In this document: positions 1-64,000 of the stretch, one piece after another
Layout: the number at the start of each line of letters is the position of its first letter
Numbering within the stretch: the stretch's first letter is position 1
Notes under the pieces: model-generated
What the model was told of the DNA's origin: nothing
The model's input: only the letters and a program-made list of their open reading frames with translations
Databases searched by the model: none
Source of the DNA: Paracyclopina nana
Lineage: Eukaryota; Arthropoda; Copepoda; Cyclopoida; Cyclopettidae
Reading direction: 5' to 3'
Length of the DNA: 64,000 bases
Assembly: GCA_019096065.1 (NCBI GenBank)
Contig: JAGUCH010000002.1
Location: forward strand, 15,636,501 to 15,700,500
Made by a program: the position numbers and the translations under genes

Positions 1-2065
1 CTGGAGCTCCATCAATTCTTCAGTGCTGAACTCTTCTCCTCCCTCTTGATCTAATTTTGCCAAAATGGTTTGGTCCAACTCGACCTCATCGTCAAAGATG
101 TCGCCATTGGCAGCTTGGACGTTTTCTTCACGGCTGCTTCTAGTGAAACCAGATGCAGAGTCACCAAAGACTTCCCCTTTGTCCAGTTCTTTGCTCACTT
201 GGGCTTCATACTCGTCTTGAGCAATCGAGGCGACTCCTAAGGTGCTCAAGACTTGACCTTCGTCCTTTTTGACACTTCTGGTCTTCTTCTTCGTTTCTTC
301 CGCCTGGAGTTGGTCAAGGTTTTTTATTCTCATCAGTCTTTGCTCGTTTTCGTTCGCTTTCATTTCTTTGATCAAATTCTCCGTTTCTTTGTCCAATTCA
401 TCCAAGTCCCCGTCACCGATAATTGACTTTGTGGCATCGCTCTTCTGGGGCTGATCAACGTACTTTGATGCAATTTTCAGGTACAAATGGTCCGACTGCT
501 TCATGGTCTCTGCCATATTTTTAGTGGACTCTTCGGTAAGGCACAATTGCTCTCCTTCATCATTTTGCTGCTTCACACTACTTGTGCCTTCCCCTCTTTC
601 TGAACCACCATCCTCATCAAAAATATCATCAAATAAGGAATCCTCATTGTTTGCCAATGCAATAGCAGGATCGATGTTGATCTGAATTGATGGCTTTACG
701 GGGGCAGCTTCGACTTCTTCGAAATCATCTTCATCACTGCTGCTAGAAGACAGCTCTGTTTTTGAGTCCTTCGAGGGGCCAGGCTGAGGTTCTTGCAGCC
801 TTGACGAAACCGCAGCCTCGCTTTGAATCACTTTCAGAATTTCATCTTGGTATATATCGTCCTCGGATTCTTCTGACTCAACTTCTTTCTTTATGAAGCT
901 ACTAAACACTCCACCAGATCTATTGCTACTCTTGCACGCAGTAGGCTCAAGAATTTGAACCTCGTCATCGTCATCAACATCATCATTCTTCTCATCATTG
1001 TCCTTACTCTTTTGTGAAAGACCTTGCAATAAAACATAATGCGCTCCTGAAGCGCTAGACATGACCTTTTTGGCCTCAGCCTTGGCACGCTTGATGCCTT
1101 GAATATCACCCACAAACAGATTTGCATCCATTTGGACCGCAGTCTCGTGTCCTACTTGTTGGCCAACCTGGTCCTTTGTCTTTTGCACTCGTCGCCGATT
1201 CATCAGCCTCTCCATTTGGAAGCCCGAAAATCCAGAGGCTGACTGCGGCATTTCGTGCAATTTATTCCAGGAGCTCTGCTTCCTTCGTTCTGTCAGCTCA
1301 GATAGCAATTCATACTGAATCTCCTTTGGCAAGCCTAAAAACTCTTTGCTTGTCACATCCATTTGGTGAATGTCAGTGACATTTAGCTGCCTTAAAAGAT
1401 CCTCTCGGTACTCGTCAGCGTCATCATCCGAGTCCACAAGACCTATTTCATGTTGACAGATATTTTAGTTGAAAATGAACATGTATAATTTATGTTACCT
1501 TCTATCAAGCCTTCTTCATTGGCAGGAGGCAATTCGAAGAGGTCTTTTTCATGCTTTTTGGCACGCTGTCCAAGCACATCTTGGATGCCTTCTTGGCCTC
1601 GAGAGAGGACCTTGTTAATGGCATGCGTCTGCTGCTTCAACTGATGAGCAACAGCTTGGCTTCGGACATAATTGTCCAGAATCTTGGCAGATGTCAGCTT
1701 GGCCTTCTTGGTAGCGTCTCCCTTGCGTATGCGACGCCTTTGCAACGTCTCCTTCTTCAGCTCTGGAGCCTTGCCATCAAACACGAATACGGGCTTGATT
1801 CGGTAAAACAGCAACTTACACAGCCTATGGAACAACCCGAGCAAGTGGGCATTGGTCAGTGCATTGCCAGACTTGTCTCTGTATCCTTTCACCGCCTGGT
1901 TCAACCAAATTGACACATCTGCAAACAAAAACGAAACTCTTAACTCAGTTCTGCATGTTTTTCAACCATGAGCTTACCAACAGCAAGGACCTTATTCTCA
2001 AGGCTTTCCAGAGGGACAGGTTTCCCAGCTGGCTCAAGAAGAGTCCACAGCCCAATAACTCCCAT
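1..2065 (-). CDS. ERCC5: XPG/ERCC5 structure-specific endonuclease, N-terminal part (cut by window edge)
   Basis: XPG makes the 3' incision in nucleotide excision repair in the nucleus. Three exons can be read: 2065-1978, 1918-1499 and 1442 to the window edge, with GT-AG junctions in phase (both phase 1). The protein starts MGVIGLWTLLEPAGKPVPLE, the FEN1/XPG N-terminal signature, followed by the N-nuclease block with DVSIWLNQA (first metal Asp) and PVFVFDGKAPELKKETL (second Asp). The third exon carries the long XPG spacer: a helical stretch TSKEFLGLPKEIQYELL, then MNRRRVQ, then a very acidic low-complexity region with EELMELQ near the edge. The I-nuclease domain with the other acidic catalytic residues lies outside the window, so completeness cannot be judged. 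The long acidic spacer separates XPG from FEN1, EXO1 and GEN1, which lack it. Confidence 0.93.
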
Positions 2066-2348
2066 CTTGACACCCCAAAGCTTGGTCTATGCTTGATGCT
2101 AGGCCCTTATCCAAACTGAAGAGAAAAAAGGCCAACCGCACAAACGCAACTTTACGCAATGCAGACAAATGAAGTGTAAACAAAAGCGGTGAATTCGGGC
2201 AAAGTGAAATGTTGTCATCATTATTCCATTAAATATCCGCGGACTGTGGAAACTGAGACTGAGCTTGAAAATCAACTTGCTGACCATTTAACCAGCGCGC
2301 GCAGCGACTGTTTTTGCTTAGTTTACTAAAAGCACAAAGAAACTTGGC

Positions 2349-2728
2349 TTCTCAGCTATCATTTGTGAGATCTCAGTTCTCGCTAGAGTGACTTTCTCAG
2401 TTCTCACACGAGTCACTTCTCAGTTTTCAATTGAGCCACCTCTCTGCTCTCACCTCAGTCTTTTCTCAGTTCTCACTTGAGCCACTTCTCAGTTCACAAA
2501 TGAGAGTTGCGTCAATTCTCAGTTCTCACTTGAGTCACTTCTAAGTTAACTCTTGAGAGTTGAGTCAATTCTCAGTTCACACTTGAGAGTTGAGTCACTT
2601 CTCAGTTCACACCTGAGAGTTGAGTCACTTCTCAGTTCACACATGAGAGTTGAGTCACTTCTCACTAGTGAGTAGTGACCTCTCAGCTCTCACTTTAGTC
2701 ACTTCTCAGTTCTCACTCCTCAACTTTT
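2349..2728. repeat. Degenerate 30-bp minisatellite upstream of ERCC5
   Basis: Repeated units alternate TTCTCAGTTCACAC with TGAGAGTTGAGTCAC. Three adjacent 30-bp units around 2565-2660 are nearly identical, while the outer units are shorter and diverged. The array lies about 280 bp upstream of the ERCC5 start, and each unit carries a TGAGTCA core identical to an AP-1 site. Whether that matters for regulation is not known. Confidence 0.85.
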
Positions 2729-3211
2729 TGGGCATATGGTCATGTCTCAACTCTCAATCATCTATGCTCTACTTAATGAAAGAATTCAACTCTCAACTCT
2801 GTTCAAACATGAAAATACTTTGAAAGTTAATGTGCTCTTAAAATTGTTTGTGTAAAATAGTAGGTGCTCCTAGTGGGGATCACTAAGTGTTTCGTTCTTA
2901 AGTGCAATACTGCTCCGAGACTGCTGTAGGACTGTCGTCCAAAAATAAGAGTAGCAGTATTTCTGTTAGACTGTATCAGTCCCTCGCTTTCTCCCTTCTT
3001 TTAATTATAACATGTGTGACAGGTATTTTACATGTGATAGGTAAGGTACGTGAATCAGAGTAAGTAACTTTTTTAAGCATCAGATGATGCTGACCATTTC
3101 CACTTGCTGTACTGTAAGCCGAGGATACCAAACTTGTAATTGAATGGATGGACATACCTGCAAGAAAGACTATTTTGATTTTAGTGCTTTTTAGCTCGAA
3201 AAGGTCTTGAT
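2729..3211. other. Intergenic, nothing recognised
   Basis: AT-rich sequence between the minisatellite and the rhodanese gene. No open frame, RNA gene or repeat family shared with the rest of the window was seen. Confidence 0.5.
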
Positions 3212-3622
3212 TTACTTGGTTGGCTTCCCTTCATGATCAACTAGAGGCTTGTCCTCATTAGCCCATTTAAAAATGCTCCCTTCTAGATTGTAAACTAGGT
3301 CAGGCTTGATCTTGAACTCATCATAATTAGCCAAGATTCTCTTGGCCAAAACGCAAGACCTATAGCCTAATGAGCAGTAGCAAATAACTTTGGTAGCATC
3401 ATTTTGAGCACTACCAAGAGCACTTTTTAGCTCTTCATCTGAGCACTTGAAGTGAAGATTGACTGCTCCAGGAATCCTGGAGACTTCATACTCATCTGGT
3501 CTCCTGCAGTCAATCACAAGTGCACTTTGAGTGTTCATCACTTCATCAGCTGCTTGCTGTGTGTCCATTTGCAGACATTCTGGAAACTGCCTTCTTATGT
3601 AAGATGTGATGAAGTTCATCAT
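3212..3622 (-). CDS. Single-domain rhodanese-like protein
   Basis: A 136-residue protein made of one rhodanese (sulfurtransferase) domain. Seen in order: an ALVIDCRRPDEYEVSRIPGA block (the CH2A-type motif and loop around residues 33-53), then the active-site loop CSLGYRS with the catalytic Cys near residue 83 and the loop Arg five residues later, and a C-terminal LEGSIFKWANEDKPLV block typical of rhodanese ends. The six-residue loop fits sulfurtransferases rather than Cdc25-type phosphatases, which have a seven-residue loop. There is no obvious targeting peptide, so it is probably cytosolic. The substrate is unknown. It looks intronless, although a 5' non-coding exon is possible. It lies head-to-tail with adenosine kinase on the same strand. 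Confidence 0.85.
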   Translation of the reverse strand: MMNFITSYIRRQFPECLQMDTQQAADEVMNTQSALVIDCRRPDEYEVSRIPGAVNLHFKCSDEELKSALGSAQNDATKVICYCSLGYRSCVLAKRILANYDEFKIKPDLVYNLEGSIFKWANEDKPLVDHEGKPTK

Positions 3623-3728
3623 TATTTTGAGCTGAAAATAAGATGAAACAGTAAGTGATGCTCAATTCATGTTATCCCCATTAAATATGAGAAAAGGACA
3701 GTTTATTCACAGATCTTTAAAAAGGTCT

Positions 3729-5375
<1,647 letters not shown>

Positions 5376-7683
5376 TTATTTCTTCAAATATTTGAACAGT
5401 GAAAAGTAGCCAGAGAGTGTTAGTTTGCCCTGATTTTTCCATTCTTTTAGTACTCCAGGGTACAAGACAATTGTATTGAATCCCATCAGTGACAGGTGCC
5501 TAATTTGCTGTCTCAGCAACCCACTATGCTGTACCTCATTTTCTGCTTGTAAAAGCTGCTTAGGACTAGGCAATACTATGCAGTACCACTGGTGATCCGA
5601 AATTACAGGAGCCTGGACAATAGCATCACATTTGAAAACATCTTCTTGAAGAGGTATTTTGGCTGCTTTAGTTTTGTTCTCTTTATCAAGACAGAAAGCT
5701 ACCACAGTTAATAATGGAAAATGTGGCAAAATTGGTCCAATGTAGACACTTCCAACTCCCAAAATATGCTCAAGCTGTTCATGAAGGAACTGACGAGACT
5801 CTGTAATTTTTGAAGGTCCAGCAGTCAACTTGAGCAACTTGCTTCTAATGGATTGATCAAGTCTTTCTCCTTGGTAGTTAGGAAAATCCATTTCAATCAT
5901 GAAATCCAGCTCAGCCACACTTCTCACTGCATTCACGTTTAGCCTGTCCTTCACATTTATCCTAGCCATAGTCTCTTCAGGTACATCTCCTTTTCTGCTG
6001 AACAAGTTGAACAAAAAGTTCAATCCAGCATGAAATATTTCCTCTTCATCATGCGAATTGATCAAGGCTTGACTATGATTGGCACTCTTAAAGATCCTAT
6101 TCACTAACTTGTCTTCAGTTACTCCACAGCCAGCTAAGAATTTGAGCAGAAAAATCAGACTTCTTCCAGATCTTGGGTCATGTTTTGGACATTCTTTAAT
6201 GGCCTCAAGAATGTCATTCAGGATTCCACATTTGTCATTACAATTCAAGTGGAAAAGGGAAGCAGCTAGTAGCTCCAAATCTTTGAGCCTTTTGATGCTA
6301 CTCAGTTCCTGCTTGGTTATGCTTGAAGTGAACTTGAGCATCACTTCAGCAAAGTCAAGAGGAGGGACTTGGCTGATCATCTTGAGAAGCCTTATTTTGT
6401 CTTGAAAGTTCATTTTTTCCAGCATTCCTTCATCACATTTTGTAGAAACTAAGGTCATGTCAGCATTGCTAGTTGAAGATACTTGTTTTGAAATTATCTT
6501 GGCCAATGCTGGAACAGGGCTTAAAATACCCAAGTTAAGGTTTGCTGGGACTGTCTGCAGCTCTTGCACAAACTTCTCAGCAAGATTGGGATTTTCAAGT
6601 GACAATGAGACATTCATCATGTAAAGGACCTCAGCCAAAATGCCTTTTTCCAACATTGACCAAAATGGCCACATCTCCAAGCACTTGTCCTCTAAGTGAG
6701 CTGGTAAGCTGAAGCCATCATAGGAAGAGCTTGGCTTTATCAGCATTTCCTTGTCTTGGTACAAACTTGACAAAAGCATAACTAGGAGAAATTCTCCAGG
6801 GTTGAGCATTTCAAGGGTACTTCTCTTGGTCCAAATGCAAGATTTACAAAAGATTCTTGGAAATTGAGCAAAGTTAATCCAATTCTTGTTATCTTTCTTC
6901 TTCAATATGACTCCAGTTTCGAACCAAGAAAAGCACAACTTCAGTCCTGATTGCAGTTCCAAACTGGAAATTCTCTTGATGGAAAAGTCATCCAGAATTT
7001 GAACCAACTTCAATGCACTGTTCTCATCTTTGACTCTGGACAAGGAAGTTATCAAGGCTTGATGATCCGCTATTGATTTGATTTCTTTCAGCTTCAAAGC
7101 TAAACTTTTAGCCAATTCATGCACTGGCTTTTGCTTATGGACCATCAAGGTCCATTCATCAATAGACTTGTTTTTACTAAAGTTTCCTGGTTCTATTAAG
7201 CAGTGGTAATTTGGACTAGTTAAGAACACAGCAGAGGACTTTTTAAAGAGGATACTAGATGTAGATCTATCAGCTCTAACCATTTTCTGAGCATTTCTAA
7301 TTAGCTTGATGTCCCTTGGAATGGAACTCAGTGATCTATGAAGGATCATCAGCATCTTGGTGGCCAAAAAATAGCTCATCAATGTAGTTCAAGTCAGACA
7401 TGCCATCATTTTTATCCTTCAGGCCTTGTAGGTCTTCTTTTTGGGCGTCATCTTTAAATGAAGGCTCAGTTTCACCTTTGAAGTAGTACTCATCAAAAAA
7501 GTTGGCAGGGTTTCCTTCCAAAATGTCCACAGACTTCTCCTCACCAATATCTTTTGAGTAATTGTTATCCTGCAAAGTTTCCAGAGTTGGGAAATACTGC
7601 TTGTCAACCCAATTAGGAGTGCATAATGACCTCTTGAAGATGTAATAGAAAACCTTGCTGCACTCAAGAAACTTTGTTGACAT
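5376..7683 (-). CDS. FASTK-family mitochondrial RNA-processing protein (frame break near 7340-7380)
   Basis: Two overlapping open frames together look like one FAST kinase domain protein, a family that acts in mitochondrial RNA processing and stability. The first frame (7683 to 7336) begins MSTKFLECSKVFYYIFKRSL, a basic/aromatic start that could be a mitochondrial presequence, and ends with YIDELFFGHQ. The second frame (to 5376, about 660 residues) carries the long helical FAST-type region and ends with a RAP-like block: YCIVLPSPKQLL, LRQQIRHLSLMGFNTIVLYP, then EW and YLKK. RAP domains typically end with such an HL-G-hV-EW-YL pattern. The frame change falls next to a run of six T residues and shows no splice sites, so it may be an assembly indel, a real mutation, or two separate starts. 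Which FASTKD subgroup it belongs to is unclear (FASTKD5-like by length). Confidence 0.75.
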
Positions 7684-8084
7684 TTTGTAAGTGATAAACA
7701 CGAGTAGGCGTCCACACTATTATCAGCTGGTAGCCTGCTCTTGAGCATTTTGTCACCATTGCGTAAAACGCACAAGATACAATGGCAATTAAGTACTTTT
7801 TAAAAACTTTTGGTGACTTTGGCTTTCCACTTCTCAAATGACTATTTGACGCACTACTGTTTTTGATTCGGTATTTTTTATGACCACTTACTAAAGACGC
7901 AAGAAGTAAGAGCGGCATGACATCTTCTTAGTGCAAAAGAACAAGCCACCAAAAACCGAGCTTTTCAATAGGTTCATCAATAAACCCATTGTTTGTAGGC
8001 TTAAAATATTGCTTCATTATCTTCTTCGCGGAAAATATCTCACATGATGAAGCAGTAATTTTGTTTTACCAAATATGTTAAACA
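7684..8084. other. Intergenic region before the MITE cluster
   Basis: Upstream region of the FASTK-family gene. It contains GTAAGAGCGGCATGA near 7906, which recurs inverted near 9341 and again near 46,240 (see findings). No gene seen. Confidence 0.5.
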
Positions 8085-8474
8085 GGGGCTTTCCATGTGG
8101 TGCTTTTTTGACACTAAGTTACCAAAACTCGACACTACAATCAGTGCTAAATTTTCCAAGTTACCGAAATTTGTCCCATCACAGCACAGCACAACACAAC
8201 ACAAGCCAGATGAACAAAAGCATAAAAGTTTGTTTTTCATGAAGAGTTACCAGACTAAGCAGAAATTCGTATAGCTGAAATTGGTGTTTTTTGTAAGAAA
8301 AAGGGGATAAATGAATTGAGGTATGAAATAAAGTGTGTTTTGGTTGCTTGTTACGTGTCCATCTGCCAGTCACTCCTTGACACTGTCACTATTGCGCATT
8401 GCATAGCACACAGTTACCATTTTTTGACACGATCACTCATTTACTATTTGTTGACACACCACATGGAAAGGCCC
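8085..8474. mobile_element. MITE-like element with GGGC-TTTCCATGTGGTG inverted ends
   Basis: About 390 bp bounded by inverted ends: GGGCTTTCCATGTGGTG on the left and CACCACATGGAAAGGCCC on the right. It has no coding capacity. The inside shares blocks with the neighbouring elements (GTTACCAAAA, CAGCACAACAC, AGTTACCAG, CACTCCTTGACACTGTC), so it belongs to the same family. TTA trinucleotides lie near both ends, compatible with a PIF/Harbinger (Tourist) type, but no adjacent target duplication is convincing. Confidence 0.7.
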
Positions 8475-8477
8475 TTA

Positions 8478-8917
8478 GGGCCTGGTCATTTAGTGTGTTC
8501 AAATTTTTTTTATATTGATGTTTTTGGAGCGTCATGAAAAAGGTAACTCCGGGCCTGGTCATCTGAGGCTTTTTGTCCCTATGTGAGCAAAACTCGACAC
8601 ATTGTGCAATGAAGTTACCAAAATTTGTCACTTTGCAACGCAGCACAACTCAGACAAGCACAAAGAAAAAAGTTTGTTTAGAGTCATGAGTTACCAGTGT
8701 AAACAGAAAGTTATACAAAGCAAAGTTGGGCTCTTTTTGGTAAAAAATGTAGAAAAATTCATCAAGTCATCTGGTTAAGTTTGTTTTGGTTACTAGTTAC
8801 ATGGTCATCTGTTTGTCACTCCTTGACACTGTTCTTTGCATCACGAAGTAACCTTTTTCATGACACTCCAAAAACAGCTACCTAAAAAAATTTTGAACAC
8901 ACTAAATGACCAGGCCC
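8478..8917. mobile_element. MITE-like element, GGGCCTGGTCATTTAGTG inverted ends
   Basis: The left end, GGGCCTGGTCATTTAGTGTG at 8478, is matched by its reverse complement ending at 8917. The arms are about 70 bp (8478-8550 against 8845-8917, including the TGATGTTTTTGGAG and CTCCAAAAACA blocks). Its interior is one arm of the overlapping element at 8551-9214. Confidence 0.65.
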
Positions 8918-9214
8918 TTCATGACACAAAGAATTGTGTCAAGGAGCGACTAACAGATGACCATGTAACTACCAACCAAAACAAACTTAACCAGATGACT
9001 TGATTAATTTTTCCACATTTTTTACCAAAAAAAGCCCAACTTGGCCTTGTGAAACTTTCTGTTTACACCGGTAACTCATGAAGCAAAACAAACTATTTAC
9101 GTTGTGTCTGTCTGAGTTGTGCTGTGTTGGGACGTGACAAATTTTGGTAATTTCATTGCACAATGTGTCAAGTTTTGGTCACTTAGTGACAAAAAGCCTC
9201 AGATGACCAGGCCC
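8551..9214. mobile_element. Long-armed palindromic MITE, about 290-bp arms
   Basis: It starts GGGCCTGGTCATCTGAGGC and ends with the reverse complement (GCCTCAGATGACCAGGCCC). The two arms, roughly 8551-8840 and 8925-9214, match along their length: CACATTGTGCAATGAA, CAGCACAACTCAGAC, ACCAGATGACTTGAT and ACAGATGACCATGTAACT all have inverted counterparts. The 3' flank is TTA. No protein-coding capacity. Confidence 0.75.
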
Positions 9215-9668
9215 TTAATGCTTAGTACGAGCCTAAAAAAATTGTCTCGTTTCGCTAGACCAAAAAAGTCAACAAAATTCTAACTTCTGATTGGCCATTG
9301 TAACTTTGCACCTGATTTTGATTGGTCCAATTATTTCATGCCGCTCTTACATCATCCAGCGCCTTTACCATTGACCCACCAAACCAAAGTTGTTCAACGA
9401 TTGTCATTTCATAGACTACATTGAAAGTAGCCATGGAACGCTTTTTATAAGCGCCAACTTATAGCAGTATCTTTGAGTTCATCCGAGCTTAGCAACGCCC
9501 AAAGACCTTTTTCATGATGCAACCGTTTCTTCATTTCTGGTACAATTTTCGGGTGGGCGTGCTCGGTCTCGATCTAGCGCCTCGCTCAAACAATAACAAC
9601 AAATCAGCTGACGCTCTCAAATCTCAATTCTTGTTTTTAAGCAGGCGCAGTGAAACGTTCACATCAAA

Positions 9669-12267
9669 ATGTCGTCGGGCGCTGGTAAGCCTTCGATAGG
9701 ATCCTCCTGCATAGCTGTCACCGAGCACAGCAAGCATCTTTGTAACAAGCTCCAGGAGCTGCGCAGCAGCCACAACCTCGTGGATTTGGACATCATTTGC
9801 GAGGACGCCACCATTCAGGTGCACAAAGTGATCATGGCCGCCAGTTGCAAATTCTTCAAAGAAGAGCTGACCAAGCCAAATGCGTCACGATCCATAAAGC
9901 TGGAAGACTTTGGCATGCAGCTCAAGCGTGAGGCCATTCAACATCTGGTCGAGTTTGTTTACTCTGGAGAAGTGGCCATTCCCATCAACGTTTTGTCACC
10001 TGTCTGCGAGGCCGCTCATGTCCTCGGTGTGTACGGGCTTGTGGAGTACCTACCAGCTCCTGCCAAGCGTCACATTCCTCCAGCGGTTCAAGAGTCAGGC
10101 ACTCAAAGTGAAGACCCTTCTGAGACCTCAATCGTGAATGTCACTTCCTCAGTGGGACAACAGTTACAAACCGGTGGTGGCCAAATGCAATGGCAGCACG
10201 ATCACTTTGTGCCTCAGCATCAGCAGCCAGTCGCAGTTCAGCAATATCCTCAAGAGATCCACCAGCCTTCTTTTTACAGCAGTGGCAATCAGATGTACAA
10301 GCATGTTTACAATAACAGCTATGAAAGCAGCCATTTCACTCTTGGGGCCGAGCCCTCGCAGCAGCACCACGAGGCCATCATTATTGACCTCGACAGCAAC
10401 TCCCTCGATGGAGGCCAAATCGAGGAGCAGCCTCAAGAGCAGCCTCGCAATCCTCAGCCCAAAGGGAGGCTGAGAATCATCAACCAACCTGATGGACCCA
10501 TGACCGAAAACATTCACGATTTGAAGTCTCAGAGCAGCAGTCACGCTAATCTGCAGCCAAGTGGCAACTGCATGGAGATCATGGCTTGGATGCCGCCAAA
10601 CAATACCAGCTCACTTATGCCTTTCGACCAGGCTGCCAACGCTGCTGCGGCTGCCAGTTTTGATGTGGATGCAAACTCCACCACGTGGTTCTCCCAATTT
10701 GGCTACAACGACGAAGGGCCCTCTTGGACCACTCCAGCGTCCTCGTCCGCGTCCTGGACGGCCGAGCCAACTCAAACCTGGCCGTCAGTGCCACAAGCCA
10801 ACCCTACTCCTACGACTGAAGGTGCTCATCCAGCTGGCAACTCACTTGTCACATCATCGGCAAGCCAAAATGCCAAAGCTGATGACGAGGAAGAAGAAGA
10901 AGCTAATGATAAGGTCAAGATAAGGCCACCTCCTCCCCTGATCGCCAAAGGCAGTCGCATTGCTGGAAAAAGGCTGGAGTTGGAGGTACGCAAAGATCTT
11001 ACCTTGCCATCAGCTCCCACTGCCAGAGAAGACAATGTGTTCCAAGCTGATGATGATGTTGTTGTGGATCGCAATGTCAAATGTAGCAGTGATCAAGGAG
11101 CCACCAGCACTGCTTCAAGTTCAAGCTCGTCCACCACCGCTCCAACTGCAGTGAATTTCCAGTGTTTGGAGTGCTCCATGATGCTCAGCACGGATGCTCA
11201 GCTGAGGTCGCATATGAGGCATGCTCACAAGGATAGCAACCCCGCGGACGACGACACGCTTCTCTTTTGCCCAGTGTGCAAAACTGCGGTTTTGCGCGGC
11301 TTAGAAAACCTTAAGCTGCATCTGTATAAAAGCCACGGAATTGGCGAGGTGTTCAGGTGCGAGGAGTGCAACTTCGAAACGCCCAATAAGGTGAACTACA
11401 CCAAGCATTTGGACACTCACACCGAGACTCCTAAGAAGCTCCGAATGTGTAGCAAATGTGGCAAGGCCTTCAAGAGCAGAGCTGGCCTGAAATTCCACCA
11501 GCAGAAGCACTCCGAAGAAGACCTCTTCAACGTAAGCTTCATTTTCGTATATCTTGAATATATCAACGATTTTAATTTCGTTTTTTGCACAGTGCACTGT
11601 TTGCGATTTCAAGACCCCGCAAAAAATCAACCTTGTCAAGCACATGGCTGCCAAGCATAACAAGAATGAGCAAGGTGAGGAGCTCAAGCTGAACATTGCG
11701 TGCCAATTGTGCCCTTTCAAGTGCGGAGCAGAGCACATACTCAAAGCTCATATGCTCCGGAAGCACACCTCGAGGGATAACATGAAGCACAAGTGCTCAC
11801 AGTGTGACTATGCCACTGTAGAACGAGCAGCGTTGAACAAGCACATACGATTCAAGCATACCAATGAGAGACCTTTCACGTGTTCCACTTGTGGGTTCTG
11901 CACTCACACCAACTCTGCCATGGCCAGGCACAAACGAGGGCATAACCAGAGCAAGCCTCACACCTGTGATATTTGCGGAGTGGCCTACGCAGACAAAAAG
12001 AGGCTGAGGGACCATTTGGTCGTTCACGAAAGTGAGTCCAAGCCTTTGCCTTCGGCAGACTGTGATTTCTGTGGCTTTTCCACTCGCCGCAGAGACAATT
12101 TGCAAGCGCACATCAAAAAGATGCACCCTGAGTTGGTCAAGAACAAGATGCACAAAGCGGAGCCCAATGAAGAGGCTGTTGGTGGGCAATCCCATATTAT
12201 GGGTCATGTGAATGAAGACGGCAGTATTAGACCAATGTTGTCAGATAATCCTAGTTCAATGCAATAA
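9669..12267 (+). CDS. BTB/POZ - C2H2 zinc-finger transcription factor
   Basis: Two exons, 9669-11531 and 11593-12267, joined in phase 0 (donor AAC|GTAAGC, acceptor TTGCACAG|TGC), give 845 residues. A BTB domain occupies about residues 15-125 (HNLVDLDIICEDATIQVHKVIMAASCKFFK is its core), followed by a long Gln/Pro/Ser-rich low-complexity linker with an acidic EEEEEAN patch. About ten C2H2 fingers follow (first C-x2-C at residue 500, last near residue 820). The first finger in exon 2 is split from the others by the intron. The architecture is that of insect BTB-ZF DNA-binding repressors or activators. The exact family member is not recognised. The stop codon is embedded in an AATAAA poly(A) signal (12,264), so the 3' UTR would be extremely short unless a later site is used. 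Confidence 0.9.
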
Positions 12268-12319
12268 AAATTGCATATTATTGTTACCTTTTTTACTTAA
12301 TTGCTTACGGCCTTTTTTG

Positions 12320-12640
12320 CTCACTCCTTTGACATTTGTGGAGTGGCCTATGCAAATAAAAAGTGACTGATTGACCATTTGTTTGTTCATCAAAGTGAGT
12401 CAAAGCCTTTATTTACCCTTAGTAGACTGTGATTTCTGTGGCTTTTCCACTCGCCGCAGAGACAATTCGCTAGCGCACATCAAAAAGATGCATCCTGAGT
12501 TGGTCAAGAGCTAGATGCACAAAGCGGAGCCCAATGAAGAGGCTGTTGGTGGGCAATCCCATATTGTGGGTCATGTGAATGAGGATGGTAGTATTAGACC
12601 AATGTTGTCAGATATTGTGAAATAATGCCACATTATTTTT
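12320..12640 (+). pseudogene. Broken copy 1 of the zinc-finger gene's last exon
   Basis: Closely repeats the end of the upstream BTB-ZF gene (from the TTTGTGGAGTGGCCTATGC block to GACCAATGTTGTCAGAT) but with in-frame stops (AAGTGACTGA; AAGAGCTAGATG) and small indels. It is the least diverged of the three copies, and begins about 50 bp after the parent stop codon. Confidence 0.88.
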
Positions 12641-12738
12641 GTTGCCTCGATATCTTCTTACTTAATTGATTGAGGGTTTTTTAGTTCACTCTTTTGACAA
12701 ATGGATTGGTGTAGATGGTTGAAAAGGGGCAGTGCAGT

Positions 12739-12985
12739 GGGACCATTTGGTTGTCATTCAAAAGTGAGTCCAAGCCTTTGCCCTAAGCAGACCGTGATTT
12801 TTGTGGCTTTTCAACTACCTGCAGAGACAATTAGATAGCAAACTTCAGAAACAGGTATCCTGAGTTTGACAAGAGCTAGATGCACAAATCGGAGTCCTAC
12901 AAAGAAGCTCTAGGTGGACAGTCGCATAGCGTGGGTAATGTGAAAGAGGATGGCAGAATTATACCAATGCTGTTGGAAAAATGCC
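12739..12985 (+). pseudogene. Broken copy 2 of the zinc-finger gene's last exon
   Basis: More diverged copy of the same 3' segment (GAGTCCAAGCCTTTGCCCTA ... GAGGATGGCAGAATTATACC) with stops and indels. It shares the ACCTGCAGAGACAATTAG variant with copy 3, so copies 2 and 3 derive from each other after copy 1 split off. Confidence 0.82.
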
Positions 12986-13082
12986 ATATTATGTTTATTG
13001 CCTCTGTTTACTTAATTGCTAGAGGCTTTTTTAGTTCACTCCTTTGACCAATGGATTGGCGTAGATGGTTAAAGAGAGGTAG

Positions 13083-13335
13083 TGTGACCATTTGGTCGAG
13101 CTTTAAAGCAAGTCCAAGCCTTTGCCCTAAGCAGACTGTGATTTTAGTGGCTTTTCAACTACCTGCAGAGACAATTAGCTAGCAAACTTCAAAAATATGC
13201 ATCCTGAGTTGGTAAAGTGCTCGATGCACAAAGCGGAGCCCAATGAAGAGGCCGTTGTTGGACAATCCCTTATCATGGGTCATGAGTATGAGCAAAGCAG
13301 TATCTATCAATGTTATCAGAAAGTGCAAGGTACAT
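13083..13335 (+). pseudogene. Broken copy 3 of the zinc-finger gene's last exon
   Basis: Third copy of the segment, ending in the TCTATCAATGTTATCAGA block just before the 3' end of nibrin on the other strand. The linkers before copies 2 and 3 share a GGATTGGCGTAGATGGTT-like sequence, giving a repeat period of about 340 bp. Confidence 0.82.
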
Positions 13336-13352
13336 GCAGTAAAAGTAATATA

Positions 13353-16300
13353 TTATCGCTTCCTCTTTTTACTTGAACTGATGCTACTTTTTTGGCTTTC
13401 GAAATTCCAAAAGTCTTCCGCCTCCCTAAATTCAACCTCATTCTCGTTATCATTTTCATCAGCTATCTCAACAGGATCAGCCATCACGGATGAGCTAGAA
13501 GTAGAATTGATGAAGCTGCAAGATATTGGCCTTGCAGTTCGAGATATTGGCTGCTTTTTGAACTTTTTCAAATTCCTTCCCATGGCTGTTGCATTGAAGC
13601 TGTTCTGAGGAGCTTCCCTGGTTTTTTTCACGTTAGATACAACCAAAGGTCGAATTTCCATGGTGATGAAGGAGCGTGACAACTCATCATCCGGGATGGA
13701 GGGCTCGGACTTAACCGTAACAGAATGTAACGTTTTCCCCATAAATCCAGACAGTGCAGGTGGCCTTGGAGTGTTCTCCTTGCCAGCAACATCACTATAG
13801 TTGGCAACTTTTGCAGCTTCTTGTGGCCTTGGCCTTTTATTAGGCACTGGCTCGGGTTCCTCGGAGTGCTTCCTTTTCTTTGTAGTTTCTTGCTCTTCGA
13901 AGCCAAAAATGTCGTCGTCATCGCTGTCGTCATCAATGGTTTCTTGAATTCTAGATTGGCTTCTCTGGGATATTCTTGTAGGGCCATTTTCAGTTGGGTT
14001 TCCTTGACTCCTTGCCAAAGATTGGCTTTCTTGAGTAGGCCCAATTTTAGTAAGGCCTTCTTGTGTTCCAGATGGTACTTGGCTTTGCTGGGTAGGTGTA
14101 GGCCCAATTTTCGTAGGTGGTTCTTGTGTATCAGTGTGAGAATTGGGTTGGCTTTTCAGAGTTCGGGTAGGCCTGACTTTTGAAGATGTTTCCTGTGTTC
14201 TTAAGGCGGATGCTGATTTACTTTGCTGAGTTGGGGTGGGCCCAATTTTAGTAGGACTGGTTGGCCTTCTAAAATAATCATCAGGAGGCTCTGATTTCAC
14301 CTCAATAGCTTGTGGCCCATCTGAGTAAGTGGATGAGGTTGAGGATGCCATAGAAGTCCTGGCTGTCTCTGGAATTGCCGCTGTCGAGCCAGTCAAGGAT
14401 GTCACTGAAACACAATTAAAAATGACAATAATGGCTGCATGTGCAATTATTGTACTTGATCGTATTAGTCAAATCTACTTTTTACTTAGTATTTGATTGA
14501 TAACTTGTTGCAAAGTAGAGTTTTCAAAAACAACCATGTAAAATATCCCAGTTTAGGCACATAAAAAGGCTCTTTAAAAAAACGAAATGTCCTGTTGGCA
14601 GTCTCGAAATTGTTTTCTGCAAATTTACCAATTGTGTATGGGTCAGAGACCGGCGAGAAAACGATAAATATTCTCGATTAGGTGTGAAATTTTGCGCTTT
14701 ATTTTGGTGGTCAATTTCCCTTTTTACTTCGGGGTAAAACAATAAAATGGAATTATTCTTATCACACCACAAAGCAAAGTTAAATTAGTTGGCCATTTGA
14801 ATGGATCACTTTACTATACCCTAGCTCTATTGTTACTCTATATATGCCATAGGCTTGGTGACAAGATGCAAATTTTGCACTTTTTTGAGTTACACCAACT
14901 GCAAACAGCAAATTAAAGCTCAAAAAAGGCTTGAGTTTTGAGCTAATGGCTCTGCATTTTGTCATGAAAGCACTGAAAGCCAATAGTTTTGAGCTGTCTT
15001 GGAACACAAGAGAGCTATTCCACAATCATTGAATACTTTAACAAAGTACTATTATGGTAGGTTAGGACCCTTATAGTGGTAAAATATACTAAATATGCTA
15101 GGTTAAAGAATTTTTCAATTATAAGAATATTGAAGCTGCATCTTAGAGTTATTTTGCTCAGTACTGGAACCAGATGAAATAAAGACAGACTTAGTGCCAA
15201 TTTGAAAAGCTTCAAACCCTTAGCTTTCCAACCATTGAAATTAAATAGCTGAAATATGCTTAATTCTGTATTAATAACCCCACCGGAATCTTCGAATTGT
15301 ACATAGTTCAAATTGAACTGTGACACAACTGTGGAAATTTTGAAATGTACACAGTTAGGTAAGGGTTGTTATAGAAATGTGACAGATCTGTGAAATTGTT
15401 CTGTACATAGAAGAAAAATTTTGAAATGTGAACTAACTGTGTACATTTAGAGCACAATATGTCGATTTCTTATTGTTTTAGAAATGTGACAAGCAACTGT
15501 GACACAACCATGCATATATCAATTTTTTTGTTCTCTGAAACTACTATGGAGCAAAGAAGCTGGAAAATGATGACATAGCTTTAAAATGTGAAGTAACCAT
15601 GATTTGATTTGTGACTGATGTATTAAATAACCATGAAATTTATTCATTTTGAATCTATGAAATAACTTTTTTTCAAGTCATGAAACTACCATGCAAAATA
15701 CAATAATTTTAGTAGTTTTTCAGTTACTAAAAATGTTCAGAGATGGCGCTGTCATCTTAGCATTACATCTTTGATTGAAACATATTACACAAATCCATTC
15801 ACATGTACTATTAATTACGATCGCCGTCAAACTCAACATTTTAGTTGAAAGGCCTGCAACAGATGGCGCTAAAAGCATTTGCAGATGTGACGTCATCAAA
15901 CATAAACAAAAAGCCGAAATTTTTTTTTGAGAATTCATTGATTTCACTTATTGTCACTCTGATACCTAAGATCCTTGATTAATGGTGATCATTTTGGTAC
16001 CATTTTCGTAAGATTTGGTCAGAATTCAGGTCGATTGGCCCATACATGCTACATATCAGAGATGATCTTGAGCATCGCGCTAATTTTTAGGGCAGTTTCT
16101 TCCCAGCAGCTTGCACTAAGTAGAATAGATGGATCGAAAATGACCTCGATCTAGGATTTATGGAGCCCACTTAATAGGCATTTTAGTAGATTCTGTTGGA
16201 GTCATTGCTCTATTTGAAAAGTCAATGAAACAAAACACCCAAAATTCAAGCCTCTGGGTCAGAAAACATTGAAAAAATGCCATTTGGAACTAAAGAACAG

Positions 16301-19300
16301 ATTTTGAGCTCGAAGTTGCTTTTAAAATCGCCCAAACTTTTGTAAGGAAGGTCTCAATTTGATCAGTGCTGCAGTACGATTCTGTTAATTAATTGATAAA
16401 AATGCCAGTTTGACAGCTAATTCAAATTGCCACCTCTGGATCCTATGTTAAGAGTGAGAATCCCATAGCAGTGCAGAAGGAGTCTAGTGGCTCCGACAGC
16501 TTTTCAAAAATCTTATGGACCATCTTGAGGGGCTACCCCTAGATACTCACTGTACCAAAGGGTTTTGCCCTCGGACCCCTGGGAGGGGAGATACACGCCC
16601 CCAAAGTTTGGAGAAATTCTTATGTAGTAAAACTTTGGACCCCCCTGGTGGCCACATGAGGCAACTTTTATCAACCCATTTTTTGTGCATTGTTATACCC
16701 CCTAAGGGTCTCTTGGGAAATGGGATAAAAGTTGTCGTCATGCATGCCCACTGTGCTCCAGGGGGCAATATGTTATTTTTAGGGGGTAACTTTGGCGCAA
16801 AATTGAGGAACCTTCCCGCGGATGAATTTTTTTCATTTTTTTCACAGAGTCAGCCAATGGTTAGTACTTTCATATAAAATAATAAAAAAATGACCCTTTT
16901 TTGTTTAGAGCCAGATATTGTCCATCAAAGTTTTGCTTATTTTAGCCAATATAACTTTGTTTTACAGACTTCAGATTTATGGCCTAAAAAAGAAATTTTA
17001 TTATAATTATTATATGTTGTGAACAATACTTATTTTGGTCATTTTTTGTTTTGGCTGCATCTAGGGGCACTTCCTAAATAAAAGTTATATGATTTTTTGA
17101 AAAATTGGTGCTAGTTGCAAGAATTAAGTTTGTATGTTACAAAATTCATTTTTCACCTCTGAAAATGAAATTTTATTATAATTATTGGCAGTGGTAAGCA
17201 ACTTTTATTTTTACTAAAATAACGTTTGATTACTTTTCAAGATACTTTTATAATAAACATACATCAGTCTTGTTTAAACTTACATATTTGTTAAATGAAC
17301 TTAAATATATTGAGCTGAAAATGAAATTTCATTATAAATATGTGGTACATTCAACAACTTTTATCATTGTCATGATAGTGTTGGATCATTTTTGGGGGTA
17401 CTTTATCAGTAAATTTTTTAGTTTTTATGAAATAACTACCCCTAAAATCGAGAACACCTAGGTATGACAATAATAAAAATTGCTCCTTATACCCCATATT
17501 TACAATAAAATTTCATTTCCAGTTCATGCATTTTCATTTTATCACTCAGAAACTAAGGTTTTAAAATTAAACCATTTTTTTCCAAAAATTCTAAAACTTT
17601 TATTAAGGAAGTACCCCTAGATGCAGCCAAAACAAAAAATGACCAAAATAAGTATTGTTCACAACATATAATAATTATAATAAAATTTCTTTTTTAGGCC
17701 ATAAATCTGAAGTCTGTAAAACAAAGTTATATTGGCTAAAATAAGCAAAACTTTGATGGACAATATCTGGCTCTAAACAAAAAAGGGTCATTTTTTTATT
17801 ATTTTATATGAAAGTACTAACCATTGGCTGACTCTGTGAAAAAAATGAAAAAAATTCATCCGCGGGAAGGTTCCTCAATTTTGCGCCAAAGTTACCCCCT
17901 AAAAATAACATATTGCCCCCTGGAGCACAGTGGGCAAGCATGACGACAACTTTTATCCCATTTCCCAAGAGACCCTTAGGGGGTATAACAATGCACAAAA
18001 AATGGGTTGATAAAAGTTGCCTCATGTGGCCACCAGGGGGGTCCAAAGTTTTACTACATAAGAATTTCTCCAAACTTTGGGGGCGTGTATCTCCCCTCCC
18101 AGGGGTCCGAGGGCAAAACCCTTTGGTGCAGTGAGTATCTAGGGGTAGCCCCTCAAGATGGTCCATAAGATTTTTGAAAAGCTGTCGGAGCCACTAGACT
18201 CCTTCTGCACCGCTATGGGATTCTCACTCTTAAGCTCCGCCCTCTTAGTTTTTGCGCGAAAATGTTGCCGTGAGTTTGCACGAGGGTTGATACGCCCTCT
18301 ATTTTGCATTTTTTGTAACTTTTAGCGCTAAATGACGGCGATCGTAATTGGAAAACTCAATTGAGAGTATCCTATGAAGGCAATTCCTTAACTGTTCTAA
18401 TGCTATCAATTTATCTTTTATTACAAAAAACAAGTAAACACAAAAAATGTTCAATAGGCTTATTGGTTGCCAAAATTGATGTAAGCTCATTATTTGATTA
18501 TTATTCTTAAATTAAACAGGCCAAGTTTAATCTGAACTATATCATAACATGTGATGTCATTGACATAGATATTTTGGATTAAGACTGAAGATGAGTTCAG
18601 GTACATACATTTGTGCTGATAGGCCAATATTTATGAGGAATATCCCTTGACTCAATATTCAAGCTTGAGGTCACAATTCCAAATTTTGAAATGTGAAATG
18701 ACTGTTGCTCTTAATTCTTTAAGTTATGCTTGCATGGTTGTTTAACACTTTGGTTACAATTTGTATCACATCTACATCACAGATCGGATCAGACAGAAAT
18801 TTTTGGCCGGACTGTACCCTGAAATAACCATGAGAACAGATAAATAACAGTACCAATTTTAATAGTTGTTTAAGAGTACAGTAACATAACGTCTTAACAG
18901 TTGTACCATTCTATGTCATAGAAGGCTTTTGAAATGTAAGCGTCACATGAACCTAATGTAAACAGTAACATCACATTTTTGCTTTCGCGACCCTTCTGTT
19001 CTGTGACACAAATGTGACTGAACTTAACAATTCCGGTGGGGAAGCCCTTAAACTAGTCCTATTTTATTTCCGTAAGTCCTTAGAAGCAGCACTGTGGAAA
19101 TCTTAAAAACATTGAAAATGAGTTCAGATTAAAGAAATTGTCTAAAAAATGGTGCTCATACTTCTCAAGTGCAGTGTGATAAGAAACTAAATCATTTTAT
19201 CGTTTTACCCCATGAAATTGATCATGAAAATAACAGTTATTTATTTCAAGCTAGGGCACGTAAAGTCGGGTCATTAAAAAGCTGAGTGAGGATTTTAAAA

Positions 19301-21225
19301 TGGAAAAACACGAGTGCCACTTTATAAGCACGAACGAAGCGAGTGTGTTAAAGAAATGAGTGTTTTTCGATTTTAAAAATCTAAGGTCAGCTATTTTCTG
19401 ACCCAATTTTACATATACTCCATATGCTCTAAATATACAATTTTAAATTATGTAATACAATTTTTGAGTGCTTAATGAAGTAACCGGGCTGCCCCGTGCC
19501 CTTAAAAATGCTGCTAGGTTTTTTGTTGCTATGTGAATTTCACTGGCTCTCATGTGCTAGCATCCTGTGGTTTGGGAGCAATAAAACCCCAGTCATTCCT
19601 TAACTTTTTCTGATTTCTTTATCTGGCTCAAATTATGTTTAACTCCTGTTATAGCATTAAATTTTCATGATGTTTCCATAGCTCAGTGCTAGTGGTAAGA
19701 GCATTGGAATTGTCTGAGGTTCAAATCTAGGTAGTTCCTCTCTTTTTTCAAACTTCTTTGGAATTTCGATTAGTTCCATGGAAGTTGTGGGGCATTTATA
19801 TTACTTGAAATCCCTCAAATTTGATTCCAGGGCCATTTTAAAAGTATTTTATCTAACTTAAATTACTTAGAAAGAAATGCCATATAAATGAGCTGAGTCG
19901 AAATTGATAAACCGAATTATAACACGAGGAAATCGTATTACAGTGCATAAAACGCAAAAATGCACACATAGGTGCGAATATTTTGCGATTTATCGATTTA
20001 TCGTTTCAACCCTTTACCCATGCCCGTTCAACACACATATTTTAATTTGCACACTCAGCTCAAATTGTCCGAGGACGCTAAGGACCGCTTTTAGACACCC
20101 TTCTAGTTTCATTGACTTACAGATCTCCGATTGTTCCAGCATCTGAGTTTCAGGGGCCAAAGTCGATTGCTGCGTGGCGGGCAAAGAAGACTGCTGCGAT
20201 CTTCTTACTCTCGCCTTGTACTCTGGGTTGCAATGGTTGTTGCAAGACGTAATCAGAATGGCCAAAGCAATGTGTTGCTCGGGAATTAGAGAGAATCCAG
20301 CATTCTGAATATTTGCGACGGCGGATTTCCATTTCGCATCATTGACGTCGTTCGATGGAGCAATCAATAGGTTGTTGGGATCGGAGAACATGGAAGGAAT
20401 AAAAGAGGCATCATTCACACCAATCACTCGTCCACCTCCATATACGATGGCAGCCCGATATTTTTCAGTTTGATTGGGTGAACCAAAAGCAAATGTTTTG
20501 CCTTTAAACACAAAACGTCTGGCAGGGTTGGTGGCCAGCTTGAGCTCGCTGGAATTGATGAACGACTCCTTTATCACAGGCGTGTAATTGGTAGGATCAG
20601 GCAGAACTTGCTTCGACTGGAGGCACTTGACGAAATCGAGAAGGAAGCTGACAGTGACAATGGGTACGCATTTAGCCAATGCGTTCGTCACCTTGATCGT
20701 CAATTTGCCATCTCTGACCACCAAATGTGTGACGTCATCTGACCAAGTCTCCGAAATGGATGCACTATTGCCAAGCTGCTGAACTGCTCGTGCAACGTCC
20801 ATCGCGTCCACTTTGGGCAAACCCGAGGAACAAATGACCAGCTTGATTTCATCCAATTTGAACAAAGATGCCAGGAGACCAAAGCGAATATTCTGTCCTG
20901 GTCTGACCACGGTGTCAGCCCTAATCCTGAGATCTTGACTGTTGTCAGAGTTTGCTTGGGTAGCATTTCTCCCTACATATGTGCCATACTTTGAGTTCAA
21001 ATCACTGACAGTGACACTGTCTGACAGAACAGCCAAATCTGCGTGTTTTCGGCTAACGCTCGAATCAGCAAAGACGAAATCTGTGCCTTGGCGCCCAACG
21101 CTGTAGGTCACATTTGGCAGCAGCCCATAACAAACGCCTGCAAAAAAAAGGTCATTAACAGCGTGTAAAAGAGGTCCTTGCATTGATTTCTTACCCGAAG
21201 ATTTTAGACTGGTCAAAATTAGCAT
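13353..21225 (-). CDS. NBN: Nibrin (MRN complex subunit), with a 5.7-kb intron
   Basis: Nibrin is the regulatory subunit of the MRE11-RAD50-NBN double-strand-break complex in the nucleus. Exons 21225-21195, 21137-20121 and 14404-13353 join in frame to 699 residues (about 750 in vertebrates). Exons 1-2 hold the FHA domain (YSVGRQGTDFVFADSSVSRKH, then SKYGTYVGR) and tandem BRCT region (IVTVSFLLDFVKC; ARRFVFKGKTFAF). Exon 3 is a disordered Ser/Thr/Pro/Gln-rich region with repeats of TKIGPT, an acidic DDDSDDDD patch, the Mre11-binding motif NLKKFKK, and a C-terminal acidic/aromatic tail EDFWNF ending KKRKR, as in the ATM-binding end. The link across the long intron is inferred from splice phase and the nibrin-specific C-terminal motifs. 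It was not seen as one open frame. Confidence 0.88.
14406..15277. other. Nibrin intron 2, 3' portion without recognised features
   Basis: AT-rich intronic DNA between exon 3 and the nested inverted-repeat block. No coding or RNA signal seen. Confidence 0.5.
16448..17100. repeat. Left arm of a 653-bp inverted repeat
   Basis: Reads from TTAAGAGTGAGAATCCCATA inward to the AAATAAAAGTT block. It is nearly identical to the reverse complement of 17581-18233. A 120-codon frame in each arm differs by one residue between arms. That frame shows no protein-family features and is probably non-coding. Confidence 0.92.
17581..18233. repeat. Right arm of the 653-bp inverted repeat
   Basis: Reverse-complement partner of 16448-17100, separated by a 480-bp spacer that itself contains repeated GAAATTTTATTATAATTATT-like blocks in both orientations. 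If transcribed as part of the nibrin pre-mRNA it would form a very long hairpin. Confidence 0.92.
19230..19940 (+). repeat. Twin-tRNA-like repeat family, copy A (diverged)
   Basis: Shares with copies at 28.7 and 36 kb the order: imperfect hairpin (CTAGGGCACGTAAAGTCGGGTCATTAAA and its inverted partner), GGGCTGCCCCGTGCCC block, tRNA-like units, then TCCCTCAAATTTGATTCCAGGG and CACGAGGAAATCGTATTACAGT. In this copy the first tRNA-like unit is reduced to its 3' end (CCCCAGTCATTCC at about 19586) and the second (about 19672-19742) has a 5-bp insertion in the A box. Confidence 0.75.
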
Positions 21226-21445
21226 AGTTTCAACTTGTTGAATTTTCTCAGTTCAGCGAGTTATTGTTTACATTGTTAAGGCGAATTTTGCTAAGGTCTT
21301 TGATTGGCGGAAATTTGAGATGAACGAAAATGATTGGGTAAACCTGTACAGCCAGCCTGAACTTTTTGTGTGCCAAACGTAAAAAATCTCGTCAAATTGG
21401 CAGAGGTCAGCCTGTATTCAGCTGATGGAAAATATGTACACCATC

Positions 21446-21936
21446 TAGTGATGGAACGAGCCGGAAATTTTCAGCTTGATCAAGCTTCAAGCTTTTAGAA
21501 ATGTGTTCGAGCGATCCCAAGCTTTTGAAAATTATTATCAAGCTTTTTCAAGCTCGAAATTTCACATTTCAAGCTTTTTTCAAGCTTTTCACTTTTTTAG
21601 TATTTTGACATAAAAAATGGCAATTAGTCACCAGATTTGACAAAATTACCCAAAAAGCGCAAATAAAGACAGAAATAGCTTTAACTTTGATTAAGTCCTT
21701 CACTCCCTCAAGTGTTTGCTAATTTTAGAATTTGCCCTTTTTTGTTTTGATAAAAAATGGATAAAGTTTTGAAATTTTTTGGCGTCAAGCTTTTTCAAGC
21801 TTTGTATTTTTTGGGTTCAAGCTTTTTCAAGCTTTTCAAAATTTGGTTCGAGCTATCCCAAGCTTTTTGCTTATGTAGCTCAAGCTGGGTTTTAGCTTCA
21901 AGCTTTCAAGCCAAGCTGAAACTCGTTCCATCACTA
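21446..21936. mobile_element. hAT-type MITE, copy 1, with 8-bp target duplication
   Basis: 491 bp with inverted ends TAGTGATGGAACGAG and CTCGTTCCATCACTA, flanked by a perfect 8-bp duplication ACACCATC (21438-21445 and 21937-21944). An 8-bp duplication with TAGTGATG-type ends is the hAT signature. The inside is a run of CAAGCTTTTTCAAGCTT motifs, and it has no coding capacity. It lies between the 5' ends of nibrin and SHOC2. Confidence 0.92.
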
Positions 21937-21944
21937 ACACCATC

Positions 21945-22442
21945 CATACCAGAGCTACGCAGTTTTGACCAAATAACCCGTGATTGTGGCATTTCCCCTC
22001 AACCTTGGGCCTTTATTGCAAAAATACCTCCTAGCAATGGAAGAGAGCAATTTTTGAAGAGAAGAGCAAGAGCAAAACGCTGTGCTTCAAAAAAACTAAG
22101 TGCTCTATCTGAGGAGTGATTGTATCTGCTTCCGTCGCCTCCGTCGAGTTTGTGGCGTAAACATCGGTGTCGAATGTTTATTGACTCAAGGAACTTCGTC
22201 CTCGATGCAGACGCACCAGTCGCATTTGCAAGAAGTTGTTAGCTGCTAATCACAGACCTAGAGGCTGCTCATGAAACGCGGAGGTCGGCCGAAGACGCTG
22301 CTGCCATCGTCGTCTTTGAGTAGTGGGGGGCCAGGATCGCTGACAGAGGCCAGCTCGGCGGTCGCCGAGAGGTTAGCGGACTGGCAACAGAGCCTTTCTG
22401 ATCAGGTACTTCCGCTTCTTGCTGCAGATTGATGCACTGCTT
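21945..22442 (+). promoter_or_regulatory. SHOC2 upstream / 5' UTR region
   Basis: GC content rises sharply from about 22,130. An open frame from ATG 22,271 (KRGGRPKTLLPSSS...) runs to the SHOC2 frame only if a 22-nt GT...AG segment (22,406-22,427, GTACTTCC...TTGCTGCAG) is removed. Such an intron would be unusually short. The stretch may instead be 5' UTR with an upstream ORF. No TATA box was recognised. Confidence 0.45.
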
Positions 22443-24537
22443 ATGAATCGCGCAATGCAGAACGACTCGCCGTCGGACCCCTACTCAGTTGACGAAGGAG
22501 CCCCTTCAGCAGCCATGCCCGAATTACAGCACCAGTGCTCATCCAGCGGCCTCTTGTCAGTTGCCTCGGGCGGCGACAGCTCGCTCTCCGGCCTCGCCTC
22601 TTCCTTCAAAGATAAGATGAAAATGTCAGAAAAGAGAGTCAGTGAGAGTCAACCCGACCAGAAAAAAGAAGTGATGGTGGAGGTGGGCAGCAAGAAAAAG
22701 AGACCCGGAGGCACCGGTGGCAAAAAGAGCGCTCCCACCGCCAACCTGGTAAGATTGCATGACATAGCACCATGGCAATTTAGAGTGGCATTAAGGTTGA
22801 ATCATCAATTGCAGGATCTGCATCGTGAGTTCACGCGTGTCAAGGAGGAGGGCAGGCAACGACTCGGCCTTGCCAAGTCCAACATCTCGTCCCTCCCCAA
22901 CTCCATCAAGGAGTTGACGTCACTGACCGAGATCTACTTGTACTCCAACCGGTTGGCCACCCTTCCCCCCGAAATTGGGTGCTTGACTAACCTCACCACT
23001 TTGGCGCTCTCGGAGAATGTGATCACTTCCCTGCCAGAGTCCATGTCTAATCTGCAGAGCCTCCACGTGCTCGACCTGAGGCACAACAGGCTCACCGAGA
23101 TCCCCTCGGTTGTGTACGAGTTGGTCAACCTCACGACGCTCTACCTGCGCTTCAACAGGATCCGCGAGGTGGGCGCTGACATAGGCAAGCTGACCAAGCT
23201 CACCAACCTTAGCATCCGAGAAAACAACATCAGCCAGCTGCCAGGCTCCATAGGCCGGCTCGAGAGCCTTGTGACCCTCGACATGTCATACAATCAGTTG
23301 GAGCACTTGCCCCCAGAGCTGGGCGAGTGCCGTAAGCTCAATTCGGTTGACCTTCAGCACAACAAGCTCGAGGATTTGCCTGAGGAGATGGGACAGCTCA
23401 CAAACCTTGTCAGACTGGGACTACGGTACATAGGATGCTCGTATTTTATTCCAGAGGCAAATAGCAGCATTTTGATTTGCAGGTACAATCGGTTGACGTC
23501 TGGATCGATTCCGAAATCATTGGCCAACTGCGTCCAGTTGGCCGAGTTCAACATTGAGGGCAATTCTGTGAGCGCTCTGCCTGACGGCCTCCTCAGCTCC
23601 TTGGAAAACTTGTGCTACATTTCCTTGTCGCGCAACCAGTTCTCTGCTTTCCCCGCGGGTGGCCCCGCCCAGTTCATTCATGTTCAGTCCCTGAATATGG
23701 AGCACAACCAGTGCGACCGCATACCCTATGGGATTTTCTCGCGTGCCAAATTTTTGAGCAAGCTCAACATGAAGGAGAATCAATTGACTTCCCTTCCTAT
23801 AGGTATTACAGGCTATAAGCAGAAGTGAAGAGCTCCCTTAACTCAAAACTTTTGCTTTCTCAGATATTGGTACTTGGGTCCATATGGTCGAGTTGAACCT
23901 GGGTACGAACCAAATTTCAAAGCTTCCCGATGATATTGCGTGCTTGCAGAACCTCGAGGTGATACATATCTTTCTAGTGTTAATCCGCTCGTTTTTGATC
24001 CTTCGTTGTTTATGACAGGTGTTGATTTTGTCCAACAATCTGCTGCGTAAACTTCCCAGTGGGATTGGCCAGCTTCAAAAGCTGCGCGTCCTCGACCTCG
24101 AAGAGAACAAGCTCGACAGTGTTCCCAATGAAATTGGTCGGCTCCGCGAGCTCCAAAAGCTGATATTACAGTCGAACAATCTGACCCAGTTGCCACGAGC
24201 GATCGGCCAGTTGTCACACCTGAGCTACTTGTCAGTCGGTGAGAACTTGCTCTCCTTCATCCCCGAAGAGATTGGCAGCCTCGAGAACCTGGAGTCGCTC
24301 TACATCAATGACAACCCGCACTTGCAGGCCTTGCCGTTTGAGCTGGCCCTCTGCTCCAAGCTGGAGATCATGTCCATCGAAAACTGTCCCCTTAGCCAGA
24401 TCCCGACTGAAATTGTCTCCGGTGGGCCTTCCCTCGTCATAACCGTGAGTTAGATGAGACTTTTCCGTTTCACGTTTTTTAAAAGCCTTTCTCTTGTGCA
24501 GTTTTTGAAGGTTCAAGGGCCGTACAGGTCCATGTGA
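22443..24537 (+). CDS. SHOC2: SHOC2 leucine-rich-repeat scaffold protein
   Basis: Scaffold of the SHOC2-MRAS-PP1C holophosphatase that dephosphorylates RAF and activates ERK signalling. Exons 22443-22748, 22815-23425, 23483-23802, 23864-23958, 24019-24444 and 24502-24537 join in frame to 597 residues (human about 580). After a low-complexity Lys/Ser-rich N-terminus come roughly 20 LRRs of the 23-residue type ([20 protein letters not shown], then [18 protein letters not shown] and so on), and the family's conserved end GGPSL...FLK-QGPYR in the last two exons. Start at ATG 22,443 ([10 protein letters not shown]) is the first ATG in the verified frame; a longer N-terminus is possible (see upstream entry). 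All introns are 57-66 bp. Confidence 0.93.
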
Positions 24538-25024
24538 TGGCCCCCGCTAGTCCCGCTTCATGCAAGCACGCAACAATGCCGCTGATTACGACGAAGAGAA
24601 ACACTCGAAGATGAGGTCAAATCGCACAAAAAATTGCCGGTCTTCTGAGACGGCGGATCGCTACAGCATTTAAACTTATACAATACGTACGATTGTGAGC
24701 TACGTAGATCGAACATTTTACTCTAGAGAATTATGATGAGAAACGCTTCATAGGCTTCCTCCCGACTTGCGCTAGCTGCTACGAGAAGAAGGCAACGCCT
24801 GCTTACAACTTCTACATTATATGCACTGCATAGTGTAAGAATGCTGCGCTCTAGTAGAGGTGAACCACATTTTAAAGCATTATTTTTGAACGACCTTCTT
24901 TGAATCGATTTGATTTTATCAATTACGTGCCATATTCTACACAACTACAACAATAATCATGACCGCCGCGAAATTACGTTGAACTCAATGTTGAATGTTG
25001 ATTATTCTGGAGCAAAATCAGAGA

Positions 25025-25030
25025 AATAAA
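25025..25030 (+). terminator. Likely SHOC2 poly(A) signal
   Basis: AATAAA on the plus strand, 488 bp after the SHOC2 stop and only 25 bp from the DDX24 poly(A) signal on the other strand. Confidence 0.55.
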
Positions 25031-25054
25031 TGTGAGTGCAAAGGCTCAACACTT

Positions 25055-25060
25055 TTTATT
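25055..25060 (-). terminator. Likely DDX24 poly(A) signal
   Basis: AATAAA on the minus strand starting seven bases beyond the DDX24 stop codon, implying a very short 3' UTR that overlaps the SHOC2 3' end. Confidence 0.6.
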
Positions 25061-25066
25061 TCAACA

Positions 25067-27419
25067 TTAGGACTTTCTCCCCTTGCCAATCTTTTTCTTC
25101 TTCTTCTTCACCACCACCACATTTTTATGGCCACCTTTGGACCGCAATAAGGCCTTCATTTCGGCCTTGCTTTTGGCTAGAGCTTCCACAGCAGACGAGT
25201 CGGCGTTGGTGCTCACCTTGAAGTCAGTGGGCAGTTGCAGACGCCCACTCATCGTGGGGTACTTCCCCTGGAATCCCTGAGCATGGATGGGTGCAGAGAG
25301 CAGGCTATTCAGCTCGGCTCGCTTCGCCTTGATCTTATTCTTTTGGTCAGCATGAACTTTGCTTTTGGCATCGCCAAACTCGTCCTCTGGCTCGGATTCG
25401 GACAGCTCCAGTTCAGCCTCCTCGGCGGCCTTTCTCAGCCAATTCTTGCTCACCTCGGCCTTCTTGTCGGCCAAGAGTAACTTGTCCAGCTCCCGAGCGG
25501 TGTTGACGCGAATCTTGACCATGTTCAAGACCTGATTGTCGATAGGGAACGCGGGCAGGTCTTCGTCTCTGTTTAGAGTGCGACACATCCTCCTGTAAAA
25601 CTGATTCTCGCCAGCATCGATCAGGATCACGCTGACACCTTCCTTTTTGGCACGTGCGGTCCGACCACTCCGATGGACGTAGCTCTACATAATTAATTAG
25701 TGAGTATAGGTGTTATTTTTCACACTGCTGTCATTTTACCTCAGACGTGCGCGGCACTTGATAATGGACCACGTGTTGCACATCAGGAATATCCAGACCA
25801 CGTGCTGCGACGTCAGTGGCAATGAGGAAACCATTCGGGTTGGAAGAGAACCTGTCGAGATTTTTCAGCCTCTGCTTCTGATGCATCTGAGCATGCAGCC
25901 CCAGAGGCTCAGTGTGCAAAAGGCCAAAAAGGTTGACAAGCCTTCGCACGCAATCTATGGAGTTGCAAAAGACAATCGTGCGACCCGGGTGCTGCTGCAG
26001 GAAGTAGTACAAGTACAAATCCTTTTCAGTGGCCGAGCAATGGATCCTCGACTCTGTCAAGGTTTCAGCCGTGCCCACTTTTCTGGTCAAGTCCACAATC
26101 TTGGGCCTCGGCTTCACGCCAATCATCTCCATGACTTGCTGCAACTTCTCCTCCGGTGTCATTTGCTTTTTGCCTTTCTTCTGCTTCAAATGCTTCGGCA
26201 TCTCGTGCACCAAAGATAGAGTGGCCGAAAACACGAAATTCTGCCTCTTCTTCTTCCTTGACTCGTCCTCGTTGAGCACCTCCAGGATGCTTTGCAACTC
26301 TTCGAAATGGCCCTTCTCCACCATTCGGTCAGTCTCGTCAATGGCCAAATAGCGAATATCTTTCAGCTTGGCCAAATGAGGATGTCCTTCCTGCACCAGA
26401 TCCCACAGTCGTCCAGGCGTGGCAACCACAATTTCAGGGGCCTGGTCCAAAAGACGAATCTGCTTCTGGGGTGCCATGCCTCCGAGCACAACGACAGTTT
26501 TGATGTCAGTGAATTTGGCAGCGGCCTCGATGTGATTCTTCACTTGAATTGCCAGCTCTCGAGTTGGAGTCAAAACGAGCGCTCTGAGTTGGCCAGTTTG
26601 CAGCTTGCGTTTCTTGCCATGGCCAATTAAAGGATTGATGAAGGCAACCGGCTCTTGGTCAATGTCCACATCGAAATTGAACTCGACATCATTGACCACA
26701 CGGACACACCCAGACTCAACTGCAGTATTCTCCATATCTTCTTCCTCCTCTGAAGAATATTCTTCATCTTCTTCCGAGGCAATTTCAACCTCATCCACGC
26801 CAGTCACTTTTTTAGACTCCTCTTCTCGATCTGCAAGGATGCCATGTATGATGGGAATGGCAAAGGCCAGAGTTTTCCCAGAGCCAGTTTCGGCTGCTCC
26901 GAGGATGTCAGCATGGCCATTGATGGCAGCTGGCAAAGTCTGCGTTTGGATCGGTGTAGGCACGTCAAACTTGAGCTCTTTGAGGGCCTTCAAAACAGGC
27001 TTTGGAACGGGCAACTCCTTCCAGCCTTCGAGATCGATCGGCTCGTTTTCATCGTACAAAGGAAGATCATTGCTGTCAAGCTGCTCATCTTCATCACTGA
27101 GCACAGCAGCGGGCTTCTCCAGAGGTTTCCTCTTCTCTTTGGGCTTGCGCTTTTGCCTGGTTTTCTTCTTCTTCTTTTGCGGCTTCTCGTCTTGGTCATT
27201 TTCTTCACCACCCGGCCTTTTCTTAGCCTTGACAACCTTGCTGCCCTCAACATTGGTGATTTTTCCAGAAGGTTTCTCCAGAGGCCTTTTCTTGTTGATC
27301 TTGACGAATTGGTAGTCTGTCAGCTCTTCAATGCCAAGCAGGCCCTCGGAAAAGCCTCGAGCCCTCATTTCTGGGTCCATCGGAACCGACTTCCATTTTG
27401 CAGTGGCTGTCACGTTCAT
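25067..27419 (-). CDS. DDX24: DDX24-like ATP-dependent RNA helicase
   Basis: Nucleolar DEAD-box helicase for large ribosomal subunit assembly (yeast Mak5). Exons 27419-25740 and 25684-25067 (phase 0, TCT GAG|GTAAAA) give 765 residues. Seen in order: basic Lys-rich N-terminus, Q-motif block (DVPTPIQTQTLPAAI), Walker A (AAETGSGKT), a long acidic insertion between motifs I and Ia (EEDEEYSSEEEEDMEN) that marks this subfamily, PTRELAIQ, TPGRLWDL, motif II as DETD instead of DEAD, followed by the subfamily signature RMVEKGHFEEL, SAT, then the C-domain TIVFCNS, ATDVAARGLDIP and HRSGRTAR (split by the intron just before SYVHRSGRTAR). The C-terminus is a Lys-rich tail. DETD keeps the acidic magnesium-binding pair, so activity is expected. 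Confidence 0.94.
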
Positions 27420-27756
27420 TTTCTTAAAGTTCTCTCGTGCGCGTTCACGTGTTGTTTTTGTTTTGATGTCTCAGTTTTTTCAGCAGTGCGCGACGGCTTT
27501 GAATGACGGAGCTGAGAAGCGAACTGTCATCTCAGTTCTTAGAGATCAACTGATCGTGTCGGGTCAAAGATAAGTTAAGAATCTTATTAAGTGAGCTTTT
27601 TCGGTTTTTCCCCTGCTCCCAATTTTTCCACATTTTAATGCAGCTTCACTCTCTTCAGTGAACTTCTTTTATTAGAAGACATGACTGACATTCAGTCTAT
27701 AACTGCTCGCAAAAACTTGCAGAAAAAAAAATTGACCCAGTTTCACTGATTGTTAT
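27420..27756. other. DDX24 upstream region
   Basis: Includes the short 5' UTR and probable promoter of DDX24. No TATA box recognised and no other gene seen. Confidence 0.45.
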
Positions 27757-27974
27757 AGATCCTTTCCATGTGCTCACGTTTGGTTTTGAGGTACAAAAAA
27801 ATGTACCACGCAAAACCGTTTTTGCAAGACCGTTTTCATTGTTTATTTACGTTTTTGTTTACTTTTTGCGTACTGACTGTTTACTTTCTTTTGCTACTTG
27901 ACCAAGACCAATTTTTTGTACCACGAAAAACCGTTTTTGAGATTTGTTTTTTGTACAAGCACATGGAAAGGTCC
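27757..27974. mobile_element. Short MITE with CTTTCCATGTGCT inverted ends
   Basis: About 218 bp with ends GATCCTTTCCATGTGCT and AGCACATGGAAAGGTCC. Inside there are two copies of TGTACCACGmAAAACCGTTTTT. The core CTTTCCATGTG is the same as in the element at 8085-8474, so both may share a transposase source. Confidence 0.7.
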
Positions 27975-28445
27975 ATAATGCTATGAAAACTAACTCTAAG
28001 TTAGCTTTTCTCATTATATGTGACTTTCATTAAGCATGTGATTTAGGCTAAAATCATGTGATTTTCAACGCAGATAATTCAATTTTTAATTAGCATATGT
28101 TATTTACATAAAATTATGTGACTTTAAATAGAATTATTTGATTTTCAATAAGCTTACTTAATTTTGAATGAAAATCTGTGATCTTCATTAATTCCATGCA
28201 AATGGGCTTATTCAATAAAAACAACTTAATTTTGACTTGAGAGAAAAACTAACCTAGACTTCGTCAACCGCAGCTAAACCTGCATATTTTTTGAAAGCTT
28301 ATGTCCCAAGGGTTTGGTTGGTGATAGTTTTAAAATCCTGCCCTATCCCTCCTCATAACATTAAGTCTTAAAGAACCTCTAGCTCTCTCCAGGGTGCTTT
28401 TTTCAGTGAACAGTGCTTCAAACACCCCTCATAAAATCAAAAGGA
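27975..28445. other. AT-rich intergenic, nothing recognised
   Basis: Contains several short alternations of ATTTTCAATAAG/TGTGATTTTC, reminiscent of a decayed repeat. No gene seen. Confidence 0.4.
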
Positions 28446-29070
28446 CTAGCTTTTTTATTTCATAAGCAAATTGCTAGAATGGTCAGGAAAGAAGATATAG
28501 AGTGCCAAACATGGGCCGTCGTACTTGGATCGACTAGAACATGCTGTCCCTGGATCGACTGCAACAGATCATCCCTGGATAGACTATGAGAACACACTGT
28601 CCATGGATCGACAAAACAGGACTGTACTTGGACAGTCCCTGGATAGATTACAACTAACCTAGTCCAGCTGAGACTTCCCACCTAAAAATAATAGTTATTT
28701 ATTTCGAGCTGGGGCACGTAAAGTAGGGTCATTAAATAGCTGAGCGAGGATTTTAAAATGGGAAAACTCGAGTACAGCTTTACTAGCCCGAGCCTGCGAG
28801 GGCTGTAATTGTACGAGTGTTTTTCCATTTTTAAATCCGAGGTCAGCTATTTAATGACCCAATTTTACGTGCCCCAGCTCGGAATATACAATTTTATATT
28901 CTGTAATACGATTTTTGAGTGTTTTAATGAAGTTACCGGGCTGCCCCGTGCCCTAGAAAATACTGCTCGGTTTTTAGTTGCTATGTGAATATCACTGGCT
29001 CTCATTAGCTAGCATCCAGTGGGTTGGGAGCAATTAAATAGACTTTCAAAATCCATTTCTTCAGATGTGT

Positions 29071-29142
29071 TCCTATGGCACAATGGTTAGAGCACTAGGC
29101 TCTTGATTCAGGAGTCTAGGGTTCAAACCCCAGTCATTCCTC
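29071..29142 (+). ncRNA. tRNA-like unit 1 (probably not a functional tRNA)
   Basis: Has a good A box (TGGCACAATGG) and B box (GGGTTCAAACCC) for RNA polymerase III at normal spacing, and a plausible T arm, but the anticodon stem pairs poorly and the acceptor ends (TCCTATG / CATTCCT) do not pair. Best read as a tRNA-derived segment inside a repeat. Confidence 0.55.
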
Positions 29143-29212
29143 AACTAACTTTTTTTCTTTATCTGGCTAAAATTATGGTTAAAGTCCTATACATAGCATG
29201 CAATTATCATGA

Positions 29213-29287
29213 TGTTTCCATAGCTCAGTGGTTAGAGCATTGGGATGCTAATCCAACTGTCTGAGGTTCGAATCTGGATGATCCTCT
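29213..29287 (+). ncRNA. tRNA-like unit 2 (probably not a functional tRNA)
   Basis: Perfect A box TAGCTCAGTGG and B box AGGTTCGAATCT. The D arm (GCTC...GAGC) and the anticodon arm (TTGGG-ATGCTAA-TCCAA, anticodon position GCT) can form, but the T stem and acceptor stem are mismatched and there is no 3' match to the 5' GTTTCCA. Likely tRNA-derived, with possible Pol III transcription. Confidence 0.55.
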
Positions 29288-30074
29288 CTTTTTCCAACTT
29301 CTTTGGAATTTGCATTACTTCCATGGAATATGAGGGCATTAAATTACTTAAAATCCCTCAAATTTGATTCAAGGGCTGTTAAGTATTTAATATCCCCCAA
29401 ATTGCTTAGAAAGAACTGATATAAAAGAGCTGAGTCGGATCGGTAAACTGAATTATAACACGAGGAAATCGTATTACAGTATATAAAATATTAAAAACTC
29501 ACCATGCAAAATTAATTAAAAACTAAGTAAGAATTTCAAAGTGAAAGTTTCCAAGCAAAAATTGCATAGAAAGTCTTGGCTGACAAGCAAGACTTTACTT
29601 TTTATTTTAGACTTTTATTATTTATTTAAATATAAATAGTAATTATATTATTTATTTTAGACGATCCAAGAACGATACGTTGTCGATCCAAGGATTGTTC
29701 GTTCTCAGTGTTGATCCAAGGACAGTTTGTTTGTTTGTCCAGGTAATGTGCGTTTTTCTTGTCTAACCAAATACAGTCAGTCCTGGTCTATCTAAGGACT
29801 GTGTGTTCTCATAGTCGGTCCAAGGAAAATTCGTTTTATCGATTCAAGTCCAGTTCGTCGTAGTTTATCCACGGACGATCTGTTGTTGATCCAAGGGCAG
29901 GAGTCTCCAAACATTACTTTGAATTGTTACAAATGTTTTGAAAAATTGTCCCAATGTATCTCTTTTCCTGGTCATTCTAGCAACTAAAAAAGTTAGGTCT
30001 CACAATTTGTTGGGGGTTAGGGTTATTGATATGCATGACATAGCAATAAGACGAAGTGGTACTGAGCTCAAAGT

Positions 30075-30245
30075 TTTTATAGTTATTTATATACTGCAAT
30101 ACGATTTCCTCGTGTTACAATTCAGTTTACCGATCCGACTCAGCTCTTTTATATCACAGTTCTTTCTAAGCAATTTGGGGGATATTAAATACTTAACGGC
30201 CCCAGAATCAAATTTGAGGGATTTTAAGTAGTTTAATGCCCCTCA
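30075..30245 (-). repeat. Fragment of the twin-tRNA-like repeat (copy D, inverted end)
   Basis: Contains CTGCAATACGATTTCCTCGTG, CGACTCAGCTCTTTTATAT, AATTTGGGGGATATT and CAAATTTGAGGGATTTTAAG, which are the reverse complement of the 3' end of copy B (29330-29490). Confidence 0.8.
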
Positions 30246-30427
30246 TATAAGCCATTGGAGGGACAAATTTTTTCGCTAGATGGCGCTTTTAGGGCAAGTA
30301 TATTTGGAAAAACTGTCGCGCGCAAAACTTGTCACGTGATCACGAGCGGCAATTTCATTGGCTGATCAGCGGAGCCAGGTTAGAGAAAATTGGTTTCAGT
30401 AATGAAAAGCTTGGAAATTTGTGTGAG

Positions 30428-30664
30428 TGTTGTGAATTTGGTGTCTACATGATGGGACTTGACTTCTCTCGTACAAAGCCACAACTAAGTTTATTTCTCA
30501 ACCAAGCACTGTATATACAATGTACTGTCAAGGTGAAATCGCATTGCACATTCTGTTAGGTGAAAGTGTGGTTAGGCAGCGCGGCTTGTACTATGCTACT
30601 ATACTATATTACTGAAGGACGACGCTCTAGCGCCATGAATGATGAAAGTTATAAAAAAATAACA
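30428..30664 (-). repeat. Gypsy element 3' LTR
   Basis: 237 bp, TGTTGTGAATTTGG ... AAAAATAACA on the plus strand; matches 35349-35588. Confidence 0.95.
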
Positions 30665-30901
30665 TCCCTCCCAAGCTAAAGAAAGCTGTTGTTAACAGGG
30701 GGATGAAGGTATTAACGAAAACCACCACCAAGTCATAAAAGTTAGAAAGTGTAAAGTCAAACTTCGGGTTTGTCAGGTCAGGTCAAATAGGATAATTATG
30801 ACCAAGTCATGTTAAGGCAGACATCATTTTTTCTTAGGTCGGCCCCGGCCAGGCTTGTATTCTGGCGCCCTGGCTGGTAAAGGCTGGTCTTCTATCAAAA
30901 C

Positions 30902-33900
30902 TCATTGAGCTCTAGCCTGATTGCGTGTCAATGAGCTTGTGGGGTCTCGTCCCCCTCGGAAGCTGTCACGGAAACGGTTGAGTAGTTTCCTCTTCCGCAG
31001 GTGGAGAGTCTGGTTCTTGCTTATAAGTGGAGGTGTTGTCGTCATCGGAGAGGCAATGCTGGCAGCTGGTTCCTCTGATTTGAGGGGAATTTTCGGGATG
31101 AATTTCAGAAGTTCTGGGCAATCCAACCAAACCAATAACCCTTTCCTAAAGTTTTCTGGCTTGATCTTGGCATCTAAAACCATATTTGGATCCATTAATG
31201 GTTTTCTGGGATGCACTCCAAAAAGGAGGAAGAATGGACTCATTCTTATTGTCTCACTCAAAGGAGAAGATGTATCAAGCATCTTTTGCAAGTAACTTAT
31301 AGTGTGCTTATTAATAACTTCAGCAGCTGAATTGCATTGAGGGTGACTAGGGCTGGTTGTGCTCTTATCTACCCGGAGCAGATTATAAAGAGATTGACTC
31401 AACTGTGAGGTGAATTCTGTCCCTCCATCAGCAATGAGCACAGCTGGCAAGCCGAATCTTGCAATCCATCGATTAAAAATGGCCCCAGCAACAGTGTCAG
31501 ATTGTTTGTCCACCAGAGTGACAAACTCTGCATACTTACTAACAGACTCCATGATAACCAAAATATACTTCTTTCCATCTGAATCCCTCCAAGGTCCAAA
31601 GAGGTCAGCATGGACCCTCTCCAGGGGGCCCTTGAGTTGCTGGTGGGGCAGCAATTCCACATTCGGATGTGATTGCTCAGGTTTGGTTTTGTCACATTTC
31701 CAACATGAACTGATGTATTCCTCAACATCAGTCAATAAACTAGGCCAAAAATACTGCTCATGAATTTTTTCACTGGTTTTGTTGATGCCCCTGTGCCCAA
31801 CAGATGCATGCGCAGCACTAATAATGTCAGCTTGACAAACAGCCGGTGCTGCCAACACTGATTTGGGCCCACTCATCACAAACAACAAGTCATTCTTGAC
31901 TTCAAAAATAGGGCCATATCTTTTAATAATCCGTTTCAACTCAGGTTGTCTGGGTACAAGTCCTTGTTTAACAAAGGAAAGTAAAGCCGCAACAACCAAG
32001 TCTGTAGATTGTAGCTTTCTCATGGTTGCCCTGTCTTCTATGGCGTCAACAACTATACTTAGGGTTTCAATACATTTCCGGAGTTTCTTCATAACTGCCA
32101 GGCTCTCCATGGCCTCGACGGAATTACTGTGGGTTTCACCACTCTCTTGTAGTTTCTTCATTACTGCCATGTCCTCCATGGCCTCAACAGTGCTACTGTG
32201 GGTTTCACCACTCTCTTGTAGCCTCTTCATAACTGCCATGTCCTTCATGACCTCCATGGCCTCGACGGAATTACTGTGGGTTTCACCACTTTGCAGAAGC
32301 TCTCGTGGCTTCTTCAGAACTGCCATGTCCTCCATGGCCTCAAAAGTGATATTGTGAGGTTCACCACCTTGCAGAAGCCCTCGTGGCTTCTTCAGAACTG
32401 CCATGTCCTCCATGGCCTCAAAAGTGATATTGTGAGGTTCACCACCTTGCAGAAGCCCTCGTGACTTCTTCAGAACTGCCATGTCCTCTATGGCCTCAAA
32501 AGTGATATTGTGAGGTTCACCACCTTGCAGAAGCCCTTGTGACTTCTTCAGAACTGCCATGTCCTCCATGGCCTCAAAAGTGATATTGTGAGGTTCACCA
32601 CCTTGCAGAAGCCCTCGTGGCTTCTTCAGAACTGCCATGTCCTCCATGGCCTCAAAAGTGATATTGTGGGTTTCACCACCTCGCAGAAGCTCTCGTGGCT
32701 TCTTCAGAACTGCCATATCCTCCATGGCCTCAAAAGTGATATTGTGAGGTTCACCACCTTGCAGAAGCCCTCGTGACTTCTTCAGAACTGCCATGTCCTC
32801 CATGGCCTCAAAAGTGATATTGTGAGGTTCACCACCTCGCAGAAGCTCTCGTGGCTTCTTCAGAAATGCCATGTCCTCCATGGCCTCAAAAGTGATATTG
32901 TGAGGTTCACCACCTCGCAGAAGCTCTCGTGGCTTCTTCAGAAATGCCATGTCCTCAATGGCCTTAACAGTGATATTGTGAGGTTCACCACCTCGCAGAA
33001 GTACAGGAACAATCCTTCGATTTCTATAGTCGACCATTGGTCTCCAACCAGTAGCTCCAACTGGCAGTTTCTTGGGCACACAGAAAATACTTGAGTTCCA
33101 GGGAGAATAGCAGGGTTCCAAAATGTTCATCTCCTGCCAATCTTCAATGCTTTTGTTGATTTCATCAAGATGTGACATGGGAATCTGGAATTGTCTAGCA
33201 TGAACTGGTCTGTGGTCATGTGTGTCAAATTTGTTTTTCATCAGGGTGCAGTCACCCAAGTCAAATTCTGAAGTGGAAATAATGTCAGAATTACGAAGTA
33301 AACACTTCAAGTAACTCTGACATAGATTAGGAGAAAGGTGATCAAGATTTGCATGCTTTAGAATGTAGTCCTCCACCTGTCTAGAAGGCCTCCCTATAAC
33401 ATTTTTATCTTTTAAAAACACATCATGTACTGGGACAATCTTATCAACACTCAAAATTTGCCCAATGAAAGAAACCTTGTCTATCTTAAAAGGCAATAAT
33501 CCTGCATTAGTAACATTAATATTAGCGACTCCTTGTTGATTAGAACGGATGAGGCAATCCTCCTTGCAAAGTTGGATGGCATCGCTTCTTTGGAGACATC
33601 CTTCAAAGTGAGCTATGGGCCCATTATTCTGGTTCTTCAGCTGCACGGAAATTGTAGCGACACTTCTGGCGGGTATGTACGTCTTCTTCTGAGTTCTGGC
33701 CTCAAGTTGAAACTTATTTGCAGAGCGGATTTTCATCGATATGGGATCATAAAACAAGCCGGTAGCATGGATCAGGTCAATACCCACAATCCCATCAAGT
33801 GCGAGTCCCTCGCACACATAAAATGGCCACTTCAACTGTCGGCCTTCTATCATACAGTCTATTTCATAAAGTCCATTGATCCTTAAAGGGTTTCCGGAAG

Positions 33901-33919
33901 CACAAGTTGCACGTAACAT
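30902..33919 (-). CDS. Gypsy element Pol: RT start, 78-bp repeat array, integrase
   Basis: A single open frame of 1,005 codons, but not a normal Pol. Residues 1-305 hold the end of the protease and the start of reverse transcriptase (DWQEMNILEPCYSPWNSS, WRPMVDYRN). From residue 307 the frame becomes a tandem array (33001-32015), and the RT catalytic core (YVDD-type box) and RNase H are absent. After about residue 640 integrase resumes: the H2C2 zinc motif (HASVGHRG ... SCWKCDK), then the DDE core (HADLFGPW, ADGGTEF and a later Glu). It ends near the 3' LTR. The upstream ATG is not needed if translated by frameshift from protease. The integrase looks intact in sequence; RT function is lost. 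Confidence 0.9.
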   Translation of the reverse strand: MLRATCASGNPLRINGLYEIDCMIEGRQLKWPFYVCEGLALDGIVGIDLIHATGLFYDPISMKIRSANKFQLEARTQKKTYIPARSVATISVQLKNQNNGPIAHFEGCLQRSDAIQLCKEDCLIRSNQQGVANINVTNAGLLPFKIDKVSFIGQILSVDKIVPVHDVFLKDKNVIGRPSRQVEDYILKHANLDHLSPNLCQSYLKCLLRNSDIISTSEFDLGDCTLMKNKFDTHDHRPVHARQFQIPMSHLDEINKSIEDWQEMNILEPCYSPWNSSIFCVPKKLPVGATGWRPMVDYRNRRIVPVLLRGGEPHNITVKAIEDMAFLKKPRELLRGGEPHNITFEAMEDMAFLKKPRELLRGGEPHNITFEAMEDMAVLKKSRGLLQGGEPHNITFEAMEDMAVLKKPRELLRGGETHNITFEAMEDMAVLKKPRGLLQGGEPHNITFEAMEDMAVLKKSQGLLQGGEPHNITFEAIEDMAVLKKSRGLLQGGEPHNITFEAMEDMAVLKKPRGLLQGGEPHNITFEAMEDMAVLKKPRELLQSGETHSNSVEAMEVMKDMAVMKRLQESGETHSSTVEAMEDMAVMKKLQESGETHSNSVEAMESLAVMKKLRKCIETLSIVVDAIEDRATMRKLQSTDLVVAALLSFVKQGLVPRQPELKRIIKRYGPIFEVKNDLLFVMSGPKSVLAAPAVCQADIISAAHASVGHRGINKTSEKIHEQYFWPSLLTDVEEYISSCWKCDKTKPEQSHPNVELLPHQQLKGPLERVHADLFGPWRDSDGKKYILVIMESVSKYAEFVTLVDKQSDTVAGAIFNRWIARFGLPAVLIADGGTEFTSQLSQSLYNLLRVDKSTTSPSHPQCNSAAEVINKHTISYLQKMLDTSSPLSETIRMSPFFLLFGVHPRKPLMDPNMVLDAKIKPENFRKGLLVWLDCPELLKFIPKIPLKSEEPAASIASPMTTTPPLISKNQTLHLRKRKLLNRFRDSFRGGRDPTSSLTRNQARAQ
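32015..33001 (-). repeat. In-frame coding minisatellite replacing the RT core
   Basis: Nine units of 78 bp (26 residues, consensus LLQGGEPHNITFEAMEDMAV then LKKPRG), from 33001 to 32300, followed by one 78-bp and three 69-bp diverged units down to 32015. The most diverged, integrase-proximal unit is probably the ancestral sequence from which the array grew. No unit contains a stop codon. Confidence 0.95.
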
Positions 33920-34160
33920 CGGAGCATTTGTAATTTTCTGAGGTCTTAGTTGGGGGCAATTCTCCTGAATGCCATAAGCGATAACAGGGAAATATTGGAG
34001 CCAGTGTCAAACAACATTTCAAAGGTGGCTCCAAGGCTGTGGATTGATACAAAAGGTCGGTTGGTATTCTCACTCGAGGATAGCAGGCTGAAACTTGTGA
34101 TTGCGTGAAAAAGCTCAACGACCTTGCGACGACCAGTGGTGTGGAGCCCACCCTGGTCGT
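33920..34160 (-). pseudogene. Gypsy protease segment, out of frame and stopped
   Basis: The aspartic protease active site (LFDTGSN) can be read near 34,010 in a frame different from both Gag and Pol. It runs into a TAA at 33946-33948 within a CCCCC-AACTAA context, after which homologous sequence continues in the Pol frame. The shift between Gag and protease may be programmed, but the one before Pol looks like a damaging indel in the C run. Confidence 0.75.
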
Positions 34161-35279
34161 TTACCAGTTTAAAGGGTTGGAATGGTAGGAGGCACGAACT
34201 TCATTGACCTTATTTGCCTCCTGCTCTGTTGCTCTTTTACTGCCAGGCCTTGGGTTGTACATGCCCTTAGCAGCATCTGCTTGCCTGGAAAAGCACTCAG
34301 CCTCACTATGATTCTTCTTGGTGCAATACCAGCAGACCATGTTGGCTCGGAACTGTCCACTTGCAGGACCCCGCACTTGTCCTCGCACTCCATTTCCATT
34401 GATGAGATTCACAAGTGCTCCCAGTGTCAGAGGCTGGTTGTGAGGATTGCTCTCCTGAGCACTGTCGGCTTGCTCAACAGCATGGACTTCAGGGACTGGT
34501 ACGGTGGCTTTCTTTTCACTTGACAATGAGGCCTCCACACGCTTAGCAACCTTGAAGATTTCCTTAAGGTCAGTGATGTCATGCACGATCACCTGCTTCT
34601 TGATGGCAGGTAACAGACCTTGAATGAACTTTCGCCGGCATGCGAACACATATGCGCTCCTCTTGCACATTTCTACGGCAGCGTCATTTGTGGCGTACTC
34701 GCCCTCACCAAGGATGATGAAAGTTTCCATCAGGGTCATGACTCCAGTTTTTACACGGTCATAGAAATCCCGCACGGATTCTGATGCCTCCTGCACCAAG
34801 CTGTCCTCGATTGCGGACTGTTCGGCTAACGTGGCCTCATGGTGCCAATGATCCAGGAACTCCTTCTTCAGACCAGATACTCCACTCCACTTTTTAGGAG
34901 CAAATCCCTCTTCCTTTAGGGTGTTATACCATTGTGCTGCCTTGGCTTTGAGTGCCATGGCAGCGTACATGGCCGTCATTTCGTCCGTCCATCTTTGCGG
35001 CTGTCCAGCTGGGATGTTTTCGTTGGCAAGGGCTCTTAAATCGTCGATCCTCCTAGCCCATGCTCGTGCTTGCAGCTTGTCAACTGCCGGGTCCCCACTA
35101 AATTCGGGTACATCAATTGCCTTGATATTACGCTGAGCCATGGTGAACAGACATTGTTGAGGAAATGCGGAGGTTTCTGTGTTATCCTCTTGTGGTGGAG
35201 CAGTAGGTCGAATTGTTCCCTCTGATGAAGCCTCTTCGTAAAATTCGTCCTCGTAATATTCGTCCTCACTATCAGCCAT
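34161..35279 (-). CDS. Gypsy element Gag
   Basis: 372 residues. Acidic N-terminus, then a retrotransposon capsid-type helical region (VPEFSGDPAVDKLQARAWAR, later VRDFYDRVKTG), and one CCHC zinc knuckle near residue 320 (C-x2-C-x4-H-x4-C in CWYCTKKNHSEAEC). Starts at the first ATG after the 5' LTR (MADSEDEYYE). Open throughout. It lies in a different frame from the protease segment that follows. Confidence 0.9.
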   Translation of the reverse strand: MADSEDEYYEDEFYEEASSEGTIRPTAPPQEDNTETSAFPQQCLFTMAQRNIKAIDVPEFSGDPAVDKLQARAWARRIDDLRALANENIPAGQPQRWTDEMTAMYAAMALKAKAAQWYNTLKEEGFAPKKWSGVSGLKKEFLDHWHHEATLAEQSAIEDSLVQEASESVRDFYDRVKTGVMTLMETFIILGEGEYATNDAAVEMCKRSAYVFACRRKFIQGLLPAIKKQVIVHDITDLKEIFKVAKRVEASLSSEKKATVPVPEVHAVEQADSAQESNPHNQPLTLGALVNLINGNGVRGQVRGPASGQFRANMVCWYCTKKNHSEAECFSRQADAAKGMYNPRPGSKRATEQEANKVNEVRASYHSNPLNW

Positions 35280-35348
35280 TTAAATAGGACACAGCATCAC
35301 TCACTTCTCATTCCCTCCAGGGCTGCAGGTAAGTGAGCTGCCACCAGT

Positions 35349-35588
35349 TGTTGTGAATTTGGTGTCTACATGATGGGACTTGACTTCTCTCGTACAAAGC
35401 CACAACTAAGTTTATTTCTCAACCAAGCACTGTATATACAATGTACTGTCAAGGTGAAATGGCATTGCACATCCTGCTAGGTGAAAGTGTGGTTAGGCAG
35501 CGCGGCTTGTACTATGCTACTATACTACTATATTACTGAAGGACGACGCTCTAGCGCCATGAATGATGAAAGTTATAAAAACATAACA
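35349..35588 (-). repeat. Gypsy element 5' LTR
   Basis: 240 bp, same termini as the other LTR, with an extra CTA repeat unit (CTACTATACTACTATATT). Confidence 0.95.
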
Positions 35589-35839
35589 TGAGTTGCATAT
35601 GGTTTCATGGCTTGAAAGGGTGCCATTTTATCCATAGATTATGTCATATTAATAAAGTTTTCAGAATTAGTGCACCAAAAGCCAAAAAATAGCCCATTAG
35701 TGATCTCCTATGTAGTGCAGCCATGTCAAATGTACTGGGCAAAGTTGCCGGGCTAGATGGCGCATGGAATCTAGCGACTTTACGCCTTTGGCTTATTCCA
35801 TGGAACTAATCAACATTCCAAAGAAGTTAGAAAAAAGAG

Positions 35840-35914
35840 AGAATCATCCAAGATTTGAACCTCAGCCAGTTGGATCAGCATTCCAATACTCTAACCACTG
35901 AGCTATGGAAACAC
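35840..35914 (-). ncRNA. tRNA-like unit 2 in copy C
   Basis: A box TAGCTCAGTGG and B box AGGTTCAAATCT on the minus strand. The anticodon arm TTGGAATGCTGATCCAA can form, but the acceptor stem does not. Confidence 0.5.
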
Positions 35915-35984
35915 CATGAAAATTGCATGCTATGCATAGGACTTAAACATAATTTAAGCCAGATAAAGAAACCAAAAAAAAAAA

Positions 35985-36058
35985 CAAGGAATGACTGGGG
36001 TGTGAACCCTAGACTGCAGAATCAAGAGCCGAGCGCTCTAACCACTATGCCATAGGTG
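35985..36058 (-). ncRNA. tRNA-like unit 1 in copy C
   Basis: Minus-strand A box (TGGCATAGTGG) and B box (GGGTTCACACCC) at tRNA spacing. Acceptor pairing is poor. Confidence 0.5.
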
Positions 36059-36505
36059 CAACTCATAAAAAATGTATTTTTATAGTCTACTAAATGGTCT
36101 CAAAGCACTGGATGCCAGCTGATGAGAGCCAGTGATACGTAGCATAAAAACCGAGCAGTATTTTCTAGGGCACGGGGCAGCCCGGTAACTTCATTAAAAC
36201 ACTCGAAAATCGTATTACAGTATATAAAATTGTATATTTTGAGCTGGGGCACGTAAAATTAGGTCATTAAATAGCTTACCTCGGATTTTAAAATGGAAAA
36301 ACACTCGCACAATTACAGCCCTCGCAGGCTCGGGCTAGTAAAGCTGTACTCGAGTTTTCCCATTTTAAAATCCTCGCTCAGCTATTTAATGACCCTACTT
36401 TATGTGCCCCAGCTCGAAATAAATAACTATAATAACCCCCAAATTGCTTAGAAAGAACTGTGCTATAAAAGAGCTGAGTCGGAAATCGTTTTACAGTATA
36501 TAAAA

Positions 36506-41741
<5,236 letters not shown>

Positions 41742-41879
41742 CGTAGAATACTTGAAAGAATAACTTTTTGTAGTAGAATCAACCCTGGAGTAAAATGTAA
41801 TCCTCTTATTATCATTATTTAAAACTGCAAATCACAATCATCACAGATGGTACACAATATGTTGGGTTTTTTAACTATA

Positions 41880-43379
41880 TTAGCTGGTGTCATCGCTCTC
41901 GTTGGCCAAGAGGCTAGCACTTTCGTTTTTGTCGCTCAGGTCCACAATGTGTGGGGTGTTGGCCTTTGCCATGACCCTGGTAAAAGTGGAGGAGATAGCG
42001 ATGCCCAAAAGGGAGAGTGCAAAGCACATGATGAACATGATTCTCTTGTCTTGAGCCAAGATCTCCGAGTGCAAGCTGAGCAGAGCTCCGCACGTGATCA
42101 TGTTCATTGGGACGCGGAACCAGTTCATGACATTGGCCCGGTGGCCTTCGGGAATGACCTGACTTTTCAGAAATGACATGGCTGGAAAGTACATTCCGAT
42201 AGCGATTTCTAGCAGCAGAAAGGCAGCATAGACGATGGTCTTATCTGTCAAGGTGCCTTCGGGTCCAGCCTCGAGGCTGCACACAGCCATGGATAGGGTG
42301 ACCATAATCATGGTGAATTTAAGGCATTGCTCCGCTTTGACACCCTTGGAGAGAAGCAGTGCATAAGCGCTGGACCCGATCATGATGGTCACCATGAAGC
42401 ATGCAAACACCATTCCCAGAGGGGGCGATGCGCTCATGAGCACAGGAGTCCATAAAAATACGAAAATGTACATAACCGACTCAACGACAGTCTGGATTGC
42501 ACCCAATAGCAAAATCTGAGGAACCAAATCATGCCAATATGTGTAGGTACCAAAAAATGGATTGGTGGCAAATTACCTTCTTGTCATGGACAATTTCTCG
42601 AAGTCCCTGGCCACACGAGGCCCTGAACTGGAGCTTCCGATTGCCATAGTTCTCCGGCCACGTTTGAGTGACTATGAGCCCACAAACGATGAGTGGAACT
42701 ATGGCCAGAGCGAAAGGGGCCACTGGCCCATAGCCCATCGTTTCAGCGGTGAAATTGGAAATGACCCCCGCGAAAATGGCCAGCAGACCGTTCCAAAAGG
42801 TGGTCCTTGAGAATGTCACTCCGATCCATTCGTTGGGGAAGCCATAGTGCTCCGTATGCTCGTACACATACCAAGCCTCGAAAGTGGAGAATAGCATGGA
42901 AGTAGAGATGCCACCAAAGATGCGGCCCAACATCAGCACGTAGAAGTTGGAGGTGAACTTGGTCATGCAGCAAAAGCTGTACATGATGCAGAACATTTGT
43001 GTCACCCTTTTCCGTCCGAGCATATCGGCCAAAGGCCCCGTCGCAGTTCCGAATAGAACGCTGTAAAATAAATTGCATTTTTGCACATGCTTGCAGATCT
43101 TTTTTATGTAAATTACCTTGATGCAAAGCCTGCCACGTACAACGTGGCAATTTGACTTTCTTGATATCCATAATAGTTATACAGCTTGTAGACGTAAGGG
43201 CCTTGCAGCCAATCTCCGAGCAACGCGAGAAAGTAGACGATGAAGAAGCTTCTTTGGAATTTAATAAAGTTCACGTTAGACACTGATTGACGTTGCTGCT
43301 CTGTCCTGTTGGCAAGGTGGTTGAGCACGAAGGCTGCCAACGAGAGCACAAAAAAGGAACCAAAAACTATTATCTCCAT
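41880..43379 (-). CDS. MFSD5: MFSD5-like molybdate-anion transporter (MFS)
   Basis: Twelve-helix major facilitator membrane protein; the family is linked to molybdate uptake (MOT2). Exons 43379-43117, 43060-42577 and 42515-41880 join in frame to 460 residues, the family length. Diagnostic blocks: DWLQGPYVYKLYNYYGY, ATLYVAGFAS, the MFS loop motif DMLGRKR, GGISTSMLFSTFEAWYVYEH, YGPVAPFALA, FIFVFLWTPVL (here YIFVFLWTPVL), and the late ANVMNWFRVPMN motif. The start ATG 43379 (MEIIVFGSFF) begins the first membrane helix. The longer frame upstream opens only with GTG. The C-terminus is short and acidic with a di-leucine (ASLLANE). It converges on KAT2 with 138 bp between stop codons. Confidence 0.93.
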
Positions 43380-43865
43380 AGCGGTGCGGTTAAGCCGGAT
43401 ATCGCGTTTCACTGCATGACTTCAATCGACTGGATCACAAATGTGTTTCTATTTTTTTCCGTTTGTTTGGCACATTTTGCCAGGTTGTCAAGCACTCTGG
43501 ACTAGCAGCTAGAGCGAGCAGGTATGTTGTATCGCCGCATGTTATTTGTAGCTGAAACGAGCCCTCCTTTGCTGATAAGGTATCAGTTGAAGCAACTGTT
43601 AAAGTGCTTTACCTCTTTAGACGTACATTTATTGTCAAAAAAGATTGGGTATAGAGAGTGTTTTATACGTATTTAAATAGTCGTATAGTAGAAGTAGCTC
43701 TGGGTGCAATTACATGGTGCATGTTTTTCTTTTTGGGAAAATGCTCTAATACAGGTCTGACACACTAACGCAAATTAATTTATCACAAACATCAGAATAA
43801 GAGGGTGGGTGAGTGAAGTGCAGGAGTTATAGCTTTTTCGGTATATAAGGGATAACGAAAATGGA

Positions 43866-45452
43866 TTAGGCCAAAGGCTGCTGCTTCTTGGCCTCGGCAA
43901 CGCCGGCTGATTGGTGAACAGGCTCCAATTGGACTGTCAAGTTGGCCACGTCCTCGTATGCAGGGGGCAAATCCTGGGGGTATTTTTCTTTGGTTACAGA
44001 TACGACGGCAAGGGCTTCGGCTTCTTTCCCACTGACGACCTGAATAATGAAATGTGAAACCTGCACGTATACTTAATTATGGCGTGGTAAAAAACATGCT
44101 GTACCTCCTTCTGCACTCTCTGCTTTGGAGCGTTAGCGGGGATCACCAAGCAGAGCCAAATCAGGAAAACGATGCCCAAGCAAATGGAGCTGGTCATCAC
44201 CCACCTCGGCATGCCAAGCTTAAGGTGAAGACAAGACACCCAGTCAGACCAGTTCCTAATTGAATATGTTAATAACAGTTGCTTCGCGCGTGAAAAAGGA
44301 ATCTTGATGAACTTACAAGACTTTGCTATCCATGTAGCAAATGTCCCGTGAGCGGAGACCTGTCTCGGGCAAACGGGGCCCATCAAAGTGGTCGGTACCA
44401 TAGACGGAAGCATGCTCAGCAATGTTACGGTCGATTTCTTTGACGATGGGATCGATGAATTGATGCTCTCTTCGATCTTGTCCTCGGACCAGTTTGGCAA
44501 ATTCGTCGTTGATTGCATGCCAAACTTTGCTCTCTTTGTTGTCGCGCTCCAGTGCAGGCTCAAAAATCTCCACCTCATCCCTATTATCCTTTTCCAAAGG
44601 ATTGTGATGCTCCACTAATCAAGGGAGAACAATGACGTTTCATGCTTCGCTAAAACACTGTTGCGCTACTTACTCATGTCATTTTTCACGAGGGTCACCT
44701 TGCCATCAGGGCCGATGTCGTAGGTCTTCTCTTCGTGGTAGCCAGGTCCTGACTGAATCATGACCATTTTACCACCTCCAGATTTACCTGTCATGAACGG
44801 AGCAACTCTCATCGAGTCCATCATGCTGCCCAATTGCTGCATCATCCCACCGATTTGCTGATGGGCCCATTCAGGAACTCCGGGCATCATCGTCTGATGC
44901 ATTCTTCCAATTGGAAATCCAATTGTCAATCCCCCGCCACGATGTTGGTCATCAGCCTCGAGTCCTTTGAAGAACTCGGGGCCGAAAAGAGCATCAAAAA
45001 TAGACTTGGGCCTTGACACGGACTTGTTGCCACTCACTTCGCACCCAGCATGACAGGCCTCACGCTGCTCATCCACTTCAGGCCCCACAAAAGCATCATC
45101 GCAACCTTCAAAGAAACAACTCTGCAACAAATATCTTAGTATCGCTTCTATAACCACTCACTGTGCTTGCAAACGGCGGTCGGCTCCGAGTTGTCTTGGT
45201 CGGCAAACTTGCTCAAGGCCAAGGCCGCGTTGTAGCTGGCGCAGCCTTTGCTGCAAGCCTCAAGAACCTAAAAGTAAGCGGCTTTAGCTTGAGTGTCCTT
45301 GAAATGCGCAATTCCCGGTGGCTGCTACTCACCTTTCCTCCGTTTTTAAAACTCCTGCTGCATTCTTCCTCGCACAATTGAGTTGACGAAGCCTTTGTGG
45401 TGAAGGCCAAGGCCCCCAACACCAGGACAACTGAAATGCCCTTTGAAAACAT
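43866..45452 (-). CDS. TMEM59-like type I membrane protein
   Basis: Golgi/endosomal membrane proteins of this family affect glycoprotein maturation and autophagy. Exons: 45452-45333, 45267 to about 45162, 45121-44674, 44614-44317, 44255-44105, 44039-43866. Seen: signal peptide (MFSKGISVVLVLGALAFTTK), Cys-rich lumenal pairs (CEEECSRSF, ACSKGCASY, CFFEGC, ACHAGC), GKMVMIQSGPGYH, a Met-rich stretch, one membrane helix (SSICLGIVFLIWLCLVIP) and a cytosolic tail with a PPxY motif (PPAYEDV) and a YPQDLP context. The exon 2/exon 3 junction is not resolved: the strong donor GTGAGT leaves phase 1 while the frame after the GCAG acceptor needs phase 0, so a weaker donor (GCC|GTTTGC) or an indel is implied. 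About 420 residues, longer than vertebrate TMEM59 (about 320), so the assignment is tentative. Confidence 0.6.
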
Positions 45453-47723
45453 AAGATTCTCAACCTTTCACAATAAGATTTGACGGCTGGCTTCTCCCGA
45501 AAATTCTGTGCTACGCGACAGCTGTTTATTTGTTGACAGTCACTGAAACCGCCGCGAGTTGGCGGAAAAAGCCAGATTGTTTAGGCACGAATTTAATACC
45601 TCCCTAGCAACATTTCATAGCGTATCAAGGCACACAACTCGGTTGCTAGGATTAGCGGATAAGTGCCCCTCTCTTCATTCAGTTAAACGTTCACACACTT
45701 GCTTTCTAGCTAAGGAAAAATTATGAAACTCCAAAAAAATTAACCTTTCATAACGTCCGTTTGCTAATCCCTCACTTTTTTGTAGTCATTAACCTCAAGC
45801 ACCACTTCTTAAAAGGTACGAAAAAGCCTTCTAACAAGGTTTGCTTTAAAGATATCCCCTATGCCCTTTTGAAGCGTTAATGCCTTCTTTGCTCTATGTT
45901 GGCATTTTGGACTAAATATATGTAAAGACATGACTAGAGTGCAAAGGTAGTTGTAAATGTTGTACAACAAGAAATAATGCTAAATGCAAATATGTATTTT
46001 TCTTACTTAATGTGATAAAAAATCATTGTAGTATGTAGTGACCCCACTAGAAGTTGGGCCTCATGAAACTTGGGTTTCATTAGTGTTTTATAACTTATGA
46101 AGCTTGTGTAAATTACTTGGACTTGCCTACCACCCAGTAAATTTTACTGAAGTCATCTGAGATGAGGACTAAAGAAAATGCTCACAATTTTTATGTTTAA
46201 TCACCTATGAATCTCACATGTTATTGTAAGATGAAGTAAGAGCGGGCTGAGCGGCATGACATTTTCTTGGTGCAAAACTGCAAAACTAAGCAAAAGTACA
46301 ACTGTACTTGACCACAAGTTGGCTGCACCCTTTCCAGAATCCAACATCCTTTGCAAAATGCAAGAGATCAACTTATTGCGCTCATAATGATATACAATTA
46401 TGGATAAATTGATTCCAATCTCCAGATACCACTCATACCAGTTAATGATATTTACTCAGGAAGCGCCACAAGAAAGTATCTTACTCTCTTTGCAAAATTG
46501 ATAATATTATTAACATAAATATGACGAAGTTAGAAAAAAAATTAATTTGAGATATTTCACCAAATGAAATGCATTCGAAATCTAAATTGTAAAAGCATCA
46601 TAAGCTGTTATTGAGTAATTACTGATCAAAAATAAGTTTATATCAAACGATACCGCCCTGATCAAAACAACAGCAAAAATGAAGACAAAAGATTGCTATT
46701 TTTGAAATGATGAAATAGTGAAAGCTATTATAATTAGTGGTTGCTGAAATTCCTTATAATGGTATGAGGTAATCATATGTTAAGGAAATTGATTATGTTT
46801 CTTAAGAAAAGTTGAATTTCACTCTTCTAGCAGCAATCTATCCAAACTAAATGAAGGCATAAAAAGCATTGAAATGAAATTTTTATGGTAAATGCACAAA
46901 GTCATTATTTTGCAAAGATATATGTATAGCAATGGTATTTAATGTATGTATCTATATACAAAGATAATTAATTCAGTCCCCCAAAAATGCTAAAAGAATA
47001 TATGGTCGCTTTCTGCGCGAATTTTGCTGACAACTCAGGAAAGCAGCCACTCAAATTAATTTCTTTAAGCCATTGAAAATTGATTATATTTATCATTAAT
47101 GTATATTTTATGAGCCAAAGTAACATAGCAATGTCCGTCTTCAGCCAAAAAAAATATTGCCCAATTTTGCAATACATCTATGCACACAAATGGGACGCTG
47201 CCAGCTCACAATTACCAAAAGGCGCACAAAGACCAATTTTTACAAAATGTTCATATTACTCCCATGATTATTTTAAGAGTGGTCCCAAAAATGACCACTT
47301 TCTGACTAGGGATGGTCAGTGTTCTCAAAGTGGCCACTTTTCAAAAAATGCACTCATTGATTCCATGATCATTTTCAGAGTGGTCCGACAAAATGACCAC
47401 TTTTTGACCACAGTATTCAGATCCCTACAAACTTTTCAAAATTTCATTTTATGGCTAGGGATAGGCCAGTGTAACAATGGAGTTCCCTAGTTTAGCAAGG
47501 CTGTACCTTTTTACTTATTTAATGAGTCATAATTTGATACTTGACACCACTACGTAAAATCTTACTTAAAGCTGCTCGCTGCTCCCTTTGTTAATCACCA
47601 TTAAAATAGTATTTTAAGCATCCTTTTTTTGAGTAATAAAATCAAATCTAAGTAGCATTTGAAAACAAATACCTCTCCGCCTGATTTTTTAGCTAGATAT
47701 TTTTTTCACAAATTGGAATTGTA
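45453..47723. other. Intergenic region with minor repeats
   Basis: Mostly AT-rich unique sequence. It holds a copy of the AAGTAAGAGCGG...GCATGACAT-TTTCTT-GGTGCAAAA motif near 46,235-46,270 (also at 7,900) and two direct copies of a CCATGATTATTTTAAGAGTG-type unit (47,262-47,311 and 47,364-47,413). No gene found. Confidence 0.5.
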
Positions 47724-48195
47724 TAGTGATGGAACGAGTTTCAGCTTGGCTTGAAAGCTTGAAGCTAAAACCCAGCTTGAGCTACATAAGCAAAAAGCTT
47801 GGGATCGCTCGAACCAAATTTTGAAAAGCTTGAAAAAGCTTGAAACCCAAAATATGCAAAGCTTGAAAAAGCTTGACACCAAATTTCAAAACTTTATCCA
47901 TTTTTAATCAAAACAAAAAAAGGGCTGATTTTAAAATTAACAATTGCGTGAGGGAGTGAAGTACTTTTAAATCTAAGTTAAAGCTAATTCTGTCATTTAT
48001 TGCGCTTTTGGGGTAATTTTGTCAAATCTGGTGACTAATCGCCATTTTTTATGTTAAAATACTAAAAAAGTGAAAAGCTTGAAAAAAGCTTGAAATGTAA
48101 AATTTGGAGCTTGAGAAAGCTTGGGATCGCTCGAACACTTTTCAAAAAGCTTGAAGCTTGATCAAGCTGAAAATTTCCGGCTCGTTCCATCACTA
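47724..48195. mobile_element. hAT-type MITE, copy 2 (inverted), with 8-bp target duplication
   Basis: 472 bp, same family as 21446-21936 in reverse orientation, with inverted ends TAGTGATGGAACGAG and CTCGTTCCATCACTA. A perfect 8-bp duplication GAATTGTA flanks it (47716-47723 and 48196-48203). It ends only 15 bp from the CIAO1 stop codon, so it may lie in that gene's 3' UTR or terminator. Confidence 0.94.
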
Positions 48196-48218
48196 GAATT
48201 GTACACAGATTTTGATTT

Positions 48219-49235
48219 TCAGCTCTGAATCTGCCATAGTTTCACATCTCCTTCGTCACCGCAAGAAGCGATGAGTCCTTCGTGCACAGGGTTGAATGCC
48301 ACACAATTAATATCTTGCTCATGGGCAGAAGTCACTGTGGCAATGCAATTGAAGTTAGGGGCGTTCCTCGAATCAGCCACGGTGGAGTCCTCTTTAAAGA
48401 TGCGCAATCCGTCATCACCACACGCAGTGGCAATGAGCTCCGTTTTGTGGCACCAGTCAATGTCATAGACAGCTCTTGAATGAAAGCCTCCCAGAGTGCA
48501 GACACATTTCCACATGGCATCATTGTTTTGAGTGGGAATCCCCTCTGGATTGCCTGGCTTGTACTCTTGCCAAATTTTCACAGTGGTGTCTTCAGAGGCT
48601 GAAGCCAACCTATCACCATCTTTGCTAAATGCCAATGACCACACAGTGGAGTCGTGGGAAGAAAGTGTAGCGCAACAGATCCAGTCATCGTCATCCTCCT
48701 TGAACATTTTGATCTTGTTGTCATAGGAGGCTGAGGCCACTACATCCACGTGTGGATGCCATGCCACCTTTTTCACATCAGCAGTGTGGGCTTGCAGCAC
48801 AGCCGCACACATGAACTCTTCCTCTTCTTGGTCCACGTCCCAAATCCAGACACTCTTGTCCCTTGAGCAGGAAGCTATGTAGTTTCCGGACTGGGACCAG
48901 ACAGCACTTTTGACCTCATTCTCGTGACCTTCCAGCGTGGCTGAACATTCAAATTGGCCAGTTTTTTGGTCCCATATGGCCACGGTGCCATCAAAAGAGG
49001 CCGAGGCCAAGTATTTGCCACATGGTGACCAATTCACAGTCCTCACAGTTCTGGTGTGAGCCTCGGACAAAATGGTGATGCAATTCCAAGTGTCACCCTC
49101 TTTGGACCACAATCGTATATTGGCATCCTCGCCGCAAGAGGCCAAAATGGAGCCAGAAGGATTCCACGAGCAATGCCAAACTTTTCCAGAGTGCCCCGAC
49201 AGGGTCTGCACAGGGGTCACGGTCAAACTCTCCAT
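48219..49235 (-). CDS. CIAO1: CIAO1, cytosolic Fe-S assembly WD40 protein
   Basis: Targeting subunit of the CIA complex (with CIAO2B and MMS19) that inserts Fe-S clusters into cytosolic and nuclear proteins. 338 residues, matching the family (339 in human), intronless. Seven WD repeats can be counted ([130 protein letters not shown]), with the CIAO1-type EHENEVK and DVDQEEEEF features. Start at ATG 49235 (MESLTVT). The frame opens upstream only through a GTG inside the neighbour's end. A polypyrimidine-plus-CAG acceptor (TTTTTTCCCAATTGCAG) sits directly before the ATG. Confidence 0.95.
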
Positions 49236-49255
49236 GATCTGCAATTGGGAAAAAA

Positions 49256-50449
49256 TTAACGTTGCTGCTGTTTCCACTCTACAAATTTAGATCTAAGAAG
49301 CTCTTTAATGTCATCAGGGACAAAAGCATAGTCAATGCTTTTAAAAGACAAGTTAAATATTTCGTCCTCATTCAATTTGAGCACTTCCATAGCATTTTCA
49401 TGCTCCTCCGTTGACGAGGTGAAAAAGGCACCCTTGTCATCAGTGCACACGCACACTGGCAGTCCGCCCTGATAGAAGGGAACCAAATGGGAATCTTGCA
49501 GGGAGGACACAGACTTGCACTTATCATTGGAAGTCAAGCAGATTTCAGTGGGAATCCGCAGCTCGCGGAATTTCTCCCATATCTGGGCATTACCACCTAA
49601 ACTTGGATGAACGCAAGTGGAGTGTCCAAAGCGATCCGGTTTAAAAGTCGGATGATCCAGGACAAAGTGCAGCTCTTCTTCCATATTTGGGACTTCGGCA
49701 TAATGACAAGAGACTTTAAGGCCATTCTCCTTTGCCTTGATCAATGCAGGGTAGAAACTTTGCAGCTGGTTGACTCTTGCATCTCCAGAAAGGTCGACTC
49801 CTACGACAACATTGGGATGAGTCTTGTTGTACTCAATGGCCAAATCAACATTTTCAAAGGCTTCTTCAGTTGACCTCCTCCTGTCAATGCTGACAATAAG
49901 AGCAGCTTTGGTCTCAGTTTGACCTTCAAGGGCTTCAATCATGGCTTTGATATACTCATGCTTGGTCATTTTGCCTTTAATGCTCCTCAGTGTTGATCTC
50001 AGCTCCACGAGGTGGACGTTTTCCACAGCAAACTCTTTCAAGACACAACTTGTGGCCAAAGTGACAGCTTGTGGATGATCTACGAGGGCTTGGGCACATT
50101 TAAAAATTGCGTACACTTCATCAAAGGTTTCAAACTGTCGAAAAATGTCCTCAGCTGGAGGCATCGATTCATCAGGGAAAGTCTGCTTGTGGAGTCGGAC
50201 TAATTTGCCAATTGTGGTAACACTGAGTGAGCCATTTAGGTGAGCGTGCAGTTCCACTTTGGGCAGGTGAAAGCAATACTTTCCCTCCATTTCAGAAGGA
50301 ACTATGGGCAAATTGAATAATCCTTCCATCTTTTTTCTCATATGATCCATTGTGTTTACTTTTTTACTTGTTGTAATACGAGTGTACATTTTTAAGGCAA
50401 ATGTTGAAAAGGGTCGCAAACAAACTAGCAAAAAACAAACATGATGCAA
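49256..50449 (-). CDS. MAPDA: Adenosine deaminase-like N6-methyl-AMP deaminase
   Basis: ADAL/MAPDA converts N6-methyl-AMP to IMP, clearing modified nucleotides from RNA decay. A single exon of up to 397 codons. Metal and catalytic residues present: HAHLNGS (HxH), SCHYAE (His and general-acid Glu), GHSTC (His), and CTDDKG (Asp pair). ADAL-type features such as [15 protein letters not shown] and PTEICLTSN are present. The first ATG (50449) gives a hydrophobic N-terminus [11 protein letters not shown]. Starts at 50350 ([10 protein letters not shown]) or 50329 fit the family length better (about 355). It ends 20 bp before the CIAO1 ATG on the same strand. Confidence 0.93.
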
Positions 50450-50655
50450 ACTTCTTTGCGGAATTCTCTAAAACCAAATTTAATGCAAGCACATTTTTGC
50501 TTATTTGAAATAGAGAATTCGGAATTCAATTCTGTCTGTAATTTTCTTGTATGTATTCACCAGGTTGACTTACTTATTCGATCCATCATTTATTACATAA
50601 AGTAAACAAACTGAGCGGATAGCGCAGATCAGCATTCGAAGGATTTCCCCACTTG
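50450..50655. promoter_or_regulatory. Remnant of a divergent intergenic region, split by the BEL insertion
   Basis: Lies upstream of MAPDA (minus). Its original continuation is at 62465, beyond the retrotransposon, upstream of the MBF1-like copy (plus). Before the insertion the two genes were divergently arranged with about 300-350 bp between them. Confidence 0.5.
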
Positions 50656-50920
50656 TGTTTTGTAGGAGCTTCCACTGGAATCCAGGAATCCCTTGATGAC
50701 GATGACAACTCGAGGCCTTGCTAACCTCGCAACAAGAAAAGTTATAAGTGATTTACACGATGAAATAGTAAAAGTAAACAAAGTGACAGATAGAGTACTG
50801 TATTATTCGGTAGTTCTTGAGCAAGTGACGCTACAATTCTCAACAAAAAAGCGAGCCAAAAAAGAAGCGCCTCAGCAGGCCCAGCGAAAAGGGGTCGGTT
50901 TTCTAAGTCGATCCTCAACA
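50656..50920 (-). repeat. BEL element 3' LTR
   Basis: 265 bp; it has an extra CTAAGTC-type insertion before ATCCTCAACA compared with the other LTR. Confidence 0.95.
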
Positions 50921-50959
50921 TTCTCCCCCCAAAACGGCCCCAAAAAGGCCGTTTTTCTT

Positions 50960-53900
50960 CTAACAAGGGGTCACATCGACATCGTTGCGGGCGAGCGCAG
51001 TGAGGAAGAGCCTGCCATCAACCAGAACATCATCCACTGCGGCGGTCTTCCTGACTACAACTTCAAAGCGGCCTTCCTCGTTCACTCTCCAGATCCACTC
51101 CAGACCGGTCAACATGCCCATGACTTGGTAATTTAGCGGAGCACAGAGGACGAAATCGTTGAAGAGCGTAATGTAGGGGATTCTGATGTGATAGGAGGCG
51201 TAATGGCCAAGGCCTCCACAAGATGAACACCTCACGATCATCAAGGGGCACACAGCTATCACGTGCGAGGTCGATCCACAGGGGGGATAAATGCAGCGAC
51301 GTCTCATTCTTTTGCAGGGCAGCTCCCTCTTCTTTTCAGACTCGACGATCAGGGGTTGGAGTGGCATAGCGACGGCTTTCTTTACAGATTCATCAGGACC
51401 ATCTTCTTCAATCTCAGCCATTATCGCATCTTCAGGCTCCGTGGCGACCTCAGGGTCAACATATTCTTCGGTGGTGGCCTTGTTTGAGATGGTGATGAGG
51501 AGAGTGCAAGCTATCAGCTTCTTGCCTTTAGCTCCCCCCGTTTCGGGCAGACCAGGCTCGCCTGGAACGACCTCGACCACGTCGTCGTCAACCTCGACAT
51601 CTCCTCCCGCAGGATCCATGAAGTGAGACGAGGATCCACAAATGTGGCAATGCTCGGGAAAGCAGAGGCCCAAGGACAAGGCCTCATTGATGAGCTCATC
51701 CATCTTGACTTGATGATAAGGCCGGCCTTCAAAATAAGAGTCGAGATCAGCCCTGAGCTTGGGGGAGATTGCAAACGGGTCAGGCTTGTAAAGATTGCAA
51801 GTGAAGGCTGCCCTGACCACGTCGGGATCGTTCACGGTTTTGGTGAAAGGCCTTTGGGCCATAAAGGCTATGCCTGGCCTCTCGCAATCCTGATCCATGA
51901 ATTCCCTGAACCCGAAGGGACGAGTATTGGCCTCCGTCTTGGAAAGAAGGTCCGAGGTTCTCGGGCGGCTCTTGATCAAGGCCAAAAGGTAGGCAACGAA
52001 CCTGTTGACGTCAGCCTCTGGCTCACAATGGAGGATCTCCATCAACCTTACCGCCAAACGAGTCACCAAAATCATGGGCAGAGCCACGGTGTTGAACATA
52101 TAAAAAACGAGCCTGCCATGCCAATCAATCATAGGCTTGGAAAAGTCGGCGCGATGGAGAAATACTTCCACTACGTCATCATTTACAGCCACCGCAGGTC
52201 GATCGCAGGCCTCTTCTTCAGCTCCAGATCTTCTGCCTTTCTCCTTGTGGAAGACCTTGATGACGGAGGGCAACTTGAGTCTCTCAGTTGCATAAGCCTG
52301 TCCATTCTTCACTTCATGAGGCTGCCTCCCCGGCTGAGGGTACATGAATGCAGTGAGGTTGCTGGCGTCGCATACGCTAGTGACAGGCACGTCGACCAGG
52401 GTGAGGTGTCGAACATGATCCGCAATTCCCCATTGGACTTTAACAATCCTTGGATCGGCCATAAGGTCAGCGATGCATCTTGGAACAGCGATCCCTCTGA
52501 TAGGCTCTCCTATGCCTCCGTAGTTTACATGAATCACTACGGAGACTCCATTGGGTGCAAGAATGCCCAAGGCCGTAAAGGCTTCAGCTGGCACTCTCAG
52601 TTGGCCGAATCGGGCAGCCTTATAGGCCGAATTTGTCCAGGAAATAGTATAAAAAGTCAGCACATTCCTCTTCTTGATCGAGTGATAGAACTCATCGGCC
52701 TCTAAACTCTTCTTAATCAAAGGCCAGTCCGACCTCGAGTGGACATCCACGATGTTTCTCTGCCCGTCTCGGTAGCGAAGGTCAAAGGGGGGCCTCAGAC
52801 CTTTTGATTCCCTCTGAGCCACATTCCAGGGATACCACTCCTGATAGTGGTGATTTGGCCGAAAATGGGGCAGCTCCTCTCCAGGCAGAAGCGTTGGTGG
52901 CAAGGTGGAAGAGCACCAGGGCCTTGAGCACGGCTTGATCTCTGAGCGGGGAGTTTGGCCCAGGAAAAGAACGGCGTGCAGGCATGCACAGTCAAACTGG
53001 CCACGAGGAATTGGCACTGGGCTTGGGCGGATCTGGATCGGAGCAGCCCCTCCCAAGGGACCCAAAGTGAGCTCAAAAGACCGAGAAGTCCAGTCGTTTC
53101 GACTGACTTTTTGGGTCACTCCAAAAGCCATTATTTCCAGGTCGGCAATCCAAGAGTTGGCCTTGTAGTTTTCCAATGCAGGGAAGCAAGCCAACATCTG
53201 AGCCACATCCAGCCATTCTTCGCCCTCAGCGTCTTCCAGATCCTTAGCCAGAGCTTTGACTCTGATTGCCGACATTGCCTTGAACATCTCGGTGTAGCGG
53301 CTAAGTGAAGCCTTAGCTAGAGCTTTTGTGGCCTCGTTGGGCAGCCTCACGGACAGGCCAGTGCAGCCTAAGTCGGCCGCAGTGGCTGACATGCTCATCA
53401 AGTCAACGTGGTGGGCGGCCATGATCTCGAACACCGTCATGTTGCCTGAGGCGATGAAGGCCATGCGCATGGCGTCTGCAGTCAGAGCCATAATTTGGCA
53501 GCTCCTCCTCTGACTTTCATTCCTTGTGTCCGTGGCCCTTCGAGGACCAAAATTGAGGTCGTCCCCCAGTATGGCCACCCTTGGGTCCATGTACAAAAGC
53601 TGCCTCATAGGCTCCAAATAGGTCTTCAGGTGCCTGTGAAACATCACACGATCGAACTGCCACTTTCCTTTGAATCTGGAGATGACATCAGCCAGATCCT
53701 CCTCCAGGGCGTTCTCGGGATAGTCGTCGATCCTTATCTCTTCTTCAGGCGTGGGTTTCTCCAAGCACGAAAAAAGCCCCCATGAAGTTGGAGTGCGCTT
53801 ATACCTAGTCAGATATTGCTGCGAGGTGCGCCTGATGGGAGCGGGGACACGAGCATCAAAGTTGGGGGTCGAGTCGAACTTGTTGGCGAGTTCGCGGGGG

Positions 53901-54658
53901 ACTGCTCCTGCCTCTGCAGCCTCGGCCGCCAGTTCGGGGTCATGACTGATCTTGTCGGCTCTCCTTTGGCGCTCAGCTTGGTGGGCTCCCTCGCTGGCAG
54001 CTGCCTTTTTGGCCTTACGAGCTTCTCGTCGCGCTTCAAGCTCAGCCACTCTTCGCTGAACTTCCTCCCATTCGGCCTCCACAGATGAATAATCGTCGGC
54101 TCTTCCAAGGCTCCTTTCCACGTCTCTTCTCCTCTCAGCGTCTCGCCGATATTCTTTGGAGCTACGACGGGGGCTGTGCGAACGATCTTCGCGTACTTTG
54201 ACGTTCCAACGAGGAGATCTATTGTTAGAGGTGGATCTGGATCGCCTTTCGCGATCTCGGGATTTGGCATTTCGCCTGGACAGGTCCTCGCTTGGTCTCG
54301 GCTTCTTATTATTATTAGAATTTCTATCAGGGCTGCGATACCTTTTTTGGCGTTGATCGGTCCTGGATGCTGATGATCGGGAGAAGGGGCGAGATGTGCC
54401 CCCCGAGTTTCTCGGTGGGGTGTCCCATTCTTTCGACTCTGGTCCGTGAATTTCCAGCTCGGGCGAATCATCTTTCTTCACTCTTGACATTTTCACTTTT
54501 TTCGGCTCGCTGGTGGAATCGGGGGAAAAGGAAACTGAGTGGTTTGTTGTCAAAACTGGTTGTGTTGTGGGCGGTGTTGTTCTGCCTTGGCGGCCGAGGC
54601 CTTTTCTCGGCCGACTGTGACGCAAGGCGCATGGGTTTGGGTTGAGCTGAGTCGTCAT
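50960..54658 (-). CDS. Third ORF of the BEL element: 1,232-residue protein of unknown function
   Basis: Not recognised as any named family. Starts ATG at 54658, whose last two bases plus the next form the pol TGA stop (ATGA). It ends 40 bp before the 3' LTR, in the position where env sits in enveloped elements, but there is no signal peptide, membrane helix or furin site. Seen: basic N-terminus; an RS/RD-rich nuclear-speckle-like region (residues about 80-190); a Glu/Arg/Ala coiled coil (about 190-235); a large globular part (about 300-900); and a C-terminal region with zinc-knuckle-like clusters (CHICGSSSH; C-x4-C-x4-H-x4-C in CIYPPCGSTSHVIAVC; C-x2-C-x4-H in CSSCGGLGH). Around residues 640-740 the pattern resembles DEDD 3'-5' exonucleases (ADPRIVKVQWGIADHVRHL) but the first acidic motif seems absent. 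Probably a nuclear nucleic-acid-binding protein. The function is unknown. Confidence 0.85.
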   Translation of the reverse strand: MTTQLNPNPCALRHSRPRKGLGRQGRTTPPTTQPVLTTNHSVSFSPDSTSEPKKVKMSRVKKDDSPELEIHGPESKEWDTPPRNSGGTSRPFSRSSASRTDQRQKRYRSPDRNSNNNKKPRPSEDLSRRNAKSRDRERRSRSTSNNRSPRWNVKVREDRSHSPRRSSKEYRRDAERRRDVERSLGRADDYSSVEAEWEEVQRRVAELEARREARKAKKAAASEGAHQAERQRRADKISHDPELAAEAAEAGAVPRELANKFDSTPNFDARVPAPIRRTSQQYLTRYKRTPTSWGLFSCLEKPTPEEEIRIDDYPENALEEDLADVISRFKGKWQFDRVMFHRHLKTYLEPMRQLLYMDPRVAILGDDLNFGPRRATDTRNESQRRSCQIMALTADAMRMAFIASGNMTVFEIMAAHHVDLMSMSATAADLGCTGLSVRLPNEATKALAKASLSRYTEMFKAMSAIRVKALAKDLEDAEGEEWLDVAQMLACFPALENYKANSWIADLEIMAFGVTQKVSRNDWTSRSFELTLGPLGGAAPIQIRPSPVPIPRGQFDCACLHAVLFLGQTPRSEIKPCSRPWCSSTLPPTLLPGEELPHFRPNHHYQEWYPWNVAQRESKGLRPPFDLRYRDGQRNIVDVHSRSDWPLIKKSLEADEFYHSIKKRNVLTFYTISWTNSAYKAARFGQLRVPAEAFTALGILAPNGVSVVIHVNYGGIGEPIRGIAVPRCIADLMADPRIVKVQWGIADHVRHLTLVDVPVTSVCDASNLTAFMYPQPGRQPHEVKNGQAYATERLKLPSVIKVFHKEKGRRSGAEEEACDRPAVAVNDDVVEVFLHRADFSKPMIDWHGRLVFYMFNTVALPMILVTRLAVRLMEILHCEPEADVNRFVAYLLALIKSRPRTSDLLSKTEANTRPFGFREFMDQDCERPGIAFMAQRPFTKTVNDPDVVRAAFTCNLYKPDPFAISPKLRADLDSYFEGRPYHQVKMDELINEALSLGLCFPEHCHICGSSSHFMDPAGGDVEVDDDVVEVVPGEPGLPETGGAKGKKLIACTLLITISNKATTEEYVDPEVATEPEDAIMAEIEEDGPDESVKKAVAMPLQPLIVESEKKRELPCKRMRRRCIYPPCGSTSHVIAVCPLMIVRCSSCGGLGHYASYHIRIPYITLFNDFVLCAPLNYQVMGMLTGLEWIWRVNEEGRFEVVVRKTAAVDDVLVDGRLFLTALARNDVDVTPC

Positions 54659-57600
54659 TGTTGTTGTTTTGGTTGGCCAGCCCTAGATTTGTAAGCTGAT
54701 TTTTCTTTTTCTTTCAATTTTTTTAGATTGGCTTTTACTTTTGCCAGCAGTACTCCCAAGGGGATGTCTTTTGAGAGCGTGTTTATGTCCTCCTCGTCAA
54801 TAGGGTGGTCGAAACGATTGTTTTCTGGGGCTTCTTCTACGAGATCAATGGGTACCAATTTATTCACTGGTCGGGATAGCGTAATTCTTAATTTTTTCCT
54901 TTTTGGTTGGACTACAACTTTTACTCTTCTTATCAGTCCATCGAGACCCTTTTGTACTTCGACCACTTTTCCCTTTTGCCATGTATTTCTCTTCGTTTTG
55001 TCCTCCACCAACAGCACCAGCTGCCCTTCTTTCAGTTCCTTTTGATGCTCCCTCCATTTCGGGAGCCTATGCAATTGGTAGACCCACTGAGGTAGCCACC
55101 AGTCCCATACTTACGTTTTTATGCTTTCAGGGTCGATTGTTGGCAGCAGTTCTCCTGGTGGGCCGTGAGTCAAAAAATGACTGGGAGTTATTATTTCTCC
55201 GTCCATTTCGGCTATTGGTCTGGAGTTGACTATTCCTGTGGCTTTTGCTACCATGGTAATGAAGTCGTCGTGATGGAATTAATATTTTTGGTAAGTGTTG
55301 AACATTGCTTTTTTCCATAGTTTTATGGCGCTTTCTCCGAGACCATTGAAGTTGGGGCCGTATGGGGGTGAAAAGGTCCAATTCTTTACTCCTATGTCCT
55401 CCCCCCATCTTCTCAATTGGTCCCAATTGAGAGATGCGACCTGTTGCATTAATTCGTCGTGCCTTTTGTCTTTCCACAGTTCTTTTACGGTTTTAACGAA
55501 GCTGCTCTGATTGTCAGACCTGATCGTTTGTGGCGTTCCTCTTATTGATGTGAATCGTGTGAGTGCGTTTATGACTGATTCAGAGGTTAGATCCTCTACC
55601 GTTTCGGTGTGGATTGCTTTTATGTGCCTGCAGATTATAACTAGCACCCATCGTTTGAGCCTGGATCTTCCTTGAATGACTTCAAATGGGCCTGCAAAGT
55701 CTATTGAGACGTGGCGAAAAGGAAGTATATCTTTTAGAGAGACTGCGTTTGGGGGCAGAGGGGCCATTTGGGGCTGTAGTGGCTGATTTTTCATCATTTG
55801 ACACACTATGCACTTCGCCACCACCTTCTCGGCCATGCGACTCCCCTTCATGATCCAGTATTGTGCTCTAGCTCTGTTAAGAAGGCTCCTCTTTCCTACT
55901 CCGTGACCAAGTGAGTTGTGTAGCCCGGTCAAAAGTCTCGTAGTGAATTGCGTTGGGGGTAAAATGAGTTATGACTTGTCTAGCCATTTTATGTCTACGT
56001 TTTTTAGTCTTCCTTCGGACCTTAGCTCGCCATGCTTTCCGATTGTTACTCCAAGTCCAAGCAGTTGGCTTTTTTGGGGAAAGATCCCGTGCTTCAGTAG
56101 AAAGTCCACTTCTTCCTTGAAGTATTTATGTTGTTCAATCGCGATGGCTTTTCTTTCGGCTCTTTGGAAGTCAGGCGTGGCGATCTCTGATTTTTTGGCT
56201 AGTTGCCCCTTTTTTCTATTTTTACTTCTTTCGAGGCATTTAAGAACATAAGAGTACACGTACCCCATGATTCTCATTTGTTTTTTATGATCAGAGCAGT
56301 GTACTTCGTGATCTCCCAGGTTGGCTGCCTGCAGTGCAGTAATTTGTTCTTTTATTTCTTTCAGCTTCGTGGATAATTGGACGTGTTGGTCTTCTGGATC
56401 GGCCAAGGACATGGACAGAACGACTTTCTCTTCCTCGGTGACGTTTACGGGAAGCAGGTCTCCTTCTTCGATTTGTGGCTGCCAAATAGGGTACTCCGAA
56501 GGGGGCAGCAGCAGCCATTCCTGGCCTTTCGCCTAGAATTTCGAGGCTGCCAATTCCGAGGCCGTGCAGCCTCTAGTGGGCCAATCAGCCGGAATTTGTG
56601 GCTGCCAAATAGGGTACTCCGAAGGGGGCAGCAGCAGCCATTCCAGGCCTTTCGCCCAGAATTTCGAGGCTGCCAATTCCGAGGCCGTGCAGCCTCAAGT
56701 GGGCCAATCAGCCGGATTCTGTTTTCCTGCGACGTGGGACCAGTGAAACTCGTGTGTCAAGGAGTGAATTTCGCTGACTCTATTGCCGACAAAGGCCTTC
56801 CAAGTTGATCCAGGCTTACAAATCCAGGTCAACACACATCATGAATCCGTGAAGAAATAAACTGAGTTATACGGTGCGATTAGAGTCTTTATTACACGTT
56901 TAGACAGCCTTGCGCCAAGAAGTGCTCCCATCAGTTGGAGTTCTGGAATTGATCTCCTTTCTTTTAGCGGGGCCAGCCTCCTTCTGGATATCAACAGATT
57001 CACGTCTACCTCCCCTGTTTCGTATTCCATTCTCACGTAAGCGCATGTGGCATATGCTTTTTCAGAGGCGTCGGTGAAGATGATGAGCGTCTGCGTCTTT
57101 AAGGCTGCTTTTCTCATTGCCCTTGGGAACCTCACCTGGTTCAGGTCTTCCAGAGAGTCTATAGTAATCTTCCAATTGTCCAGGATGGTGTCGACTTCTT
57201 CGTTTCGAAGGCCGTTCAAGTCTGTGTCCCAGTCGATGTGTACTACTATTTTCATCGCACACATCCTTTGCATGGCCAATCTCAGTGCTAAGGTGATGGG
57301 ATCGACTAAACCCAGAGGATCGAATATTTTTGCTGCTACTGAGGCCAACTTTCTCATTGTTATAATCACTTCTCGTTTCGAGCGGAGGTCGGGTTTTTCA
57401 AAGTAGATCTGGTCATTTTTAAAATCCACAGCTAGGCCCAAGGCCTTGGTCTTTGCATCGAGCATTTGTGAGGCTACCCACGAAGGGTCGAGTTGCTCTT
57501 CTTCCAGGTCGCTAAGGACTTCTTTGTGGCTGCTTAGCCACTTCTTCAAGGGCAGATGAGCGGGCTCCATTAGCTCGTTACATTGGCTTACAATTTGTTT

Positions 57601-58203
57601 GGCCTCATCTACAGTTTCTGCAGTGGTTATGAGGTTGTCCATGTAGATGTCCTCGAGGATGGCCTTTGAGGCTTTTGGGTATTCCTTTTCATGCTCCAGA
57701 GCGTGATGCTGCAATGCGAATATCGCCATGCATGGCGAGGCTCTCGCTCCAAAGATTAGGGTAATGGGTTCATAGTACTTTCCACTCCACATGAACCTGA
57801 AGTACTTTCTATCTGGCTCTGGAATTAGGAATTGTCTGAACATCTTTTGGATGTCAGCCACTATAGCCACTGGCTTGTTTCTTAGCCTCAGGAGTACATC
57901 CAGCAGGTCGGCTAGCAGGTTAGGCCCTTCATGCTGGGCGTCATTTAGGCTTTGACCGTTAGAACCTTTTCTGCTGCCGTCATAGACCACTCTCAGTGGT
58001 GTAGTGATTTTGTCTGGTCTGTCTACTGTAAGCCAGTTGAGGAAAAACCCAGCGTAGACATTTTCTGTTGACGGATTTATTTTTCTTATGAAACCTCTTT
58101 CCAAATCTTTTTGTATTTCCTCTGTGGCTTTATGATGCATCTCTGGATTTTTTCGCTTGAGTTTGGCTTCAAATCTTTCCACGTAACTGGGACTTGGTAT
58201 CAA
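54655..58203 (-). pseudogene. BEL element pol: RT, RNase H, integrase (interrupted)
   Basis: One reading frame from 58203 to the TGA at 54655, broken by in-frame stops at 56839-56841 (TGA), 56695-56697 (TGA), 56533-56535 (TAG), 55969-55971 (TAA), 55279-55281 (TAA) and 55111-55113 (TAA). RT: PLRVVYDGSRKG, then VAIVADIQKMFRQ (Asp of motif A) and the BEL-type box LEDIYMDNLI. RNase H follows (FTDAS, then FFTDS before the first stop). Integrase: zinc-like LLTGLHNSLGH ... CIVCQMMKN, then the DDE core (SIDFAGPF, IRSDNQSSF, and ...GLGESAIK), and a DUF5641-type tail (LKEGQLVLLVEDKTKRNTW). It starts one base out of frame with the gag-protease frame. Without recoding it cannot make a full polyprotein. 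Confidence 0.88.
56472..56717 (-). repeat. 123-bp in-frame tandem duplication in BEL RNase H
   Basis: Two copies of a 123-bp (41-codon) unit (56472-56594 and 56595-56717). They keep frame but differ at two codons that are stops in one copy and sense in the other (AGA against TGA; TGG against TAG). Confidence 0.9.
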
Positions 58204-59936
58204 CCAGTAGCCTCTCGCTTGATTCCCTTTTTTAACGTGTCTAGTGCAAATTGTTGGGACCTGTTGAGCGGTGGTTTATAGTCCTCCCCCCCTTTGATCC
58301 CCATCAGATCAAAGTTCCACAGACTTTGTAAGACCTTGTTTGGATCCATCGCGAAATAGAATGTGTCTTCCATATCCAGGCTGATGGGTGCCATTAACCT
58401 TAGGGCTTCTTCGTGTTTGGGGGGCCTTTGACCATATAAGCAGACTTTTCCCAACTTTGTTTCGAAGATGTAGGGCTTTCCTTTTTGGGCTTCGGGTCTT
58501 TTTGGTATCATCCACTCAAAATGTTCTACTCCTAGGATTATGTCAATGCCTCCAGGTTGGACGTAAGATGGGAAATCTTCTTGAAGCAGTTCAGGGAATT
58601 GCTCGGTTAGATCCGATGGCAGCGTGGGTTTTACGCCATCTATCAACGTTGGCGATGTATTGACAATAATGACTTCTTCTTCGTCGGAGACTGTGCTTCT
58701 TAGGATTACTGGGGCTAGAGCTGAATGGAGAACCTTGGTTGAATCTAATGTTCGGATTAGCTGCCTAGAGTTCACTCTTTCTAGGCCTAAATGATCGGCG
58801 ATGACTTGTTTCATGAAGGTACCTTCGGCTCCAGTATCGAGAAGAGCGTTGACCTTAATGAATAGATGTGGCTTTTTCGGATTCGCCAGTATGACTGGAG
58901 CTACTTGGTAGGTTATCTTTTTTAAAGACTTTGGATAGGTTCTCTCATTCATATTTATTGATTGCTCTTTATCGAAATAGTTGACAGATAAAACTTGAGT
59001 TTGATTTTGAGGGTGAAAGTTCCGTTGATCCTTGGGTTTGAAGTTTTGGCGCTCTGTTGCAAATTGGCGATCTTCTTTTTCTGCGTGGCTTGGCTGAGCT
59101 TCTTCTTTTTTGTTGTGCCTTTCTTGATTGGCTCCAAATCTGTCAGTGGGATCAGCCATTTCGGCATCGAGGCCTCGACACAGCAATGTGTGGTGTGTGA
59201 GTTTGCTGCAAGTTCTGCAGGACCAATTGAGCTCGCAGACATTTCTAGAGTGCTTACCTATAAGGCATTGAAAGCAGGTTCTTGATTACTTGACAAAGGA
59301 TCTTCTATCCTGGAGCGTCTTCTTCTTAAAAATGGTGCATTTCCACAATGGATGTCTTTCTGGCGTGCAAACTGGGCACGTATTGTATGGGTTGAGGTGT
59401 GGCGACATCACGGCTGCTACCATTGAGGTTTCCTCTTCACTTTCGTCGCTGAAGTCGCTAGCTGATGAATCCAAGGTTGAAGTAGCGAGAACATTTGTTG
59501 GGGCTATAGCCATCACAGCTCCTAGTTGACGTCGAGTTTGCATGCGGTTGTCAGGTCTAGGTTGCGAGAAATTTGCAGCTTTTATTAGTGAGGAGTTACC
59601 TGGTAGACTATTCTTTTGGTGGATTCTTTGGAGTTGCCGGCTACACCACCTGTCGAACATTTCGAAGGTTAATTGCTCATCACAAGTGTCTTGGTAGACT
59701 TGGTAGGCGACTCGAGTTGAGTTGTTGAAGCGCAGCCTTGCTAGTATGTTGCCATAGTGAGTTCTTAGGGCGGATCCGGAGATCGCTGACAGGTGGATTT
59801 TGACTTTGTTGACCGCTGCCCTGACAGCGTTGATGCTTTCTGCGTTGGTGTTGTCGATGATGCCGACTCTGTCTAGGTCGGCGAAAGCGTAATTGACTTG
59901 TCTGTCAATGTTGCCATATTCGTTTTCCAACGCTAT
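58200..59936 (-). pseudogene. BEL element gag 3' part, zinc knuckles and protease
   Basis: Same frame as gag after its TAA stop. It contains the end of the DUF1759-type region, then three CCHC knuckles (CPVCTPERHPLWKC before a second in-frame TAA at 59286-59288, and two more just after it in CFQCLIGKHSRNVC and CRTCSKLTHHTLLC), then the aspartic protease with LLDTGAEGTF. It ends at TGA 58200, overlapping the pol frame by four bases (a -1 frame relation), which could be a programmed shift or an indel. Confidence 0.85.
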
Positions 59937-62084
59937 TTAACTTGCTAGATAGCCCTCCTCATTTCGAGGGTAGATGTGGATGGTTTGATAAGCTGGTCCA
60001 GGCTTGCCCTTGTTGTAGGTGGCTTGGATCAACCTGGCTTGCTTCTCTTGCACAGTTATGTTTGGGTTGTCATGCACTAAGTACTTGAAGTCGTCAATGA
60101 AAGACTGGTAGCACACGGAATTTTTTCCATCAAATGTTGGCACCTCTATTGCGGACAGTTTTATATTTCGGTATCGATTGTCTCCACTGCTGTTGGAGGT
60201 CGTATTTCTCCACTCGGGAGTTCTTCCGCTTTGGTTGCCATAAGTGGGTCGGTGGCTATGATGATCTCCATGACCATCTCTCTGGTCCGAGTCTGATCCT
60301 TCTGGAGGCTCCGGGGGATTTGGGGGGCCAGGTGGTCCTCCTGGCGGGCCTGGCTGTCCAGGTGGGCCTGGCGGATCATGTCTGCTCTGGGGTGTTGGGC
60401 CGCGGTTGCTTGAAGAGTGGCTGGGATGGTTTGTTGCTGCTGAGAAAAGATATGGAAAGTTCGGAGTGCCATTCCTCGGCTGTTCTGAGCTATGCGAAGG
60501 CTGAGCATAGCCTTGGTAGTGCTTGGAGGCCGGCAGCCTCGCAGGCGGGGGTCGATTAGGGTTGAACTCGGGTGGGAGATGAGCATTCGGGCTGTACTCC
60601 TTGGAATATGCCGTGCTGCAGAACGGTGGGTCCTTGGAAGCTCCATCCAGCCAACCTTGAGCCTTCCTGCTTTGCTCTCTCACCGCAAGGTCTATCCTTG
60701 CTCTGGTGAGTGAGTCCAGTGTTAGGACTGCTTCCTTTTGGAGCTCTTGGTCATGGCGACGAGGATCGAATTCAGGATTGATGTCAGCCATTTCGGCTAC
60801 AATATCTTGCCTGATTTTATTCATTTTCAAGAGTGAATCGTTAAATTCAGAAATTTGAGTCGAATCGAGCGTTTCGCGGGCAAGAAGATTTTTTGCCTCT
60901 CGCAAAATAAATTTTATTTCATTTCTCTGCCCTTCATATTTTTCTTGTACTCTTTCCCATCTGCTTTCCAGCTCTCCTTTGGCCCTGGGGCTTGGGTTAG
61001 TCGTTGGTTGGCAGTTTTCTTGTTGGTTGGGCTCATTTTCATCTTCTCCCCCCATTTCGGGCGGAGCTTCACCTAGACTGCTGAGGAGTTCGTCAATACT
61101 GCCCTCTTCCATTGTCAGCAACCTCATCCGGATTTTTTCCACAAGGAGGGCGGTGGACTTGGCATATTTTTCTGTGAGGGTGCTCATCACTGTCGAAGCC
61201 TCCTTTGTAGCCACGTTTCTGTAGTCTTTCAGTGACTGTTCCAGATTCTTCAGTTTATTTTCAGCTTCATTCATGGCACTGACAAGGTCCGTGTTCCGCG
61301 GTTCTCCCCTTTCCAGACATTCCTTCTGATCAGTTATGAAGTTCCTCAATAGCCTAGCTTTGTGCTCAAAGTCGGCTTGCAGCTTTCTGGCATTTTGTAG
61401 CCTTTGGATTTCTTGTGCCACGGCTCCAGGATCAACCTCGTGCGAGGTGTCATTGCCAGCAGCACCGTCCTGAGATGGCTGCATGGATTCGGAGGCTGCA
61501 CTGTTGTCTTCTGTGACGGTGATGGTGGACATATTTTTCGTCTCATCGACACTGTCACCGCCACGCTGAATAGGGAGTGGTGATGATATCACTGAGTGGA
61601 ATAGTTCTTCACCTCCCAAGGAGTCGCTTTCCGAACCATCACAGCCCTCCTCTAGTTCTTCCACGGAGCTGGCCGTCGAATCTTCCTTCTCTTGAGATTG
61701 GTCCTCCGCTTCCTTAGGAGGGCTTTGAGGGGCGGTTATGACAATTTCCGGAATTCCAAAGCTTCTTTGGCCGACCTCGCCACTTTCTTCTCGAACTTCC
61801 TCATAGGCTCCTACCGTTAGTTGGGATGGAGAATCTTGTGGGGCGATGTTTTCTTTTTCTTTAGTTTGTCCACCCGCCGACAGCTGCAGAATTTCTCTGT
61901 AGCTGATCCTTTTGATGTTGAGCTCGGCTTGAGTTTTCCTTTGTAACTCGGCGATGGCGGCCTTAGTCTCTCTCTCCGTGGATTCCGGCGAAAGGGCAGC
62001 CTCTCCCTTTACTCTTCTACTCGACCTTTTAGGCTGGATGGGACTGGCTGGGGACGACTTCGATCGTTGTCTTTTCCTTGCCAT
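59937..62084 (-). CDS. BEL element gag, N-terminal part
   Basis: 715 residues from ATG 62084 (MARKRQRSKS) to a TAA at 59937. Basic NLS-like N-terminus, acidic serine-rich stretches, long heptad regions (coiled coil, about residues 225-310 and 380-440), a Pro/Gly-rich collagen-like segment (DPPGPPGQPGPPGG), and the start of the DUF1759 gag domain (AIEVPTFDGK, then YQSFIDDFKYLV). The homologous domain continues in the same frame after the TAA, so this stop interrupts the original gag. Confidence 0.85.
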   Translation of the reverse strand: MARKRQRSKSSPASPIQPKRSSRRVKGEAALSPESTERETKAAIAELQRKTQAELNIKRISYREILQLSAGGQTKEKENIAPQDSPSQLTVGAYEEVREESGEVGQRSFGIPEIVITAPQSPPKEAEDQSQEKEDSTASSVEELEEGCDGSESDSLGGEELFHSVISSPLPIQRGGDSVDETKNMSTITVTEDNSAASESMQPSQDGAAGNDTSHEVDPGAVAQEIQRLQNARKLQADFEHKARLLRNFITDQKECLERGEPRNTDLVSAMNEAENKLKNLEQSLKDYRNVATKEASTVMSTLTEKYAKSTALLVEKIRMRLLTMEEGSIDELLSSLGEAPPEMGGEDENEPNQQENCQPTTNPSPRAKGELESRWERVQEKYEGQRNEIKFILREAKNLLARETLDSTQISEFNDSLLKMNKIRQDIVAEMADINPEFDPRRHDQELQKEAVLTLDSLTRARIDLAVREQSRKAQGWLDGASKDPPFCSTAYSKEYSPNAHLPPEFNPNRPPPARLPASKHYQGYAQPSHSSEQPRNGTPNFPYLFSAATNHPSHSSSNRGPTPQSRHDPPGPPGQPGPPGGPPGPPNPPEPPEGSDSDQRDGHGDHHSHRPTYGNQSGRTPEWRNTTSNSSGDNRYRNIKLSAIEVPTFDGKNSVCYQSFIDDFKYLVHDNPNITVQEKQARLIQATYNKGKPGPAYQTIHIYPRNEEGYLAS

Positions 62085-62206
62085 CGACAAATCCAGGGAC
62101 CTTTCCCACTAGCATTTCGCCAGCTTCCAGAGGTGCTCGTCTTTTTCCGATTCAGAGGGTGTGGCAGAGGTTGCCCACTCTGAATCCCGGGTCGCAGCAC
62201 CAAAAT

Positions 62207-62464
62207 GTTTTGTAGGAGCTTCCACTGGAATCCAGGAATCCCTTGATGACGATGACAACTCGAGGCCTTGCTAACCTCGCAACAAGAAAAGTTATAAGTG
62301 ATTTACACGATGAAATAGTAAAAGTAAACAAAGTGACAGATAGAGTACTGTATTATTCGGTAGTTCTTGAGCAAGTGACGCTACAATTCTCAACAAAAAA
62401 GCGAGCCAAAAAAGAAGCGCCTCAGCAGGCCCAGCAAAAAGGGGTCGGTTTTTGATCCTCAACA
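62207..62464 (-). repeat. BEL element 5' LTR
   Basis: 258 bp, otherwise nearly identical to the 50656-50920 copy. Confidence 0.95.
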
Positions 62465-62614
62465 ACTTGTGCAAATTCTCAAGGAGCTATTTTTAGTCGA
62501 GTTTATTTGTTGCGATTTTGAGAGCCTCAATACCAACAAAGGTAAGGTTCAAATGCTTCTGAGCGTTTGGAGGTGGCGAAATATTCCATGAAATTCTAGA
62601 GCAATCATGGGTAT

Positions 62615-63096
62615 GACTGGAATACTGTTACCGTCATTGGTAATCGCGGAGCCGCTCGCGGAGCCTCCAAATCCACCTCTGCCATCAATGCTGCTTGTCG
62701 TCGTGGAGAAGCCGTTGAGACCCAGCAGAAATTTGGTGTTGGCACCAACAAGCATGCGGTGACGATGATGAACACTGCAAAGCTTGATAGGGAAACCGAG
62801 GAGCTGAAGCACAACAAGGTTCCTCTGGAGCTTGGCAAGCTCATTCAAAAGGGCAGAAATGACAAGGGGTGGACTCAAAAGGATTTTGCCACCAAAGTGG
62901 TCAATGAGTACGAGAATGGCAAGGCCGTGCCCAACCAGGTAATCCAGAAAAGACTTCCTTCCTCAAAATGTATCTCACCAAAATCTCATCACAGCAAATC
63001 ATTGCCAAAATGGAGCGTGCTCTGGAGATTAAACTTCGCGGCAAAGACAAAGGCAAACCGCTTGTTGCCAAGGCCATGACGGGCCAAGCCAAGTAA
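62615..63096 (+). pseudogene. Degraded MBF1/EDF1 (multiprotein bridging factor 1) copy
   Basis: MBF1 bridges transcription factors and TBP and also acts in ribosome-collision signalling. Two exon-like parts (62615-62938, 62995-63096; GT-AG intron of 56 bp) encode the N-terminal MBF1 domain (DWNTVTVIG..., then ACRRGEAVETQQKFGVGTNK, NTAKLDRETEELKHNKVP) and most of the HTH (LGKLIQKGRNDKGWTQKDFATK, ENGKAVPN, QIIAKMERALEIKLRGKD). About six residues of the HTH are deleted in frame between FATK and VVNEYE. No in-frame ATG exists: a TAG precedes the domain and the nearby ATGs are out of frame. A splice donor (AAAG|GTAAGG at 62541) suggests a 5' UTR exon. It could be a diverged functional gene with an unseen first exon, but the deletion argues for a decaying paralogue. 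Confidence 0.65.
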
Positions 63097-63234
63097 AGCC
63101 TCGGATGCAAAGGCCAAGGTGGGCTTACATTTTTATGATATGAAATGTAGGCTGATCTTGTTCTTTGATCACTCTGGGTGAGAGAATATTCTGCGGATGG
63201 TATCACCCACATACACAATGTGGTCTCTTTATTG

Positions 63235-64000
63235 CTACTCATCATCGAGCGCCAACATATCAAACTTATTCTTGTATACCGGAACAGCTGGCTCTTGCTC
63301 ATCATTTTCGTCATTCTCTTCCTCGCTCTCTTCAGAACTTTCACTCTCTTCCTTAACGGGTTCGACTTCTTTGTTAATGGCCAACACGTCTTCAATGACG
63401 GCAATGTCATCATGGTTCTCCCAGTCTTTAGGGTCATACTTGGGCGGTCTGAGTGCCAGCGAGAGACGGCCCTCCAAGGCCATTCGCATTATGTGGTTAG
63501 CAGCCCTGTTGACATCCAGCCTGTGCCCTCGTGCCGTGTAGTAGCCTCTTTTCTCAGCCCATGCCTCACACACCTCGAAAGTTGTCCATTTGTCCTTTTC
63601 AGCATGTGACAGTTTGAGGATGCTGGGCAGGTTGATTCTCTCTGCTATGTATTGCACCACTGCAAAAGGTTCTTTTGTTTGAGCAATAGGATAGCAACCG
63701 ATGATCACTTGGAGAGGCTTTGGCACCAATGAGGGGAACACCAGACCTGGGCAATCGGTCAGCCTCACTGTAGGCGTGATGAAAATGGTCTGGAAGTGCT
63801 TCGTGTGGCCAGGTGTTTTAGAAACACTCACCACTCTGCGACCCACAAGTGAGTTGATGAGGCTGGATTTGCCCACATTGGGCTGACCCACCATGCCCAC
63901 CGTGATCATTTTGCGCTGTTCCTCGGACTCCTCGTTGGGAGCTACAACTTCTTGGCTCTCTTCGTCGTCTTTGCAGGCTTCAATTTTTTCCCTCCAATTT
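63235..64000 (-). CDS. GNL1: GNL1 (HSR1/MMR1-type) circularly permuted GTPase, C-terminal part
   Basis: Nucleolar/cytoplasmic GTPase of the YlqF/YawG group; its N-terminal part, including G4, lies beyond the window. Seen: the G1 P-loop GMVGQPNVGKSSLIN, G2-like Thr region with VSVSKTPGHTKHFQT, G3 DCPGLVFPS, then the GNL1-specific tail YPIAQTKEP, ICEAWAEKRGY-type block (VCEAWAEKRGYYTARG), NRAANHIMRMALEGRLSL and an acidic end (ESSEESEEENDENDEQ). The order G1 then G3 after an upstream G4 is the permutation expected. It converges on the MBF1 copy with 138 bp between. Confidence 0.93.
   Translation of the reverse strand, partial: NWREKIEACKDDEESQEVVAPNEESEEQRKMITVGMVGQPNVGKSSLINSLVGRRVVSVSKTPGHTKHFQTIFITPTVRLTDCPGLVFPSLVPKPLQVIIGCYPIAQTKEPFAVVQYIAERINLPSILKLSHAEKDKWTTFEVCEAWAEKRGYYTARGHRLDVNRAANHIMRMALEGRLSLALRPPKYDPKDWENHDDIAVIEDVLAINKEVEPVKEESESSEESEEENDENDEQEPAVPVYKNKFDMLALDDE

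Follow-up and report, generated by a model that had tools for sequence, protein, structure and literature searches.

Structure of the element and its third reading frame

The window, 64,000 nt of contig JAGUCH010000002.1 from Paracyclopina nana, carries a BEL/Pao element on its minus strand, with a long third reading frame (ORF3) downstream of pol. The main features, in window coordinates, are:

50656..62464, minus strand: BEL/Pao element, 11,809 bp, with LTRs and target-site duplication
62465..62469, flank: target-site duplication, 5' side, 5 bp, CAAGT (sense)
62206..62464, minus strand: 5' LTR, 259 nt, starting TGTTGAGG and ending AAAACA
58203..62084, minus strand: gag-protease frame, with in-frame stops at 59939 and 59288 and a frame change near 58200
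54655..58203, minus strand: pol frame (Pao peptidase A17, RT, integrase, DUF5641), with six in-frame stops from 56841 to 55113
56471..56716, minus strand: 123-bp tandem duplication within pol, 5 differences in 129 aligned bases
50960..54658, minus strand: ORF3 as open from the ATGA overlap with pol, 1,232 codons
50960..54490, minus strand: ORF3 from Met57, 1,176 codons, the likely real product
50921..50930, minus strand: polypurine tract GGGGGGAGAA, adjoining the 3' LTR
50656..50920, minus strand: 3' LTR, 265 nt; a 6-nt indel and 1-2 substitutions separate it from the 5' LTR
50651..50655, flank: target-site duplication, 3' side, 5 bp, CAAGT (sense)

The element has the hallmarks of BEL/Pao (Belpaoviridae). 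Pol combines a Pao peptidase A17 and a DUF5641 end with RT and integrase (PF05380, E = 1.7e-40; PF00665, 4.2e-9; PF17921, 1.6e-8; PF18701 (DUF5641), 2.1e-15), the LTRs fall within 0.2-1.2 kb, and both a short target duplication and a polypurine tract are present. RVT_1 reached only 21.5 bits, below its cut-off, and aspartic protease matches in the gag-protease frame were likewise below theirs. The element exceeds the 4.2-10 kb given for genomes in the ICTV profile of the family (PMC8742986), 3.7 kb of it being ORF3; this is a size range and not a criterion of ancestry. The primer site of BEL/Pao elements is one for tRNA-Arg or tRNA-Gly; no tRNA gene was found in the window by ARAGORN.

The two LTRs are near-identical. 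Gag-pol carries eight in-frame stops, one frame change and the 123-bp tandem duplication, while ORF3 of the same copy is intact. The contrast of eight stops to none (P = 0.066 by exposure, 0.040 by codons) only hints that ORF3 of the window copy was selectively kept intact. More gag-pol stops are present than should have arisen after insertion, judging by the LTR differences (P = 0.0026 if one such difference is counted, 0.0087 if two are), and the copy therefore probably moved with gag-pol already damaged, although an editing burst at insertion may instead have been their source.

A preliminary description of this DNA reported an uninterrupted 1,232-codon ORF between the DUF5641 end of pol and the 3' LTR, beginning at an ATG that overlaps the pol stop codon. 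Both statements hold for the window copy: the pol TGA occupies 54657-54655 and the ORF3 ATG begins at 54658, forming an ATGA overlap. The DUF5641 end lies directly upstream, and the purine tract and 3' LTR follow roughly 30 and 40 nt past the ORF3 stop. The strand, which that description did not give, is minus. The length of ORF3 is far beyond chance, the longest open stretch in random sequences being 417 codons (12-kb sequences generated under three Markov orders from ORF3 itself, 300 per order).

ORF3 is a long-resident gene of a BEL/Pao lineage

At least 37 ORF3 loci are present in the same genome, with identities down to about 27%, and all 37 lie directly behind a BEL pol end (DUF5641) on the same strand. 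ORF3 is thus not peculiar to one copy; nor does it drift neutrally, two outcomes that the preliminary description had proposed to look for. In the three measurable close pairs, each on different contigs, dN/dS was 0.029, 0.034 and 0.037, no higher than for pol (0.031, 0.041 and 0.067). Moreover, the tree distances of ORF3 and pol were strongly correlated across 16 loci (0.966, reached by 0 of 2000 permutations) and 10 of 13 splits were common to both trees; the near-identical L015, L023 and L029, and L004 and L031 with their short pol, were left out of this set. The number of loci, the dN/dS values and the agreement of the trees together establish that ORF3 has long resided in a large BEL/Pao lineage as a third gene under constraint.

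Branch lengths were compared between the window copy and two relatives, excluding the RNase H piece, which was misaligned. The RT piece of the window copy had about six times their nonsynonymous length, against 2.6 times for ORF3, 2.5-2.7 times for integrase and 2.2-3.1 times for the pol C-end, which may reflect no more than the outgroup place of the window copy.

The preliminary description also raised capture of a host gene, and recent capture by the window copy was favoured at first, on the host-like codon use of ORF3: its excess code length relative to host codon use is -0.003 ± 0.014 bits, compared with 0.110 ± 0.012 for gag-pol, on a scale where single host ORFs span -0.038 to 0.116. This was dropped once the same contrast with pol proved family-wide. 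GC3 is higher in ORF3 than in pol in 20/20 other copies compared, and the mean share of A-ending codons in them is 0.31 for pol and 0.17 for ORF3. Since, in addition, the ORF3 and pol trees agree, any capture must be old. None of nine host PF01612 matches is an ORF3 locus, and recent capture is by now largely refuted and highly improbable.

ORF3 probably starts downstream of the overlap

The ATGA overlap was found in 3 of 21 copies, namely the window copy and its two closest relatives. That it is kept although a third of ORF3 residues differ among these three is a point in favour of the suggestion, made in the preliminary description, that the full 1,232-residue protein arises by termination-reinitiation. 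However, the other 18 copies lack the overlap, the first 56 residues show little conservation even among the three that have it, and the DNA encoding them contains single gaps whose length is not divisible by three. Similarity climbs steeply at Met57, 167 nt after the pol stop, which is the first ATG of the frame in four close relatives without the overlap; an MSRxRR-type start is common to the close copies L004 and L012-L017. For most relatives ORF3 was started by choice at the ATG nearest the pol stop, so that the Met57 column is partly built in and the start alignment is informative for close copies only. Pol of the window copy is, moreover, interrupted upstream, so ribosomes would not be expected at its stop codon. 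Translation therefore likely begins at Met57, and given its distance from the pol stop and the rarity of the overlap, coupled reinitiation appears unlikely; we give it little credence as the source of a full-length product.

An exonuclease-like domain without the motif-I aspartate

Within ORF3 the following features were recognised:

53969..54490, minus strand: RS-rich, charged N-terminal region, residues 57-230
52865..52984, minus strand: conserved C559, C577, C582 and H598, a possible metal site (CCCH), complete in 20/21 copies
52019..52741, minus strand: DEDD 3'-5' exonuclease-like domain, residues 640-880 (profile match about 637-772), without the motif-I Asp
51623..51649, minus strand: zinc-knuckle-like module 1, C-x2-C-x4-H, residues 1004-1012
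51188..51316, minus strand: zinc-knuckle-like modules 2 and 3, C-x4-C-x4-H-x4-C and C-x2-C-x4-H-x4-H, residues 1115-1157

Profile comparison gives good support to an exonuclease-like (RNase H-like) fold for residues 640-880. A profile of the ORF3 family (18 of the 21 copies, the near-identical L015, L023 and L029 being dropped) matched a profile of eight DEDDy exonucleases with an hhalign probability of 89.7% (E = 1.8e-6), a score equalled by 0 of 200 column shuffles, whereas the remaining parts of ORF3 gave 2.4% (270-640) and 0.2% (880-1232). The whole family alignment A2, which leaves out L015, L016, L017, L023, L029 and L030, gave 64% against the untrimmed A1 (E = 6.4e-5). The exonuclease profile itself ranked 47 PDB sequences from exonucleases, exonuclease-bearing polymerases and their kin, which share the fold, above the first evident false match. 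The fold was chosen by eye beforehand, as the sole family tested; the E of the single ORF3 sequence, 1.4e-4, would be unremarkable in a blind whole-library search. Compared one by one, the 18 members gave probabilities from 0.06% to 85%, and in three (L025, L027 and L028) the best profile match lay outside the domain, at 1.5% or less.

Before relatives were included, the exonuclease signal was weak or negative. The eight-sequence profile scored 2.5 bits on a 281-residue piece, where shuffles reached 5.2; the untrimmed profile alignment gave 11%, and A1 as a HMMER profile over the whole of ORF3 gave 9.1 bits (E = 4.5e-5 for one sequence). Six profile sets were compared with 3000 shuffles on residues 640-880. 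The number of shuffles as good was 0 for EXD2 alone, 5 for WRN, mouse WRN and EXD2, 86 for the bacterial five, 51 for all eight and 47 for all without the WRNs; WRN alone gave no match. For five further sets it was 1, 2, 2, 0 and 45 of 3000, and 0, 0, 0, 0 and 6 of 126 unrelated tiles scored as well.

The motif-I Asp is absent in 21/21 copies, in the hhalign and the MAFFT register alike; the motif-I Glu may be kept in 8/21 in the former and in none in the latter. The motif-II Asp is kept in 10/21 copies and is His in the window copy. As the catalytic D-x-E of motif I is missing, ORF3 is not classed as a nuclease, and it would be expected to lack nuclease activity.

Other searches were largely silent. 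Pfam scans of the whole ORF and of pieces, and PDB sequence searches with ORF3, led nowhere; no exonuclease was found in the latter, nor in those with the family profile. Over 15 members, the best E of any Pfam family was 0.013 and no family appeared in more than two. When 5.8 billion proteins were searched with residues 250-1232, none of the 7,996 candidates scored reached E ≤ 0.01, although four relatives of the element's RT were recovered at E ≤ 1e-10 from the same database. Viral and prokaryote contig collections, queried with ORF3, its pol and the family alignment, were equally unproductive. Single-sequence AlphaFold models were poor (pLDDT 35.5 and 42.3), so that the lack of a DEDD exonuclease among the Foldseek and VIA matches listed for them proves nothing.

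A proposed role for ORF3

The RS-rich N-terminus and C-terminal zinc-knuckle clusters noted in the preliminary description are real. RS richness is low (0.21) in two of 20 copies measured, and the ligands of the three zinc modules are complete in 18/18, 17/18 and 18/18 of the copies spanning them. The further statement of that description that signal peptide and membrane helix are lacking, which we judged by hydropathy, stands for the former, since the N-terminal part contains nothing hydrophobic (best -0.35), and only roughly for the latter, as hydropathy over 19 residues is marginal (1.63-1.75) in three internal stretches (693-711, 850-876 and 1133-1151).

We propose that ORF3 encodes an RNA-binding pseudo-exonuclease accessory protein, produced from its own message and acting on element RNA, and place the probability of this reading at roughly 0.55. 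Such a protein would combine the RS-rich N-terminus, the CCCH cluster, the exonuclease-like domain without its motif-I Asp and the three zinc-knuckle-like modules. It would be translated from Met57 of a spliced or otherwise subgenomic message, with no reinitiation at the ATGA, and would bind the RNA of the element itself. As a nuclear RNP adaptor it might carry that RNA through export or into particles; alternatively, it could shield it from host small-RNA silencing.

A protein directed against the silencing pathway itself, mimicking inactive DEDD nucleases such as EXD1 and Maelstrom and sequestering or misrouting pathway RNA or partners, is a less probable explanation. Counter-defence proteins often evolve fast, and the very low dN/dS of ORF3 (about 0.03) argues against such a role, even if strong constraint as such speaks in its favour. 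Pfam scans of ORF3 revealed no specific similarity to the EXD1 or Maelstrom families. However, Argonaute/Piwi-domain sequence is present in the host (16 matches, 15 above cut-off, several in one gene), and inactive DEDD derivatives that retain RNA binding act in piRNA biogenesis, according to the cited part of PMC5408684, which names Maelstrom and EXD1 (see also that of PMC2628886).

It is unlikely that ORF3 supplies particles with a second structural protein of Gag or nucleocapsid type. The basic N-terminus and C-terminal knuckles do resemble a Gag layout, and weak matches occur to zf-CCHC (E = 0.16, below cut-off), to zf-CCHC_6 (E = 0.022, in one member) and, with the family profile, to retroviral nucleocapsid (E = 1.9). 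However, the core is exonuclease-like with no recognised capsid, no Gag was among the six Pfam families listed at E ≤ 1 for the 15 members, and ORF3 is no gag duplicate, the best match to the element's own gag or pol having E = 2.9. A divergent envelope-like protein is very improbable: the site behind pol is that of env-like genes in BEL/Pao (PMC8742986), Anakin included in the cited part of PMC7642597, and the marginal hydrophobic stretches, 850-876 among them, also speak for it, but by hydropathy the combination of signal peptide and transmembrane anchor is missing, the start is RS-rich, the conserved zinc modules are of intracellular type, and two of the marginal stretches align with the exonuclease-like domain (850-876 with its last helix, 693-711 with one of its strands).

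More tentatively, ORF3 may represent a gene class of this lineage's own, in which a conserved pseudo-exonuclease with RS region and zinc knuckles either opposes the host machinery of small RNAs or nuclear RNA export or functions within it. If so, it would be a non-envelope accessory gene of Belpaoviridae whose fold is convergent with bdelloid ORF3s and host piRNA factors.

Comparison with known systems

The third gene of BEL/Pao elements in the ICTV profile is env (PMC8742986), and the env-like genes of the family, like that of mosquito Anakin in the cited part of PMC7642597, share the position of ORF3 between pol and the 3' LTR. These env-like genes encode membrane glycoproteins (PMC8742986), whereas the ORF3 protein, judged from its sequence, looks intracellular and nucleic-acid-binding. 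This lineage, with at least 37 loci in a single genome, has kept a large protein that is apparently intracellular and nucleic-acid-binding, under selection as strong as that on pol in the pairs measured. Tas, Cer7 and roo are further BEL/Pao elements with an env-like third gene.

Outside retroelements, Trypanosoma brucei RNase D (PDB 7C42 and others) likewise has a DEDD exonuclease domain followed by RNA-binding CCHC zinc fingers, but the cited part of PMC7797062 describes an active cellular 3'-trimming enzyme, and searching PDB sequences with ORF3 did not bring this enzyme up. EXD1 and Maelstrom of the piRNA pathway also have an exonuclease-like fold without the catalytic set and a proposed RNA-binding role (cited parts of PMC5408684 and, for Maelstrom, PMC2628886); they are host genes, with no specific sequence link to ORF3 found. 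A preserved gene that resembles a disabled RNA-trimming enzyme with RNA-gripping zinc modules makes a role in the element life cycle testable.

The nearest precedent found is the DEDDy ORF3 of the bdelloid LTR retrotransposons Juno and Vesta and of Athena retroelements (Rodriguez et al. 2017, PMC5408684). As far as the cited part of that paper describes it, this is likewise a third gene downstream of pol that carries a DEDD exonuclease-like domain and lacks envelope features, and a Cys-His-Cys zinc motif is noted in Vesta2/5. The bdelloid LTR elements concerned are retrovirus-like rather than BEL/Pao, and their ORF3 is reported to have intact catalytic residues (as DEED) and, within the genome, no significant departure from neutrality. 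In P. nana, by contrast, the motif-I Asp is gone in all 21 copies, dN/dS is about 0.03, and the protein additionally has an RS region, a CCCH cluster and three zinc modules. Taken together, the two cases point to exonuclease-like ORF3s in separate retroelement groups, and why retroelements keep (pseudo-)exonucleases thereby becomes a testable question.

Structure of the element

The third ORF (ORF3) of the BEL/Pao element lies between the DUF5641 end of pol and the 3′ LTR. Random 12-kb sequences, 300 per Markov order for three orders, had a longest open stretch of 417 codons, and its length of 1,232 codons is therefore not due to chance. The parts of the element and of the ORF3 protein, with residues counted from the ATGA start, are as follows.

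62464-50656 (-): BEL/Pao element, 11,809 bp, with the target duplication CAAGT on both sides
Ends of the element: LTRs of 259 and 265 nt, differing by a 6-nt indel and one or two substitutions
Immediately ahead of the 3′ LTR: purine tract
54658-50960 (-): ORF3, open over 1,232 codons
N-terminal: RS-rich region, with R+S at 0.29-0.46 in 18 copies and at 0.21 in two, of 20 measured
After the RS-rich region: C559, C577, C582 and H598, complete in 20 of 21 copies
Residues 640-880, between this Cys/His cluster and the zinc-knuckle-like modules: exonuclease-like domain
C-terminal: three zinc-knuckle-like modules, all ligands in 18/18, 17/18 and 18/18 spanning copies

The end of pol is formed by DUF5641 (PF18701, E 2.1e-15), preceded by Pao peptidase A17 and integrase domains, and its TGA overlaps the ATG of ORF3 as ATGA. 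The RS-rich N-terminus of the preliminary description is present, and its C-terminal zinc-knuckle-like clusters are real and conserved across the copies that span them. Between the stop of ORF3 and the polypurine tract is a stable hairpin (50931-50955, -); a fold that includes flanking sequence (50905-50975) has a z of -2.29, and 3/200 shuffles fold as well. An ORF listed as adenosine-deaminase-like begins on the same strand about 207 nt beyond the 3′ LTR end (50449-50656, -), and the LTR could affect its transcription.

ORF3 family and its association with pol

The genome (92 Mb, 10 contigs) was searched for ORF3, with 38 of 422 first-look candidates scored, so that counts are lower bounds. 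At least 67 matches were grouped into at least 37 loci including that of the window, and the ORF is thus carried by other BEL copies. Six relatives share 62-67% identity with the window ORF3 and the remaining loci about 27-37%; open frames mostly span 700-1,440 residues, and in 3/37 loci the match itself contains a stop. By coordinates, the DUF5641 end of a BEL pol immediately precedes ORF3, in the same orientation, in all 37 loci (spacing between the two matches 3-1,655 nt), and tblastn confirms it in 20/20 fetched loci. A DUF5641 search, with 150 of 220 candidates scored, places 36 of the 37 linked pol ends within the 42 best of at least 149 matches; the other 6 of those 42 are without an ORF3 match, through true absence or truncation. 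All relatives come from the Paracyclopina nana genome, and none was found in viral and prokaryote collections or in the protein database.

ORF3 and pol trees of 16 loci have 10 of 13 splits in common, with a distance correlation of 0.966 (reached by 0/2000 permutations). ORF3 therefore predates the spread of this BEL/Pao lineage and has remained with pol. Selection was measured on three close pairs with members on different contigs, synonymous sites being saturated or nearly so in all others. Synonymous/nonsynonymous changes of 30/3, 59/7 and 108/15 give dN/dS of 0.029, 0.034 and 0.037 for ORF3, which argues against neutral drift; the corresponding values for pol are 0.031, 0.041 and 0.067.

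The preliminary description also considered a captured host gene. Codon choice in the window ORF3 is host-like (excess -0.003 ± 0.014 bits per codon against window host genes, whose single ORFs range from -0.038 to 0.116). Gag-pol (0.110 ± 0.012) and a Ty3 element (0.093 ± 0.014) depart from the host pattern. However, GC3 of ORF3 exceeds that of pol in 20/20 other copies, in which mean third-position A is 0.31 for pol and 0.17 for ORF3. The contrast is a family trait, and recent capture was dropped; the contrast may instead reflect a separate message. A Ty3-type element of the window (30902-35279, -) has a long pol-side ORF of 1,005 codons, in which an in-frame tandem array (78-bp unit, 32246-33001, 9.7 copies, 94% matches) occupies the expected position of the polymerase.

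An exonuclease-like domain

The likeness of residues 640-880 to 3′-5′ exonucleases was first spotted by eye, and the tests covered this family alone. The region was compared by hhalign with a profile of eight DEDDy exonucleases, limited to columns occupied in four or more of them. This profile is sound: exonucleases, polymerases with an exonuclease part and their kin make up the 47 PDB sequences that rank ahead of the first evident false match. The single sequence scores 34.0 (E 1.4e-4), reached by 0/300 shuffles (best 21.1) and 0/128 unrelated protein tiles (best 21.9), against 46-122 for four known exonucleases that the profile does not include. The ORF3 family profile (18 of 21 copies) matches over 95 columns with a probability of 89.7% (E 1.8e-6), and 0/200 column shuffles did as well (best 19.7). 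The whole ORF gives 82%, the neighbouring parts 270-640 and 880-1232 give 2.4% and 0.2%, and the tool's own comparison of a family alignment lacking L015, L016, L017, L023, L029 and L030 with the untrimmed exonuclease profile gives 64%.

Several results count against this assignment. Among 15 members, the best Pfam E-value was 0.013 and no family was common to more than two; a PDB search with the family profile returned no exonucleases among 12 matches, mostly to the RS region; structure models yielded none usable; and 3 of 18 single members match the exonuclease profile best outside the domain. Of the catalytic residues, the motif-I Asp is absent from 21/21 copies in both alignment registers. 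The motif-I Glu is absent from all 21 in the MAFFT register and present in eight, the window copy excluded, in that of hhalign; the motif-II Asp is present in 10/21.

Start codon and state of the window copy

The ATGA overlap, from which termination-reinitiation had been proposed, is real but, among 21 copies, is confined to three: that of the window and the two most closely related to it. Similarity among these three is low upstream of Met57 (MSRxxxDxxPELxIH) and climbs sharply there, and the upstream DNA has single gaps of lengths not multiples of three. Four other close relatives (L014-L017) are without the overlap, and their MSR/MPR start is the frame's first ATG, 168-193 nt past pol's stop. 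In the remaining copies the start was set at the ATG nearest pol's stop; the Met present in this column in 21/21 copies is thus partly built in. Starts lie 155-364 nt past pol's stop in 20 copies and 1,164 nt past it in L024. In seven copies (L022, L023, L025, L026, L028, L030, L031) the ORF3 frame has no stop for some 640-800 nt ahead of the end of pol, which it overlaps there in a different frame. The window product is probably of 1,176 residues, starting at 54490. Because pol is interrupted in this copy, reinitiation is not expected there. By analogy with bdelloid ORF3s, for which the accessible text of PMC5408684 reports spliced messages, expression from a spliced message is likely.

The gag-pol frame of the window copy is disrupted by 8 in-frame stops, by one frame change and by tandem duplication of 123 bp, whereas its ORF3 has none of these; taken by itself, this contrast carries little weight (by mutational exposure, P 0.066; by codons, P 0.040). 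The stops exceed the number allowed by LTR age (P 0.0026 or 0.0087), and the duplication copies diverge more than the LTRs (5/129 bases, Fisher p 0.017 or 0.045), suggesting that another element's proteins mobilised this copy once its own gag-pol was no longer functional. A single burst of editing is a possible alternative source of the damage. An LTR search matched its own two LTRs and two partial ones (81%) flanking a relative on contig 3, with no second copy of the element; a missing match does not prove rarity.

Proposed function and comparison with known systems

Judged by its residues, the nuclease fold would be conserved but probably inactive, and its combination with an RS region and zinc knuckles points to a protein that would bind RNA, possibly in the nucleus. 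The role favoured here is that of an adaptor, which would serve the element's own RNA in export or packaging. The main rival is that the protein shields element RNA from small-RNA silencing; Argonaute/Piwi sequence is present in the host, and we would rank this below the adaptor role.

Among the open-access papers listed by literature searches, no report of a BEL/Pao ORF3 of this type was found. In the accessible text, a non-envelope ORF3 goes unmentioned by de la Chaux and Wagner 2011 (PMC3118150), and mosquito Anakin elements have a chuvirus glycoprotein in the position of the third gene (PMC7642597). RNase D of T. brucei likewise joins an exonuclease to CCHC fingers but is described, in the part available, as an active cellular enzyme (PMC7797062). 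Of the cases found, the one most like it is the DEDDy ORF3 carried by the Juno and Vesta elements of bdelloids; as far as the accessible text extends (PMC5408684), these belong to LTR lineages other than BEL/Pao and their catalytic residues are reported to be intact, whereas the BEL/Pao ORF3 has lost the motif-I Asp.
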